DNA of 48,179 bases. It comes from a virus. The stretch is from positions 1 to 48,179 of IMG/VR virus record IMGVR_UViG_3300040801_002617; one strand, written 5' to 3'. The notes under the pieces were generated by a model. It saw only the letters and a list, made by a program, of their open reading frames with translations. It had not been told where the DNA came from and did no database searches. Numbering within the stretch: position 1 is the stretch's first letter; each line of letters starts with the position of its first letter. The translations under genes were made by a program, and so were the position numbers. This document shows positions 1 to 48,179 of this stretch, in pieces.

Positions 1-21
1 AATTTTTTTAAATTAAAAAAA

Positions 22-261
22 TTATCTTTTTTCCATTACGTAATAAACATTTCCGTTTATATAACTTTTTTTAAAATTTTCTAAGAATTTTTCATCAAAA
101 TTATATACGCCTAAGTAACTATTTTTATCTAATAAAGACGATTCTATATTTTCTTTTATCTCCTTGAATGTTATATTCTCACTAAAATAAAAAATAGTTT
201 CTGGAAAATAAGTAAAACCTTCTCTAAATACTCTAAATTTTTTCATATCTTTTAAAACCAT
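22..261 (-). CDS. Hypothetical protein, 79 aa
   Basis: Small aromatic, lysine-rich protein of unknown function. It starts at an ATG lying inside the 3' end of the truncated radical SAM gene (29-base overlap, different frame), so the two are probably translationally coupled. No membrane segment or recognisable motif is visible. It ends about 20 bases from the window edge. The protein is not recognised. Confidence 0.55.
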   Translation of the reverse strand: MVLKDMKKFRVFREGFTYFPETIFYFSENITFKEIKENIESSLLDKNSYLGVYNFDEKFLENFKKSYINGNVYYVMEKR

Positions 262-484
262 AAACTACCAGGTTCATCCCAATTTTGTCTCTTGCTACTT
301 GTAATCTTTTTATATAATCTTCTTTATATAATTTTTCTTTTTTATTCAATTCGTCAATAAGTGGAAAATTATTTTCATATTTATTTTCCAGATGGCTTAA
401 ACTACAGCAAAATTTACAATTATTTATACATTTTCCTTTTGTCGTAGGACTTGGAACCGATATTGATAAACTTTGAATTTTCAT
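233..484 (-). pseudogene. Truncated radical SAM protein (N-terminal fragment, 83 aa)
   Basis: The N-terminus carries a C-x3-C-x2-C cluster motif (CINNCKFC, about residues 19-26), which in the radical SAM superfamily binds the 4Fe-4S cluster. The reading frame stops after 83 residues, far short of the 200 or more needed for a radical SAM barrel. After the segment RLQVARDK the sequence no longer looks like the family. Another frame at the 3' end reads WDEPGSLWF then stop, which looks like the tail of an unrelated gene. I infer an internal deletion that fused the start of a radical SAM gene to the end of another. It cannot be a complete enzyme. Confidence 0.6.
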
Positions 485-499
485 AAATTTATTATATTT

Positions 500-697
500 T
501 TAAACATCATATACGGTTTTTAACCTTTTATTATAAAATTCATTATATTGTTTTATTTTATTCAATTTTAATCTATTGTTAGTAAGAAATTTGCAATATA
601 TAGCAGTTATTTTAAATGCGGTTTCTTCTTCTGAACCTGTATAAATAAAATTAAATACATAAAAAATAATGTATATTATTAATCCTATAAAATTAAA
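500..697 (-). pseudogene. C-terminal remnant of the 698-1042 membrane protein
   Basis: Directly downstream of the TAA ending the 698-1042 gene, the same frame stays open to 500. It encodes another hydrophobic stretch (FIGLIIYIIFYVFNFIYTG) and then a basic tail (NNRLKLNKIKQYNEFYNKRL). This tail matches the piece encoded at 1039-1197 behind the upstream paralogue (IYLDNDFESS..., NINRKRKTKIKNWKNLYNKL). The TAA at 698-700 is therefore likely a nonsense mutation inside a gene of about 180 codons. Confidence 0.5.
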
Positions 698-1042
698 TTA
701 AATTAAAAATAATAGTATTGTTATATTATATGCAAATAAAATTATCACTAATTTAAATTTATCCATTGCTGTAAAAATTCGCAGAATGACATCGTCATAA
801 AAACTTAAATCATCTTTTAATAAATATAAATAAGATGAAATTATATATAATATATGAAAAGACATAAATATATAAAAATAATCATTAACTTGTTCCCATG
901 TTTCTTCTTTTAAACTAACTATCTCTAAAAAAGAATTCTTATATATATTTAAAATATAATTTTCTTCTCCAAATCCTAAATAAAAAAACCAAACTATAAT
1001 AACCCCAGATATCCAGTGTGCATTTTCTAAAATTTTTTTCAT
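698..1042 (-). CDS. Membrane protein, tandem paralogue B (probably truncated by in-frame stop)
   Basis: 114 residues with three hydrophobic segments (about residues 10-25, 55-75, 95-114), so an inner-membrane protein of unknown function. It is a diverged copy of the 1276-1560 gene: both begin with a K-x2-L-x-x-HW-type N-terminus and share a second segment of the type YMRLFTFLILIAFLFSYLGS / YIFMSFHILYIISSYLYLL. Its ATG overlaps the stop of the upstream remnant as ATGA. Homology to the remnant at 500-697 suggests that the intact protein continued past the TAA. Confidence 0.55.
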   Translation of the reverse strand: MKKILENAHWISGVIIVWFFYLGFGEENYILNIYKNSFLEIVSLKEETWEQVNDYFYIFMSFHILYIISSYLYLLKDDLSFYDDVILRIFTAMDKFKLVIILFAYNITILLFLI

Positions 1043-1197
1043 TCGTATTTATTTTTTAATTTATTATATAAATTTTTCCAATTTTTAATTTTCGTCTTTC
1101 TTTTTCTGTTTATATTTAAATATCTTGTATAATTTTTTGTTATTCCAAAAATTGATGATTCAAAATCATTATCTAAATAAATAAATGCAATTTGCAA
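1039..1197 (-). pseudogene. C-terminal remnant of membrane paralogue A
   Basis: A 52-codon open frame, with only a TTG available as start, encodes QIAFIYLDNDFESSIFGITK followed by a strongly basic tail. It aligns with the C-terminal remnant of paralogue B. It sits in a different frame from both the 1276-1560 ORF and the hydrophobic frame at 1169-1275, so copy A carries at least two frameshifts. Its TGA overlaps the ATG of the next gene. Confidence 0.45.
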
Positions 1198-1275
1198 TTC
1201 CTATTGAAATAGAAATAAGTAATCCAAAACCATTCAAATTTATAAAAACAAGAAACAAAGATATTACAAAAGCAT

Positions 1276-1560
1276 TTAAAACAAGATTATTTTTATCCAG
1301 TCTAAGAATGTAAATTCTGGCTCATATAATATAGAATAAATAGAACCTAAATAAGAAAACAAAAATGCAATTAATATAAGAAACGTAAATAAACGCATAT
1401 ACGAATTAAAATTATCTTCAATTGGTTCAAAAATACTTATGTGAATGTTGCTTACACAAGAAACAAAAAAAAAAAAATTATTACTTTCATAATTTAAATA
1501 TCCTCCAAAAAACACTATTGTTAATATTAAACATACCCAATGCAAATTCTTCAAAAACAT
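1276..1560 (-). CDS. Membrane protein, tandem paralogue A (frameshifted)
   Basis: 94 residues, beginning with a hydrophobic segment (NLHWVCLILTIVFFGGYLNY) and with a second one near residues 55-75. The frame stops just after the fourth-segment start (DWIKIILF). In the +2 frame, hydrophobic coding continues at once (VLNAFVISLFLVFINLNG, then LLISISIGIANCIYLF) down to a stop at 1169-1171. The real product was probably about 170 residues with four membrane segments. Function is unknown. It is the tandem paralogue of 698-1042. Confidence 0.55.
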   Translation of the reverse strand: MFLKNLHWVCLILTIVFFGGYLNYESNNFFFFVSCVSNIHISIFEPIEDNFNSYMRLFTFLILIAFLFSYLGSIYSILYEPEFTFLDWIKIILF

Positions 1561-1563
1561 ATT

Positions 1564-2328
1564 TTAATTATTATTTCCGTTAAACACCATTTCATCTTTT
1601 GCTTCATCGCCCCATGCGGTAACAATAGCGAATCCAACTTCATTTAAAGGACTTACGTCAATAATATCTAAAATAATAGGATCTTTTATTTTTGGACTAG
1701 GTTTCCAATTAAATTTTTCTTCTGGATAATGGAAAAGTTCTCGACCTACTAATATATTATCTTCTTTGTTAAAATCACTTAAAGGCGCACAAATATAATA
1801 GTTTTGTTCATCACCGTATCCACAATATTTATTATTTACACATTCTATAGAACAAAGAGGAACTTGTTTATCCACAGTATAACTATGTTTTTTATGTTTC
1901 TCATATAAAACAACATCATTTAAATTTTTATCGGGGATATTTCCTATATAATCTTTTGATCTTCCTAATACAAGTCCATATTTTTCACAAATTTGAATAA
2001 TTTGTGAATATGTTATTATTTTATATCCTGGCAATTTCACCGACCAATTTTCAATAACTTTTTCAAGACCTTTAGATAATCTTAATTTTTCATTTTTTTC
2101 TTGTATGGTTTTTTCTATTCTTTTTTGCGTAGTTTCATAATCTTTTACTGTTCCTACACTAGAAAAACCAATTTTTTTCAAAAATTCATTTTTATCAATA
2201 TCTTTTAATTCCTCTACTTCAATAGAGTTAGAATATTTTTCTGCTTTTTCAGCAAATTCTTTTAATTTATCGACAGACGTGTCAAATTCATTGTGGATTT
2301 TTTCTACTAAGGTCATTTCTTTTTTCAT
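1564..2328 (-). CDS. Hypothetical protein, 254 aa
   Basis: Soluble protein, not recognised. The first 100 residues are charged and predicted helical, possibly coiled coil (KLKEFAEKAEKYSNSIEVEE). The remainder is mixed and contains a cluster of cysteines (about residues 159-181, CSIEC...YCGYG...YICAP), which might bind metal. The ATG is in the AAATTATG context typical of this genome, with no Shine-Dalgarno sequence. It ends three bases before the membrane paralogue A, so the two may be co-transcribed. Confidence 0.7.
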   Translation of the reverse strand: MKKEMTLVEKIHNEFDTSVDKLKEFAEKAEKYSNSIEVEELKDIDKNEFLKKIGFSSVGTVKDYETTQKRIEKTIQEKNEKLRLSKGLEKVIENWSVKLPGYKIITYSQIIQICEKYGLVLGRSKDYIGNIPDKNLNDVVLYEKHKKHSYTVDKQVPLCSIECVNNKYCGYGDEQNYYICAPLSDFNKEDNILVGRELFHYPEEKFNWKPSPKIKDPIILDIIDVSPLNEVGFAIVTAWGDEAKDEMVFNGNNN

Positions 2329-2380
2329 AATTTATATTATTTTTTATTTCAAATATAATTTAATTTTTTTATTAAAAAAA

Positions 2381-2983
2381 TTAAAATTTTGGTAATTTCC
2401 ATTTATATTTTATTGCAGTTAATCTTAATATTATAATAAATAAAAGAGAAAAAAATGTTGATATAACATCTAAAATTCCTATATATATAAGAATATAATA
2501 GAAAATACCACCGATTATACAAACTGTTGCATAAAAATCTGTTTTCATAATCGAAGGAACTTCATTAGTGAATATATCCCTCAAAAATCCTCCAAACGTA
2601 GCAGTAATAGTTCCCATCATTATACAAACAAATGGACTAAATCCTAAATTTTTAGAAAGACTTAAACCTAATATAGTAAATGCTGCTATACCTAATGTAT
2701 CGAATATTTTAAATGTCTTTCTCCATTGTAAAAAAGATTTTTTAAATAATATACAAAGAAAAATTCCCAATATAATAAAATAAATATAATATAAATCAGT
2801 TAACCAAGTAACAGGAGTGTTTCCTAATAACAAATCTCTTATTGTTCCTCCGCCGATTGCTGTTACGAAACTAGTTATTACCGCTCCTAGAAAATCTAAT
2901 TTTTTATCAACGGCTGTTAAATATCCACTCATAGAAAATACCAATATACCAAATAAATCTAGAGAATTTAATATTATTTCCAT
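2381..2983 (-). CDS. TRIC/UPF0126 family membrane protein
   Basis: 200 residues with about seven hydrophobic segments arranged as two homologous halves. Each half carries the family signature: AIGGGTIRDLLLG near residue 42 and ATFGGFLRDIF near residue 128. This is the UPF0126/YicG family, structurally related to trimeric intracellular cation channels; some bacterial members transport glycine. Length matches the family (about 200-210), so it looks intact. It lies at the end of the sirtuin-gmk-methyltransferase run, preceded by a 38-codon ORF. A full-length copy in a phage is unusual. The transported substrate cannot be read from the sequence. Confidence 0.85.
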   Translation of the reverse strand: MEIILNSLDLFGILVFSMSGYLTAVDKKLDFLGAVITSFVTAIGGGTIRDLLLGNTPVTWLTDLYYIYFIILGIFLCILFKKSFLQWRKTFKIFDTLGIAAFTILGLSLSKNLGFSPFVCIMMGTITATFGGFLRDIFTNEVPSIMKTDFYATVCIIGGIFYYILIYIGILDVISTFFSLLFIIILRLTAIKYKWKLPKF

Positions 2984-3004
2984 GATTTTTTAAGTTTTTC
3001 TCTT

Positions 3005-3121
3005 CTAAGATATATCAGATATATCAATAATGATTTTTTTTAATTCTATATTAATAAAATTTAACAATTCATATATTCTCTGTCTTTTTATATTAGATAT
3101 TTCAGTCATTGATATTTTCAT
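3005..3121 (-). CDS. Small hypothetical protein, 38 aa
   Basis: The ATG overlaps the TGA of the DNA methyltransferase gene (ATGA), a typical coupled arrangement here. The 38-residue product is helical and not recognised. Just past its stop, another frame encodes LRREKLKKS, the basic tail that ends many small proteins in this window, so a small 3' frameshift may have shortened it. Confidence 0.35.
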   Translation of the reverse strand: MKISMTEISNIKRQRIYELLNFINIELKKIIIDISDIS

Positions 3122-3756
3122 TTTATTCTGTTTTTTATTATTTCGCAATATTCTTTATCTATTTCATAAATAACACTTTCATAACCCAAATCTTTAGCAA
3201 CTTTTGCTGTTGTTCCACTTCCACCAAAAGGATCTATTATAATATCGCCTTCATTAACTGTTGTTAAAATAATTCTTCTTATCAGTTCTTCTGGTATTTG
3301 ACAAGGATGTTTTGTTTTCTCTTTGCTAACATTTTTAACTTGTTGTATTTCCCACCAATCATATAACTTGGCTCCTGTCTTACCTTCAGAAATTCTTTTT
3401 TGAATTCTCTTATCATTGAGATTTTTATAAGGTTGTCTTACTTTTCCAAAATCAGGCTTACATCCCCACCAACTTATTAACCTACTTTGTTTACCTGTAT
3501 TTGAATTATATACCCAACAAACTACTTGTTCACATTTTGAATTTATAGCCTTTGGTAATAAATTAATAGTTTCTTCTGGATAATGAATTATAACACAAGG
3601 AGTAGTTATATTTGATAATAATTTTATATATTCTTCTTCAGTTAATTTATCTTTATAATTATTATAAGAATATCCCTGATTATAAGGCGGATCTGTTATT
3701 ACTATTCCCTTAGGAATTTTACAATTTCTAAAATCATCATTTACAATCTCGACCAT
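3118..3756 (-). CDS. DNA methyltransferase, N4-cytosine/N6-adenine, beta class
   Basis: 212-residue SAM-dependent DNA methyltransferase. Catalytic motif IV (TDPPY, about residues 21-25) comes first, and the SAM-binding motif I (DPFGGSGTTAKVAKDLGY, about residues 176-193) is near the C-terminus. This order defines the beta class (N6_N4_Mtase family). The compact size leaves a short target-recognition region, so the specificity is not predictable. The gene abuts guanylate kinase (1-base overlap). Likely roles are protection from host restriction or marking phage DNA. Confidence 0.9.
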   Translation of the reverse strand: MVEIVNDDFRNCKIPKGIVITDPPYNQGYSYNNYKDKLTEEEYIKLLSNITTPCVIIHYPEETINLLPKAINSKCEQVVCWVYNSNTGKQSRLISWWGCKPDFGKVRQPYKNLNDKRIQKRISEGKTGAKLYDWWEIQQVKNVSKEKTKHPCQIPEELIRRIILTTVNEGDIIIDPFGGSGTTAKVAKDLGYESVIYEIDKEYCEIIKNRIK

Positions 3757-4229
3757 TAAAAATCTTCATTTTTTATAACAAGATCAAAATTTTTAAAATT
3801 TTTAAAAAATTCTTTATCTCTATTAATTCTTTCTAATACTTCTTCGACAGGCATTCCTCTTTCTATCATTCTCTTGAATAAAATAGTTTCATCTATATCA
3901 ACGTAGATTATAAAACAATCCTTTCTTAAATTTTTCTTTATAGATTTAACTCCTAATGGTTCCATTACAAACAAATCATTTTCGACGAATACTTTTTTAG
4001 TTCTTCCGTAATATTCGCCATTATAATCAACCCATTCGTACATTTCTCCTCCTTCAATTAATTTTAAAAATTCTTCTTTTGATATAAAGTAATAATCAAC
4101 GCCGTCCTCTTCTTCTTTTCTTGGTTTTCTTGTTGTATATGAAATTCCAAATTTCAAACCTCTTTTAACCATTCTATCTTTTAAGTGTGTTTTTCCTGAT
4201 GCTGATTTACCTGTTATTACTATTTTCAT
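3756..4229 (-). CDS. gmk: Guanylate kinase-like nucleotide kinase
   Basis: 157 residues. P-loop GKSASGKT (residues 7-14) is followed by the GMP-binding signature of guanylate kinases (SYTTRKPRKEEEDGVDYYF) and EWVDYNGEYYGR. The family phosphorylates GMP/dGMP to GDP/dGDP. It is about 40 residues shorter than host enzymes (typically 190-205), mainly at the C-terminus, but all nucleotide-binding motifs are present. The start overlaps the sirtuin stop by four bases (ATGA). Phages commonly use such enzymes to balance dNTP pools. Confidence 0.88.
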   Translation of the reverse strand: MKIVITGKSASGKTHLKDRMVKRGLKFGISYTTRKPRKEEEDGVDYYFISKEEFLKLIEGGEMYEWVDYNGEYYGRTKKVFVENDLFVMEPLGVKSIKKNLRKDCFIIYVDIDETILFKRMIERGMPVEEVLERINRDKEFFKNFKNFDLVIKNEDF

Positions 4230-4903
4230 TTCATATTTATTATTTTTTTCGAAAATTCTTTAACTCCTAATGATGCCTTTTTACAAATTCTATTCCATCC
4301 AGAATCGAAATTCATACTAGGATCTATTATCCATTTTTCTTTTGTATTTAAATAATTTTTTAAAGTTGATGCAGGATATACTTGTAAAGATGTTCCTATT
4401 ATCACGAATATATCAGCTGATCTTACTATATCAATTGCTTTTGATATTAAAGGAACTTCTTCTCCGAACCAAACTATATCTGGTCTCAATTGCTTACCAT
4501 TCGAACAATTTTCTCCTATTTCTATATCTCTAAAACCTATTTCATATTTTTCTTCGGGATTTATTTGACTTCTTACACTTTTTATAGAACCGTGTAAATG
4601 AAGTACTTTTTTACTTCCAGCTCTTTCGTGTAAATCATCAATATTCTGTGTTATTATTTGAACATCAAATTTATTTTCTAATTTAACTAATTCATAATGT
4701 CCATCGTTTGGATTAATTTCGGATATTTTTTTACGAATCATATTATAAAATTCTATCATTTTGTTTTGATTCGATTTCCAACCTTCTATTGTAGCATAAT
4801 ATTCAGGGTCATACTTTTCCCATAATCCACCTTTGTCTCTATATGTTGGTATTCCAGACTCTTTACTAATTCCTGCTCCTGATAAAACAACTAATTTTTT
4901 CAA
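4226..4903 (-). CDS. cobB: Sirtuin, NAD-dependent protein deacylase (Sir2/CobB-like)
   Basis: 225 residues carrying the sirtuin motifs in order: GAGISKESGIPTYRD (9-23, NAD binding), TQNIDDLHE (85-93), HLHGS with catalytic His104, RPDIVWFGE (140-148) and GTSLQVYP (170-177). The usual four-cysteine zinc module between HGS and RPD is missing; only Cys133 remains. The start is a TTG, chosen because MKKLVVLSGAG is the expected N-terminus and no nearby ATG fits. Sirtuins remove acyl groups from lysines using NAD+, and some Sir2 proteins degrade NAD+. It is the first gene of an overlapping run with gmk and a methyltransferase. Confidence 0.9.
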   Translation of the reverse strand: MKKLVVLSGAGISKESGIPTYRDKGGLWEKYDPEYYATIEGWKSNQNKMIEFYNMIRKKISEINPNDGHYELVKLENKFDVQIITQNIDDLHERAGSKKVLHLHGSIKSVRSQINPEEKYEIGFRDIEIGENCSNGKQLRPDIVWFGEEVPLISKAIDIVRSADIFVIIGTSLQVYPASTLKNYLNTKEKWIIDPSMNFDSGWNRICKKASLGVKEFSKKIINMK

Positions 4904-4959
4904 TTTTTTAAATTATTTTAATTTTTTAAAAACAAAGAATTTAAAAGTTTAATTTAAAT

Positions 4960-5421
4960 TTAATTTTCTTCTACTAAAGTATTTTCTATGTAATTTTTTA
5001 TTTTTTCAGAATATTCTTTCAACATTTTTTCTTTCTCATTATTCAAATCATTTGGACTCGAATAAAACATATATAATTCTCCTAAAAAAAATCTTGTGAA
5101 AAAATTACTGTTATTATTTTCTGTTCTTAAACTAAAATGTAGATATTCTAGATCGGTTGAATAAACAACATCACATAATATCACAGGGTGATTAAAATAA
5201 TTTATATAATTTTCTATATAATAGATTGAACCTTCATTTTTAATTATTTTAATATTATCTGATTTTAATAATTTTTTAAGGACTGATTCACCACTTCTAT
5301 ATAATAATAATAAACTAGTAATTATATTAAATATCCATATACCTTTTATAATAATTGAATTTGAATATGCAATAAAAAATATTCCTGCTAATATTACAAT
5401 TATTGATGTTATTTTATTCAT
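4960..5421 (-). CDS. Hypothetical membrane-anchored protein, 153 aa
   Basis: Two adjacent hydrophobic segments at residues 5-21 and 25-42 are followed by a soluble C-terminal domain of about 110 residues. This is consistent with an inner-membrane anchor and a cytoplasmic domain. The start overlaps the stop of 5418-5921 (ATGA). No family recognised. Confidence 0.65.
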   Translation of the reverse strand: MNKITSIIVILAGIFFIAYSNSIIIKGIWIFNIITSLLLLYRSGESVLKKLLKSDNIKIIKNEGSIYYIENYINYFNHPVILCDVVYSTDLEYLHFSLRTENNNSNFFTRFFLGELYMFYSSPNDLNNEKEKMLKEYSEKIKNYIENTLVEEN

Positions 5422-5921
5422 AATGATTTATAATAATCTTTTAATTGTTTAAAATGTTTAATTGCATCTGTTCTAAAATATTCAAACATATTATAATATT
5501 TGTCTACTTGTTCGAACGGGTTTATTTCTCTATTTTTTGTAAAATCTATTCTTATATCCATTATTTTTAAAGCAGATTCTTTGAAATATTTAATAACATT
5601 TTCATATTTATTTTTTATATATTCTGGATCTTGGTTAGGAGAAATCATTAATAAAATTAATTCCATTGTTTCGTTTTCCATTAAATCTAATGAACTTTTG
5701 CATAAATTTGTATCTTCCCATATAGTATTTTCAAAATAATACTCTATTTCTATTAATTTATCAACCATCATAACCTTTTCATATTCTTCAGATTCTAATG
5801 ATTTTTTTCTTATTTCTAATAAATTTTCTTTTGTACATTTAGCAAAATAAAGCATATCAAAACATATTTCGTCAATATACTTAACTGATTCGGAAATTTT
5901 CTCTATTCTATTCAATTCCAT
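5418..5921 (-). CDS. Hypothetical helical protein, 167 aa
   Basis: Acidic, almost entirely helical soluble protein without recognised motifs. Its start lies within the end of 5908-6204, and its stop overlaps the membrane protein start at 5421, so all belong to one minus-strand transcription unit. Start context AAATTATG. Confidence 0.65.
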   Translation of the reverse strand: MELNRIEKISESVKYIDEICFDMLYFAKCTKENLLEIRKKSLESEEYEKVMMVDKLIEIEYYFENTIWEDTNLCKSSLDLMENETMELILLMISPNQDPEYIKNKYENVIKYFKESALKIMDIRIDFTKNREINPFEQVDKYYNMFEYFRTDAIKHFKQLKDYYKSL

Positions 5922-6204
5922 AATTTAAATATTTAAGTTTATGTTTTCTTATTTTAAGTTGAAAATATTGTTTTAAAATTACTTCTTCTTTGATAAAACA
6001 ATTTTTATGTGCGTTTATAATTATTGTATTGTCCTTTTTCTTTGCTGCTATTATATAATAATTATCTATTAGACAATATTTATACTTTTCTTTTAATTCA
6101 TTATAAATATCAACCCATTCTAAATAACTAGTTTGTTGATCCGTTTCCATAAATCTTCTAAATTCTGAATAAGTAGTTTCTTTTGTAAGTAAAAAATCTA
6201 TCAT
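5908..6204 (-). CDS. Hypothetical protein, 98 aa
   Basis: Small soluble protein, not recognised. The ATG overlaps the stop of 6201-6569 (ATGA), directly behind that gene's KLKKL-type tail. The C-terminus is basic (QLKIRKHKLKYLNYG). Confidence 0.6.
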   Translation of the reverse strand: MIDFLLTKETTYSEFRRFMETDQQTSYLEWVDIYNELKEKYKYCLIDNYYIIAAKKKDNTIIINAHKNCFIKEEVILKQYFQLKIRKHKLKYLNYGIE

Positions 6205-6569
6205 ACAAACAATTTTTTAAGTTTTTCCCTTCTTCTTTCTACCTTTGAAAATTGTTGAAATTTAAAAAAGTCACCTCTTATAGAAAAAAATTTTATTGGT
6301 AATTTTTGTTTCTTCTTTGTTATGTCAATTATAATAAATTTATCTATGGTTAAACCACCTAAATTAATTTTTTTAATTTTTTTTAATTCTTCTTTTAATT
6401 TATTTGGATTTTTTACTGATATTCCACTATTTATACTAATATAACCGTGTATACTAAGATTTCTTCTATAAATATAATTATTTACATTTACATAAACAAC
6501 CTTATTTTCTCCTTCAATATTAATAATAGAAAAAACAGAATATCTCTTTTGTTTTTTAGTTTTTTTCAT
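6201..6569 (-). CDS. Hypothetical protein with basic KLKKL tail, 122 aa
   Basis: Basic, beta-rich protein of unknown function. It ends in RRREKLKKLFV, one of at least nine related basic tails in this window whose DNA also forms the A-rich region in front of the next start codon. It is the first gene of the 4960-6569 minus-strand unit, and its start context is AAAAATTATG. Confidence 0.6.
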   Translation of the reverse strand: MKKTKKQKRYSVFSIINIEGENKVVYVNVNNYIYRRNLSIHGYISINSGISVKNPNKLKEELKKIKKINLGGLTIDKFIIIDITKKKQKLPIKFFSIRGDFFKFQQFSKVERRREKLKKLFV

Positions 6570-6626
6570 AATTTTTCATTTTGGAATAAATATATTTAAT
6601 ATATATTAATAAAAAAAATTTTTACC

Positions 6627-7118
6627 ATGCCGATAATATTTATAATATTTTTTACGTTAATGTTCGGATTTATAGGATTTATTACTTTATATCCACTATT
6701 AGGAAAAAAGAATAAAAACAATGATAAAATTCATAAATCTACTTTAAAATCTGTTTTAAAAAAATATAAACCTTCTAAATTAGAATTGTTTATGACAAAA
6801 AATTTTGGTTCAGAAAGCACATACAAATCTAAATGGAAATTAGGATTTGTTTTAACTCAAGTTTCCTTATTGTTAATTGGTTTTGCTAGTATCATAATTT
6901 CTGATATGTTTCCTAGATCAGATATACACTGGTATATGCTTACTATCTCAACTTATACATTTGTTATTTTATTAACATTATTAGCCGTTTTATACAGCAC
7001 TGCTAAAGTACTTAAAACAATTAGATTTAAAAAAATATCTGATGATTTGGGATATTCTATAAATCAAATAAATCAATGGGTAGATTTCCATGATATAAAA
7101 GAAAAAGACATTTTATAA
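6627..7118 (+). CDS. Hypothetical membrane protein, 163 aa
   Basis: Three membrane segments: residues 2-24, about 73-92 and about 99-125. A basic loop separates the first two, and a soluble C-terminal tail of about 35 residues follows. No family recognised. It is transcribed divergently from 6201-6569 across a 57-base AT-rich intergenic region and is followed by a paired-hairpin terminator. Confidence 0.65.
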   Translation: MPIIFIIFFTLMFGFIGFITLYPLLGKKNKNNDKIHKSTLKSVLKKYKPSKLELFMTKNFGSESTYKSKWKLGFVLTQVSLLLIGFASIIISDMFPRSDIHWYMLTISTYTFVILLTLLAVLYSTAKVLKTIRFKKISDDLGYSINQINQWVDFHDIKEKDIL

Positions 7119-7140
7119 TATTTGTAAGTACAAAAACATC

Positions 7141-7180
7141 ACTAAAGATAGTATCTTTAGTCCGACGATCCGAAAGGATC
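7141..7180. terminator. Tandem hairpins between convergent genes
   Basis: Two hairpins lie side by side. The first is an inverted repeat (ACTAAAGATA and TATCTTTAGT, one base between) at 7141-7161. The second is GATCC-GAAA-GGATC at 7167-7180, with a GNRA-type tetraloop and a T-rich stretch behind it (atttctatttt). They sit exactly between converging genes, so a bidirectional terminator is the natural reading. GC content of the second stem stands out from the surroundings. Confidence 0.65.
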
Positions 7181-7184
7181 ATTT

Positions 7185-7928
7185 CTATTTTAAATTTTTT
7201 TCAATTAATTTTTGATAGAAATCAACATCTATTATTTTTTTAACGTCTGATTCGATCATATCATTATTTTTTCCTATTAAAAGAATTTCATCTAATAAAT
7301 TAAAATTTTTTAATTCATATACAAAATCTATATTTTTAAATATTCCTGATAATATATTTAAAATAACAGTACATTTTTCGTTTTCTGTAAAATTTTCAAA
7401 TTTTCTTTTTCTCGAAGTTATTTCGCCTCCATCCATATTAGAAAATTTCAGTTTCCTTTGTTCAGTCTTATCTATCAAAGAAAAATTAGAAATAGAATAA
7501 AATAAATTTTTACCATTATTTACTTTAACTTTGTCGATAACGGTTTCACCTCTATAGTTTTGTCCATGTTTTATTTCTTTTACAATATAATTATTTCCTT
7601 TAGAAAGATATTTAGAAGTAGAATATCTACAAACTATTATATCACCTTCTTTTAATTTATCCTTTTCTAAATTATATGTAAAGTTAATAACATTTGATTT
7701 CTTTGTTTTAAACGGTTTTATTTCTTTTAAAGATTTGCCGTCGAGTGTTTTAAACAAATCTAAATTAGAATAAGTTCCTATACCTTTTATACTAATACAT
7801 TTATATCCGTTTTCTTTTACTTTATAAGAATCACATTCATACACACAACCTTTTATTAATTTTTTAGAACTAGATCTTACAATAACTACTTTTAACGTTT
7901 CTTCTCTTATTTCTTCTGGTAAATTCAT
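7185..7928 (-). CDS. Hypothetical protein with two SH3-like repeats, 247 aa
   Basis: Not recognised as a known family. Residues 25-65 and about 95-155 look like two copies of a beta-rich module (G-x-x-Y-x-V followed by a Tyr/Ser-rich strand: KGCVYECDSYKV and KGNNYIVKEIK), suggestive of SH3-type barrels. A basic linker (SRKRKF) precedes a helical C-terminal 70 residues. It converges with 6627-7118. Confidence 0.6.
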   Translation of the reverse strand: MNLPEEIREETLKVVIVRSSSKKLIKGCVYECDSYKVKENGYKCISIKGIGTYSNLDLFKTLDGKSLKEIKPFKTKKSNVINFTYNLEKDKLKEGDIIVCRYSTSKYLSKGNNYIVKEIKHGQNYRGETVIDKVKVNNGKNLFYSISNFSLIDKTEQRKLKFSNMDGGEITSRKRKFENFTENEKCTVILNILSGIFKNIDFVYELKNFNLLDEILLIGKNNDMIESDVKKIIDVDFYQKLIEKNLK

Positions 7929-8039
7929 ATATCTATTATTTATTTTTTAAACTTTAAAACTAAATTAAGAAAAATTTTCACAATAAAAAATAATTTTTTT
8001 AATTTAAAATTTTAAATTATTTTAGAAAAAACTCATTTT

Positions 8040-8294
8040 ATGAAAATTGAACCAAGAATAAAAATATATAATAATTCAAAATTTAATACATATTTTTATT
8101 ACTTAAAAAAAGACGATTTAGACAACATTATAAAAAAACATTTTAAAAAAGATTTAAATTATATTGAATATAAAATAGAAGGTGAAATTTGTTATAACTA
8201 TGCCGACTATTTAATATGGTATGAAAAATTTATAAACTCTGATGAAGCATTATTATATAAACGAAAATTAAAATTAAAAAAATTAAAAAAATGA
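8040..8294 (+). CDS. Hypothetical protein with basic tail, 84 aa
   Basis: Small lysine- and tyrosine-rich protein, not recognised. It ends in YKRKLKLKKLKK, and its TGA overlaps the clpS ATG. The A-rich coding end doubles as the region upstream of the clpS start, so the pair is probably translationally coupled. Confidence 0.6.
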   Translation: MKIEPRIKIYNNSKFNTYFYYLKKDDLDNIIKKHFKKDLNYIEYKIEGEICYNYADYLIWYEKFINSDEALLYKRKLKLKKLKK

Positions 8295-8563
8295 CAGAAA
8301 CAAAAAAACAAGAAAAGGTTTTAGATAAAACCAAAAAAAAAGAAAGACATAATCTTGTATTATGGAACGATGATGTAAATTCCTTTGACTGGGTTATCAA
8401 ATCACTTATAGAAATCTGTAAACACGAATATACACAAGCCGAACAATGCGCTTTGATAGTGCATAACAAAGGAAAAGCATCAGTAAAATCTGGCGAAAAA
8501 GAAGAATTATTAAAACTAAAAAGAGAATTTGATAAAAGAAAAATATCTACAACAGTAGAATAA
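8291..8563 (+). CDS. clpS: ClpS, ATP-dependent Clp protease adaptor
   Basis: 90 residues covering the full ClpS core. Signatures are HNLVLWNDDVNSFDWVI (20-36) and AEQCALIVHNKGKASVKSG (50-68), ending with ISTTVE. The residues that bind N-degron amino termini in the family are visible (Asn26-Asp27-Asp28 and His58). ClpS hands N-end-rule substrates to ClpAP/ClpCP. The sequence is close to Bacteroidota ClpS, which supports the host call. In a phage it could redirect the host Clp protease or block N-degron turnover. Confidence 0.93.
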   Translation: MTETKKQEKVLDKTKKKERHNLVLWNDDVNSFDWVIKSLIEICKHEYTQAEQCALIVHNKGKASVKSGEKEELLKLKREFDKRKISTTVE

Positions 8564-8579
8564 AAAACAATTATTTATA

Positions 8580-9008
8580 ATGAATTTAGAAGATTTCTTT
8601 AAAAAAACAATAAAAGAATGTATCAATGAATTTAATGACTTTACAATAAAAGAATGGTCAGATATATTTTATGAATATAAAAACAATTTTATAGACTTTC
8701 CTCGTATAGAAGATCAACATTACATAAATAATGTAGATGAAGATATAGAAGAAGATTTCGGATCAATGGAAGAAATAGATTTTGAAAATTTTTTCATAAC
8801 CTCAATTGATCTAGATTCAAATGAATTTTCTATAGTTGCGTTTGGAGATTGGCAAGAGCCCTATGAAATAAATATAATATTTGATGAAGGAGACTTTTAT
8901 TTCGAATCGCCAATAAAAAATGAAAATTATAACATAATAGATGAAAATGAAGTATTAGAAACAATTTTAGGAGAAACATGGGAAGAGGAGATTAATAATA
9001 TAAAGTAA
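8580..9008 (+). CDS. Hypothetical acidic protein, 142 aa
   Basis: Strongly acidic (many Glu/Asp), soluble, with beta-strand-like C-terminal repeats (FSIVAFGDWQEPYEINIIFD). It follows clpS by 16 bases and converges on the tail operon. The charge resembles DNA-mimic proteins, but no family is recognised and the idea is speculative. Confidence 0.6.
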   Translation: MNLEDFFKKTIKECINEFNDFTIKEWSDIFYEYKNNFIDFPRIEDQHYINNVDEDIEEDFGSMEEIDFENFFITSIDLDSNEFSIVAFGDWQEPYEINIIFDEGDFYFESPIKNENYNIIDENEVLETILGETWEEEINNIK

Positions 9009-9043
9009 TTATATTATCATAATCTTGCACCTTTTTATAAAGT

Positions 9044-10435
9044 TTATGCTATATTTTGATCTTCGTCAATATTATCAAAGAAATCACCTATGTTATTTTC
9101 TAAATCTAAATCATTATCAAATACCATATTATTTCCGTTGTCTATTTCTAATGGCACTGCTAAATTTTCCATATTCAACCAAGAATCATGTTTTATTGGT
9201 ATAAATTTAGGACCTATCGGATCTTTGTAATCATTTAGTTTTGAATATAATTTTTCCCATATCTCATTTGACCATCCACCAACAAATTGATTTTCATTTC
9301 CGAATTTAGATTTACCCATATTACCATCACCACCAACTCTATATAACCAAGGTTTATATTCCCAATGCCATATTTCATTTTCTAGTGTTCTATAAAAACC
9401 GTAATTATGTGCATTTTTTATTAACCAAGAATATACTTTCATATCAGTAGCATTTAAATCGAATGCTGTTCCGAAAATATGATATCCATATCCAGGCGGT
9501 TGTATTTCAATATCATTTTCACCCATTTTAAATCCTTCTTTATTAGAACTTAATAACCATTCATTGTCTTGTTTTTTGTTTTCAGGCGCATATAATCTCC
9601 TTGTTTCTAATTGTTGTTCGAATGATTTATAAGCTCTTTTAACTACTAGTTCAACATTATCATCTTTGGCGATATTAACCATTCTCCATATAGGCAAATA
9701 AAAATCTTCTACTATAGGAACTCCCAACTCATTTGTATATTGTATATTTTTTTCACCTATCTTTTTTCCTTCTCCGTTATATACAATTCCTTTTCCTTGA
9801 TTAACAAGAATTTTCATTTCTTTTCGATTTTGTCTATCTTGGCTTCTTTTTTCCCTTAGTTGTCTTCTTTTTTCTCCATTCTCTATTCTTTCACCTCTGA
9901 TGTCTCCCCATTTTTCTATTGTATTTTCATAAAAACCTAAAGCAGATTTAACAACGGTATTATACTTTGTAACAGATACTTTTTTCATTTTTTGTAAATT
10001 TTCTTGTCTATTATCTTTATTTCTTTGTCTTTTTGCTCTTCTGTCTATTTGTCTTTTTTCTCTTCTATTTCTTATATTTTTCTTTTCTTGCTCAGATACA
10101 TTATCATCTTCTAATTTTTTTTGTTCTTCTAAATATAAAAAATATTCTTCAAAATCTGAATCAGTTAAATTACCAGATTCGTCTTTTTTTACAAAAATTC
10201 CAGCATCATTTTCTTCTAATCCAACACAATTAAAATCTGTTATATCTAAACTTATAAAAATATCCAGTGATTTACTAGATGCCAATTCTAATTCAGCTTT
10301 CTCTGTTTGTTTCTTTAAACTATCTTTAAGATTACCTTTAATAGAAGGATGGTTTTTTAAATCAGAAACCATTCCGTTTACATCCGATAATTTAAAATCA
10401 ACATCATCTACTTTTGCTTCTGCTTTTCTTGCCAT
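9044..10435 (-). CDS. Tail-associated murein peptidase, M15 (VanY-like) domain
   Basis: 463 residues. The N-terminal 230 are charged and include a very basic helical stretch (about 120-210, RREKRQIDRRAKRQRNKDNR). The catalytic part is at about 240-375 with the M15 zinc motifs: YHIFGTAFD (His319, Asp326) and IWHWEY (His357). M15 enzymes are D,D- or L,D-carboxy/endopeptidases acting on peptidoglycan. Placement directly downstream of two gp5-like spike genes (1-base overlap) suggests it replaces the lysozyme domain of T4 gp5 and opens the cell wall during infection. An acidic tail follows the catalytic domain. Confidence 0.85.
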   Translation of the reverse strand: MARKAEAKVDDVDFKLSDVNGMVSDLKNHPSIKGNLKDSLKKQTEKAELELASSKSLDIFISLDITDFNCVGLEENDAGIFVKKDESGNLTDSDFEEYFLYLEEQKKLEDDNVSEQEKKNIRNRREKRQIDRRAKRQRNKDNRQENLQKMKKVSVTKYNTVVKSALGFYENTIEKWGDIRGERIENGEKRRQLREKRSQDRQNRKEMKILVNQGKGIVYNGEGKKIGEKNIQYTNELGVPIVEDFYLPIWRMVNIAKDDNVELVVKRAYKSFEQQLETRRLYAPENKKQDNEWLLSSNKEGFKMGENDIEIQPPGYGYHIFGTAFDLNATDMKVYSWLIKNAHNYGFYRTLENEIWHWEYKPWLYRVGGDGNMGKSKFGNENQFVGGWSNEIWEKLYSKLNDYKDPIGPKFIPIKHDSWLNMENLAVPLEIDNGNNMVFDNDLDLENNIGDFFDNIDEDQNIA

Positions 10436-11121
10436 TATTCTAATTTTTTTATTTTTTTATCATCTGTTATATAAACATGATCAGATATAAATGTATGTCT
10501 TTTTTGCCAATATTGTGCTAATACCTGATCTAGTTCTGGTCTTATAACAGGAGCTGCCATATTACCCATTAAACTAGTTGGATTTTGTAATGTTTTAACC
10601 ATTGTATCGAACCAATCTAACCAATGATTCCCTAACATAGCTTGTTGACTTGCGTCTTTTGTTCCTATATTTATTTTTCTTTGATTATCTTTTAATTGTA
10701 AATTTATACTATCATTATCTATTGTTATTTTATTATATTTATAATCAAGTGTTAATTCATCTTCATCACTATATATTTGCGTTCGATGGTCGAAAAGAAG
10801 TGCAACAAATGTTTCATATTCTTCGTCACTTAAATCATCTAATTTTCCTTGTAAATTAACATTATAATTTTCCGAATAGATATAATAAGGGTCATATAAA
10901 TCACCATTCGGAAAAATAACATTAACTATCTTTCCTATAGCAGGCAATTCAAATGCTTTTCCTGCTAATGATTTATAAGGACTTGACCAAGGTATATGTT
11001 CTGTTTCTATTTCTTCAAAAACTCCTTGTACACGAACTTTTATCCGTCCTTTTCTATTAGGATCAGATATATCTTCTACTATTCCAATAAATAAACTCGA
11101 TTCTAATTCTTCGTGTGTCAT
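10435..11121 (-). CDS. Baseplate spike protein, gp5-like OB fold (copy 2)
   Basis: 228 residues. The N-terminal 75 form the gp5/gpV-type OB domain (GIVEDISDPNRKGRIKVRVQ, then GKIVNVIFPNGDLYDPYYIY). A short beta-strand repeat (ITIDNDSINLQLKD, INIGTK) and a helical region follow. There is no lysozyme domain and no long beta-helix, unlike T4 gp5. It is the downstream member of a tandem pair with 11118-11816. The start overlaps that gene's stop (ATGA-type). Confidence 0.85.
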   Translation of the reverse strand: MTHEELESSLFIGIVEDISDPNRKGRIKVRVQGVFEEIETEHIPWSSPYKSLAGKAFELPAIGKIVNVIFPNGDLYDPYYIYSENYNVNLQGKLDDLSDEEYETFVALLFDHRTQIYSDEDELTLDYKYNKITIDNDSINLQLKDNQRKINIGTKDASQQAMLGNHWLDWFDTMVKTLQNPTSLMGNMAAPVIRPELDQVLAQYWQKRHTFISDHVYITDDKKIKKLE

Positions 11122-11816
11122 TCTAATTTATTTATTTTTTTGTTGTCCGTAACATAAACATGATCAGATAAAAAAGTTTCTCTTTTTTGCCAAAAATCTC
11201 TACATACTCCTAATGATATATCAGGTTTTAAAATAGGAGCAGGAGGTGCTAAAATCATACCATTTCCTAACATTGCTGGATCATTTTGCAATGCTCTTAT
11301 AAAAGAATTAAACCAATCTAAAAAATTATTTCCCAACATAGCTTGTTGTTTTGCATCTTTTGTTCCTATATTTAAAATTCCATTATTATCTTTTAATTGT
11401 AAATTTATACTATCATTATCTATTGTTATTTTATTATATTTATAATCAAATACCATTTCATCTTCATCGCTATATATTTGCGTTCGATGATCGAAAAGAA
11501 GTGCAACAAATGTTTCATATTTATCTATAGAATAATCTTCTAAAACATTTTTTAAATTAATATTATAATTTTCCGAATAGATATAATAAGGGTCATGTAA
11601 ATCACCATTCGGAAAAATAACATTAACTATCTTTCCTATACCAGGCAATTCAAATGCTTTTCCTGCTAATGATTTATAAGGACTAGCCCAAGGTATATTC
11701 TCTGTTTCTAATTCTTCGAAAACTCCTTGTACCCGAACTTGAATTTTTCCTTTCTTGTTAGGATCAGAAATATTTTCAACTATTCCTACATATAATTTTC
11801 TTTCTATATTTTCCAT
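11118..11816 (-). CDS. Baseplate spike protein, gp5-like OB fold (copy 1)
   Basis: 232 residues with the same layout as 10435-11121: an OB domain (GIVENISDPNKKGKIQVRVQ, GKIVNVIFPNGDLHDPYYIY), the nearly identical central block from ETFVALLFDHRTQIYSDEDE, beta repeats, and a C-terminus ending HVYVTDNKKINKLE. The copies differ mostly in residues 90-105 and in the last third. Two spike-type proteins could assemble into one heteromeric tip or act alternatively. Confidence 0.85.
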   Translation of the reverse strand: MENIERKLYVGIVENISDPNKKGKIQVRVQGVFEELETENIPWASPYKSLAGKAFELPGIGKIVNVIFPNGDLHDPYYIYSENYNINLKNVLEDYSIDKYETFVALLFDHRTQIYSDEDEMVFDYKYNKITIDNDSINLQLKDNNGILNIGTKDAKQQAMLGNNFLDWFNSFIRALQNDPAMLGNGMILAPPAPILKPDISLGVCRDFWQKRETFLSDHVYVTDNKKINKLE

Positions 11817-11823
11817 AATTTAT

Positions 11824-13365
11824 TTATAAACCTTTATCTCCAAATTGCTGATTTATTTCTCCTCTTATTGTAGATTCTAAATCGTTATATAAATCAGAAC
11901 CTAAGTTTCTAGCAAAATTGGCTAAATTATATTCTCCAAATTCTGGATCATAAACATTATCCGGATAAATAGATTGTACTCCTGTTTCTTCTCTTAATCC
12001 CCTGAAAAATGTATCTATTAATTCTCCTCTTTTTTCTCTAAATTCAGCTAACGTAGCTTCTTTAAAATGGGTTAAATTTTTATTTGTCGTATCTATAAGA
12101 GTGTCTGATGTTTTGTCTAATAAATCACCAAAATATCCTCTTCTTTTTTCTTCTTCTGTTTGTGTTGTTGTGTTTTTCTTTTTAGGTGCGTTGGTTCCTC
12201 TTTTTTCATAAAGTTTTTGATTTGTTGATATTGAATAAAATTTTTCATCTACTCTATTATTTTCAGTTTTTTCTTTATTTAAACCATAAGAATTTAAAGG
12301 ATATACAGGTTTTTGGAACAAATCAACATACAATGCTCTTTCTACTGATTTATAATTTATTTCTAATTTTAAAGTAGAAGAATCTGTGTTATCGGCGCCT
12401 TTTCCCCATCCGCCTTGTGATATTTCAGATCCGTGGTTCATAGACGACATAAAATCAAAAGAACAATCTCTTAAAATAAATATCTTTTTAGATTTATTAT
12501 TATTTATAACTTCTCTTAAAACTCCTATTTCGTCATTTTCGTTTTGTAAATTATTTTGTTCAGAAGAAGCACCAGTTACTGCGTCTTTTTTTATTTTCAT
12601 TTTTCTTATATCTGACATAATTATAGCCATATCAAATCTTAAACAATTTTCCGGAATCGCCTCTCTTTTAAATTTGTAATCATAACTTAAATTATTATAT
12701 AATTCTGCTATATAATTTGCTTTCATTTTAATATCCTCAGAAAGAGTTACCGATAATTTATCATCTTTATATTTTATTATAGGTTGAACCAATTTATCTA
12801 AACCACCTAAACTCTCTATATAATAACTTTTTTTACCATTCCATCCATAATCTTCTATAGTATAAAATATACTAGTTATTTCTTGTCTAAATTCGTGTAA
12901 AATTTCTTTTCTTTCTTTTATTGTTTTAGAAACATCTTTATAATTTTCTAAAAAAGCATCTACTCCATTTATACTATTAGTATCGAATAATGGATTTTTA
13001 TTTAATAAGATTATATCAAATGTTAAAAATAACGGTTCTTCATTTTCATCACTACTTAAAAATTTAAATTCAGATTCGGTTTTTGAAACCATTGTGTTAA
13101 TATCATCCGCTTCTGGATTATATTCTTTCTCTGAATCTAATATCAACCTTTTTCTTGGATCATCTTTCCATCTTCTATAATCAGGATTCTTCTTCGTGTT
13201 ATATCCTTTTAAATATCCTAATAATAATTTTTCATCAGAATCTACTTCTGTCGTCTCCTTCCTCTCGTTTTTTCTCCAATTGGTCGTGTCAATAGATTCT
13301 TGTAATCTATTAGATTGCATTATTTTAGCACTTTCTAAATCTATAGAAATTTCTTTATTTGCCAT
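11824..13365 (-). CDS. Putative baseplate/tail structural protein, 513 aa
   Basis: No family is recognised with certainty. Residues about 235-345 contain strands RFDMAIIMSDIRKMKI, KIFILRDCSFDFMSSM and LKLEINYKSVERALYV. This pattern resembles tail-tube-fold domains of T4-like baseplate proteins (gp48/gp54 group). The C-terminal part is helical and charged. It lies between the hub gene and the spike genes in one operon, which supports a baseplate role. Confidence 0.6.
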   Translation of the reverse strand: MANKEISIDLESAKIMQSNRLQESIDTTNWRKNERKETTEVDSDEKLLLGYLKGYNTKKNPDYRRWKDDPRKRLILDSEKEYNPEADDINTMVSKTESEFKFLSSDENEEPLFLTFDIILLNKNPLFDTNSINGVDAFLENYKDVSKTIKERKEILHEFRQEITSIFYTIEDYGWNGKKSYYIESLGGLDKLVQPIIKYKDDKLSVTLSEDIKMKANYIAELYNNLSYDYKFKREAIPENCLRFDMAIIMSDIRKMKIKKDAVTGASSEQNNLQNENDEIGVLREVINNNKSKKIFILRDCSFDFMSSMNHGSEISQGGWGKGADNTDSSTLKLEINYKSVERALYVDLFQKPVYPLNSYGLNKEKTENNRVDEKFYSISTNQKLYEKRGTNAPKKKNTTTQTEEEKRRGYFGDLLDKTSDTLIDTTNKNLTHFKEATLAEFREKRGELIDTFFRGLREETGVQSIYPDNVYDPEFGEYNLANFARNLGSDLYNDLESTIRGEINQQFGDKGL

Positions 13366-13367
13366 TT

Positions 13368-14717
13368 TTAATCGATTCTTTTTTCATAATTTGCTGATAA
13401 CTCTCTTTTTATTAATGTTATCTTTTGAACAGGACCTTTCGTTTTAGAATAAGTATAATTTATTGCAGTTATTAACCATTCTCCTGACAATTTTCTATTT
13501 AATCTTTCGCTGTTGTCGCCTGTTCCTTCATTCTCTACTATTCCTCCTTTATATAATTCTACTAATACGTTTTGAAACCTGTATAAAGAATAATTCACTT
13601 GTTTAAGTGTTATTACCATTTTTAATTTTTGAGAAAATTTTAAATTTAAATTATTATTTACTTCCGAATATAAATAATTTTCATGACAATTATCTAAATC
13701 CATTTTGCCTGTATATTTATAATTTGTACAATTTTTCAATAAACCGTTATTTTTACCAGGTAAATCTTTCATAACAACTTTATCTCCTCTTCCTGTACTA
13801 CTTATAGATTCTATCTTATTATGTGAATATAAATTTTCTGTTTTGTTATAATAATTATTCACCACCGAATAACCTTCTCTTAAATTAACAGAAGTCGACG
13901 AATTTTCTATATTAAAAGTATCTATATACATATTTGTTGTTATATAATCATCATTATTTGTCAATTTCAATTTAATTGGTTCACTGTCTGTGTTAGCATC
14001 TATTGCTTTTATATTTTGATCTGTTTCGTGTTCTGAACTAGATTGTAATTGTTTTTCTATATCAATATAATTCATATTATAATAAAAATCTATATATGTA
14101 AATATAAATGTATTTTTATTTATAAATGAATTTTTAGTAACATCTTCTATAAAATTTAAAAAATTATCTCCTTTATTTATCCATACCATTTCATCATTCG
14201 AGTTTGAAATATTCGTGCTTAAACCTAAACCAGCATCTTTACAAACTCGATCTATTGTTTCAAATGAAGTTCCTCTATAACTCCAAAATTTTTTATAATA
14301 TAAATAATCAACATCCAATATACCCATACAATCATATATTACATCACTTCCTCCTTTTTTGTTCATATGTGGTTTAAAATTAAATATTTTAAAATCCATT
14401 CTTATAGGCCAATATTCTTCAGAAAGAGATCTTATAAAAACAGAAATCGTGGAATTATCTATAGGAAATAATTCATCAAATGATTTTTGTGTTTTATCTC
14501 TAAATCTCATTTCCATCCAAGGTAAAAATTGATCATTATGTAATTTAAATTCTATTACATCACCTTGTTCGATATTAAAAGAACCGCCATATGAAATATA
14601 TGGAAAACCTTTTCCTAATTGATTTTTTGAATAATCCGTCATACCGTCTTCATATCCTTCTAATTCAAATTCAAGTTCTTTTAAATTTATATTTGCTCTT
14701 CTTTTAACTTCTATCAT
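13368..14717 (-). CDS. Baseplate hub protein, gp27/gpD-like
   Basis: 449 residues. The N-terminal half has the hub barrel features (EQGDVIEFKLHNDQFLPWME) and the segment SFETIDRVCKDAGLGLSTN...FLNFIEDVTK, which in gp27/VgrG-type hubs forms the link between barrels. The C-terminus (LSGEWLITAINYTYSK...QKITLIKREL) is typical of gpD/gp27 ends. In T4, gp27 forms the ring that carries the gp5 spike, and the spike genes lie immediately downstream here. Starts overlap at 14714-14717. Confidence 0.72.
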   Translation of the reverse strand: MIEVKRRANINLKELEFELEGYEDGMTDYSKNQLGKGFPYISYGGSFNIEQGDVIEFKLHNDQFLPWMEMRFRDKTQKSFDELFPIDNSTISVFIRSLSEEYWPIRMDFKIFNFKPHMNKKGGSDVIYDCMGILDVDYLYYKKFWSYRGTSFETIDRVCKDAGLGLSTNISNSNDEMVWINKGDNFLNFIEDVTKNSFINKNTFIFTYIDFYYNMNYIDIEKQLQSSSEHETDQNIKAIDANTDSEPIKLKLTNNDDYITTNMYIDTFNIENSSTSVNLREGYSVVNNYYNKTENLYSHNKIESISSTGRGDKVVMKDLPGKNNGLLKNCTNYKYTGKMDLDNCHENYLYSEVNNNLNLKFSQKLKMVITLKQVNYSLYRFQNVLVELYKGGIVENEGTGDNSERLNRKLSGEWLITAINYTYSKTKGPVQKITLIKRELSANYEKRID

Positions 14718-15178
14718 GTTTTGAAACTATTTATTATTTTTATTTTCTTAGAATCTTTATTTACTTTTAATTGTTCTACATTTTTCGGTTTAACAGAAGG
14801 AGGTGTAGAAGGAGGTACATTATTTTTATTTGTATCTACCATTTGTAAATTTATATCTCTTAATTCTACATCATCTTTTACTGCTTGAATTGATCCCATG
14901 CTTTCAGAAGGTATAAATTTTAATATATCTCCTTGTTTTATCGAAAATGGATTTTTAATATTATTCAATTTCATCAATTGTTCTACATAATCAACAGAAC
15001 CGTATAATCTATTAGAAATTAAATCTAATCTCATTTCATATTCCCTTGGTACTATAATAACACCTAATTGCGATTCATCAAATTTTTTAGCAAGAACAGT
15101 TGGTTGAGATAAATTATAAGTTCTATTCCTTCCAATTACTTTTAACTCTACACTATCACTGAATGTATAAAAATCCAT
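14714..15178 (-). CDS. LysM-type baseplate protein (gp53-like)
   Basis: 154 residues. Residues about 48-90 (RLDLISNRLYGSVDYVEQLM...NPFSIKQGDILKFIP) match the LysM-like module found in T4 gp53 and P2 gpX. Members bridge the hub and the wedge or bind the tail tube. A proline-rich linker (PPSTPPSVKPK) and a basic end follow. It is located between the tube-fold protein and the hub, in the right place for a baseplate component. Confidence 0.7.
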   Translation of the reverse strand: MDFYTFSDSVELKVIGRNRTYNLSQPTVLAKKFDESQLGVIIVPREYEMRLDLISNRLYGSVDYVEQLMKLNNIKNPFSIKQGDILKFIPSESMGSIQAVKDDVELRDINLQMVDTNKNNVPPSTPPSVKPKNVEQLKVNKDSKKIKIINSFKT

Positions 15179-15195
15179 TTTTATAATATTATTTT

Positions 15196-16848
15196 TTAAA
15201 ATGCTCCTCCATATTGATTTCCTGTGCTATCCTTAGTAGAATTATTTAAATATGGATCATTGTTGTATAAATAATCACTACTAGAATTTACAAATTCACC
15301 TGACCAGTTAAGACCCATGGGATCATTAATATCTATATTATTTTTATTTTGACTTACTTCTTGTGTTTTCTGTGGTTCAGGAGGAGATTTATAAAATCTT
15401 CTATTATTTCTAAAAAACATAGGACTTAATCTATTAGTTCCTAAATCTCTTGAATTCTTTACATTTATAGTAGCTTCTATCGTTTTTGGTATATCCGTAA
15501 AAGTAATTCCGTCTGCTGCTTTTGCAGTTAACTTAACATCACTAACAATTATGTGGTTCATGCTTAATATAGGACACAATGGATTTCCTATTGTCAAATG
15601 CCATGGTGTAGTGCTATTTCCATTATGTGTCCCTAAAACTCCTGATACAGGATATCTATATTTTCCAATTGTCGCATGCCATATATTGTCTCCTATTGTT
15701 TCTAATCCGGCTACCATTTTATCCAAAAGATCAAAACCTTGATTTATGGATGAAATTTTATTACCCATTGTTTTTAATACATTATCTCCGCCTTCTCCGT
15801 CTTCTTCGCCTTCTTCTCCTCCGCCTCCAAATAAATTAAATCCACCACTTTCTCCACTTTCTCCACTTTCTCCACTTTCTCCACTTTCTCCGACTTCTCC
15901 GCCTTCTCCTAGATTAAATGTTTTACTTATATTCTTAATGAATCCTGTTATTAAATCTTTTATCATTTTCCAAGCTTCTTCAGGATTACTTCCTATAAAT
16001 TTTGCTATTTTTCTACCTGTGTCTCCTAATGGAAAAAGTTGTTCGTTTTGAGAACCCATTCTTAATAAATTATTTATTAAATATTTCATAGAATCTACTG
16101 GATCAATATCATTTATATATTTTGCTTCATATACCACTTTTAAATTAAAATTCCAACTAGAATTTAAAGTAAATTCTGATTTTGAACCTCCTCCTTCTCT
16201 TACTGCTCCTTGATCATTTAAATTTGGATTACCAAAAAGATCTCTTATTCTTGCGGAATCTGTTATACCTAAACCTTGTAACATAGAAACTAATAATCCT
16301 TGACTAAATCCAGGAACAGATGCTATTTTATCGGCTTGAATTCCAAATTCATCTCTCATTATATTTCCTATCAATGTATGTATATAATCTGTTTGTACTG
16401 TCCAACCCTCATTGAAACTCATTCCTCCTAATAAATCATCATCTTCTTCCATAAATCCTACAATAACAGAATCTGGCGTTCTTTTATAAGAATCGTTTAA
16501 ATCTACCGGAGGACCATATGGAACAGGAGAATTTATTCCACCAAATCTTCTTAAAACAAACATCCTATTTATAGGCTTTACTCCTAAATCTTTTAAATAT
16601 GCTATATGTCTAGAATCTATTCTAGTACAAATAGTTTTACTTAATTCGTCTAAAATAAAAGTGAATGGATTTACTTCTTTATTTTCATTTTCATTATTTT
16701 TTTCTAAAAATGAATTATGTTTTATCTTTTTTATTTGTCCTTCTTTCGCAGAAACATTCTGTTCCGGACTATAACTACCAGAATAAACAGAACTATATAT
16801 ATTATTTGATTGTAAAGATAAATTAGTAAGAAATTGTAATTCTCTCAT
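15196..16848 (-). CDS. Tail-tube-fold baseplate protein with Gly-Glu-Ser repeat, 550 aa
   Basis: The start is set at the ATG giving MRELQFLTNL. An upstream in-frame extension to 16899 reads through an apparent promoter and is unlikely to be translated. The C-terminal part (WHLTIGNPLCPILSMNHIIV, then a strand ending KNSRDLGTNRL) resembles tail-tube/baseplate proteins of the T4 gp48/gp54 type. About residues 315-365 contain a low-complexity stretch with repeated GES and Gly/Glu runs. First gene of the tail operon, with a TATATATA box 18 bases upstream. Confident structural role, exact T4 counterpart uncertain. Confidence 0.7.
   Translation of the reverse strand: MRELQFLTNLSLQSNNIYSSVYSGSYSPEQNVSAKEGQIKKIKHNSFLEKNNENENKEVNPFTFILDELSKTICTRIDSRHIAYLKDLGVKPINRMFVLRRFGGINSPVPYGPPVDLNDSYKRTPDSVIVGFMEEDDDLLGGMSFNEGWTVQTDYIHTLIGNIMRDEFGIQADKIASVPGFSQGLLVSMLQGLGITDSARIRDLFGNPNLNDQGAVREGGGSKSEFTLNSSWNFNLKVVYEAKYINDIDPVDSMKYLINNLLRMGSQNEQLFPLGDTGRKIAKFIGSNPEEAWKMIKDLITGFIKNISKTFNLGEGGEVGESGESGESGESGESGGFNLFGGGGEEGEEDGEGGDNVLKTMGNKISSINQGFDLLDKMVAGLETIGDNIWHATIGKYRYPVSGVLGTHNGNSTTPWHLTIGNPLCPILSMNHIIVSDVKLTAKAADGITFTDIPKTIEATINVKNSRDLGTNRLSPMFFRNNRRFYKSPPEPQKTQEVSQNKNNIDINDPMGLNWSGEFVNSSSDYLYNNDPYLNNSTKDSTGNQYGGAF
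15841..15908 (-). repeat. 9-bp tandem repeats encoding Gly-Glu-Ser
   Basis: The plus strand shows the 9-mer TCTCCACTT repeated about five times, followed by degenerate copies. In the coding strand this encodes GES tripeptides inside the 550-aa baseplate protein. The repeat length is a multiple of three, so gains or losses keep the frame. It is likely a flexible linker with variable copy number. Confidence 0.8.
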
Positions 16849-16865
16849 AATTGATATTTTATTTT

Positions 16866-16873
16866 TATATATA
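16866..16873 (-). promoter_or_regulatory. Candidate late promoter TATATATA box of tail operon
   Basis: TATATATA inside ctttttatatataaaa, 17 bases between box and ATG of the first tail gene. The same box lies at nearly the same distance before 31525 and 33627. It resembles the single TATAAATA box of T4 late promoters. In such AT-rich DNA chance matches are common, so this is only a candidate. Confidence 0.35.
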
Positions 16874-16902
16874 AAAAGGAAGGCTGTAAAATAAAACAAA
16901 AA

Positions 16903-17301
16903 TTAATAATCTTCAATTAATTGTGAATTGTCAAAGAGATGTAAATTGTCAAAAATATCTTCTTTTATGTTATTGTCATCTAAAAATTCTTTATAAAAAA
17001 GTATCGCATTAAAATTAAAATCAAATTCATTAAAAACATTTTTAACCGAATAAACTTGTTTTACATTTATATTTTTATCTGTAAAATCAGGCAAATAATA
17101 AACCGATTTTCCTTTTTGCATCGCATGACTTATCTTCGTATAAATCATCAAATTAAAATAATCTTTATTTTTTGGTAATACGATATTTTCTTCTCTTTTT
17201 ATTTCTTTTATATCTATTATAACTTTATTTCTAACTCGGTTTAATTTGACATATTTATCAAATTTTTTCCTATTCTTACAGAATACAATATTAAAATTCA
17301 T
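16903..17301 (-). CDS. Hypothetical protein, 132 aa
   Basis: The ATG start at 17301 (MNFNIVFCKNRKKF) is preferred over a TTG three codons upstream. Alternating strands and helices (KVIIDIKEI, YFNLMIYTKISHAMQKG, VYYLPDF) suggest an alpha/beta fold, but no P-loop or catalytic motif is visible. It is divergent from uvsX and separated by about 170 bases of AT-rich, promoter-like DNA. Confidence 0.6.
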   Translation of the reverse strand: MNFNIVFCKNRKKFDKYVKLNRVRNKVIIDIKEIKREENIVLPKNKDYFNLMIYTKISHAMQKGKSVYYLPDFTDKNINVKQVYSVKNVFNEFDFNFNAILFYKEFLDDNNIKEDIFDNLHLFDNSQLIEDY

Positions 17302-17469
17302 ACTATACAAGTTTCTTTTGTTTTTATATATTTTGTTAAATAGGTCCTAAAAAATATTTTTTAAACTTTTTTCAGATTTGTAAAAATAAAAACAAAACAA
17401 AATTAAAATAATTAAACTTTTAATGCATTTATTTTAATAAAGTATAAATAAAAAATAATCATAATTATT
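17302..17469. promoter_or_regulatory. Divergent intergenic region upstream of uvsX
   Basis: About 170 bases of AT-rich sequence separate two divergently transcribed genes and must hold promoters for both. A TATAAATA octamer at 17443-17450 lies 19 bases before the uvsX start, and TATATA-containing sequence lies near 17324-17330 for the minus-strand gene. No hairpin or operator repeat is obvious. Which box is used cannot be decided from sequence. Confidence 0.3.
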
Positions 17470-18717
17470 ATGGGAAAAGATCAAAAGAAAATGGATTTTT
17501 CTTCGATAGGCGACGTTTTCGCAGGACTTTCTAAGAAAACATCTATTATAGTGGAACAAGAACAAAAAGAAAAAAAGTTTATCAACACAGGAAATTATGT
17601 CTTAAACGCATTACTTTCTAAAAATATCAGAAAAGGAGGAGTATCTGATAATAGATTAACAATATTCGCAGGACCTCCAGGATGTGGAAAAAGTTATTTA
17701 TGCTACAATATAGCAAGAAATGCCCAGAATGACGGATATAGAGTTATTTACATCGATACTGAATATGCTATCGAATTAGAAGAATTACAAAGATTTGGTA
17801 TAGATACTGATCCTGAAAAATTAATTCTTATTAGAAATAATAAAGTAGAAGATCTTAAAATCGCATTGGCTACATTATTAGATGAAATGAAAAAACAACA
17901 ACAAAATGGTGTCGATATCGGAAAAAATTTAATTGTATTAGATTCTATTGGACAGCTTGCATCCAATAAAGAATTAGAAGATGCAAAAGATGCTAAAATT
18001 AAAGTTGATATGTCAAGAGCAAAAGGACTTAAATCTTTATTCAGAGTTATTACTGCTGATATGGGTTATTTAGGTATTCCTATGATTGGTACGAATCACG
18101 TTTATATGTCACAAGATCTTTTTCCAACAGCCATAATGGGCGGAGGCGAAGGAGTTATGTATTCTGCATCAACTGTTGTTTTTATGTCAATTGCTAAATT
18201 GAAATCAGGGGACGAAAGTACCGACAGCAAAGCTTTCGTAAAAGATATAGGACAATCTGGTATCATAGTAACAGCAAAATCAAGGAAAAATAGATTAGCA
18301 AAACCAATGCAGATTAAATTTGAAATCGATTTCGACGAAGGAACAAATCCATTTAAAGGTTTAGAAGCATTTTGTACAGAAGAAAATTATGAAAAAGTCG
18401 GAATAGCTAAAGGAAAAGCAGACAAAGACGGCAATTTCCAACCAGGCGGAATAAAATATTATGTAAGACATTTAGAAAAAACTTTATACGAAAAAGAAAT
18501 TTTCACCGATGAAGTATTTACAGAAGAAGTTTTAGATAAATTAGAACCTATAATAGAAAGTTATTTCTCTTATGCGTCCTATGAAGAACAAAAGAAAGCA
18601 TATTCAAAAATGCAAAGAGAAATTCAAGAAGAAGTTGAAAAACAAGAAGAAGCAGAAGCAGCCGAAGTTGAAGAAGTTTCTAAAACAAAAGCAAAAAAAG
18701 GTCCTAAAAAATCTTAA
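17470..18717 (+). CDS. uvsX: UvsX, RecA-like recombinase
   Basis: 415 residues. Walker A GPPGCGKS at 68-75, Walker B-like strand NLIVLDSIGQLAS, and the UvsX-type segment GIPMIGTNHVYMSQDLFPTAIMGGGEGVMYSAS. An acidic, Glu/Ala-rich C-terminus (EEVEKQEEAEAAEVEEV) is followed by a lysine-rich end. The family polymerises on single-stranded DNA with ATP and performs strand exchange for recombination-dependent replication. It is first in the plus-strand replication operon, 18 bases before the helicase gene. No intein is present here. Confidence 0.95.
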   Translation: MGKDQKKMDFSSIGDVFAGLSKKTSIIVEQEQKEKKFINTGNYVLNALLSKNIRKGGVSDNRLTIFAGPPGCGKSYLCYNIARNAQNDGYRVIYIDTEYAIELEELQRFGIDTDPEKLILIRNNKVEDLKIALATLLDEMKKQQQNGVDIGKNLIVLDSIGQLASNKELEDAKDAKIKVDMSRAKGLKSLFRVITADMGYLGIPMIGTNHVYMSQDLFPTAIMGGGEGVMYSASTVVFMSIAKLKSGDESTDSKAFVKDIGQSGIIVTAKSRKNRLAKPMQIKFEIDFDEGTNPFKGLEAFCTEENYEKVGIAKGKADKDGNFQPGGIKYYVRHLEKTLYEKEIFTDEVFTEEVLDKLEPIIESYFSYASYEEQKKAYSKMQREIQEEVEKQEEAEAAEVEEVSKTKAKKGPKKS

Positions 18718-18735
18718 AATTAATTGTAAATTATT

Positions 18736-19458
18736 ATGCCTGAAAAAGTAAATGTATCAACGGAAAAATTATTTTTTAAATATATTTTGGAAAATCCAAA
18801 CCAATTTTCTAAAGTATTACCTTCTTATTTCAAGAATCACGATATATTATTTGTATATAATACCATAAGAGAAGAATATCTTAATAGTAAGAAAAAAATA
18901 GTTCCTAATCCGAAACAAATATTCACTATGTTGAAAATGCGTTCAGATGAACGAGAAATTTCAAAAGAAATTCTAAAATCTTTATTAAGTACTGATTTAA
19001 CACAATATGACGAAGATTGGTTAATTCCTAAATTTAAGTCATGGAAATTATCTAAAAGAATAGTAGATAATGTTCAAAGTTCTATTGAATATATGAGAGA
19101 ATTAGACGAGACAAATCTCGAAAATATTCAAGATATAGCCGAAAAAATCAAAAGAATATCAAACGAACTTGATTTAATCGACGATGATGATGAAGATTTA
19201 GGAGAAGATTTTGATGATCCAACAGTACATAGACAAGATGTAACAACACAGAAGATTTCTACTGGTTGGCCTTGTATGGATACTTTGTTAAACGGAGGAT
19301 GGGACTATGCTTCTCTTGTAACCATTATAGGCGAAACAAATGTTGGTAAATGTTCCGCTTATGATACTTATATCAAAATCCGTAATAAAAACAACGGAGA
19401 GATAAAAAATATAAAAATCGGAGACTTTTATAAAGATATGGTTAATTCGTCTCTCTAA
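18736..19458 (+). CDS. gp41: Replicative helicase (gp41/DnaB-like), N-terminal part fused to N-intein
   Basis: 240 residues. Residues 1-205 are the N-terminal domain and first part of the RecA-like motor of a T4 gp41-type helicase (STGWPCMDTLLNGGWDYASL), ending at GETNVGK, the Walker A motif without its final Ser/Thr. Cys206 begins an N-intein of 35 residues (CSAYDTYIKI..., block A) that runs to a stop. The other half of the protein is at 21993-23072. Joining the exteins gives GETNVGKS-MWLNN, a perfect P-loop. Activity therefore depends on protein trans-splicing. Confidence 0.9.
   Translation: MPEKVNVSTEKLFFKYILENPNQFSKVLPSYFKNHDILFVYNTIREEYLNSKKKIVPNPKQIFTMLKMRSDEREISKEILKSLLSTDLTQYDEDWLIPKFKSWKLSKRIVDNVQSSIEYMRELDETNLENIQDIAEKIKRISNELDLIDDDDEDLGEDFDDPTVHRQDVTTQKISTGWPCMDTLLNGGWDYASLVTIIGETNVGKCSAYDTYIKIRNKNNGEIKNIKIGDFYKDMVNSSL
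19351..19455 (+). other. N-terminal half of split intein (35 aa)
   Basis: Begins with Cys1 directly after the helicase Lys205. The segment CSAYDTYIKIRNKNNGEIKN is a typical block A, followed by IKIGDFYKD and a stop. Break lies before block B, unlike canonical split inteins, which break near the endonuclease site. It is comparable to the atypically split AceL-TerL and VidaL inteins. Confidence 0.85.
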
Positions 19459-19474
19459 TTTAAACGACAAATCT

Positions 19475-20563
19475 ATGGTACAATGTTTTATATGTAAAGA
19501 AAATTTTAAAAATATAACAGGATTACAAAATCACGTAAAATCTAAACACAAAGAAATACAAGTCGATGATTTTTATGATAAATTTATATCAAAAAAAGAA
19601 AAACCTAAATGTGTTTTTTGTGGAAATGTAAGTTCTTTTAATGGCTTTAAAAGAGGATATAAAAAAATATGCCATTCGGATGAATGTATATCAAAAAGTA
19701 GATCGACATATACTTTAGAGTATGGAATAAAAATGGAAGGTTTGAGTGAAAATGAAGCAATAGAAAGATTAGAAAATTTAAACAAAAAAAGAAAGAAAAC
19801 TTTTAAAAAAACTATTAATGAAATTTTAAAAGAAAATCCAAATTTTAATAAAGAAAAAAGTCACCAATGTATAGAATACTGGATAAAAAGAGGATATTCT
19901 ATCTCGGAAGCAAAAGAAAAAGTAGTCGAAGTTTTAAATAATTTACATAAAAAGACATGGGAAAAAAGAAAACAAAATCCCAATTTATATAAAGATATAA
20001 ATACTTCACAAATATTATATTGGATTAAAAAAGGATATAACGAAGAAGAAGCTCGAAATAAAGTTTCTGAAAGACAAGAAACATTTTCTAAAAAAACTTG
20101 TATTAAAAAATATGGTTACGAAAAAGGAATGGAGATATTTTTAGAAAGGCAAGAAAAATGGATTGAAAGTTTAAATAAGAATGGTAAATTAAAAGTAGGA
20201 TATTCTGAAATATCACAAGAATTGTTTAGAAATTTAGATGATAACGATTATGTTTTTTACGGAGAAAAAAATCATGAATATAATATAAAAAATAGGAGAT
20301 ATGATTATACAGATTTAAACAAAAGAAAAATGATAGAATTCAACGGTGATGTTTATCATGGAAATCCAAAATTATTTAAAAAATATGACAGACCGCATCC
20401 ATATTTAAAACATTTAACTGCGGAAGATTTATGGGATATTGATTTATTTAAAAAACGTCTATCAGAAAGTAGAGATTTTGAATTGTTAGTGATATGGGAG
20501 TCTGATTACAAGGATAATAAAAATGCTGTTATTAAAAGATGTAAAGAATTTTTGAAAAAATAA
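19475..20563 (+). CDS. Homing endonuclease, Vsr-like (EDxHD-type), with zinc fingers
   Basis: 362 residues. N-terminal C2H2 zinc finger (Cys4, Cys7, His20, His25), a second zinc site (Cys46, Cys49, Cys66, Cys71), then two copies of a helical module (YWIKRGYSISEAKEKV and YWIKKGYNEEEARNKV) likely binding DNA. The nuclease core is C-terminal: KMIEFNGDVYHGNP (Glu288, Asp292, His295), DLWDIDLFKK and LLVIWESDYK, as in Vsr-like homing endonucleases associated with split inteins. It lies between the intein halves, so it probably spreads the insertion by cutting intein-less helicase genes. Confidence 0.8.
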   Translation: MVQCFICKENFKNITGLQNHVKSKHKEIQVDDFYDKFISKKEKPKCVFCGNVSSFNGFKRGYKKICHSDECISKSRSTYTLEYGIKMEGLSENEAIERLENLNKKRKKTFKKTINEILKENPNFNKEKSHQCIEYWIKRGYSISEAKEKVVEVLNNLHKKTWEKRKQNPNLYKDINTSQILYWIKKGYNEEEARNKVSERQETFSKKTCIKKYGYEKGMEIFLERQEKWIESLNKNGKLKVGYSEISQELFRNLDDNDYVFYGEKNHEYNIKNRRYDYTDLNKRKMIEFNGDVYHGNPKLFKKYDRPHPYLKHLTAEDLWDIDLFKKRLSESRDFELLVIWESDYKDNKNAVIKRCKEFLKK

Positions 20564-20571
20564 AAAACAAA

Positions 20572-20799
20572 ATGCAGAAAATATTAGATTTTATAAAAGA
20601 AAACAAAGAAGATAAAAAAGAAATACACATTTCATACGAAATGTCTAAGATGGTGGAAAATTTCAAAGAATTCAGAAAAGAAAATATTGAACAAAACATA
20701 ACAGGAAATTATTATTGCGGTATTCTTAAATTAGACAATGAAGATATAAAAGTATATTCTAATATATTACTGGAATATGATGAAATAGAATTTAAATAA
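20572..20799 (+). CDS. Hypothetical protein in intein cassette, 75 aa
   Basis: Small charged protein, starting 8 bases after the endonuclease gene and ending 1 base before the next gene. Not recognised. Residues 1-45 are helical and the rest beta-like (NYYCGILKLDNEDIKVYSNI). Its position in the fractured-helicase cassette marks it as cargo. Confidence 0.55.
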   Translation: MQKILDFIKENKEDKKEIHISYEMSKMVENFKEFRKENIEQNITGNYYCGILKLDNEDIKVYSNILLEYDEIEFK

Positions 20800-20800
20800 A

Positions 20801-21151
20801 ATGAAAGTAAGATGTGAAAATAAGATTACTGAAAATGAATATTTAGATTTTAAAAACTGGTATGAAACTTTAAAATCCGGCATTGGAGTAGTTTATGGCT
20901 TCGAATATGATTTTAATAAAAAATTATATTATTGTTATTTGGATGATATAACATTTTGTATAAATCATATTTGGTTTAAAAACGATTGTGTTTATTTAAG
21001 TATACGAATATTAGATATAAAAAGATCTAAATTTTTTAAACAAAATTATAAACATTATAAATATAAAATAAAAAGATTTGATAAAGGTTGGTCGATTTAT
21101 AATATTTATAATTTGGTAGAAAAAAGAAAAGAAAAATTAAAAATGTTATGA
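20801..21151 (+). CDS. Hypothetical protein in intein cassette, 116 aa
   Basis: Small protein rich in Tyr, Phe and Lys, not recognised. It ends in EKRKEKLKML, and its stop overlaps the methyltransferase ATG. Same basic tail as several genes outside the cassette, so the cassette shares the translational style of the phage. Confidence 0.55.
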   Translation: MKVRCENKITENEYLDFKNWYETLKSGIGVVYGFEYDFNKKLYYCYLDDITFCINHIWFKNDCVYLSIRILDIKRSKFFKQNYKHYKYKIKRFDKGWSIYNIYNLVEKRKEKLKML

Positions 21152-21945
21152 AATCACCAATAAGATATTTCGGAGGAAAAAATGGATTTAGTAGGAAAAT
21201 ATTAGAATATTTTCCGGAAGATTATGAAAAAATGACTTATATAGAACCTTTTTGTGGTTCCTCTGCTTTATTGTTTCAAAAAAATAAATCAGATGTAGAA
21301 ATAATAAATGATATAGATCATAATATATATTCTTTATTTAAAGTTATAACTAACAAAACTAAATTCGAAAAATTTAAAAACGTTTTAGATTTAACTCCTT
21401 TTTCAGAAGAATTATTAAAAGAATATAAAAAGGATATTAAAAAATCAATTGAAGATCCTGTAGAACGAGCATATAAATATTTTTATTGTAATAGATGTTC
21501 TTTTAATTCATCAGGAAGTTTATCTATTTCTACACACGTAAGAAGAAATATGAGCAAATCTGTTTCTGATTATTTATCAGCTATTGATAAATTACCAGAG
21601 GTCCATTCGAGACTTAGTAATGTAGTTATATTAAATCGAGATGCATTAAAAGTTATTAAAAAATATGACAAACCAAATGTTTTTATATATTGTGATTCTC
21701 CTTATGCTAATGAAACAAGAAGTAGCGGTAGATATGCATTTGATTTTGCAGATAAACAACAAGATGATTATTTAAAAGTTTTGATTGAAAATAAAGATGC
21801 AAAATTGTTGATATCAGGATATAATTGTAAAAGATATTCTATTTTAGAGAAAAGCGGTTTCAAAAGAATTGATTTAGAAATAAAAACACAAAATAATAAT
21901 CTAGAAGGAAAATCTAAAATAGAATCTTTATGGATGAATTATTAA
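21148..21945 (+). CDS. D12-class N6-adenine DNA methyltransferase
   Basis: 265 residues. Starts with SPIRYFGGKNGFSRKIL, followed by SAM-binding motif I (YIEPFCGSSALLF) and catalytic motif IV as DSPYANETR near residue 184 (DSPY instead of the more usual DPPY). This is the Dam/DpnM-type alpha class (motif I before IV). Located between the halves of the split intein, next to the homing endonuclease. It may protect DNA from host restriction or from a nuclease of the cassette; the target cannot be read from the sequence. Confidence 0.88.
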   Translation: MKSPIRYFGGKNGFSRKILEYFPEDYEKMTYIEPFCGSSALLFQKNKSDVEIINDIDHNIYSLFKVITNKTKFEKFKNVLDLTPFSEELLKEYKKDIKKSIEDPVERAYKYFYCNRCSFNSSGSLSISTHVRRNMSKSVSDYLSAIDKLPEVHSRLSNVVILNRDALKVIKKYDKPNVFIYCDSPYANETRSSGRYAFDFADKQQDDYLKVLIENKDAKLLISGYNCKRYSILEKSGFKRIDLEIKTQNNNLEGKSKIESLWMNY

Positions 21946-21992
21946 ACAATTTTTATATTGCTTAATAAGAATTAAAAAACTAAAGAAAAATA

Positions 21993-22352
21993 ATGTTAAG
22001 TGAAAATATACAAAGAAAATTTATTGATACAAAATGTGTAGAAAATTGGGAAGTTTTAACCGATACTGGCTGGTCAGATATAGACAAAATAGGAAAAACA
22101 ATTGAATATGAAAAATGGATATTAAAAACCGAAAAGAATATTTTAGAATGCGCGGACGATCATATAGTATTTGACGGAGATTTTAACGAAATATTCGTAA
22201 AAGATTTAAAACCAAACACAGAAATTTTTACAAAAAATGGACTAGAAAAAGTTATTTCAGTAGAAAATTCAAAGAAAATGGAAAATATGTATGATTTAGA
22301 ATTAAATGACAAAAATCATAGATATTATACAAATGATATTTTATCGCATAAT
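21993..22352 (+). other. C-terminal half of split intein (120 aa)
   Basis: Carries block B, the beta core and block F/G, ending in His-Asn before Ser+1. With Cys1 of the N-half, the residues needed for trans-splicing are all present. There is no endonuclease domain inside either half. Confidence 0.85.
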
Positions 22353-23072
22353 TCTATGTGGTTAAATAATCTAACTATCAAAATAGCAGATTCAGGTAAA
22401 AATGTTCTTTTCGTTACATTAGAAATGGCCGCGCATAAATGCTTCAAAAGGATGGGTTCACAAAGAATGAGAATACCTATCGACGACTATGACAAATTAT
22501 CAAAAGACGAGGTTTATATGAAAAACAAAATAAACGAACTTAAATATGATAATGGAGGTATGTTCGAAAAAGAAATAGGAAAACTTTTTGTTAAAAAATT
22601 CCCAACATCGATGCTTACGGTAACAGAATTAGATAATTTTATTCATAAATTCGAGCAAAGAAAAGGAATAAAATTACATGCCGTAGTAATTGATTATATA
22701 AATATTATGGGTATAGAAAAAGGACACGATTTTACAAATATGTTATTCTTAAAAGGAAAACATTTAGCAGAAGGATTAAGATTTATAGCAGATAAACATA
22801 ATGTAACAATGATAACTGCTACACAAACAGACAAATCAGTATGGGGAGCATCGGACATTAATTTAAAGGACATTCCAGAATCTAAGGCAATCGCAGAAAC
22901 ATCAGATGTTGTTTTTGGTATAATAAGAAATCCAGAAATGAAAAAACACAATAAATATAGATTAAAAATATTAAAATTAAGAGATGGTGACTTTACAGAT
23001 GAACAAATAAGTTTCGATTTTAATACTAAATTTTTGTTGATGGAAAATGATCAATTTTACGGAGCAACATAA
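21993..23072 (+). CDS. gp41: C-intein fused to C-terminal part of gp41-like helicase
   Basis: 359 residues. Residues 1-120 are the C-intein: block B-like NILECADDHIVFDG near residue 57, KDLKPNTEI, and the terminal YYTNDILSHN with His119-Asn120. Ser121 starts the C-extein (SMWLNNLTIKIADSGKNVLF), which contains Walker B LHAVVIDYINIMG and the DnaB-family end region (ITATQTDKSVWGASDI). N- and C-exteins together make about 444 residues, close to T4 gp41. The ATG start fits the intein length; total intein is 155 residues, the size of a mini-intein. Confidence 0.9.
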   Translation: MLSENIQRKFIDTKCVENWEVLTDTGWSDIDKIGKTIEYEKWILKTEKNILECADDHIVFDGDFNEIFVKDLKPNTEIFTKNGLEKVISVENSKKMENMYDLELNDKNHRYYTNDILSHNSMWLNNLTIKIADSGKNVLFVTLEMAAHKCFKRMGSQRMRIPIDDYDKLSKDEVYMKNKINELKYDNGGMFEKEIGKLFVKKFPTSMLTVTELDNFIHKFEQRKGIKLHAVVIDYINIMGIEKGHDFTNMLFLKGKHLAEGLRFIADKHNVTMITATQTDKSVWGASDINLKDIPESKAIAETSDVVFGIIRNPEMKKHNKYRLKILKLRDGDFTDEQISFDFNTKFLLMENDQFYGAT

Positions 23073-23085
23073 AAAATAAATTTAA

Positions 23086-23709
23086 ATGATGAAAGATAAA
23101 GATGAAAATTTAGAAGAATTTGAAGAAGAATTAGAAGAAGATATAAATTTCGATGAAGATGAACTAGAGGATTTAGAAGACGAAGATGAAGAAGATAGAG
23201 AAATATCTGATTTTGATTTCAAATTTATAAACCAAAGTAAACATAAACAAGATGGAAAACATTCATTAGAAAGAGATGTTTTGTTCTTAGGTAAAAAGGA
23301 CGAAGAAAAAGAAGATGAACAAGATTCTACAATGTTTTTTAATGATGAAGTACAAGTAGAAACTGGTTCTCAATTTGAATTCGAATCTAAAAACCACGAA
23401 GAATACGTAAATAACATAAAATTAGAAAAAGATATATACGAAATATTAACTGACAACACAGACATAGATTTCACACAACCTAGAAGAAAACCAAGAAGAG
23501 AAGATTTTAATTTATATTACGAACTTGTTTTAAAAAATTTAAAACATAAATATACAAAATGCGAAATATTTGTATCATTGTCATACTATTTTACTGACAA
23601 TATATTTAATATGTATAAATTGTTAGACAGAAAACACGCAACATCAATTATATTAGAATTAAAAAGTAAAGGATTTTTAGATAATCTTGGAAAAATAAAT
23701 TTTGTTTAA
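23086..23709 (+). CDS. Hypothetical acidic protein downstream of helicase, 207 aa
   Basis: The first 55 residues are almost entirely Glu/Asp (DELEDLEDEDEEDREISD). A linker follows, and a helical C-terminal domain of about 70 residues (NLYYELVLKNLKHKYTKCEI). Fourteen bases separate it from the helicase gene, so it may be a replication accessory factor. No family recognised; helicase loader or primase partner are possibilities only. Confidence 0.65.
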   Translation: MMKDKDENLEEFEEELEEDINFDEDELEDLEDEDEEDREISDFDFKFINQSKHKQDGKHSLERDVLFLGKKDEEKEDEQDSTMFFNDEVQVETGSQFEFESKNHEEYVNNIKLEKDIYEILTDNTDIDFTQPRRKPRREDFNLYYELVLKNLKHKYTKCEIFVSLSYYFTDNIFNMYKLLDRKHATSIILELKSKGFLDNLGKINFV

Positions 23710-23816
23710 ATGTTTGAAATCGAATAAAAAATATACATAACGAATATTGAAAGAAAAACGAAATTAAAAAACTTAAATTAAACATATTAATATAATAGAA
23801 AAAATAATAAAACAGA

Positions 23817-26800
23817 ATGAAGAGTTATAAAAGAGAAGAAGTTTTAAAAATGGCTACAGAATATTTCAAAGGAGATGAACTAGCGGCAGGAGTATGGATA
23901 AATAAATATGCCTTAAAAGATTCGAACGGTAATATCTACGAAAAAACACCGGATGATATGCACGAAAGAATAGCAAATGAGTTATATAGAATAGAAAGCA
24001 AATATCCAAATCCAACTTCAAAAGAAGAAATATTTGAAACTATAAAAGATTTTAAATATATAATACCACAAGGAAGTCCTATGTCAGGAATTGGAAATAA
24101 TTTACAAACAGTTTCATTAAGTAATTGTTTTGTTGTCGGAAATGAAGCTGATTCTTATGGTGGTTTAATGTTAACAGACCAAGAACAAGCACAACTTATG
24201 AAAAGAAGAGGTGGAGTCGGACACGATTTGTCACACATAAGACCAAAAGGAACTGATGTTAAAAATTCAGCATTAAGTTCCACGGGTATAGTTCCTTTTA
24301 TGGAGAGATTTTCTAACACCACAAGAGAAGTTGCACAAGACGGAAGACGAGGAGCCTTGATGTTAAGTTGTAGCATAGAACATCCAGACTCCGAAGATTT
24401 CATAGACGCTAAAATGGAAACAGGTAAAGTAACTGGTGCGAATGTGTCTGTAAAAATAACAGACGAATTTATGAAAAGTGTTAATGGAGATGGAAAATTT
24501 ATTCAAAAATATCCTATAAATTCCGAAAATCCTAAAATATTTAAAGAAATAAATTCTAAAAAATTATGGAGAAAAATAATTAATAACGCATGGAATAGCG
24601 CAGAACCGGGAATTCTTTTCTGGGACACTGTGGAAAGGGAGAGTATTCCCGATTTATACTCTGATTATGGATACAAAACAACAAGTACAAATCCTTGTGT
24701 AGTAGGAGATACATTAATTGCTGTTGCTGACGGCAGAAATTATGTAAAAATAAAAGATTTGGAAAAAGAGGGAAAAGATGTACCTGTCTATACATTGGAT
24801 AACAAAGGAAACATTAAAATAAGAAAAATGAGAAATCCTAGAATAACTGGATATAATCAAAAAATATATAAAGTTAATATAGAAGGAGGACACTCTATCA
24901 GAGTAACCGGTAATCATAAATTTAGATTAAAAGACGGAACTTATAAACAAGCTGAAGATTTAAATATCGGTGATAGTTTACATGTTATGACTAAATGGGA
25001 AGCATCATTTAAAGATATTAGAAAATATGAAAATGAAGGAAGTGATTATTATTGGTTAAATAACGGAGAATTCGGAAAACACAATTCGGAGCATAGAATG
25101 ATTTATGAGGAATTAACAGGAAATAAAATAGAAAAGGGATTTGTAATACATCATAAAGATTTCAATAGCAAGAATAATAAATTAGATAATTTAGAATTAT
25201 TATCTAAACAAGAGCATGATAAAAAACATGGAAAATTAGTGGAAGGAGAAAACAATCCAAATTTTTCAAATATATCAAATGATGATATTATTTTAGAATT
25301 TAAAAAACTTACTAAAAAGTTAAAAAGAAGAATATCTTATAAAGATTGGAGAAAGCATTCAAAAGAAAATAATTTTCCTCAATATTTTTCAAATTGGAGA
25401 AAAAATTCTATAGGAACTGTTGCAACTTTGTCTAAAAAAATAGCATTAGAGTTAGGATATGAATATGTCGATGTTGATCCTAGATTAGTCAAAACTTATG
25501 AAGAAGCATTGAAAAATGGTTATGATTCAGAAATAAATGAAAATAAAGTTTTGGTTAAAAAAATATGTGAAGAATGTGGAGAAGAATTCCAAGTTAATTA
25601 CTTTAAAAGAGAAATATCATTTTGTAGTCATAATTGTTCGTTAAATTATATAAACAAGAATGAAGAATCAAAAAGAAAAAGATCTAAATCAGTAAACGAA
25701 ACTTATAGCAAAAAATCGATAGATACAAAAAATAAACAAGTAAAGATTTATAGCGATCTTAAATTTAAACTAGGAAGAATTCCAAGTTTAAAAGAATGGG
25801 AAAATTCTTGTAAAGAAGAAAAAATACCTTACAGACTAAAAACAAAATATGGTTTTAAAAATTATAAAGAAATTTGTGAAAATTCTGATATATATAATCA
25901 TAAAGTTGTTTCTGTCGAAATAGACGGAAATGAAGATGTATATAATGGAACAGTCGATGAATACCATAATTTCTTCACTGGATTCGAAGAAAAAACAAAA
26001 AATGGAAAAAGAAAGTTTATAAATATAAACCAATTAAATTGCGGAGAGATTCCATTGTGTCCATATGATTCTTGTAGACTATTACTAATAAATTTATATT
26101 CATATGTTGAAAATCCATTTACAGACAATTCTAAATTTAATTTCGAATTATTTAAAAAACACGTTTCTATTGCAATGAGATATATGGATGATATAGTAGA
26201 TTTAGAAATAGAAAAAGTAGATAAAATATTAGAAAAAATAGATTCTGATCCAGAAGATGAAAATATCAAAAAAGTAGAAAAAGAACTTTGGTATAAAATT
26301 AAAAAAATGGCAGAACTAGGAAGAAGAACAGGATTAGGAGTTACAGCAGAAGGTGATATGTTAGCATCTATGGGATTTAGATATGGTAGCCAAGAAGGAA
26401 ATAATTTTTCAGAATTAGTGCATAAAACATTAGCCATAGAAGCATACAAAAGCTCTTGTTTAATGGCAAAAGAAAGAGGTAAATTTCCTATATATGATTA
26501 TAACAGAGAAGTCGAAAATCCCTTTATTAAAAGATTGATAAATGATTGTCCTGAATTAGATACCATGTTAAGAGAAAACGGAAGAAGAAATATATCTTTA
26601 TTAACTGTCGCACCTGCTGGCACAACATCGATGATGTCACAAACAACGTCAGGAATCGAACCTGTGTTTTTACCTGTTTATAGAAGAAGAAGGAAAGTAA
26701 ATCCTAATGACAAAGATGTTAAAATAACATTTGTTGATGAAGTTGGAGATAGTTGGGAAGAATATAATGTTTTCCATCATAAGTTTTTAACTTGGTTAGA

Positions 26801-27719
26801 AGTAAATGGATATAATGTAGAAGAATTTAAAAATACAGACGAAGATAAAATACAAGAGATAGTTGAAAAATCTCCTTATTACAAAGCCACGTCTAATGAT
26901 GTAGATTGGGTTTCTAAAATAGAATTACAAGGAAAAGTCCAAAAATATGTAGATCATTCTATTTCAGTAACTTGTAATTTACCTAATAACGTAGATGTTG
27001 ATATAGTAGATAAAGTATACAGAAAAGGATGGGAAGTAGGATGTAAAGGGGTTACTGTTTATAGAGACGGTTCTCGTTCAGGTGTCCTTATATCATCTGA
27101 AAAGAAAGACAAGAAAGACAAGAAAGAAGAAGATAAAACTATAAATGAAATAATAAAAGATAGCAATGCGCCAAGGAGACCTAAAAAATTAGAATGTGAT
27201 ATAGTAAGATTTTCTAATAAAGGAGAAAAATGGATAGGATTTATAGGAGTTTTAGATGAAAGGCCATATGAAATATTCACCGGATTATTAGAATCTTTTC
27301 CAGTTCCTAATTATTTAGAAAAAGGGTATATTAAGAAATATAAAAATAAAGAAACAGGAGAAAAAAGATATGATTTCGTTTATATAGATAAAGAAGGATA
27401 TGAACAAGAAATACGTGGTTTATCGAGAGCTTTTAAAGAAGAATATTGGGATATTGCTAAAATGACATCTGCTGTATTGAGACACGGTATGCCTATTCCA
27501 TCGGTTATAAATCTTTTAGATACTTTACATATGGATGGACAATATGTAGGAACATGGAAAGCAGGTGTTAAAAGAATGCTAAAGAAATATATAAAAGACG
27601 GTGAAGATTTAGGAGAAGGTAAAAATATTTGTCCAGAATGTGGACAAGATAGTTTGACTTTTCAAGAAGGATGTGTACAGTGTATTAATCCAAAGTGTGG
27701 ATTTTCAAAATGCGGTTGA
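23817..27719 (+). CDS. nrdJ: Class II (B12-dependent) ribonucleotide reductase NrdJ with intein
   Basis: 1300 residues: 852 of NrdJ plus a 448-residue intein at 294-741. NrdJ marks are the ELAAGVWINKYALKD start, GSPMSGIGN, LSNCFV (Cys104), KRRGGVGHDLSHIRPKG, the active-site NPCGEIPLCPYDSC (split by the intein), APAGTTSMMSQTTSGIEP near 932-947, and a C-terminal cysteine cluster (CPECGQD...CVQCINPKCGFSKC) that recycles the disulfide. The enzyme reduces ribonucleotides with adenosylcobalamin and needs no oxygen. A PduO-type adenosyltransferase at 43969 could make the cofactor. Production requires splicing. Confidence 0.95.
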   Translation: MKSYKREEVLKMATEYFKGDELAAGVWINKYALKDSNGNIYEKTPDDMHERIANELYRIESKYPNPTSKEEIFETIKDFKYIIPQGSPMSGIGNNLQTVSLSNCFVVGNEADSYGGLMLTDQEQAQLMKRRGGVGHDLSHIRPKGTDVKNSALSSTGIVPFMERFSNTTREVAQDGRRGALMLSCSIEHPDSEDFIDAKMETGKVTGANVSVKITDEFMKSVNGDGKFIQKYPINSENPKIFKEINSKKLWRKIINNAWNSAEPGILFWDTVERESIPDLYSDYGYKTTSTNPCVVGDTLIAVADGRNYVKIKDLEKEGKDVPVYTLDNKGNIKIRKMRNPRITGYNQKIYKVNIEGGHSIRVTGNHKFRLKDGTYKQAEDLNIGDSLHVMTKWEASFKDIRKYENEGSDYYWLNNGEFGKHNSEHRMIYEELTGNKIEKGFVIHHKDFNSKNNKLDNLELLSKQEHDKKHGKLVEGENNPNFSNISNDDIILEFKKLTKKLKRRISYKDWRKHSKENNFPQYFSNWRKNSIGTVATLSKKIALELGYEYVDVDPRLVKTYEEALKNGYDSEINENKVLVKKICEECGEEFQVNYFKREISFCSHNCSLNYINKNEESKRKRSKSVNETYSKKSIDTKNKQVKIYSDLKFKLGRIPSLKEWENSCKEEKIPYRLKTKYGFKNYKEICENSDIYNHKVVSVEIDGNEDVYNGTVDEYHNFFTGFEEKTKNGKRKFININQLNCGEIPLCPYDSCRLLLINLYSYVENPFTDNSKFNFELFKKHVSIAMRYMDDIVDLEIEKVDKILEKIDSDPEDENIKKVEKELWYKIKKMAELGRRTGLGVTAEGDMLASMGFRYGSQEGNNFSELVHKTLAIEAYKSSCLMAKERGKFPIYDYNREVENPFIKRLINDCPELDTMLRENGRRNISLLTVAPAGTTSMMSQTTSGIEPVFLPVYRRRRKVNPNDKDVKITFVDEVGDSWEEYNVFHHKFLTWLEVNGYNVEEFKNTDEDKIQEIVEKSPYYKATSNDVDWVSKIELQGKVQKYVDHSISVTCNLPNNVDVDIVDKVYRKGWEVGCKGVTVYRDGSRSGVLISSEKKDKKDKKEEDKTINEIIKDSNAPRRPKKLECDIVRFSNKGEKWIGFIGVLDERPYEIFTGLLESFPVPNYLEKGYIKKYKNKETGEKRYDFVYIDKEGYEQEIRGLSRAFKEEYWDIAKMTSAVLRHGMPIPSVINLLDTLHMDGQYVGTWKAGVKRMLKKYIKDGEDLGEGKNICPECGQDSLTFQEGCVQCINPKCGFSKCG
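24696..26039 (+). mobile_element. Intein with HNH homing endonuclease inside nrdJ
   Basis: 448-residue intein from Cys294 to Asn741, inserted between Pro and Cys of the NPCGE active-site motif. Block A is CVVGDTLIAV, block B TGNHKF (364-369), endonuclease region SEHRMIYEELTGNKI and IHHKDFNSKNNKLDNLELL (about 424-463, HNH type), a C-x2-C...C-x3-C zinc site, block F DVYNGTVDEYHNFFTG, and INQLN before Cys+1. The residue before the final Asn is Leu instead of the usual His. Precise excision restores the RNR motif. Confidence 0.92.
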
Positions 27720-27729
27720 TTATTCAGAA

Positions 27730-27808
27730 ATTTTACATTTTTTAACATCCATAATTTAATATATAAATATAAAATAATTAAAATTTTGGACGTTAAAAAA
27801 TGTAAAAT
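27730..27808 (+). terminator. Large AT-rich inverted repeat after nrdJ
   Basis: Arms at 27731-27750 and 27788-27807 (TTTTACATTTTTTAACATCC against its complement) pair over 20 bp with a single mismatch, plus one extra pair on each side. The loop is about 36 bases. It lies 11 bases after the nrdJ stop and the right arm runs into the remnant start of the homing endonuclease gene. It could end nrdJ transcription or mark the insertion edge of the endonuclease. Confidence 0.5.
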
Positions 27809-27887
27809 ATGAAACAGCAGATGTGGTGGTAAACAATTTTCTTATAAAACTGGATGGTTTTCGAAGCATTTAAAAGAAGAACACGAT

Positions 27888-28799
27888 TTGGAGTTAAAAG
27901 ATTATGTTATCGAATATGAATTAGATGAAAAACCATTATGTAAGTGTGGCTGTGGAGAGGTTCCTAATTTTTATAGAGGTAAGTTTAAAGAGTATGTTAC
28001 AGAACATAACACTTTAAAATGGAAGAAGAAAAGATGGATAAAAGATAACGGATATCCAATGTGTCCTGTCTGTGTGAATATTATTGAAAAGTGGCACAGG
28101 GGCGTTCCAAACAAATACTGTTCAAAAGAATGTATGTATTCAGTTATTGATAATTTCAATCAAGAGAAAATAAGTAATAACATTAAAGAAAAATATGGTG
28201 TTGATAATGTTATGGAATTAGATTGGGTTAGAGAAAAACAGAAAAGAAACCTTCAAGAAAAGTACAAAAAAGATTTTATAAATATACAAAATAAGTTTAA
28301 ACAAACCAATTTAGAAAAGTATGGTGTAGAATATCCTCAAACTCTTACGAAGTTCAAAGATAAACAGATAGAGTCTATGATAAAGAATCATGGCGTTGAA
28401 CATTTTTCGAAGACAGAAAAATTCAGAAAAGATTCTAGTGACAGGATGTTTAAAAACAACCCTATGTTTGATCCGTTAGTTGCCGACAAGGCATCTAAGA
28501 CATATATACAGAATGTATTGTCAGGTAAGATAAAATTATATAAAATTAAGAAGTATAAAGATACTGATTTAAATTATCAGAGTTCGTATGAATATGAATT
28601 TTTAGAGTTGTGTGAGGAATTGGACATTCTTAATGATATTAAGAATGGTAATAGTTATGAATATCTGGATGAAGATAAAGATTTTGGTTTTAGGACATTG
28701 ACAGATTTCACATATAAACATATTGAGATAGAGATAAAGTCTGCTTGGATTTTGGAGAAGCAAGGTGGATGGGATAAAATTTATGCTAAGTTATGCTAA
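27888..28799 (+). CDS. Homing endonuclease, PD-(D/E)XK type (open part of broken gene)
   Basis: Open from a TTG; no ATG fits and the true start lies upstream beyond a nonsense codon. Contents are cysteine-rich zinc modules (CKCGCGE, CPVCVN, YCSKEC), three repeats around KYGV (KEKYGVDNVMEL, LEKYGVEYPQTL, KNHGVEHFSK), then a nuclease domain with YQSSYEYEFLELCEEL and TDFTYKHIEIEIKS (Asp and Glu-x-Lys). The last 30 residues are lost through a 10-bp duplication. Paralogue of 28945-29856 with richer G use, suggesting later arrival from elsewhere. Confidence 0.75.
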   Translation: MELKDYVIEYELDEKPLCKCGCGEVPNFYRGKFKEYVTEHNTLKWKKKRWIKDNGYPMCPVCVNIIEKWHRGVPNKYCSKECMYSVIDNFNQEKISNNIKEKYGVDNVMELDWVREKQKRNLQEKYKKDFINIQNKFKQTNLEKYGVEYPQTLTKFKDKQIESMIKNHGVEHFSKTEKFRKDSSDRMFKNNPMFDPLVADKASKTYIQNVLSGKIKLYKIKKYKDTDLNYQSSYEYEFLELCEELDILNDIKNGNSYEYLDEDKDFGFRTLTDFTYKHIEIEIKSAWILEKQGGWDKIYAKLC

Positions 28800-28800
28800 G
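28781..28800 (+). repeat. 10-bp tandem duplication causing frameshift
   Basis: TTATGCTAAG occurs twice without spacer. Removing one copy joins the frame of the endonuclease to its proper C-terminus, so the duplication is the inactivating lesion. Confidence 0.9.
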
Positions 28801-28944
28801 AAGAGGTCGGTTGAGGATAAAGGCAAAACTTACTCATTAATTTTAGATAAAAATTACGAAGAATTCTTAAAATGTATAAAATAATTTTCCTTGTAACATT
28901 CACTATTTATGATGATTGTTTTTATGAAAGTAGAGAATTTTTAA

Positions 28945-29856
28945 ATGATTTTAGAAGAATATACATACGTAAAATTAAACGGTAGAAATATCCCTTATTT
29001 TAAAGATAAGGGATATTTCGGCGTTAAAGATGATATAATCAAAGTAAGGACCGTGGATTTAAATCACGGAAGTTCCATTAAAATTTTGGTAAAATGTCAT
29101 TTATGTGGATTAGAAAAAAGAACAATATATTATAACTACAGGAAATGTGTAGATAAACATGGTTATTATACTTGTTCCAGAAAATGTTCACAAAACAAAA
29201 TAGAAAAAACTTGCATGGATAAATATGGCTGTCCAAATCCATTTCAAAACGAAGATATAAAAAAAAAGATAAAAAATACTTTGTTTGATAAATATGGAGT
29301 TTTTCATCCTATGTTATCAGAAGAAATAAAAAATAAATTAAAAGAAACTAATTTACAAAGATGGGGTTGCGAATGGGTATTTGAAAATGAAGAAGTACAA
29401 GAAAAAATATTTAAAACAATGATGCGTAAATATGGATGTAAATATGCATTACAGAATAAAGAATCTTGTGAAAAATTTATAAAAAATTGTGATTTCGATA
29501 AATTATTCAAAAATGCTATAAAAATTAAAAATTATAAAAATACAAAACTTTATTATCAAGGTTCATATGAATTGGATTTTTTAAAATTGTGTGAAAAATT
29601 AGGAATATTAAACAATATAAAAAACGGAAATATATATAATTATATTGAAGAAGATAAAAATTATGGATATAGAACTTTAACTGATTTTTCTTATGAAAAT
29701 TTAGAAATAGAAATAAAATCGAATTGGATATTAGAAAAACAAGGAGGAATAGAAAAATTAAATGCAAAAAGAAGAGCAGTGGAAAAACAAGATAAAAATT
29801 ATATTTTGATAATTGAAAAAACTTATGATGAATTTTTAAATAAAATAAAAAAATAA
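28945..29856 (+). CDS. Homing endonuclease, PD-(D/E)XK type, apparently intact
   Basis: 303 residues. Zinc site Cys51/Cys54/Cys77/Cys81, four repeats of the KYG type (MDKYGCPNPF, FDKYGVFHPM, LQRWGCEWVF, MRKYGCKYAL) that probably read DNA, and a nuclease domain from about 198 with YYQGSYELDFLKLCEK and catalytic Asp247, Glu256-x-Lys258 (TDFSYENLEIEIKS). Intact version of the broken neighbour. Freestanding homing endonucleases close to an intein-bearing nrdJ may cut the same or neighbouring alleles. Confidence 0.8.
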   Translation: MILEEYTYVKLNGRNIPYFKDKGYFGVKDDIIKVRTVDLNHGSSIKILVKCHLCGLEKRTIYYNYRKCVDKHGYYTCSRKCSQNKIEKTCMDKYGCPNPFQNEDIKKKIKNTLFDKYGVFHPMLSEEIKNKLKETNLQRWGCEWVFENEEVQEKIFKTMMRKYGCKYALQNKESCEKFIKNCDFDKLFKNAIKIKNYKNTKLYYQGSYELDFLKLCEKLGILNNIKNGNIYNYIEEDKNYGYRTLTDFSYENLEIEIKSNWILEKQGGIEKLNAKRRAVEKQDKNYILIIEKTYDEFLNKIKK

Positions 29857-29866
29857 TAATATCATT

Positions 29867-30097
29867 ATGAAAAATAACAAATACGAAAAAGAATTACAAG
29901 AATTAGATTTAATAGAAAGAAGATTAGGATTAGCATTTAAACTAAAGGATTTTAAATATGATTTTGATATTCGTGGCAAAAAATGCCAAATATTTAGTGA
30001 TGAATGGATAATAAAAAATATAATGAAATATGATATAAAAGATTTGAATAAAAATTTAGAGGAACCGAAAAAAGGAGAATGTGGTTGTAATTGTTAA
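29867..30097 (+). CDS. Hypothetical protein with Cys-rich end, 76 aa
   Basis: Small protein, helical at first (ELQELDLIERRLGLAFKLKD), ending in GECGCNC, which may bind metal or form a disulfide. It starts 10 bases after the homing endonuclease gene. Not recognised. Confidence 0.6.
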   Translation: MKNNKYEKELQELDLIERRLGLAFKLKDFKYDFDIRGKKCQIFSDEWIIKNIMKYDIKDLNKNLEEPKKGECGCNC

Positions 30098-30108
30098 AAG
30101 TTTTAATT

Positions 30109-30423
30109 ATGAAAAAATTAACTAAACAAGAAATATATTATGAATTGAATTCAATCCTCTTAAAAAGGAGAATGATTGATGTTCCAATTGATTTCGAAAA
30201 TAACACTTTTACAGATAATTTTTTGGAAGTTGTTGGACATGCGAGGATTTTGGAATATAAAATATATTACAAAAATTACAAAAGACCAATAAAAGATCTT
30301 AGAAGAATATATCTTTTGTTAGAAAAATACATACAACATGAAAAAAGAATTTTATTGCAATATAGGAAAAATTTAGATGAATTAACAAAATATGATGAAA
30401 ATTACAAAGACGAAGATGAGTGA
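30109..30423 (+). CDS. Hypothetical helical protein, 104 aa
   Basis: The ATG start at 30109 in the context TAATTATG is preferred to an upstream TTG at 30091. All-helical and basic, with no recognised motif. Its end overlaps the next gene (ATGAGTGA). Confidence 0.6.
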   Translation: MKKLTKQEIYYELNSILLKRRMIDVPIDFENNTFTDNFLEVVGHARILEYKIYYKNYKRPIKDLRRIYLLLEKYIQHEKRILLQYRKNLDELTKYDENYKDEDE

Positions 30424-30694
30424 ACAATTAATATTAGTGTTTTATATCAATGTAGAAGGATTGTCTAGACTACAAGCCAATGAATATATAGAAAGTATTT
30501 ATACTTTACATAAAGAAAATGGTTTTTATAATATCTTTTTGCCAGTTAATGATCAGAAAACAAAAGTAGAATTATTGTGTACAAAAGAGTTAGATCCTAT
30601 TTCAAAAGAAAAAGTCGATAAAATGTATGAGAAAATTAACGATTTATATTGTGATGAAGTAGAAAGAAGAAAAAGAAAAATAAGAAAATTATGA
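30416..30694 (+). CDS. Hypothetical protein, 92 aa
   Basis: Start chosen at MSEQLILVFYINVEG, which overlaps the upstream stop. The alternating strand-helix pattern (LILVFYINVEGLSRLQANEY) suggests a small ferredoxin-like fold. Ends in RRKRKIRKL, whose DNA forms the A-rich leader of the RlmN-like gene with ATGA overlap. Confidence 0.6.
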   Translation: MSEQLILVFYINVEGLSRLQANEYIESIYTLHKENGFYNIFLPVNDQKTKVELLCTKELDPISKEKVDKMYEKINDLYCDEVERRKRKIRKL

Positions 30695-31476
30695 AAGAAA
30701 TAAGAAGTAAAGAATTTTCAAATGGTAAAGTTTATGCATTAGAATTGAACGATGGATTTTTAGTAGAAACTACAGATACATTCTTACCATTTTATACAAA
30801 AGATTCTATAGGAGAAAAACAAAATTTTTTAAAAGATTATGAAATAGGAGACAGATCAGAAAGATGGATGATAGGCGTTTCGGTTATGTCTGGTTGTCCG
30901 GTAAGGTGTAAATTTTGTGCAACTGGGCAAATGAAAAAATGGAGAAATCTAACAAGCGACGAAATAATTGAACAAGTAGAATTTATAATAAACTCAAATC
31001 CCGAATTTAATCCTAAAAATTCAAAGGAATTTAAAATAAATTACACAAGAATGGGAGAACCTTTTTTAAATATAGAAAATGTTAAAAAGGCAATAAATAT
31101 TATCAATAAAAAATATTCAAATGTACATCATTATGTTTCTACTATAGGTATAAAAGGAAGTGATTTTTCATGGATAAAAAATAATATAACATTACAATTA
31201 AGTTTACATTCACTAGAAGAAGAAAGGAGAGATTGGTTAATACCTTATAAGAAAAAATTAAAAATAAAAGAATTAGGAGAAATAAGAACAAATAGTAATT
31301 TAAAAACAACTTTAAATTTAACTTTAGTGGATGAAAAAGACTTTGATATTGATTTATTAACTAAATATTTCGATAAAGAATATTTTTTTGTAAAAATATC
31401 TCCTATTAACGAGAATGAATATTGTGTATTAAATGATATAGGAAAAGGTATAATAGATGGTAAAAATTTAATTTAA
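30691..31476 (+). CDS. RlmN-like radical SAM protein, lacking its C-terminal catalytic segment
   Basis: 261 residues. Cluster motif CPVRCKFCATGQ, then RMGEPFLN, YVSTIGI and LQLSLHSLEEERRDWLIP, in the order seen in RlmN/Cfr enzymes, which methylate adenine C2 (RlmN) or C8 (Cfr) in rRNA or tRNA. The N-terminal RNA-binding helical domain is short or absent. It stops at the end of the barrel (VKISPINENEYCVLNDIG...KNLI), before the region holding the second catalytic Cys (AACGQL). That segment occurs in a separate ORF at 31794-31916. Confidence 0.8.
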   Translation: MKEIRSKEFSNGKVYALELNDGFLVETTDTFLPFYTKDSIGEKQNFLKDYEIGDRSERWMIGVSVMSGCPVRCKFCATGQMKKWRNLTSDEIIEQVEFIINSNPEFNPKNSKEFKINYTRMGEPFLNIENVKKAINIINKKYSNVHHYVSTIGIKGSDFSWIKNNITLQLSLHSLEEERRDWLIPYKKKLKIKELGEIRTNSNLKTTLNLTLVDEKDFDIDLLTKYFDKEYFFVKISPINENEYCVLNDIGKGIIDGKNLI

Positions 31477-31496
31477 TTTTTTTTAAATTTTATTTT

Positions 31497-31504
31497 TATA
31501 TATA
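31497..31504 (+). promoter_or_regulatory. Candidate late promoter TATATATA box
   Basis: TATATATA 20 bases before the 31525 ATG, in the same setting as at 16866 and 33598. The inserted gene thus brings its own putative promoter. Confidence 0.35.
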
Positions 31505-31524
31505 GATAAAAATAAATAATTTAG

Positions 31525-31779
31525 ATGAAAAATATTAAAAGTTTTGAACAAATGGTTAATGAAAACCTAAAACAAGAAGATGCCGAAAAAGCATTAAAAG
31601 ACATTTTTAAGAAAAAAGGAGGAAAAGTTAATGACGAATACTTAAAAGACATATGGAAAGAAGGTTCTACACTAAGAAATTTATATGGAAAATCAGCTTT
31701 TGATAAGGTTTGGGACAAAAATGTCAAAAATGGCAATATAACAACAGAAGATGGTAAAACATGGGAATGGAAAAAATAA
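31525..31779 (+). CDS. Small protein with capsid-targeting-like N-terminus, 84 aa
   Basis: The N-terminus MKNIKSFEQMVNE resembles the capsid-targeting sequence of T4 internal proteins (MKTYQEFIAE in IPIII). The remaining 70 residues are charged and compact (ALKDIFKKKGGKVNDEYLKD), ending WEWKK. It interrupts the two halves of the RlmN-like gene and has a TATATATA box upstream. Suggested role: packaged internal head protein; this is inference. Confidence 0.6.
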   Translation: MKNIKSFEQMVNENLKQEDAEKALKDIFKKKGGKVNDEYLKDIWKEGSTLRNLYGKSAFDKVWDKNVKNGNITTEDGKTWEWKK

Positions 31780-31793
31780 AAAAATATTAAATT

Positions 31794-31916
31794 ATGGAAA
31801 AAATTAAACAACAATTAGAACAGTCTGGTTATGATTATGCTGTAGCTATAGCAACACAATCCGAAATAGATAATAAAGCTGCATGTGGACAACTATCAAT
31901 CATAACAGAAAAATAA
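31794..31916 (+). CDS. RlmN-like C-terminal segment (AACGQL), 40 aa
   Basis: Starts at an ATG in AAATTATG context. Sequence includes LEQSGYDYAVAIATQSEID and NKAACGQLSIITEK. In RlmN/Cfr the C-terminus has the same DI-x-AACGQL motif, in which the cysteine forms the covalent intermediate with the methyl-modified RNA. Here it is Cys31. It is out on its own, 317 bases after the stop of the RlmN-like ORF, with the 31525 gene in between. Either the gene was split by an insertion and is dead, or the enzyme works in two pieces. Confidence 0.7.
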   Translation: MEKIKQQLEQSGYDYAVAIATQSEIDNKAACGQLSIITEK

Positions 31917-31922
31917 AAATAT

Positions 31923-32687
31923 ATGAAAAATTTACTAAAAAAGTATCATCCCGAAGGTGTTAGAGTTGTGGGTACTTATAATTGTAAAAGAAATTGTAAA
32001 TTTTGCTATCAAAAAAGTAGAAAATCTGATGTACTTTCTTTAAATAAATATAACAGCATTTTACAAGAAATGATGGAAAATAAATTTAATCCAATTTATT
32101 TTACTTTTCAAGGAGGAGAAATATCTGATTATCCTGACGAATCTTATGAATGGATAAAATCGACAGATAAATTTTTTCCACAAGTTTTTAGAAAATCTAT
32201 AACAAGTAATGGATTAGGTGATATAGATTATTATAAAGACTCTAAATTGATAGGCATAACACACATAACTTTTTCTTTACATAATTCTAATTTTAAAGAA
32301 GTAGAAGAAAAATTATTAATATTAAAAAACGATGGTTTCTTTACTGTTAGAGTAAATTGTTTTTTAGATTTTGATAACGTAGATAATGTAAAATATGTTT
32401 TTGAATTTTGTTCAAAAAATAATATACAATTAACATTATGTGAAGATTTAAGATTAGATCAAAAAGTCGACAAATTAAAATCTGAATCTTTTCTTTTAGA
32501 AAATAAAATAATAGACGATTCGTATAATTTAGATATATATAAACATCAAACAATTTTTTCAAGTATTAAAAATAATTATAGGTTTTGGGTATATAAGCAC
32601 TTAGACCATTATGATTATAATAATATAATAATAAAACCAGACGGTGATATTACAATGACATTTGATGATATAATAAATTCAAAATAA
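31923..32687 (+). CDS. Radical SAM protein, MoaA/AnSME-like
   Basis: 254 residues. Cluster motif YNCKRNCKFCYQKS (Cys at about 20, 24, 27), SAM-binding TFQGGEISDYP and later strands ITHITFSLHN and FFTVRVNCFLD. No extra C-terminal iron-sulfur SPASM domain. The substrate is unknown. It is followed by a methyltransferase-like gene (3-base gap), so both may modify one target. Confidence 0.8.
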   Translation: MKNLLKKYHPEGVRVVGTYNCKRNCKFCYQKSRKSDVLSLNKYNSILQEMMENKFNPIYFTFQGGEISDYPDESYEWIKSTDKFFPQVFRKSITSNGLGDIDYYKDSKLIGITHITFSLHNSNFKEVEEKLLILKNDGFFTVRVNCFLDFDNVDNVKYVFEFCSKNNIQLTLCEDLRLDQKVDKLKSESFLLENKIIDDSYNLDIYKHQTIFSSIKNNYRFWVYKHLDHYDYNNIIIKPDGDITMTFDDIINSK

Positions 32688-32690
32688 ATT

Positions 32691-33113
32691 ATGAAATTAG
32701 ATTTCGGTTCTGGTTATAATCCGAAAAAAGGATATTTTTCTTGTGACATATATGGTTATGTAGATTATTATTTCGATCCATTAAAATATAAAATTGATTG
32801 TGATAACAATTTATTCGAAGAGATAAATTGTAGAAATGTTATACATCATATAAAAGATATTGAAAAACTAACAAAAGAATTTAAAAGAGTTCTTAGACCA
32901 CAAGGAATAATTAATATAATCGAATGTAGAGAAGAAAATTATTCTGAAAATTATTATTTAGATTATCTTTGGTACAGATTTATAATACCTAGAAAGGAAA
33001 TTTGGTTTTCTAATAGATATAGAAATTATAGTGAAATATTTAAAAAGTATTTTAAGTTTGAACATTATGAAGTATCAAACGAAAAAGAATTTTATAAATT
33101 TTCTTGTCGATAA
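32691..33113 (+). CDS. Class I SAM-dependent methyltransferase-like protein
   Basis: 140 residues. LDFGSGYNPKKGYFSCDIYG is motif I, followed by NVIHHIKDIEKLTKEFKRVL and RPQGIINIIE, the pattern of small-molecule methyltransferases (Methyltransf_11). It is shorter than usual and lacks the first helix before motif I. It follows the radical SAM gene closely. The substrate is unknown. Confidence 0.75.
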   Translation: MKLDFGSGYNPKKGYFSCDIYGYVDYYFDPLKYKIDCDNNLFEEINCRNVIHHIKDIEKLTKEFKRVLRPQGIINIIECREENYSENYYLDYLWYRFIIPRKEIWFSNRYRNYSEIFKKYFKFEHYEVSNEKEFYKFSCR

Positions 33114-33129
33114 AATTTAATGGCGATTT

Positions 33130-33570
33130 TTATAATTTTTCTAAAAATTTATAATATTTATCAGAAACAAAATTCTTGCCTTCTAAAATAAAATCTTTAT
33201 ATTCATAATCTATTTCTAATTTATTTTTAGATACCCATTCCTCTGCTGCGATATAAACTATGGCGCCTTTTATATTTCCGTTTTTCAATTTTATTGGAAC
33301 ATTTTTTCTACTATAATGTTTAGGATAACCTTCGAATTTGTCTAATAATTTTAGATCATTTTCGTTTATTTGATAAAGAACTCCTTCTACTAATTCATTT
33401 TCAGAATCTATTATATTAGCAAAGCCTTTGGTAGGATTCTTACCGCTCTTTTTATTTATAACTAATTTATAATTTTCCAATATGCCTACTTCTTCATTAT
33501 AAAAATTTATATTTCTTGATTTCATTCTATTCAATGACATATTTGATCCGTATGCAAAATAATTTATCAT
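33130..33570 (-). CDS. Gamma-glutamylcyclotransferase-like (GGCT/AIG2) protein
   Basis: 146 residues. N-terminal YFAYGSNMSLNRM is the GGCT signature, and DKFEGYPKHYSR contains the expected catalytic-type Glu. The family forms 5-oxoproline from gamma-glutamyl amines or peptides; phage members are poorly studied. Only minus-strand gene in a plus-strand area besides 35037-35321; it converges with the methyltransferase gene 16 bases away. Start in AAATTATG. Confidence 0.85.
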   Translation of the reverse strand: MINYFAYGSNMSLNRMKSRNINFYNEEVGILENYKLVINKKSGKNPTKGFANIIDSENELVEGVLYQINENDLKLLDKFEGYPKHYSRKNVPIKLKNGNIKGAIVYIAAEEWVSKNKLEIDYEYKDFILEGKNFVSDKYYKFLEKL

Positions 33571-33597
33571 AATTTAAAAAACAAGGTTTATTTTTTT

Positions 33598-33605
33598 TAT
33601 ATATA
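33598..33605 (+). promoter_or_regulatory. Candidate late promoter TATATATA box
   Basis: TATATATA within ttttttttatatatacataaa, 21 bases before the 33627 ATG. The region is also the leader of the divergent GGCT gene, so direction is assigned by spacing only. Confidence 0.35.
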
Positions 33606-33626
33606 CATAAAAACAATTTTTCTAAA

Positions 33627-34676
33627 ATGAAAAAGATTAACGAAAATATGATGAGAAAACACAACTGGGATCAGTTGCAGATAATACAAAATAAAATTGA
33701 CAAACAAGGTGGAGATATTTCTTCTAAGTTAGGAACAGATTATAAAAGACAAAGTAAGACTGCTAATTCTTATTGGTTAAATAATCCTCTTAAAAGAAAA
33801 ATTCAATTATCGGATGATCAAAAAAATGCTAATACACATACAGATCCACAATTAAAAGATTTGCCTAAAAATTCATTAATTAAAAAATTCGAACAATTTT
33901 CACAAGAAGATGAGGTTCATAGTAGAGAAGTTAAATATGGGATTTTTCCTGAAAAAGATTTTGACGAAAAAGAAAAAATTGATGTTCTTAATCCACAAGA
34001 ATATAAATTATATCAAAAAATAAAAGACGAAGATTTTTCAGGAGAATATACTTTAGCAGTTACAGGTTTAGAAAATCCAACTCCTTCTGAAGTTATAGAT
34101 TCTATAATAAATATGGACGACGATGTTAAAAAAGAATTGATAATAGAATCTAAATCTAACAAAAAATCCAAAAAACAAGATGACCCGATAAGAAAAGAAG
34201 ATAGAGGAAATGTAAATGATATTCATGGAAATATGAAAAAAATATCAAATTGGCAAGATTATTTCAATGACGGATTAGGAGGAACACCAAACGCTACTAA
34301 ACCAAGAAATATTATGGCTGGAAAACAAGTTACATACGGTGACAATAAAGAAGGATATATAGAAGATGTACAAGGAGATAAAGTTATAATAAGAACAACC
34401 GACGAAAAAGGACATGTAGTGAAAAATTTCAAAGATGTCGTAAAGAATTATAAAATAGAAAAGCCTAAAAATATTTCCAATATTTCCAATATTTCTATAC
34501 AAGGACCTAACCAAGAGACGCAATCAAAACCGGTTGGTGATTCAAAAGAAAAAACAAAAGACTTGATAGAAAAAGGAGAAGAATCCAAAGATAGTAAAAA
34601 ATTAGGAAAAGAAATATATAAAGAAAAGCAAATTAAAATTAAAAAATTAAATGATTTTGGCAAAACAACATTTTAA
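33627..34676 (+). CDS. Hypothetical charged protein, possibly packaged in the head, 349 aa
   Basis: Lys-, Asp- and Glu-rich, low-complexity protein. Around residues 85-90 it has IKKFEQFSQED, like the FEQ segments of 31525 and 34715. A small beta-domain lies at about 230-275 (KQVTYGDNKEGYIEDVQGDK, KOW/SH3-like). The short repeats NISNISNIS and a lysine-rich C-terminus follow. No enzyme motif is visible. A capsid internal or scaffold-like role is inferred only from composition and N-terminal similarity. Confidence 0.6.
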   Translation: MKKINENMMRKHNWDQLQIIQNKIDKQGGDISSKLGTDYKRQSKTANSYWLNNPLKRKIQLSDDQKNANTHTDPQLKDLPKNSLIKKFEQFSQEDEVHSREVKYGIFPEKDFDEKEKIDVLNPQEYKLYQKIKDEDFSGEYTLAVTGLENPTPSEVIDSIINMDDDVKKELIIESKSNKKSKKQDDPIRKEDRGNVNDIHGNMKKISNWQDYFNDGLGGTPNATKPRNIMAGKQVTYGDNKEGYIEDVQGDKVIIRTTDEKGHVVKNFKDVVKNYKIEKPKNISNISNISIQGPNQETQSKPVGDSKEKTKDLIEKGEESKDSKKLGKEIYKEKQIKIKKLNDFGKTTF

Positions 34677-34714
34677 AAAATAATAAACGAATTATAAAAC
34701 AAATAAACTTTAAT

Positions 34715-34963
34715 ATGAAAAAAGAACTTAAAAATATACAGACGTTTGAACAACACATAGATAAAAACTTGGATATATCTGTCATGTATAATAAAATTAT
34801 GGAAAATAGCAACGAACAAAAAAATAAAATTGAAAACCTTAAAGACTTATTAGAGTTGGTGAGTGATGTAGATATTATGTTTCATGAAGAACGCAAAGAG
34901 TATTTTTTTGAATGGATGAAGGATGATAAATTCATTACTGTTTGGTTAGGTGATTATGTTTAA
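34715..34963 (+). CDS. Small protein with capsid-targeting-like N-terminus, 82 aa
   Basis: The N-terminus MKKELKNIQTFEQHIDKNLD parallels MKNIKSFEQMVNENL of the 31525 protein. The C-terminal half is acidic and aromatic (FFEWMKDDKFITVWLGDYV). Function unknown; the shared start suggests packaging into the head with the 31525 product. Confidence 0.55.
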   Translation: MKKELKNIQTFEQHIDKNLDISVMYNKIMENSNEQKNKIENLKDLLELVSDVDIMFHEERKEYFFEWMKDDKFITVWLGDYV

Positions 34964-35036
34964 TAATTTTTATACATATTTTTAATTTTGACAAAAGAAA
35001 ATCAACATTCGTTAAAAGTGGCGATATTGATATGAA

Positions 35037-35321
35037 TTAAAATAATATTCTTAATTTATTACTTCTTATATAATTTAATAATTTATTGCTTTCTAAGTTT
35101 GATTTTAATATAAGTAAAATATCTCCTTTTTCATATTGGGAATATATTTTTCCAGATAAACCTACTATTTCACAAAAATTTATAAATTTTTTGTAATCTT
35201 CTATATTACATATAATATAATTCATATTACAATAATTATCAAGAATTTCTTTTTTCGAGCCAATTTCATCAACTTGAAATGAAATTCCAAAATATTTTAT
35301 ATATTGTTCTAAACAAATCAT
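35037..35321 (-). CDS. Hypothetical protein, 94 aa
   Basis: Small alpha/beta protein, not recognised, isolated on the minus strand. Start context AAATTATG, with TATATATA at 35326-35333 immediately upstream, shared with the divergent YkuK gene. Confidence 0.6.
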   Translation of the reverse strand: MICLEQYIKYFGISFQVDEIGSKKEILDNYCNMNYIICNIEDYKKFINFCEIVGLSGKIYSQYEKGDILLILKSNLESNKLLNYIRSNKLRILF

Positions 35322-35407
35322 AATTTATATATAGTTAAAATATGATCCAAAAAATTTTTTAAATGGATTATTTTTATTATTTTTTAAAAAATACAAACAA
35401 AAAGAAA

Positions 35408-35917
35408 ATGGACTTTTATTTAAGCACTGGAAGAAAAATTGAAAATTTAGAGAAATACATAAAGGATTATATAAAAAAATATCCTGATGTTACCGTGTAT
35501 GTTGGAACAGATTCTCAAAAGCGTAAAAGAAGAAAAATTAATTACGTAACGACTATTTGTTTTAGGCATCCTATGAATGGCGTACACATAATACACAGAA
35601 GAGAAACAGGTAAATATACTAAAGATCTTTTCTTAAAATTATGGAACGAAGTTCAAATGACTGTTGATGTTTTAAAAATTATAAATAATTCAACGTTTTG
35701 TAAATTTTCTGAAACAGGAGAAGTTAGTACAAGCGAAGACTGGATAGACAATAAAAAAATAATTGTCGATTTAGATTTAAATTCTCTTAAAAAATGGGAA
35801 TCTAATATTGCGCATGATGCTGCTAAAGGTTATATAACTAGTTTAGGATATTTAGTAAGGACTAAACCAGAAGCATGGGCTGCTAGCAGAGCATCGAATC
35901 ATCTAAGTAAAAAATAA
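35408..35917 (+). CDS. YkuK-like RNase H-fold protein (DUF458)
   Basis: 169 residues from the ATG giving MDFYLSTGRKIENLEKY; an upstream in-frame ATG at 35363 adds 15 residues that do not fit the family. VTVYVGTDSQKR is the first catalytic strand of the RNase H-like fold, followed by HIIHRRETGKY, and later KIIVDLDLN and the C-terminal AWAASRASNHLSKK. DUF458/YkuK proteins are linked with sporulation or RNA processing, but their activity is not established. Confidence 0.78.
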   Translation: MDFYLSTGRKIENLEKYIKDYIKKYPDVTVYVGTDSQKRKRRKINYVTTICFRHPMNGVHIIHRRETGKYTKDLFLKLWNEVQMTVDVLKIINNSTFCKFSETGEVSTSEDWIDNKKIIVDLDLNSLKKWESNIAHDAAKGYITSLGYLVRTKPEAWAASRASNHLSKK

Positions 35918-35926
35918 TAAACTCTT

Positions 35927-36370
35927 ATGTTAAAAGATCATCTAGATTGGGAAAAGTTAATGGAATGCTCCAGAGACGCAGGTGGACATGAAGATATAAT
36001 GTTTAATTTATTTAAAGGTTCTGTTGTGGTTGATTATTTTTTTTATACAAAACGAATATCAAGGTGATGAAATTTTTCTTTATAAATTAAACGGAGAATA
36101 TATATATTAGTTTGTGATTATTTTGGAAGTTGTTCAGGTTGTGATGCTTATGAAAATTGTACAGATGAAGAATTGAAAAATTTGTGCATTCAGTTAGCAA
36201 ATAATGCTAGAAAATTTAATTCTATACCAGAAGTTTTAAATTTTCTTGAATATGAAGTAGACCAAGATAAATCTGCTTATTTCGATGCTTATTCAATAAA
36301 AGATGATTTTATTAAAAAATTAAAAGAGAATGTTATAATTCAACGAATTAATAAACTTAGTAGTTTATAA
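35927..36370 (+). pseudogene. Frameshifted hypothetical gene (two lesions)
   Basis: Three consecutive open stretches in different frames make one coherent protein: MLKDHLDWEKLMECSRDAGG... to VVVDYFF, then IQNEYQGDEIFLYKLNGEYI, then LVCDYFGSCSGCDAYENCTD... to RINKLSSL. The first shift lies in an eight-T run near 36038-36045 (one extra T) and the second in a TA-repeat near 36100-36107. The cysteine-rich middle would bind metal. As written, only a 46-codon product is possible from the first ATG. Confidence 0.6.
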
Positions 36371-36425
36371 GAATAGTGATTTTTATTTTAAAAAATTTTT
36401 AATTATTTTAAAGAAAAAGATATTT

Positions 36426-36746
36426 ATGGAGAAAAAAGATTTAAATTTATTGATTAAAGATTTTAAAAAAGTTAAGAAATTAGAAGAAATTAGCCAAAAA
36501 AATTTAGAGGAAGATTTAGAAGTAGAAAACGAAGAAACACTTAATAATCTCGTAAAGTACTTAAAAAAGAACGACGAATCTATAAAAAAGTTAGAAAAGT
36601 TTGATAAAAAAGGAGTAGAAGAATATACGAATAAAGATAAATGTCCTGTTTTATATTATCTAATAAAAGATTTAGTAGATAATATGGAAAAAGAAAATTA
36701 CGAAAAATGTCATTATATTAAACATGAAATATTTGGAAAATATTAA
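36426..36746 (+). CDS. Hypothetical helical protein, 106 aa
   Basis: Lysine- and glutamate-rich, fully helical, likely coiled coil (residues 1-75). The C-terminal part contains two cysteines (DKCPVLYY, EKCHYIKH). Function unknown. Confidence 0.6.
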   Translation: MEKKDLNLLIKDFKKVKKLEEISQKNLEEDLEVENEETLNNLVKYLKKNDESIKKLEKFDKKGVEEYTNKDKCPVLYYLIKDLVDNMEKENYEKCHYIKHEIFGKY

Positions 36747-36858
36747 TAAACATTATCTTATATATGTGGTTGTAGCATTTTTTAATTTATTTTTAAATTT
36801 TGCTTTATTATGGTTAGTATTATTTATTTGGTTTTTTATTATATTAAAATATAATTAA
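36724..36858 (+). CDS. Small membrane protein, 44 aa
   Basis: Starts at an ATG within the end of the preceding gene. After 13 polar residues it encodes one or two membrane segments (YVVVAFFNLFLNFALLWLVL, then FIWFFIIL). Overlap and length suggest a coupled small membrane peptide; holin-like roles are possible but unproven. Confidence 0.4.
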   Translation: MKYLENINKHYLIYVVVAFFNLFLNFALLWLVLFIWFFIILKYN

Positions 36859-36880
36859 TTATATATACAAATAAAAATTT

Positions 36881-37084
36881 ATGTTATCATATAACCATTT
36901 TTTACTTAGAATCGACGAAGGTTTAATAAAAACGCATGATATAAAATCATGCAAAAATATTATAGATAGATACACAGTAAGATTAAATAAATGGTTTAAT
37001 ATTTCTTTTGATGAAAATAAAAAAAACATTTGCAGTAAGATTCGAGGAAAATTTAAAATGGCGTATATTCATATAATCATATAA
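36881..37084 (+). CDS. Hypothetical protein, 67 aa
   Basis: The N-terminus MLSYNHFLLRIDEGLIKTHD is followed by a basic helical region. TATATATA lies at 36860-36867 just upstream. The end (AYIHIII) looks abrupt and may reflect a frameshift in an AT-repeat. Not recognised. Confidence 0.5.
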   Translation: MLSYNHFLLRIDEGLIKTHDIKSCKNIIDRYTVRLNKWFNISFDENKKNICSKIRGKFKMAYIHIII

Positions 37085-37115
37085 ATCCTAATTTTATAAA
37101 ATATATTTCGTAAAA

Positions 37116-37814
37116 ATGAAAAATATATTAAAATATGAAATTTTCGAAAAATTACAATATCCCTTAAAAGATATAAAATTTGTTAGATATGGTGGACTTT
37201 CTCCAGTTAAACAAAAACATAGAAAAGAAAGATTGAAAGACGGAATAACATTTCATACTCCTCCTAGAAAGAAAGGTTTATTTGCCTTTCCCAAAGGATA
37301 TGAAGAATTATTTTTAATTGGTTCGTCAATGAACCCTGATCATCCTTCTGGGAAATCTGCTTGGTTAAAAGACGAAAAAGGAAATAAAATAGAATGGAGC
37401 GAAGATATTGATATAATATACATAAAAGGAAAAGAAGTAAATATATTTCCTAAATGGATAGATAATCTAATAAAGAAAAAAGGATTAAAAAATAATCAAT
37501 TAAATTCAGCAGAAAAAAACGGAAAATGGTATATAACTTATTTAAAAAAACCGAGAGTATTTGAATATAAGGGAGATTTATGGTGCCATTTCGAAGAAGT
37601 AGCAAGAAAAGAAGAAATAAAAGAAAAATTCGGCGAATGGATAAAAGTTGATTATGAAACATATATTAAACTTTTTAATAGAATGTTCCAAAAAGATTTA
37701 AAATCTTTAAAAAAAGATATTGATTTAGATACAAATATAACAAATCCTTATAAAGGACCTTGGATTACATTAACAAAAGATCACTTAGAAGTATTTATAG
37801 AAAAATTAAAATGA
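37116..37814 (+). CDS. Hypothetical protein, 232 aa
   Basis: Starts with MKNILKYEIFEKLQ, then VRYGGLSPVKQKHRKERL and FHTPPRKKGLFAFPKGYEEL, a block I believe is shared with uncharacterised bacterial and phage proteins. Tryptophan-rich second half (KNGKWYITYLKKPRVFEYKG). Possibly an enzyme because of the conserved-looking HTPP and GS motifs, but no family can be named. Its stop overlaps the start region of the next gene (4 bases). Confidence 0.65.
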   Translation: MKNILKYEIFEKLQYPLKDIKFVRYGGLSPVKQKHRKERLKDGITFHTPPRKKGLFAFPKGYEELFLIGSSMNPDHPSGKSAWLKDEKGNKIEWSEDIDIIYIKGKEVNIFPKWIDNLIKKKGLKNNQLNSAEKNGKWYITYLKKPRVFEYKGDLWCHFEEVARKEEIKEKFGEWIKVDYETYIKLFNRMFQKDLKSLKKDIDLDTNITNPYKGPWITLTKDHLEVFIEKLK

Positions 37815-37815
37815 A

Positions 37816-38139
37816 ATGAAAATATATTATGAAATTATTACTAATATAAGCATGACGAGTGTATTAGGATTAAAAAAAATCGATCCGAAAACATCGAAGA
37901 AAATAAGTAATTATTTAAGTAATTATTTTTTATATTCAGATGTTTATTTACAACAAATTATAGATCAAATTTCTACTCGTGCATTATTTAAAAGTCAGTT
38001 AATATTTCTCGAAAATAAAGATGAAGAAAATTTTATTTTAAATTACTTTAAAAAAGAAGGAGAATCTGTAAATTATGGAAAATTTATTTCTGTATATAAA
38101 TTAATATCAAGAAAAAGAAAATTAAAACAACTAAAATGA
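37816..38139 (+). CDS. Hypothetical protein with basic tail, 107 aa
   Basis: Soluble protein, not recognised, with helical middle and tail SRKRKLKQLK. It begins one base after the preceding stop. Its own stop overlaps an ATG (ATGA), but the next frame closes after three codons, so a coupled downstream gene may have been lost. Confidence 0.55.
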   Translation: MKIYYEIITNISMTSVLGLKKIDPKTSKKISNYLSNYFLYSDVYLQQIIDQISTRALFKSQLIFLENKDEENFILNYFKKEGESVNYGKFISVYKLISRKRKLKQLK

Positions 38140-38203
38140 ATATTTAAATAACACAAATAATATATTTTAGGTATCAAAAACCTTTACTGATGAATAAAAT
38201 ATT

Positions 38204-38220
38204 TTGGCACGATTTTTGTA
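38204..38220 (+). promoter_or_regulatory. Sigma-54-type promoter candidate upstream of dnaK
   Basis: TTGGCACG-ATTT-TTGTA matches the -24/-12 consensus TTGGCACGNNNNTTGCW except for one base. The GG and the GT replacing GC are ten bases apart, the required spacing. It ends 30 bases before the dnaK ATG. Sequence match only; host sigma-54 use is inferred. Confidence 0.5.
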
Positions 38221-38250
38221 ATATTAATATTAAAAATAATCATTTAAATT

Positions 38251-40137
38251 ATGAGTAAAACAATTGGAATAGATTTAGGAACAAGTAATTCAGTGGTTTC
38301 TGTGATGGAAAATGGAAAACCTGTAGTTATTGTTAATTCAGAAGGAAAAAGAACAACTCCTTCTATTGTAGCATTTTTGGAGAACGGAGAAAGAAAAGTT
38401 GGTGATCCAGCTAAAAGACAAGCTGTTACAAATTCTAAAAATACTATAAATTCTATAAAAAGATTTATAGGAAAAAATTACGATTCAGTAGAAAATGAAA
38501 TAAAAAACTTTTCTTATGAAGTTGTAAAAAATAAAAATGGAATACCTGTTGTTAAATTACAAGAAAGAGAATATACAGCTCAGGAAATTTCAGCAATGAT
38601 TCTCCAAAAAATGAAAAAAACGGCCGAAGATTATCTTGGACAAACTGTTGAATCTGCGGTTATTACAGTACCTGCATATTTCGATGATTCCGAGAGACAA
38701 GCAACAAAAGAAGCTGGAGAAATCGCTGGATTAAAAGTAGAAAGAATTATAAATGAACCAACAGCAGCCGCATTGGCATACGGACTTGATAACAAAGATA
38801 AAGATATGAAAGTTCTTGTTGCTGATGTCGGAGGTGGAACAACAGACTTTTCAGTACTTGATTTAGGTGATGGTGTTTTCGAAGTTTTATCTACTTCTGG
38901 TGATGTTTATTTAGGAGGTGATAATTTCGACGAAAATGTTATAAATTGGTTATCTGAAGAATTTGAAAAAGAACACGATATAGATTTAAGAAAAGATCCT
39001 ATGGCTCTTCAAAGATTAAAAGAAGCTGCTGAAAAAGCAAAAGTAGAATTATCGAATTCTACAGAAACAGAAATAAATCTACCATACATAATTCCTATAG
39101 ACGGTGTTCCTAAGCACCTTGTTAAAAAATTAACAAGATCTAAATTCGAACAAATAAACGACGATTTAATTAAAAGATGTATATATGCTTGTGATAAATG
39201 TATGAAAGAATCTAAATTAAATAAAGAAGATATTTATGAAATAATTCTTGTAGGTGGTTCTACTAGAATTCCAATTATACAAGAAAAATTAAAAGAATAT
39301 TTCAACGGAAAAGAACCTTCTAAAGGAGTTAACCCTGATGAAGTTGTATCTTTAGGAGCAGCTATTCAAGGAGGCGTTATTTCAGGAGATGTTGATGATG
39401 TTTTATTACTAGATGTCACTCCTCTTTCTTTAGGTATAGAAACAATGGGAGGAGTAATGACAAAGTTGATAGAATCTAATACTACTATACCTAGTAAAAA
39501 ATCTCAAATATTTTCTACTGCTGCTGATAATCAACCTAGTGTAGAAATACATGTTTTACAAGGAGAAAGACCAATGGCGAAAGATAATAAAACTATTGGA
39601 AAATTCCATTTAGATAATATTCCTCCTTCTCCAAGAGGTGTTCCTCAAATTGAAGTAATTTTTGATATAAATGCTAATGGTATTTTAGAAGTAAAAGCAA
39701 TTGATAAAGGAACAGGAAAAGAGCAATCTATTAGAATTGAATCATCGTCTGGATTATCATCTGATGAAATCGAAAGAATGAAAAAAGAAGCAGAAGAAAA
39801 TTCAGAAAAAGACAAAAAAGAAAAAGAGAATATTGAAATTATAAACGGCGCGGATTCTCTTGTTTTCCAAACAGAAAAACAAATAAAAGAGTTTGGAGAT
39901 AAAATAGACGAAAATTCTAAAAAAGAATTGGAAGATTTATCTAATAAATTAAAAGAAGAAATCAACCAAAGAAACGTTGAAAATGTTAAATCTTTGAAAG
40001 AAGATTTAGACAATAAATGGCAACAAGTATCTCAAAAGATATATGAGAAAAAAGAAGAACCACAACCAGAAACCACAAATGTAAATAATGATTCTGATAG
40101 TGAAGTAAATGATGTTGATTTTGAAGAAGTAAAATAA
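38251..40137 (+). CDS. dnaK: DnaK (Hsp70) chaperone, full length
   Basis: 628 residues, complete. ATPase domain: [56 protein letters not shown] and VGGSTRIP. Substrate-binding domain: [31 protein letters not shown] and PRGVPQIEV. Helical lid and an acidic end DVDFEEVK follow. The sequence is very close to Bacteroidota DnaK, so it was probably acquired from a host. DnaK folds proteins with DnaJ and GrpE, which are not seen in this window. A sigma-54-like promoter precedes it and a hairpin terminator follows. Confidence 0.97.
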
Positions 40138-40175
40138 ACTGACAAAATGTCATAATCTTTAGAAGTAATAAATAG

Positions 40176-40211
40176 AAATGGATTATGTTGAAAACAATAT
40201 AATCCATTTTT
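40176..40211 (+). terminator. Rho-independent terminator after dnaK
   Basis: AAATGGATTAT (40176-40186) pairs perfectly with ATAATCCATTT (40199-40209) across a 12-base loop, with T residues at the end. It starts 38 bases after the dnaK stop. A second short hairpin (TGACA-AAA-TGTCA) lies at 40140-40152. Confidence 0.7.
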
Positions 40212-40248
40212 AAGTAACTATACAAGAACCAAAAATTAATATAAAAGA

Positions 40249-40506
40249 ATGTTTCAAAAATACGATAAAATTTTAATTAAATATAACATCGATCCGTATA
40301 TTATAGAAAGTAAATGGAACGAACCAAATAGGGTTTATCATAACATAGATCATCTATTATCTATATTAAAACAGATAGAAAATAAATATGATCCGAATGA
40401 TTATATATACGAATTTTATATATTAGCTGCATTTTCCATGATATTGTTTATGTTCCTGGAAGAAATGACAACGAAGAAAAATCAGTTAAATTTATGTTTG
40501 ATATAA
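40249..40506 (+). CDS. HD-domain phosphohydrolase, N-terminal fragment (frameshifted)
   Basis: Residues 1-62 fit the small HD-superfamily hydrolases (WNEPNRVYHNIDHLLSIL, then YILAA). Then the frame departs. In the next frame the DNA reads FHDIVYVPGRNDNEEKSVKF, the HD motif and the family's NEEKS signature, leading straight into the 40494 ORF. One missing T in the run near 40431-40436 explains it. As written the protein lacks the metal-binding HD pair. Confidence 0.65.
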   Translation: MFQKYDKILIKYNIDPYIIESKWNEPNRVYHNIDHLLSILKQIENKYDPNDYIYEFYILAAFSMILFMFLEEMTTKKNQLNLCLI

Positions 40507-40808
40507 TAGGAGAAACACCTGTGACTAAAAAAGTAGAAGATATAATATTAGAAACTAAAAATATTTCTCCTTCTAATTATTTTGACTTTTGGAAATTTGA
40601 CAATTCTATATTGTTAGATTCAGATTTCGATAAACTTTTGGATTACGAAACAAAAATAAGAAATGAGTTTTCTGTTTATAATGATGAAGAATATAAGAAA
40701 GGAAGGATAGAATTTTTAAATAATTTTTTAATGAATAATACAATAGATTCAAAACAAGCAAATCTTATTAACAATCTAAAATCTTATATAAATAGTGTTT
40801 ATAGATAA
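40494..40808 (+). CDS. HD-domain phosphohydrolase, C-terminal fragment
   Basis: Continues the interrupted HD protein. DSDFDKLLDYETKIRNEFSV fits the last metal-binding aspartate region of the family, followed by YKKGRIEFLNNFLM. It starts inside the frameshifted N-terminal piece. On its own it has no complete active site. Confidence 0.6.
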   Translation: MFDIIGETPVTKKVEDIILETKNISPSNYFDFWKFDNSILLDSDFDKLLDYETKIRNEFSVYNDEEYKKGRIEFLNNFLMNNTIDSKQANLINNLKSYINSVYR

Positions 40809-41190
40809 AATTTTACAATATGAAGGATTATATACGATATTATATAATCCAATAGATAGATATATAATAGAAAAGTTATTTGAAAATGAAAAGAGATATT
40901 GTGATTTTTTAATTTCTTATGACGAAATTGAAATTGAAGATAGAAACAGAAACAAAAATAAAAATATACTTTTAATAGAGGTATATGAAAATTTCCATAA
41001 AGGATTTAGTATTTACTTTCCTGAATTAAAAAAAGAATATATTCGAAAATCAAATTTTGTAGGTTTTTATAAAAATGAAGAAATAATTGTTAGAAAAAGT
41101 AGATTTGATATTTTATCGCCATTAAATTTATCTAATGAAGTTAAAATAATAAAAAGAAAAACTAAATTAAAAAGTTTGAATATAAAATAA
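40795..41190 (+). CDS. Hypothetical protein, 131 aa
   Basis: Starts at a GTG overlapping the previous stop. Mixed alpha/beta, not recognised. Ends with IKRKTKLKSLNIK, a variant of the recurrent basic tail. Confidence 0.55.
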   Translation: MFIDKILQYEGLYTILYNPIDRYIIEKLFENEKRYCDFLISYDEIEIEDRNRNKNKNILLIEVYENFHKGFSIYFPELKKEYIRKSNFVGFYKNEEIIVRKSRFDILSPLNLSNEVKIIKRKTKLKSLNIK

Positions 41191-41211
41191 AAATAATTTT
41201 TTTAATTCATT

Positions 41212-41616
41212 ATGATGAAAACAAAACAAGTAATTTTAGTTAGAAAAGATTTGAATATGAGAAAAGGCAAAATGATTGCACAAGGATCTCATGCTTCAAT
41301 GAAAGTGATATTAGATATAATGCGAAAATACAAAACCTCCGATAAAACAACAGTTTATAATTTAGAATTCGGAGAAGATAGTGTTCTTAGTGAGTGGTTA
41401 GAAGGAAAATTTACAAAAGTTTGTTTAGGAGTAAATTCAAAAGATGAATTAATTGAATATTATAATAAAGCAAAAGAACTTTCTATTCCTTGTTCTCTGA
41501 TAATAGATTCGGGTTTAACCGAATTTAATGGAGTTCCGACAGAAACTTGTGTAGCCATAGGACCTTATTATAGTGAGGAAATAGATAAAATAACTGGTAA
41601 TTTAAAACTTTTATAG
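41212..41616 (+). CDS. Peptidyl-tRNA hydrolase, Pth2 family
   Basis: 134 residues. KQVILVRKDLNMRKGKMIAQ, GSHASMKVILDIM, FTKVCLGVNSKDEL and the C-terminal block SGLTEFNGVPTETCVAIGPY are the Pth2 (archaeal/eukaryotic type) motifs. The family frees tRNA from stalled peptidyl-tRNA. Bacteria normally use unrelated Pth1, so this is a typical phage-borne extra. Stop is followed immediately by the next ATG. Confidence 0.92.
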   Translation: MMKTKQVILVRKDLNMRKGKMIAQGSHASMKVILDIMRKYKTSDKTTVYNLEFGEDSVLSEWLEGKFTKVCLGVNSKDELIEYYNKAKELSIPCSLIIDSGLTEFNGVPTETCVAIGPYYSEEIDKITGNLKLL

Positions 41617-41841
41617 ATGTATTGTGAAAGAGTAATTAATTCTTTTGGTGACAAAGAAATTGATATAAATTATTTTAAAAATACAGTTGAAAAGGTTTTA
41701 GGAATTATAAAAGGTATCTATCCGAAAAATATATTGGATATTGGTTTTGGTAGAGGAAAATTTTTATATCCATTTTTAGAAGAATTTAAATATATAAAAA
41801 TAAAAAGTATTGATGAAAATCCAAAATGTTATATGATATAA
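41617..41841 (+). CDS. SAM methyltransferase-like N-terminal fragment, 74 aa
   Basis: NILDIGFGRGKFLYPFLEEF is motif I of class I methyltransferases and IKSIDENPK is the following acidic strand. The frame stops right after this. The next ORF starts inside its end in another frame, so one frameshifted gene or a real short protein are both possible. Starts directly after the Pth2 stop. Confidence 0.5.
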   Translation: MYCERVINSFGDKEIDINYFKNTVEKVLGIIKGIYPKNILDIGFGRGKFLYPFLEEFKYIKIKSIDENPKCYMI

Positions 41842-42014
41842 ATTTTGCTGCTAAAATTCATAGCAACCTTATTTATATAATACCAGAGCATAAGAATATA
41901 GAAGTCGAAGATATGTTTGATAAATACAACAAAGAATTAAATATTTCCGAATTTAATGTAGAATTTAAATCTTTTGTAACCGATTTTATAGGAGATGATG
42001 TTTATCAAAAATAA
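41826..42014 (+). CDS. Hypothetical ORF, possibly the continuation of 41617-41841
   Basis: 62 residues (YDINFAAKIHSNLIYIIPEH...) with no recognised motif. The 16-base overlap in another frame with the methyltransferase-like ORF suggests a frameshift. The combined length of about 130 residues is still short for a methyltransferase. Confidence 0.4.
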   Translation: MLYDINFAAKIHSNLIYIIPEHKNIEVEDMFDKYNKELNISEFNVEFKSFVTDFIGDDVYQK

Positions 42015-42116
42015 TAAATATTATTTAAATAAATATCTAACCGAAGATAATTTTTATTAAAAATAGAAAATATTTTTTAATTTATTTTTTTATTTTATTT
42101 TAAGTAAAAATTTTAT

Positions 42117-42527
42117 ATGCCAAATTCAAGAACACATAATGCAATAAATATATTATTTATTCCTTTGATATTGTTATTAACATCTTATTTACCGATAGGA
42201 TCGACACAAACTGCATATTTAATAGGAGCTTATATTTTCTCGTGTTTTATGTTTAACGGAGATCTTGATATACATAGTTCTCCTTATAGAATGTGGTTTA
42301 TATTAAAATGGTACTGGATTCCATATCAAAGATTAATACCACATAGAAGTATTCTTTCTCATGGTATAATTATAGGAACAGCCGTTAGAATAATTTATTG
42401 CTCACCTTTAATCATACTTTTTGTATGGTTTTTTGGAATAAATATATGGCACATAAATACTTTATGGATATTACTAGGATTAGAATTAGGAAATACAATA
42501 CATACATTAGCAGATAAAACATTATGA
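42117..42527 (+). CDS. DUF2227-type putative metal-binding membrane protein
   Basis: 136 residues. Conserved histidines and acids MPNSRTHNAINI, GDLDIHSSPYR, HRSILSHG and HTLAD are as in DUF2227 / YdjM-like predicted metal-dependent hydrolases. Three to four membrane segments (about 11-27, 32-50, 85-106, 112-130). Activity unknown. Stop overlaps the next start. Confidence 0.8.
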   Translation: MPNSRTHNAINILFIPLILLLTSYLPIGSTQTAYLIGAYIFSCFMFNGDLDIHSSPYRMWFILKWYWIPYQRLIPHRSILSHGIIIGTAVRIIYCSPLIILFVWFFGINIWHINTLWILLGLELGNTIHTLADKTL

Positions 42528-42835
42528 AACTAAATGAAAAATTAATACCAAAAGGAGTTTATTGTGATGATTGTCCATATTGGGGCAAAATGTCATTATA
42601 TGACGATATCGGAGAAATAACATTTCCATATTGTTTTTATATACAAACAGGTTCAGTACCAAATGGCGGATGGGACAATAATGAATTTGAAAGATTATCT
42701 AAATTACTCAATTTAAGCACAGATATTAAAAATTCCGATAATACACTATTTAATTTATTAGATGCGGATTTATTATGGGATGGTTGTAAAGAATGTGGAG
42801 TTAATGATGATATCGATGAAGATGATTTAATTTAA
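42524..42835 (+). CDS. Hypothetical cysteine-rich protein, 103 aa
   Basis: Acidic protein with two CxxC pairs (CDDCPYWG at about 14-17 and CKECG at about 88-91) and one central Cys, so probably binding a metal. Not recognised. Confidence 0.6.
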   Translation: MKLNEKLIPKGVYCDDCPYWGKMSLYDDIGEITFPYCFYIQTGSVPNGGWDNNEFERLSKLLNLSTDIKNSDNTLFNLLDADLLWDGCKECGVNDDIDEDDLI

Positions 42836-42841
42836 AAAAAT

Positions 42842-43609
42842 ATGAATATGAAAATGGAAAATAAATTACAAAGAATTATAAAACACATTAAAACGATGTT
42901 TTATAATCTATCGTTGTATGTAAGTTTAAAGAAAGATTCTACTAATGTTGAAAAAAATGGGAAAAATAGTAAATTTGGGAAAAAATATACAACAAAAAAT
43001 TCACTAATAGATTATTATTTTGGTATGAATTTGGATAAAAATATTAGATTAATTGCAATATTCTCTCTTATAGTTGGATTTATAGTTTATCATTTAATGA
43101 TGCATTATTCTCCAGAAGTTGAAAATTTTAAAATAATTTGGACAATATGTAGGATTTTAGCATCTGCGATATCATTGATGTTATTTTTAACATTACCATA
43201 TGTTAATAAAATTATGTTCTATATAATTGGACAAAAATATATTGGCGGTTTTTATAATGGAGATTTATGTGTGATAGATAATAATCAAATATCAAGTAAA
43301 AAAACAATAGATATAACGCTAAAACAGTCATTGCTCAAATTAAGATTATCTGGTGTAATATATCAAAAAAACCAAAATGATGAATTAATAAAGGAATGTA
43401 TATTTGATGGTTCTCTTGTAGAAGATAATGATACGTATAGTGAATTTTTGATTAGATTTACAAAAACAAATTATATGTCATATGGTATTTTAAAATTAAC
43501 ATTTAGTAAAACTGAAAAAAATGAATTAGTTGCATATGGTTATTTATATGAAACAACACAACATAATATAAATACACCCACGCAAGATGTAATATTAAAA
43601 AGGAAATAG
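42842..43609 (+). CDS. 2TM plus beta-barrel protein, resembling CBASS effector Cap15 (S-2TMbeta)
   Basis: 255 residues. A basic N-terminal 60, two membrane segments (about 68-87 and 101-129), then a beta-rich domain (KYIGGFYNGDLCVID, IDITLKQSLLKLRLSG, SYGILKLTFSKTEKNELVAY). This layout matches S-2TMbeta/Cap15 effectors, where the barrel senses a cyclic nucleotide and the protein damages the membrane. No cyclase gene lies next to it. It might act in superinfection exclusion. Assignment by architecture only. Confidence 0.4.
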   Translation: MNMKMENKLQRIIKHIKTMFYNLSLYVSLKKDSTNVEKNGKNSKFGKKYTTKNSLIDYYFGMNLDKNIRLIAIFSLIVGFIVYHLMMHYSPEVENFKIIWTICRILASAISLMLFLTLPYVNKIMFYIIGQKYIGGFYNGDLCVIDNNQISSKKTIDITLKQSLLKLRLSGVIYQKNQNDELIKECIFDGSLVEDNDTYSEFLIRFTKTNYMSYGILKLTFSKTEKNELVAYGYLYETTQHNINTPTQDVILKRK

Positions 43610-43627
43610 AAAACCTACACACAACAA

Positions 43628-43737
43628 AGTGTATAATTAATATTGGTTTCATCTGTAATCGAACATAAGTAATTCTATTAAATTTTCTACTAACTTTGAT
43701 AGGTTATATTTTCAAAATCCAATACTACTTATACACT
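43628..43737 (+). ncRNA. Possible structured RNA element
   Basis: In the gap after the 2TM gene, AGTGTATAA-TTAA-TATTGG (43628-43646) is mirrored by CCAATA-CTAC-TTATACACT (43719-43737), giving 9 and 6 base pairs around a symmetric 4x4 internal loop. About 72 bases lie between the arms. It could be an untranslated RNA, a leader element of the following genes, or DNA-level repeat. Confidence 0.35.
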
Positions 43738-43770
43738 CAACCGTTGTAATAAAAAAGTAATGAAAAAATT

Positions 43771-43967
43771 ATGAAAATGAATAATTTAGTAAAACGAACA
43801 AAAGAACCATATGACCCGTCAATAGAATGTGACAAATGTGGCAGCGAAATAGATTTTGAAAAACTTTTGTGTAAATATGACCAGAAGGTTTATACGATAT
43901 AGCAAATAAATTAATAAAAATAGCAAACGAAGATGTGTCGGATGCAATTAATAATAACTATTTTTAA
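43771..43967 (+). pseudogene. Frameshifted small zinc-finger-like gene
   Basis: The ATG gives 43 codons (MKMNNLVKRTKEPYDPSIEC, then DKCGSEIDFEKLLC) and stops. In the next frame, from about 43881, the DNA reads PEGLYDIANKLIKIANEDVS to a TAA just before the adenosyltransferase ATG. Joining both gives a sensible protein of about 65 residues. A one- or two-base indel near 43880 is the likely cause. Confidence 0.45.
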
Positions 43968-43968
43968 T

Positions 43969-44517
43969 ATGAAAATATATACTAAAAAAGGAGATAAAGG
44001 AAAAACTACATTAGTTGGAGGAAAAAGCATTGATAAAAATTCAATATTAGTTGAAGCATATGGAACTGTAGATGAATTAATAGCCAATATAGGAACAATT
44101 CACGGATTAAAGGTAAAAAAATACCATAAAGATTTATGTTTAAAAATACAAGAAACTTTAATGTTGTGTGCAGCTAATATAGCCGATATTAGAAAAGAAA
44201 AAACTTTACTAAATATAACAGAAAAAGATGTTAATTATTTAGAAGAACAGATTGATTTAATGGATAAAGATTTAAAACCTTTAACAAATTTTATTCTTTT
44301 TACAGGAAAATTACCGTCTTATACAAACATATATAGAACGATAACAAGAAGAGCAGAAAGAAGATTGATATCTGTTAATAACGAAGGATTATCACAAAAT
44401 GAAAATATACCTATGATAATTAAATATTTAAACAGATTGTCAGATTTATTTTTTACTTTATCAAGACACGTCTGTTTAACTTGTGACGAATCTTGTGAAA
44501 AGATATGGGTAATGTGA
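43969..44517 (+). CDS. ATP:cob(I)alamin adenosyltransferase, PduO type
   Basis: 182 residues from the ATG giving MKIYTKKGDKGKTTLVGG (an upstream extension to 43933 is not family-like). The ATP-binding N-terminus, VEAYGTVDELIANIG and the C-terminal TRRAERRL / IIKYLNRLSDLFFTLSR are PduO-family marks. It transfers adenosyl from ATP to cob(I)alamin, making adenosylcobalamin. The phage NrdJ needs this cofactor, so a functional link is likely although the genes are 16 kb apart. Confidence 0.92.
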   Translation: MKIYTKKGDKGKTTLVGGKSIDKNSILVEAYGTVDELIANIGTIHGLKVKKYHKDLCLKIQETLMLCAANIADIRKEKTLLNITEKDVNYLEEQIDLMDKDLKPLTNFILFTGKLPSYTNIYRTITRRAERRLISVNNEGLSQNENIPMIIKYLNRLSDLFFTLSRHVCLTCDESCEKIWVM

Positions 44518-44540
44518 TTCGCAATTCGCGAATTGCGAAT
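44517..44540. repeat. 24-bp perfect palindrome
   Basis: Two 12-base halves, ATTCGCAATTCG and its exact complement, starting at the last base of the adenosyltransferase stop codon. It has far more GC than its surroundings. RNA would form a 10-bp stem with a CGCG loop, but there is no T-run behind it, so it may be either a terminator or a protein-binding site. Confidence 0.7.
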
Positions 44541-44570
44541 AAATTTATAAAATAAAATAAAAAATTACTA

Positions 44571-45011
44571 ATGAAATTAACAATAGAACTTGTTCCTAGT
44601 ACTTCTTGGTATTCTAACGTAAGAAGTAATGTATCTAAAACTGAATGGGATAGATTAAGAAGAAATAGTTATAAAAAAGCAAACTATAAATGCGAAATAT
44701 GCGGAGAAAGTGGAATAGATCAAGGATTTAATCACCCTGTCGAATGTCACGAAATATGGGAATATGATGATATATTTAATGAACAAATTTTAACAGACTT
44801 GATTTCTCTTTGTCCTCTTTGTCATAAAACTAAACATATCGGATTGGCAATGAATAACGGAGAAGAAGATATGGTTTTGGAACATATGTCTAAAGTAAAT
44901 AATATTTCTTACGAAGACGCATATAAAAAAGTAATTGAAGCATTTGATGTCTGGAAAGAAAGAAGTAAAAAAGAATGGAAGATAAATATAGAAAAACTAA
45001 AATCTTTATGA
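44571..45011 (+). CDS. HNH-type nuclease-like protein
   Basis: 146 residues. KCEICGESG, VECHEIWEYDD and LISLCPLCHKTKHIGLA give the zinc pairs (CxxC twice) and the histidines of an HNH fold. The C-terminal 50 residues are helical, ending INIEKLKSL. Could be a freestanding homing or processing nuclease. Stop overlaps the ATG of the first zinc-ribbon gene. Confidence 0.7.
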   Translation: MKLTIELVPSTSWYSNVRSNVSKTEWDRLRRNSYKKANYKCEICGESGIDQGFNHPVECHEIWEYDDIFNEQILTDLISLCPLCHKTKHIGLAMNNGEEDMVLEHMSKVNNISYEDAYKKVIEAFDVWKERSKKEWKINIEKLKSL

Positions 45012-45163
45012 AAAAATATTGTAGAAAATGTAAATCAGAAATAAAAGGTATAGAAATTTTTGATTCCATAGGATATATATGCACAGTTTGTGATAAATGG
45101 GTAGATAAAGAAGATAGAATTACTTTAAAAGAAATACGAAAAGAAAAACTAAAATCTTTATGA
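45008..45163 (+). CDS. Small zinc-ribbon protein, copy 1 (51 aa)
   Basis: MKKYCRKCKSEIKG and YICTVCDKWV supply two CxxC pairs of a zinc ribbon. Ends LKEIRKEKLKSL. The start overlaps the HNH gene stop (ATGA). Tandem copy of the next gene. Confidence 0.55.
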   Translation: MKKYCRKCKSEIKGIEIFDSIGYICTVCDKWVDKEDRITLKEIRKEKLKSL

Positions 45164-45309
45164 AAAAATATTGCAGAAAATGTAAATCAGAAGTTCAAAA
45201 AATATGGATATTTGGTAAATGTTTTTATAAATGTTCAAATTATGATTTACAAGAAATAGATATATTGACTTTAAAAGAAATACGAAAAGAAAAACTAAAA
45301 ACATTATGA
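45160..45309 (+). CDS. Small zinc-ribbon protein, copy 2 (49 aa)
   Basis: Starts MKKYCRKCKSEVQK like copy 1 and ends LKEIRKEKLKTL. The second CxxC is degenerate (FYKCSNYD has one Cys), so zinc binding may be lost. The start and stop overlap its neighbours as ATGA. Confidence 0.5.
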   Translation: MKKYCRKCKSEVQKIWIFGKCFYKCSNYDLQEIDILTLKEIRKEKLKTL

Positions 45310-45563
45310 AAGAAGGTTATTATCTAATTAAGAATAAAGCAAATATGAAAAATTTCATAATAGTTTGTGGATTGAAAGCAGAAGATTATAATGAAGAAAT
45401 AGAAAAACAAACGGAAAAATGGGGTGAGGAATATATTTTTATATGGACAGGCGCATCCGTTGTTTGGTACGATAAAGATAAATTAAACATACCCGAAGAA
45501 CAATTATTAAATTTCGATAACTCTACTAAATTAAGAGGAGAAAAATTGAAAAAAATTTTATAA
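45306..45563 (+). CDS. Hypothetical protein with basic tail, 85 aa
   Basis: Small alpha/beta protein (MKNFIIVCGLKAEDYNEEIE), not recognised; tail STKLRGEKLKKIL. Coupled to the zinc-ribbon gene by ATGA. Confidence 0.55.
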   Translation: MKEGYYLIKNKANMKNFIIVCGLKAEDYNEEIEKQTEKWGEEYIFIWTGASVVWYDKDKLNIPEEQLLNFDNSTKLRGEKLKKIL

Positions 45564-45590
45564 TTTTTTATATATAAATATAAAAAAATT

Positions 45591-45944
45591 ATGATAGATT
45601 ATTTATTAATTATAGTAGTGACCATTTTATTAGCAATTTCTGATGGTTTGTATGATAACGGAAAAAAGAAAATAAGTAAAATAATTGAATTGGTTGGATT
45701 GTCCAGTATTTTTTTATTGGGATATACGACAGAATATCCAATTTGGTTAATTTTAATTTGTGCTGTTTTGATAAGATTTTCAATATTTAGTATAACATAT
45801 AATATAACAAGAAAATTACCCTTGTTATATTTAGGAACAACAGATTATTTTGACCTTTTACTTAGAAAAGTAAATCCCGCAATATTACCAATGTGGTATC
45901 TTATTAGCTTGTGTTTGGCTTTTGGTTTTTTATATAATTATTAA
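45591..45944 (+). CDS. Hypothetical membrane protein, 117 aa
   Basis: Three or four membrane segments (about 2-18, 32-45, 48-68, 95-115). TATATAAATA lies 12 bases before the ATG (45569-45578), which is in AAATTATG. No family recognised. Confidence 0.6.
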   Translation: MIDYLLIIVVTILLAISDGLYDNGKKKISKIIELVGLSSIFLLGYTTEYPIWLILICAVLIRFSIFSITYNITRKLPLLYLGTTDYFDLLLRKVNPAILPMWYLISLCLAFGFLYNY

Positions 45945-46014
45945 TTTTTTTATTAAAAAATTTTCATTATATTTAAATAAATTAAAAATTTAGTAATTTA
46001 AAAACTAAAAAATA

Positions 46015-46284
46015 ATGAAAATAGAAAAAACACAAATAGAAAATATTACATTTCTATTAAATTCTAATGGCGAAAAAGCAAAGATATTATACAATTATGT
46101 ACCAATAAATGATTTTAATAGAGAAGTTTTTGCTATTAGTGTCGAAATTGAACCAGATAAATTTATAAGAAAAATTGGAAATTTATTATTGAAATATTCA
46201 AATGATAAAAAAATAGTACATAATATATCACAATTTTTATCAGAATTAGAATATGAATATTCAGTAGATTATATTTATTATTAA
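46015..46284 (+). CDS. Hypothetical protein, 89 aa
   Basis: Soluble, beta strands followed by a helical end; not recognised. Preceded by about 70 bases of AT-rich intergenic DNA that may hold a promoter. Confidence 0.55.
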   Translation: MKIEKTQIENITFLLNSNGEKAKILYNYVPINDFNREVFAISVEIEPDKFIRKIGNLLLKYSNDKKIVHNISQFLSELEYEYSVDYIYY

Positions 46285-46301
46285 AAATTAAAATTAAAAT
46301 T

Positions 46302-46553
46302 ATGGAAAAGAAATTATGTAGGTGTCAAGAAATTCAAAATGAATATAAAAGAAATTTTCATATTCTTAAAGAAGTTATACATGAAATAAAACAAGGGAAT
46401 CCAATCAACATTGAATGTTTTACAGAATGTATGTCATTTGTATATCGAGAAGGTTGGGGAGATTGTTTTGCCTGGCAAGGAAATGTTCCAGGAAATCAAA
46501 CTTTAAAAGAATTTTTAGATTTATTACCAATTGAAAGATATGGTAGAAAATAA
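46302..46553 (+). CDS. Hypothetical protein, 83 aa
   Basis: Helical first half, then FVYREGWGDCFAWQGNVPGN. Four cysteines (CRCQ, CFTEC) and one in GDC. Not recognised. Confidence 0.55.
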   Translation: MEKKLCRCQEIQNEYKRNFHILKEVIHEIKQGNPINIECFTECMSFVYREGWGDCFAWQGNVPGNQTLKEFLDLLPIERYGRK

Positions 46554-46565
46554 AATATAGTAATT

Positions 46566-46709
46566 ATGAGCATGGCTTACGGAAAACCAAAAATTGAAAG
46601 TAAAATAGATAGATTAGTTAGAATCACTAAAATGTCAAAACAAGAAATAAAAATTTTAGCATATTTAGGAAAAACAACAGAAGAAATAATTAAAATAAGC
46701 ATGCGATAA
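46566..46709 (+). CDS. Small hypothetical protein, 47 aa
   Basis: Starts at TAATTATG. The helical sequence KMSKQEIKILAYLGKTTEEI resembles a helix-turn-helix, so a small DNA-binding regulator is possible. Two bases before the next gene. Confidence 0.45.
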   Translation: MSMAYGKPKIESKIDRLVRITKMSKQEIKILAYLGKTTEEIIKISMR

Positions 46710-46711
46710 CT

Positions 46712-47152
46712 ATGAAAAAGAAATTAAAAGAAGTAGATTTAAAAGAATTTATCAAAGAAATAAAATTATATTCAGAGATAGATACTTATTTTACAAAACA
46801 AATAGAAATAGACGATATTGAAAAAATGGCCCCTTTTTTAAAATATCTGAAAACTATAAGCCATTATTCACAAATAGACACGACAAAAGGCTTTCAAAGA
46901 GTTTCTACTAATTTAGAATTAGATGATATTATACATATGGTCGATACGTCTATAGCATGTGGAATAAAAGTGGTTACTAATCCTATTTCTAGATTTTCTA
47001 AATGGGATTCATGGGATGGAGGATATATCGAAGGATATGCTAGAATGGATGGGTTTGGAGAATATTCTGAATTTTTCGCTTGGTTTTATATTCCAATGGA
47101 TAAACTAGAAGAAATTTTAAAAAAATGGCAAGATTTTTTATTTACATTTTAA
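46712..47152 (+). CDS. Hypothetical protein, 146 aa
   Basis: Helical first part, then a region rich in aromatic residues (KWDSWDGGYIEGYARMDGFG, EFFAWFYIP). Not recognised. Confidence 0.6.
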   Translation: MKKKLKEVDLKEFIKEIKLYSEIDTYFTKQIEIDDIEKMAPFLKYLKTISHYSQIDTTKGFQRVSTNLELDDIIHMVDTSIACGIKVVTNPISRFSKWDSWDGGYIEGYARMDGFGEYSEFFAWFYIPMDKLEEILKKWQDFLFTF

Positions 47153-47160
47153 ATAAAGAA

Positions 47161-47382
47161 ATGACTAAAGAAAAGATAACATCAATATTAGATAATAAAA
47201 TTACATTATTTACACCAATTTTTGGATATATTTCTATGATTTTATTATTAATACTTAATGGTAAAAATTATGAAATAACATCTATAAAAAGGAATATAAC
47301 AATATTTATAATAAGTTTCATCCAATCGTTATCTTGTTATATTTTATTTTGGATTATTTTTCTTTATTTATTAATATTATAA
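47161..47382 (+). CDS. Hypothetical membrane protein, 73 aa
   Basis: Start at MTKEKITSIL after the upstream stop is preferred to a start at 47125 inside it. Two membrane segments (about 17-34 and 46-73). Ends two bases before the phosphatase ATG. Confidence 0.55.
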   Translation: MTKEKITSILDNKITLFTPIFGYISMILLLILNGKNYEITSIKRNITIFIISFIQSLSCYILFWIIFLYLLIL

Positions 47383-47384
47383 TT

Positions 47385-47786
47385 ATGAAAATGATCATAT
47401 ACTTAGATTTTGACGGAACAGTAGTTGAGCATAATTTCCCTAGTATCGGAAAATATAACGAAGGTTGTTATGAAGTTATAGACAAGTTGAAAAAAGCCGG
47501 GTATAAAATATTTTTAAATACATATAGAGCAGATTTACAAGTAAAAAGTTTAAACGAATCTGTAGATTATTTAAAATTAAATGGCTATGATTTCAAACCT
47601 TTGGAGAAAAAAATGGATCCTTTTATTTGGGATTTAGAATTTTCAAAAGAAAATGGTATATTATTTTTAGATGATATCTGTGAAGGAATACCATTAAAAG
47701 AAAGTAAATTTTCTCCATATCCAAAAGTTGACTGGACAGAAGTCGATAAACAACTAGATAAATATGGACTATATGAAAAAATTTAA
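47385..47786 (+). CDS. HAD-superfamily phosphatase-like protein
   Basis: 133 residues from MKMIIYLDFDGTVVE, which holds the catalytic DxDGT motif. A further strand ILFLDDICEG supplies the second acidic motif. It is small and lacks a clear cap domain, like hydrolases that act on nucleotides or polynucleotide ends. The substrate is unknown. ATG in TAATTATG. Confidence 0.8.
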   Translation: MKMIIYLDFDGTVVEHNFPSIGKYNEGCYEVIDKLKKAGYKIFLNTYRADLQVKSLNESVDYLKLNGYDFKPLEKKMDPFIWDLEFSKENGILFLDDICEGIPLKESKFSPYPKVDWTEVDKQLDKYGLYEKI

Positions 47787-47833
47787 TTTATAAAGGTAAT
47801 AACAAAACATAGAAAATTAAAAATAGAAAAAAT

Positions 47834-48049
47834 ATGGAAAAATTAGAAACAGTTCAAATTTTAGAGTTATTGAAATTGATTGAAGAAGTTCAATTAGAAT
47901 ATCCAGAATGGAGAAAAGGTCAAACTTTTTTTAATGTCTTATATAATTTGTATCCAGAAATGGCAGATGAAATAAGAGGAAGTGAAATAGATCCATTTTA
48001 TATAAATGATAATATAAATAAATGTTTAACATATATTTCAAAGAAATAA
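47834..48049 (+). CDS. Hypothetical protein, 71 aa
   Basis: TFFNVLYNLYPEMADEIRGS and EIDPFYINDNINKCLTYI form a compact helical protein of a type I believe recurs in T4-like phages without known function. Not recognised further. Confidence 0.55.
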   Translation: MEKLETVQILELLKLIEEVQLEYPEWRKGQTFFNVLYNLYPEMADEIRGSEIDPFYINDNINKCLTYISKK

Positions 48050-48062
48050 AAAATAATAAAAA

Positions 48063-48166
48063 ATGAAAATATCAGAAATAAAAAAAAAACAGAAGAAGAC
48101 ATTTACGAAGTTTCTTTAAAACCTAATTGGTTTGAAAAAATTTTCACAATAAAAGAAAAATTATAA
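48063..48166 (+). pseudogene. Frameshifted small gene at an A10 run
   Basis: The ATG frame (MKISEIKKKQKK...) stops after 18 codons. After the ten-A run near 48081-48089, another frame reads TEEDIYEVSLKPNWFEKIFT to a stop at 48164-48166. The product would be coherent if one or two A residues were gained or lost, so a slip in the run is likely. Confidence 0.4.
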
Positions 48167-48179
48167 GAATAAAAGAAAG

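What the first reader, a model, noticed from the sequence alone, without database searches (positions are those of the whole stretch)
19351..22352. Helicase gene fractured by an atypically split intein
Seen directly: the helicase stops 35 codons after GETNVGK, and the rest of it starts 2.5 kb later behind 120 intein-like residues ending in His-Asn before Ser. The break is before block B, whereas most natural split inteins break after it. Known relatives are the atypical AceL-TerL and VidaL inteins and the 'fractured genes' found in metagenomes. Together the halves make a 155-aa mini-intein with all splice residues. If functional, the phage depends on trans-splicing to get an active replicative helicase.
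Basis: partly seen in the sequence, partly recalled or inferred. Interest (0 to 1): 0.88.

Follow-up and report, generated by a model that had tools for sequence, protein, structure and literature searches.

The report
Phage helicase split by trans-splicing intein
A large phage encodes its DNA-unwinding enzyme in two separate genes, each carrying half of a self-splicing protein element that should join the two pieces exactly at the ATP-binding site; it is a clear new example of a rare but known arrangement, and it belongs to a wide phage family of such elements.

Summary
Confirmed. The gp41/DnaB-like helicase is broken between the Lys and Ser of its Walker A motif (GETNVGK|S). The upstream gene ends in a 35-aa N-intein; the downstream gene begins with a 120-aa C-intein ending SHN|S. 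The 2.5 kb between carries an EDxHD/Vsr-type homing endonuclease, two small ORFs and a Dam-type methyltransferase. Joined exteins (444 aa) align to intact 448-aa helicases without a gap at the junction. The intein is real: profile matches to solved inteins (VidaL 1.4e-11, AceL/GOS consensus Cat 7.6e-10, gp41-1 2.1e-9), and a contiguous homologue models as an intein (pLDDT 94, VidaL Z 21.7). The break lies after the first helix, as in AceL/GOS-TerL. An independent contig (L003) has the same arrangement; 37 loci have both halves, and the C-intein is under purifying selection. It is a new member of a known kind: atypically split intein, fractured gene, classic P-loop site. What adds interest is breadth: homologous inteins sit at GK|S/T in helicases, terminases, Clp ATPases, SbcC and another AAA ATPase, mostly split, some contiguous. 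Splicing itself is inferred, not shown.

The parts
18736..19350 (+). N-extein: first 205 aa of gp41/DnaB-like helicase, ending in Walker A ...GETNVGK
   Evidence: phrog_19 4.8e-20; 51-53% identity of joined exteins to intact helicases
19351..19458 (+). N-intein, 35 aa (CSAYDTYIKIRNKNNGEIKNIKIGDFYKDMVNSSL) plus stop TAA; atypically short, ends after helix alpha1
   Evidence: Cys1 after GK in all 37 loci, with RNK..GEI and IGDFY-like motifs in most
19475..20563 (+). Free-standing homing endonuclease, 362 aa: N-terminal C2H2-like zinc finger, C-terminal EDxHD/Vsr nuclease domain (IEFNGDVYH)
   Evidence: phrog_22677 1.8e-17; Aes123 'putative VSR endonuclease' 6e-12; structural match to Vsr Z 9.3 and I-Bth0305I Z 7.9; homologues in 26 of 37 inserts
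20572..20799 (+). 75-aa ORF of unknown function that accompanies the endonuclease
   Evidence: homologues at the same place in L003 and L018-L020 inserts; dN/dS 0.14 vs L003
20801..21151 (+). 116-aa ORF, unknown function
   Evidence: open frame only; no family match
21148..21945 (+). D12-class (Dam-type) adenine-N6 DNA methyltransferase, cargo of the insert
   Evidence: PF02086 6.9e-21; TIGR00571 2.9e-23 but below that family's cut-off; 65% identical to a gene elsewhere in huge phage LR745206
21993..22352 (+). C-intein, 120 aa, with own ATG; block B CADDH, block F MYD...NH, block G ILSHN
   Evidence: TIGR01443 intein_Cterm over its cut-off of 15.6 bits, on the fused intein (20.0) and on the C-part alone (17.3); VidaL/gp41-1/Cat matches
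22353..23072 (+). C-extein: last 239 aa of the helicase, starting with the Walker A Ser (+1 nucleophile), plus stop
   Evidence: PF03796 4e-15; phrog_19 6.4e-40

Best explanation
This is a fractured gene. The replicative helicase is made as two proteins, each carrying half of a class 1 split intein cut at the atypical S2 position (N-intein 35 aa, C-intein 120 aa). The two halves bind (opposite net charge, +2 and -9, may help), fold into one intein domain and splice in trans. Cys1 of the N-intein and Ser+1 act as nucleophiles and the terminal Asn cyclises. The product is the 444-aa helicase. Because the cut is between the Walker A Lys and Ser, neither half contains a complete nucleotide-binding loop, so ATPase and helicase activity should depend strictly on splicing. 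The EDxHD/Vsr-type nuclease between the halves would cut intein-free helicase alleles near the P-loop codons, so that repair copies in the whole cassette (homing). The 75-aa and 116-aa ORFs and the Dam-type methyltransferase are passengers or helpers of that cassette. Shown here: gene anatomy, family membership, fold (of a contiguous homologue), conservation, empty-site alleles. Inferred: splicing, dependence on it, homing, role of the passengers.
For: Precise anatomy. Contiguous profile coverage across the break. Joined exteins 51-53% identical to intact helicases of a 735-kb phage and an IMG/VR contig, no gap at GK^S. Intein family by profile: VidaL 1.4e-11, CatC 7.6e-10, gp41-1 2.1e-9. Model of the contiguous homologue L049: pLDDT 94, VidaL Z 21.7, with its lowest-confidence block at residues 31-40, where the split forms are cut. 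Same arrangement in L003, 74% identical in the C half. 37 loci with both halves, all Cys1 and HN|S/T, always after GK. C-intein dN/dS 0.08-0.24, also in loci without an endonuclease. Endonuclease homology to the 'VSR endonuclease' of the Aes123 split polB gene and fold match to Vsr and I-Bth0305I. No second DnaB_C.
Against: No experiment. The window's own halves were not modelled as a complex (only a contiguous homologue was). The phage genome is incomplete (48 kb; its relatives are huge phages of several hundred kb), so a second helicase elsewhere cannot be excluded. No clear ribosome-binding site was seen by eye for the C half. The N-intein is short, so its own selection estimate (pN 0.30, pS 0.78) is weak.
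Confidence: 0.93

Rival explanations
1. An RNA intron, not an intein, interrupts the gene: the mRNA is spliced and one continuous intein-bearing or intein-free protein is made.
For: Phage introns can carry EDxHD/Vsr-like endonucleases (PMC12350094).
Against: No Rfam match in the window. The split halves are conserved as protein on both sides in 37 loci. In six loci the gap is only 43-213 bp, and in five of them at most 125 bp, too short for a known self-splicing intron. The C half has its own ATG in nearly all loci.
Confidence: 0.02
2. The helicase gene is a decaying pseudogene; the halves do not splice and another helicase does the work.
For: The record is a genome fragment, so another helicase cannot be ruled out here.
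Against: Purifying selection on N-extein 0.21, C-intein 0.19, C-extein 0.12. Intact frames in two diverged phages. Single DnaB_C over the cut-off in each of ten records with fractured helicases, including a complete Vibrio phage genome.
Confidence: 0.03
3. The two fragments assemble non-covalently into a working two-piece helicase, the intein remnants being only a docking device.
For: Fragment complementation exists for some enzymes (own knowledge); the atypically split intein halves must associate anyway.
Against: Walker A is cut between Lys and Ser and would carry 35 and 120 extra residues in the active site. The splice-junction residues are kept in 37 loci, which docking alone would not require.
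Confidence: 0.01
4. Assembly artefact or chimaeric contig joining two different helicase genes.
For: The window is a metagenomic viral record.
Against: The same gene order with homologous endonuclease and 75-aa ORF is in an independent contig from another sample (L003, 57-74% identity). Exteins of both halves match the same intact helicases.
Confidence: 0.01

Closest known systems
AceL-TerL and GOS-TerL atypically split inteins (and the Cat consensus)
   Same: Short N-intein ending after the first helix (S2 position; 25 and 37 aa, PMC13014065 and PMC11766414) and a long C-intein; CatC matches the family profile at 7.6e-10.
   Different: Host gene is a replicative helicase, +1 is the P-loop Ser, C-intein 120 aa; only 31% identity between CatC and the contiguous homologue.
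VidaL intein (6vgv)
   Same: Closest solved structure by profile (1.4e-11) and among the closest by fold (Z 21.7); Ala in the block B Thr position, long C-part.
   Different: VidaL is cut after beta2 (S1, 16-aa N-part, PMC13014065); ours after alpha1 (35 aa).
gp41-1 type split inteins and 'fractured genes' (Dassa et al. 2009)
   Same: Split gp41 helicase genes and endonuclease genes between halves were described there (own knowledge; the paper is not held); profile match to gp41-1 2.1e-9.
   Different: gp41-1 has the canonical split (about 90/37 aa, own knowledge) and another insertion site; here S2 split at GK|S.
Aes123 phage split polB locus (JN377899)
   Same: Same architecture: N half, putative VSR endonuclease, C half; homologous endonuclease (6e-12).
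   Different: Different host gene, canonical split, cysteine-less intein.
Vibrio phage vB_VmeM-32 gp41 (KU160494, isolated phage)
   Same: P-loop of gp41 fractured by an atypically split intein (27-aa N-part) with a homologous endonuclease between the halves; halves not annotated in the record.
   Different: Inserted earlier in the P-loop (GVN|TGKS) and a divergent intein.
Contiguous P-loop inteins of the same family (L049, L054 helicases; VAP7 terminase)
   Same: Homologous intein at the same GK|S/T site.
   Different: Not split; no endonuclease inside.

Membership tests
Class 1 intein | Cys/Ser at position 1, terminal His-Asn, Ser/Thr/Cys at +1 | tested here: met
   C1, H154-N155, S+1 in the window; C1, S153, H154, N155 invariant in alignment A5
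Class 1 intein | Block B His and block F Asp | tested here: met
   H92 and D136 of the fused 155-aa intein invariant; block B Thr replaced by Ala, as in VidaL
Class 1 intein | Hint/intein fold | tested here: met
   Contiguous homologue L049 modelled at pLDDT 94; VidaL Z 21.7, rmsd 1.6 over 137 residues. The window's own halves were not modelled together
Naturally split intein | Halves on separate ORFs fused to the two parts of one host protein | tested here: met
Naturally split intein | Trans-splicing activity | not testable with these tools
   needs expression of both halves
Atypical S2 split class (AceL-TerL, GOS-TerL) | Break after the first alpha-helix, N-intein about 25-37 aa | tested here: met
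   N-intein 35 aa; helix 23-31 then low-confidence loop 31-40 in the homologue model; definition from PMC13014065
Fractured gene arrangement | Free-standing homing endonuclease gene between the intein halves | tested here: met
   ORF 19475-20563; homologues in 26 of 37 related inserts
EDxHD (Vsr-like) homing endonuclease | Vsr-like catalytic domain with E..D..H motif | tested here: met
   IEFNGDVYH; VIA-align Z 9.3 to Vsr, 7.9 to I-Bth0305I, next unrelated 4.8; Foldseek E-values alone not significant; 29% identity to Aes123 VSR endonuclease, 6e-12
EDxHD (Vsr-like) homing endonuclease | Cleaves the intein-free allele and drives homing | not testable with these tools
   needs a cleavage assay
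Group I/II intron | Catalytic RNA core at the break | tested here: not met
   no Rfam match at gathering threshold in the window

The most novel reading that the evidence does not exclude
The window belongs to one lineage of mostly atypically split inteins that has specialised on the GK|S/T codons of P-loops. It has moved, with its EDxHD nuclease, between non-orthologous phage genes (replicative helicase, large terminase, both ATPase sites of Clp proteins, SbcC, another AAA ATPase). Its insert serves as a docking site for further genes such as the Dam-type methyltransferase here.
Probability: 0.6. Interest if true: 0.62.

Novelty: new member of a known kind. Interest (0 to 1): 0.5.

Why it matters
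If it splices, this phage's replicative helicase exists only as a trans-spliced product, rebuilt exactly inside its ATP-binding loop, so replication would depend on it. More widely, the related loci found here (37 with both halves located; roughly nine in ten split among 91 C-inteins, by automatic calls plus hand correction) give a natural series from contiguous mini-intein, to split intein with endonuclease, to split intein with the endonuclease lost. That makes it testable how atypical split inteins arise, and it supplies many new short N-inteins (27-57 aa) for protein labelling.

Tried and rejected
RNA intron: no Rfam match in the whole window. tRNA/tmRNA near the break: none. Promoter and terminator scan: no excess over shuffles, so nothing claimed. 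Repeats flanking the insert: only AT-rich chance-like repeats, no target-site duplication. Bacterial and archaeal genomes: no relative of the C-intein found. Several mixed alignments of N-only and C-only rows were misaligned by MAFFT and not used; the model was made from contiguous homologues plus trimmed C-parts. Foldseek alone gave no significant hit for the endonuclease; the Vsr assignment rests on VIA-align, the motif and the Aes123 homologue. L034 and L095 look contiguous only because the endonuclease region happens to be open in frame; counted as split. The C-intein tree has 104 columns and is poorly resolved, so no order of host switches is claimed.

Full report
What is there. The window holds uvsX (17470-18717), then a 240-aa ORF (18736-19458) that is the first 205 residues of a gp41/DnaB-like helicase followed by 35 extra residues, then four ORFs on the same strand, then a 359-aa ORF (21993-23072) of 120 extra residues followed by the remaining 239 residues of the helicase. 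The replicative-helicase profile phrog_19 covers positions 160-366 in the first ORF and 368-574 in the second. When the extra residues are left out, the halves give 444 aa that align with the 448-aa helicases of a 735-kb uncultured phage (LR756501) and of IMG/VR contig L005 at 51-53% identity, without a gap at the junction GETNVGK^SMWL. The cut is between the Walker A Lys and Ser, the 'classic' P-loop intein site (PMC5050341).

It is an intein. The C-part passes NCBIfam's intein_Cterm cut-off on its own (17.3 against 15.6 bits; 20.0 on the fused sequence). A profile of 14 fused or contiguous family members matches solved inteins: VidaL 1.4e-11, Cat consensus 7.6e-10, gp41-1 2.1e-9, and more weakly PolB16, NrdJ-1 and others. 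A contiguous homologue in another helicase (L049) is modelled with pLDDT 94 and has the intein fold (VidaL Z 21.7, rmsd 1.6, 137 residues). The model's lowest-confidence block, residues 31-40, follows the first helix (23-31). That is where the window's N-part ends. The literature calls this the S2 split, known from AceL-TerL and GOS-TerL, while VidaL and PolB16 are cut one element earlier (PMC13014065; PMC10189870). The catalytic residues are present: Cys1, block B His, block F Asp, penultimate His, terminal Asn, +1 Ser. The block B Thr is Ala, as in VidaL.

It is conserved and selected. Contig L003 from another sample has the same split, endonuclease and 75-aa ORF. A search with the C-part found 56 viral loci. 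In 37 distinct loci, the window included, both halves could be located: N-part 27-57 aa, always after GK and beginning with Cys; C-part 113-146 aa, nearly always with its own ATG and always ending HN|S/T. dN/dS between window and L003 is 0.21 (N-extein), 0.19 (C-intein), 0.12 (C-extein), 0.29 (endonuclease). dS is near saturation, so these are rough. Other pairs give 0.08-0.24 for the C-intein, also where the endonuclease has been lost. N-parts are mostly positively charged and C-parts strongly negative (window +2 and -9), which would favour association; that step is inference.

The insert. The 362-aa ORF next to the N half has a C2H2-like finger and a C-terminal domain with IEFNGDVYH. It is homologous to the 'putative VSR endonuclease' between the split polB halves of Aeromonas phage Aes123 (6e-12). 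Its model matches Vsr (Z 9.3, 8.3) and the EDxHD homing endonuclease I-Bth0305I (Z 7.9), well above the next, unrelated chain (4.8). Homologues lie in 26 of the 37 inserts, and six inserts have shrunk to 43-213 bp. The window's insert is the largest (2,534 bp) and carries a D12 methyltransferase. Its closest phage relative found is a gene about 225 kb from the helicase of another huge phage (LR745206, 65% identity), so it looks like a passenger. The 75-aa ORF accompanies the endonuclease in three kinds of locus (window, L003, L018-L020).

Wider family. A search from the contiguous forms widened the set to 91 C-inteins. Pfam and PHROG matches of representative host proteins show five kinds of host: DnaB/gp41 helicase, T4-type large terminase, Clp-type AAA+ protein (both ATPase sites), SbcC-like nuclease subunit, and another AAA ATPase. 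The rest were assigned from their C-extein sequence by pattern and by eye. In all loci where the N-side was read the cut is at GK|S/T. About nine in ten are split. Contiguous forms occur in helicase, terminase and Clp (L049, L054, L068, L079, L083, L108, L111, VAP7). Homologous inteins in non-orthologous genes imply movement between genes; the tree is too poorly resolved to say in which order (11 host changes against 42.9 in shuffles).

How it most likely works: as in Best explanation. The order of evolution suggested by the series (contiguous mini-intein, endonuclease gene inserted after the first helix, later loss of the endonuclease) is inference.

Known or new. Each ingredient is known: fractured genes with EDxHD nucleases, S2-split inteins, P-loop insertion, split gp41. 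I found no report of an S2-split intein in a replicative helicase, nor of this P-loop family, in the papers held, but the key paper (Dassa et al. 2009) is not held, so absence is weak evidence. I file it as a new member of a known kind with an interesting family behind it.

Noticed in passing
L003:2718-5152: The uvsX recombinase of L003 is also fractured, by a split intein of the canonical type (long N-part, about 40-aa C-part), with a 242-aa ORF between the halves; the window's uvsX is intact.
   Followed up: partly
L003:3713-4441 and L003:7213-7899: The ORFs in the uvsX insert and in the gp41 insert of L003 both match an ORF at L006:6445-7149 and look related; the second has a weak ADP-ribosyltransferase-like match (PF15633, 0.065, below cut-off).
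   Followed up: partly
L131:1415-4490 (KU160494, Vibrio phage vB_VmeM-32): An isolated phage with a gp41 gene fractured at GVN|TGKS by an atypically split intein (27-aa N-part), endonuclease between the halves; the record annotates neither half as helicase. Its uvsX is split too.
   Followed up: partly
window 23817-27719: The large subunit of ribonucleotide reductase carries a contiguous intein with an HNH endonuclease domain (PF14890 2.6e-15, PF13392 2.1e-11).
   Followed up: no
window 27888-28799 and 28945-29856: Two paralogous 303-aa ORFs in tandem behind nrdA, related to each other (5.7e-38) and to ORFs in other intein-bearing loci; probably further homing endonucleases.
   Followed up: no
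L034 end of ORF 4810-6996: This terminase has the P-loop split intein and, further on, begins a second N-intein-like tail (QEME|CVGEDTVITVRNKNTGNIEKITIGELYSKIE).
   Followed up: no
window 8291-8563: ORF that looks like a ClpS adaptor (by eye only), unusual in a phage.
   Followed up: no
window 38251-40137, 30691-31476, 31923-32687, 43933-44517: DnaK-like chaperone, two radical-SAM-like proteins and a cobalamin adenosyltransferase-like protein (by eye), in keeping with a huge phage.
   Followed up: no
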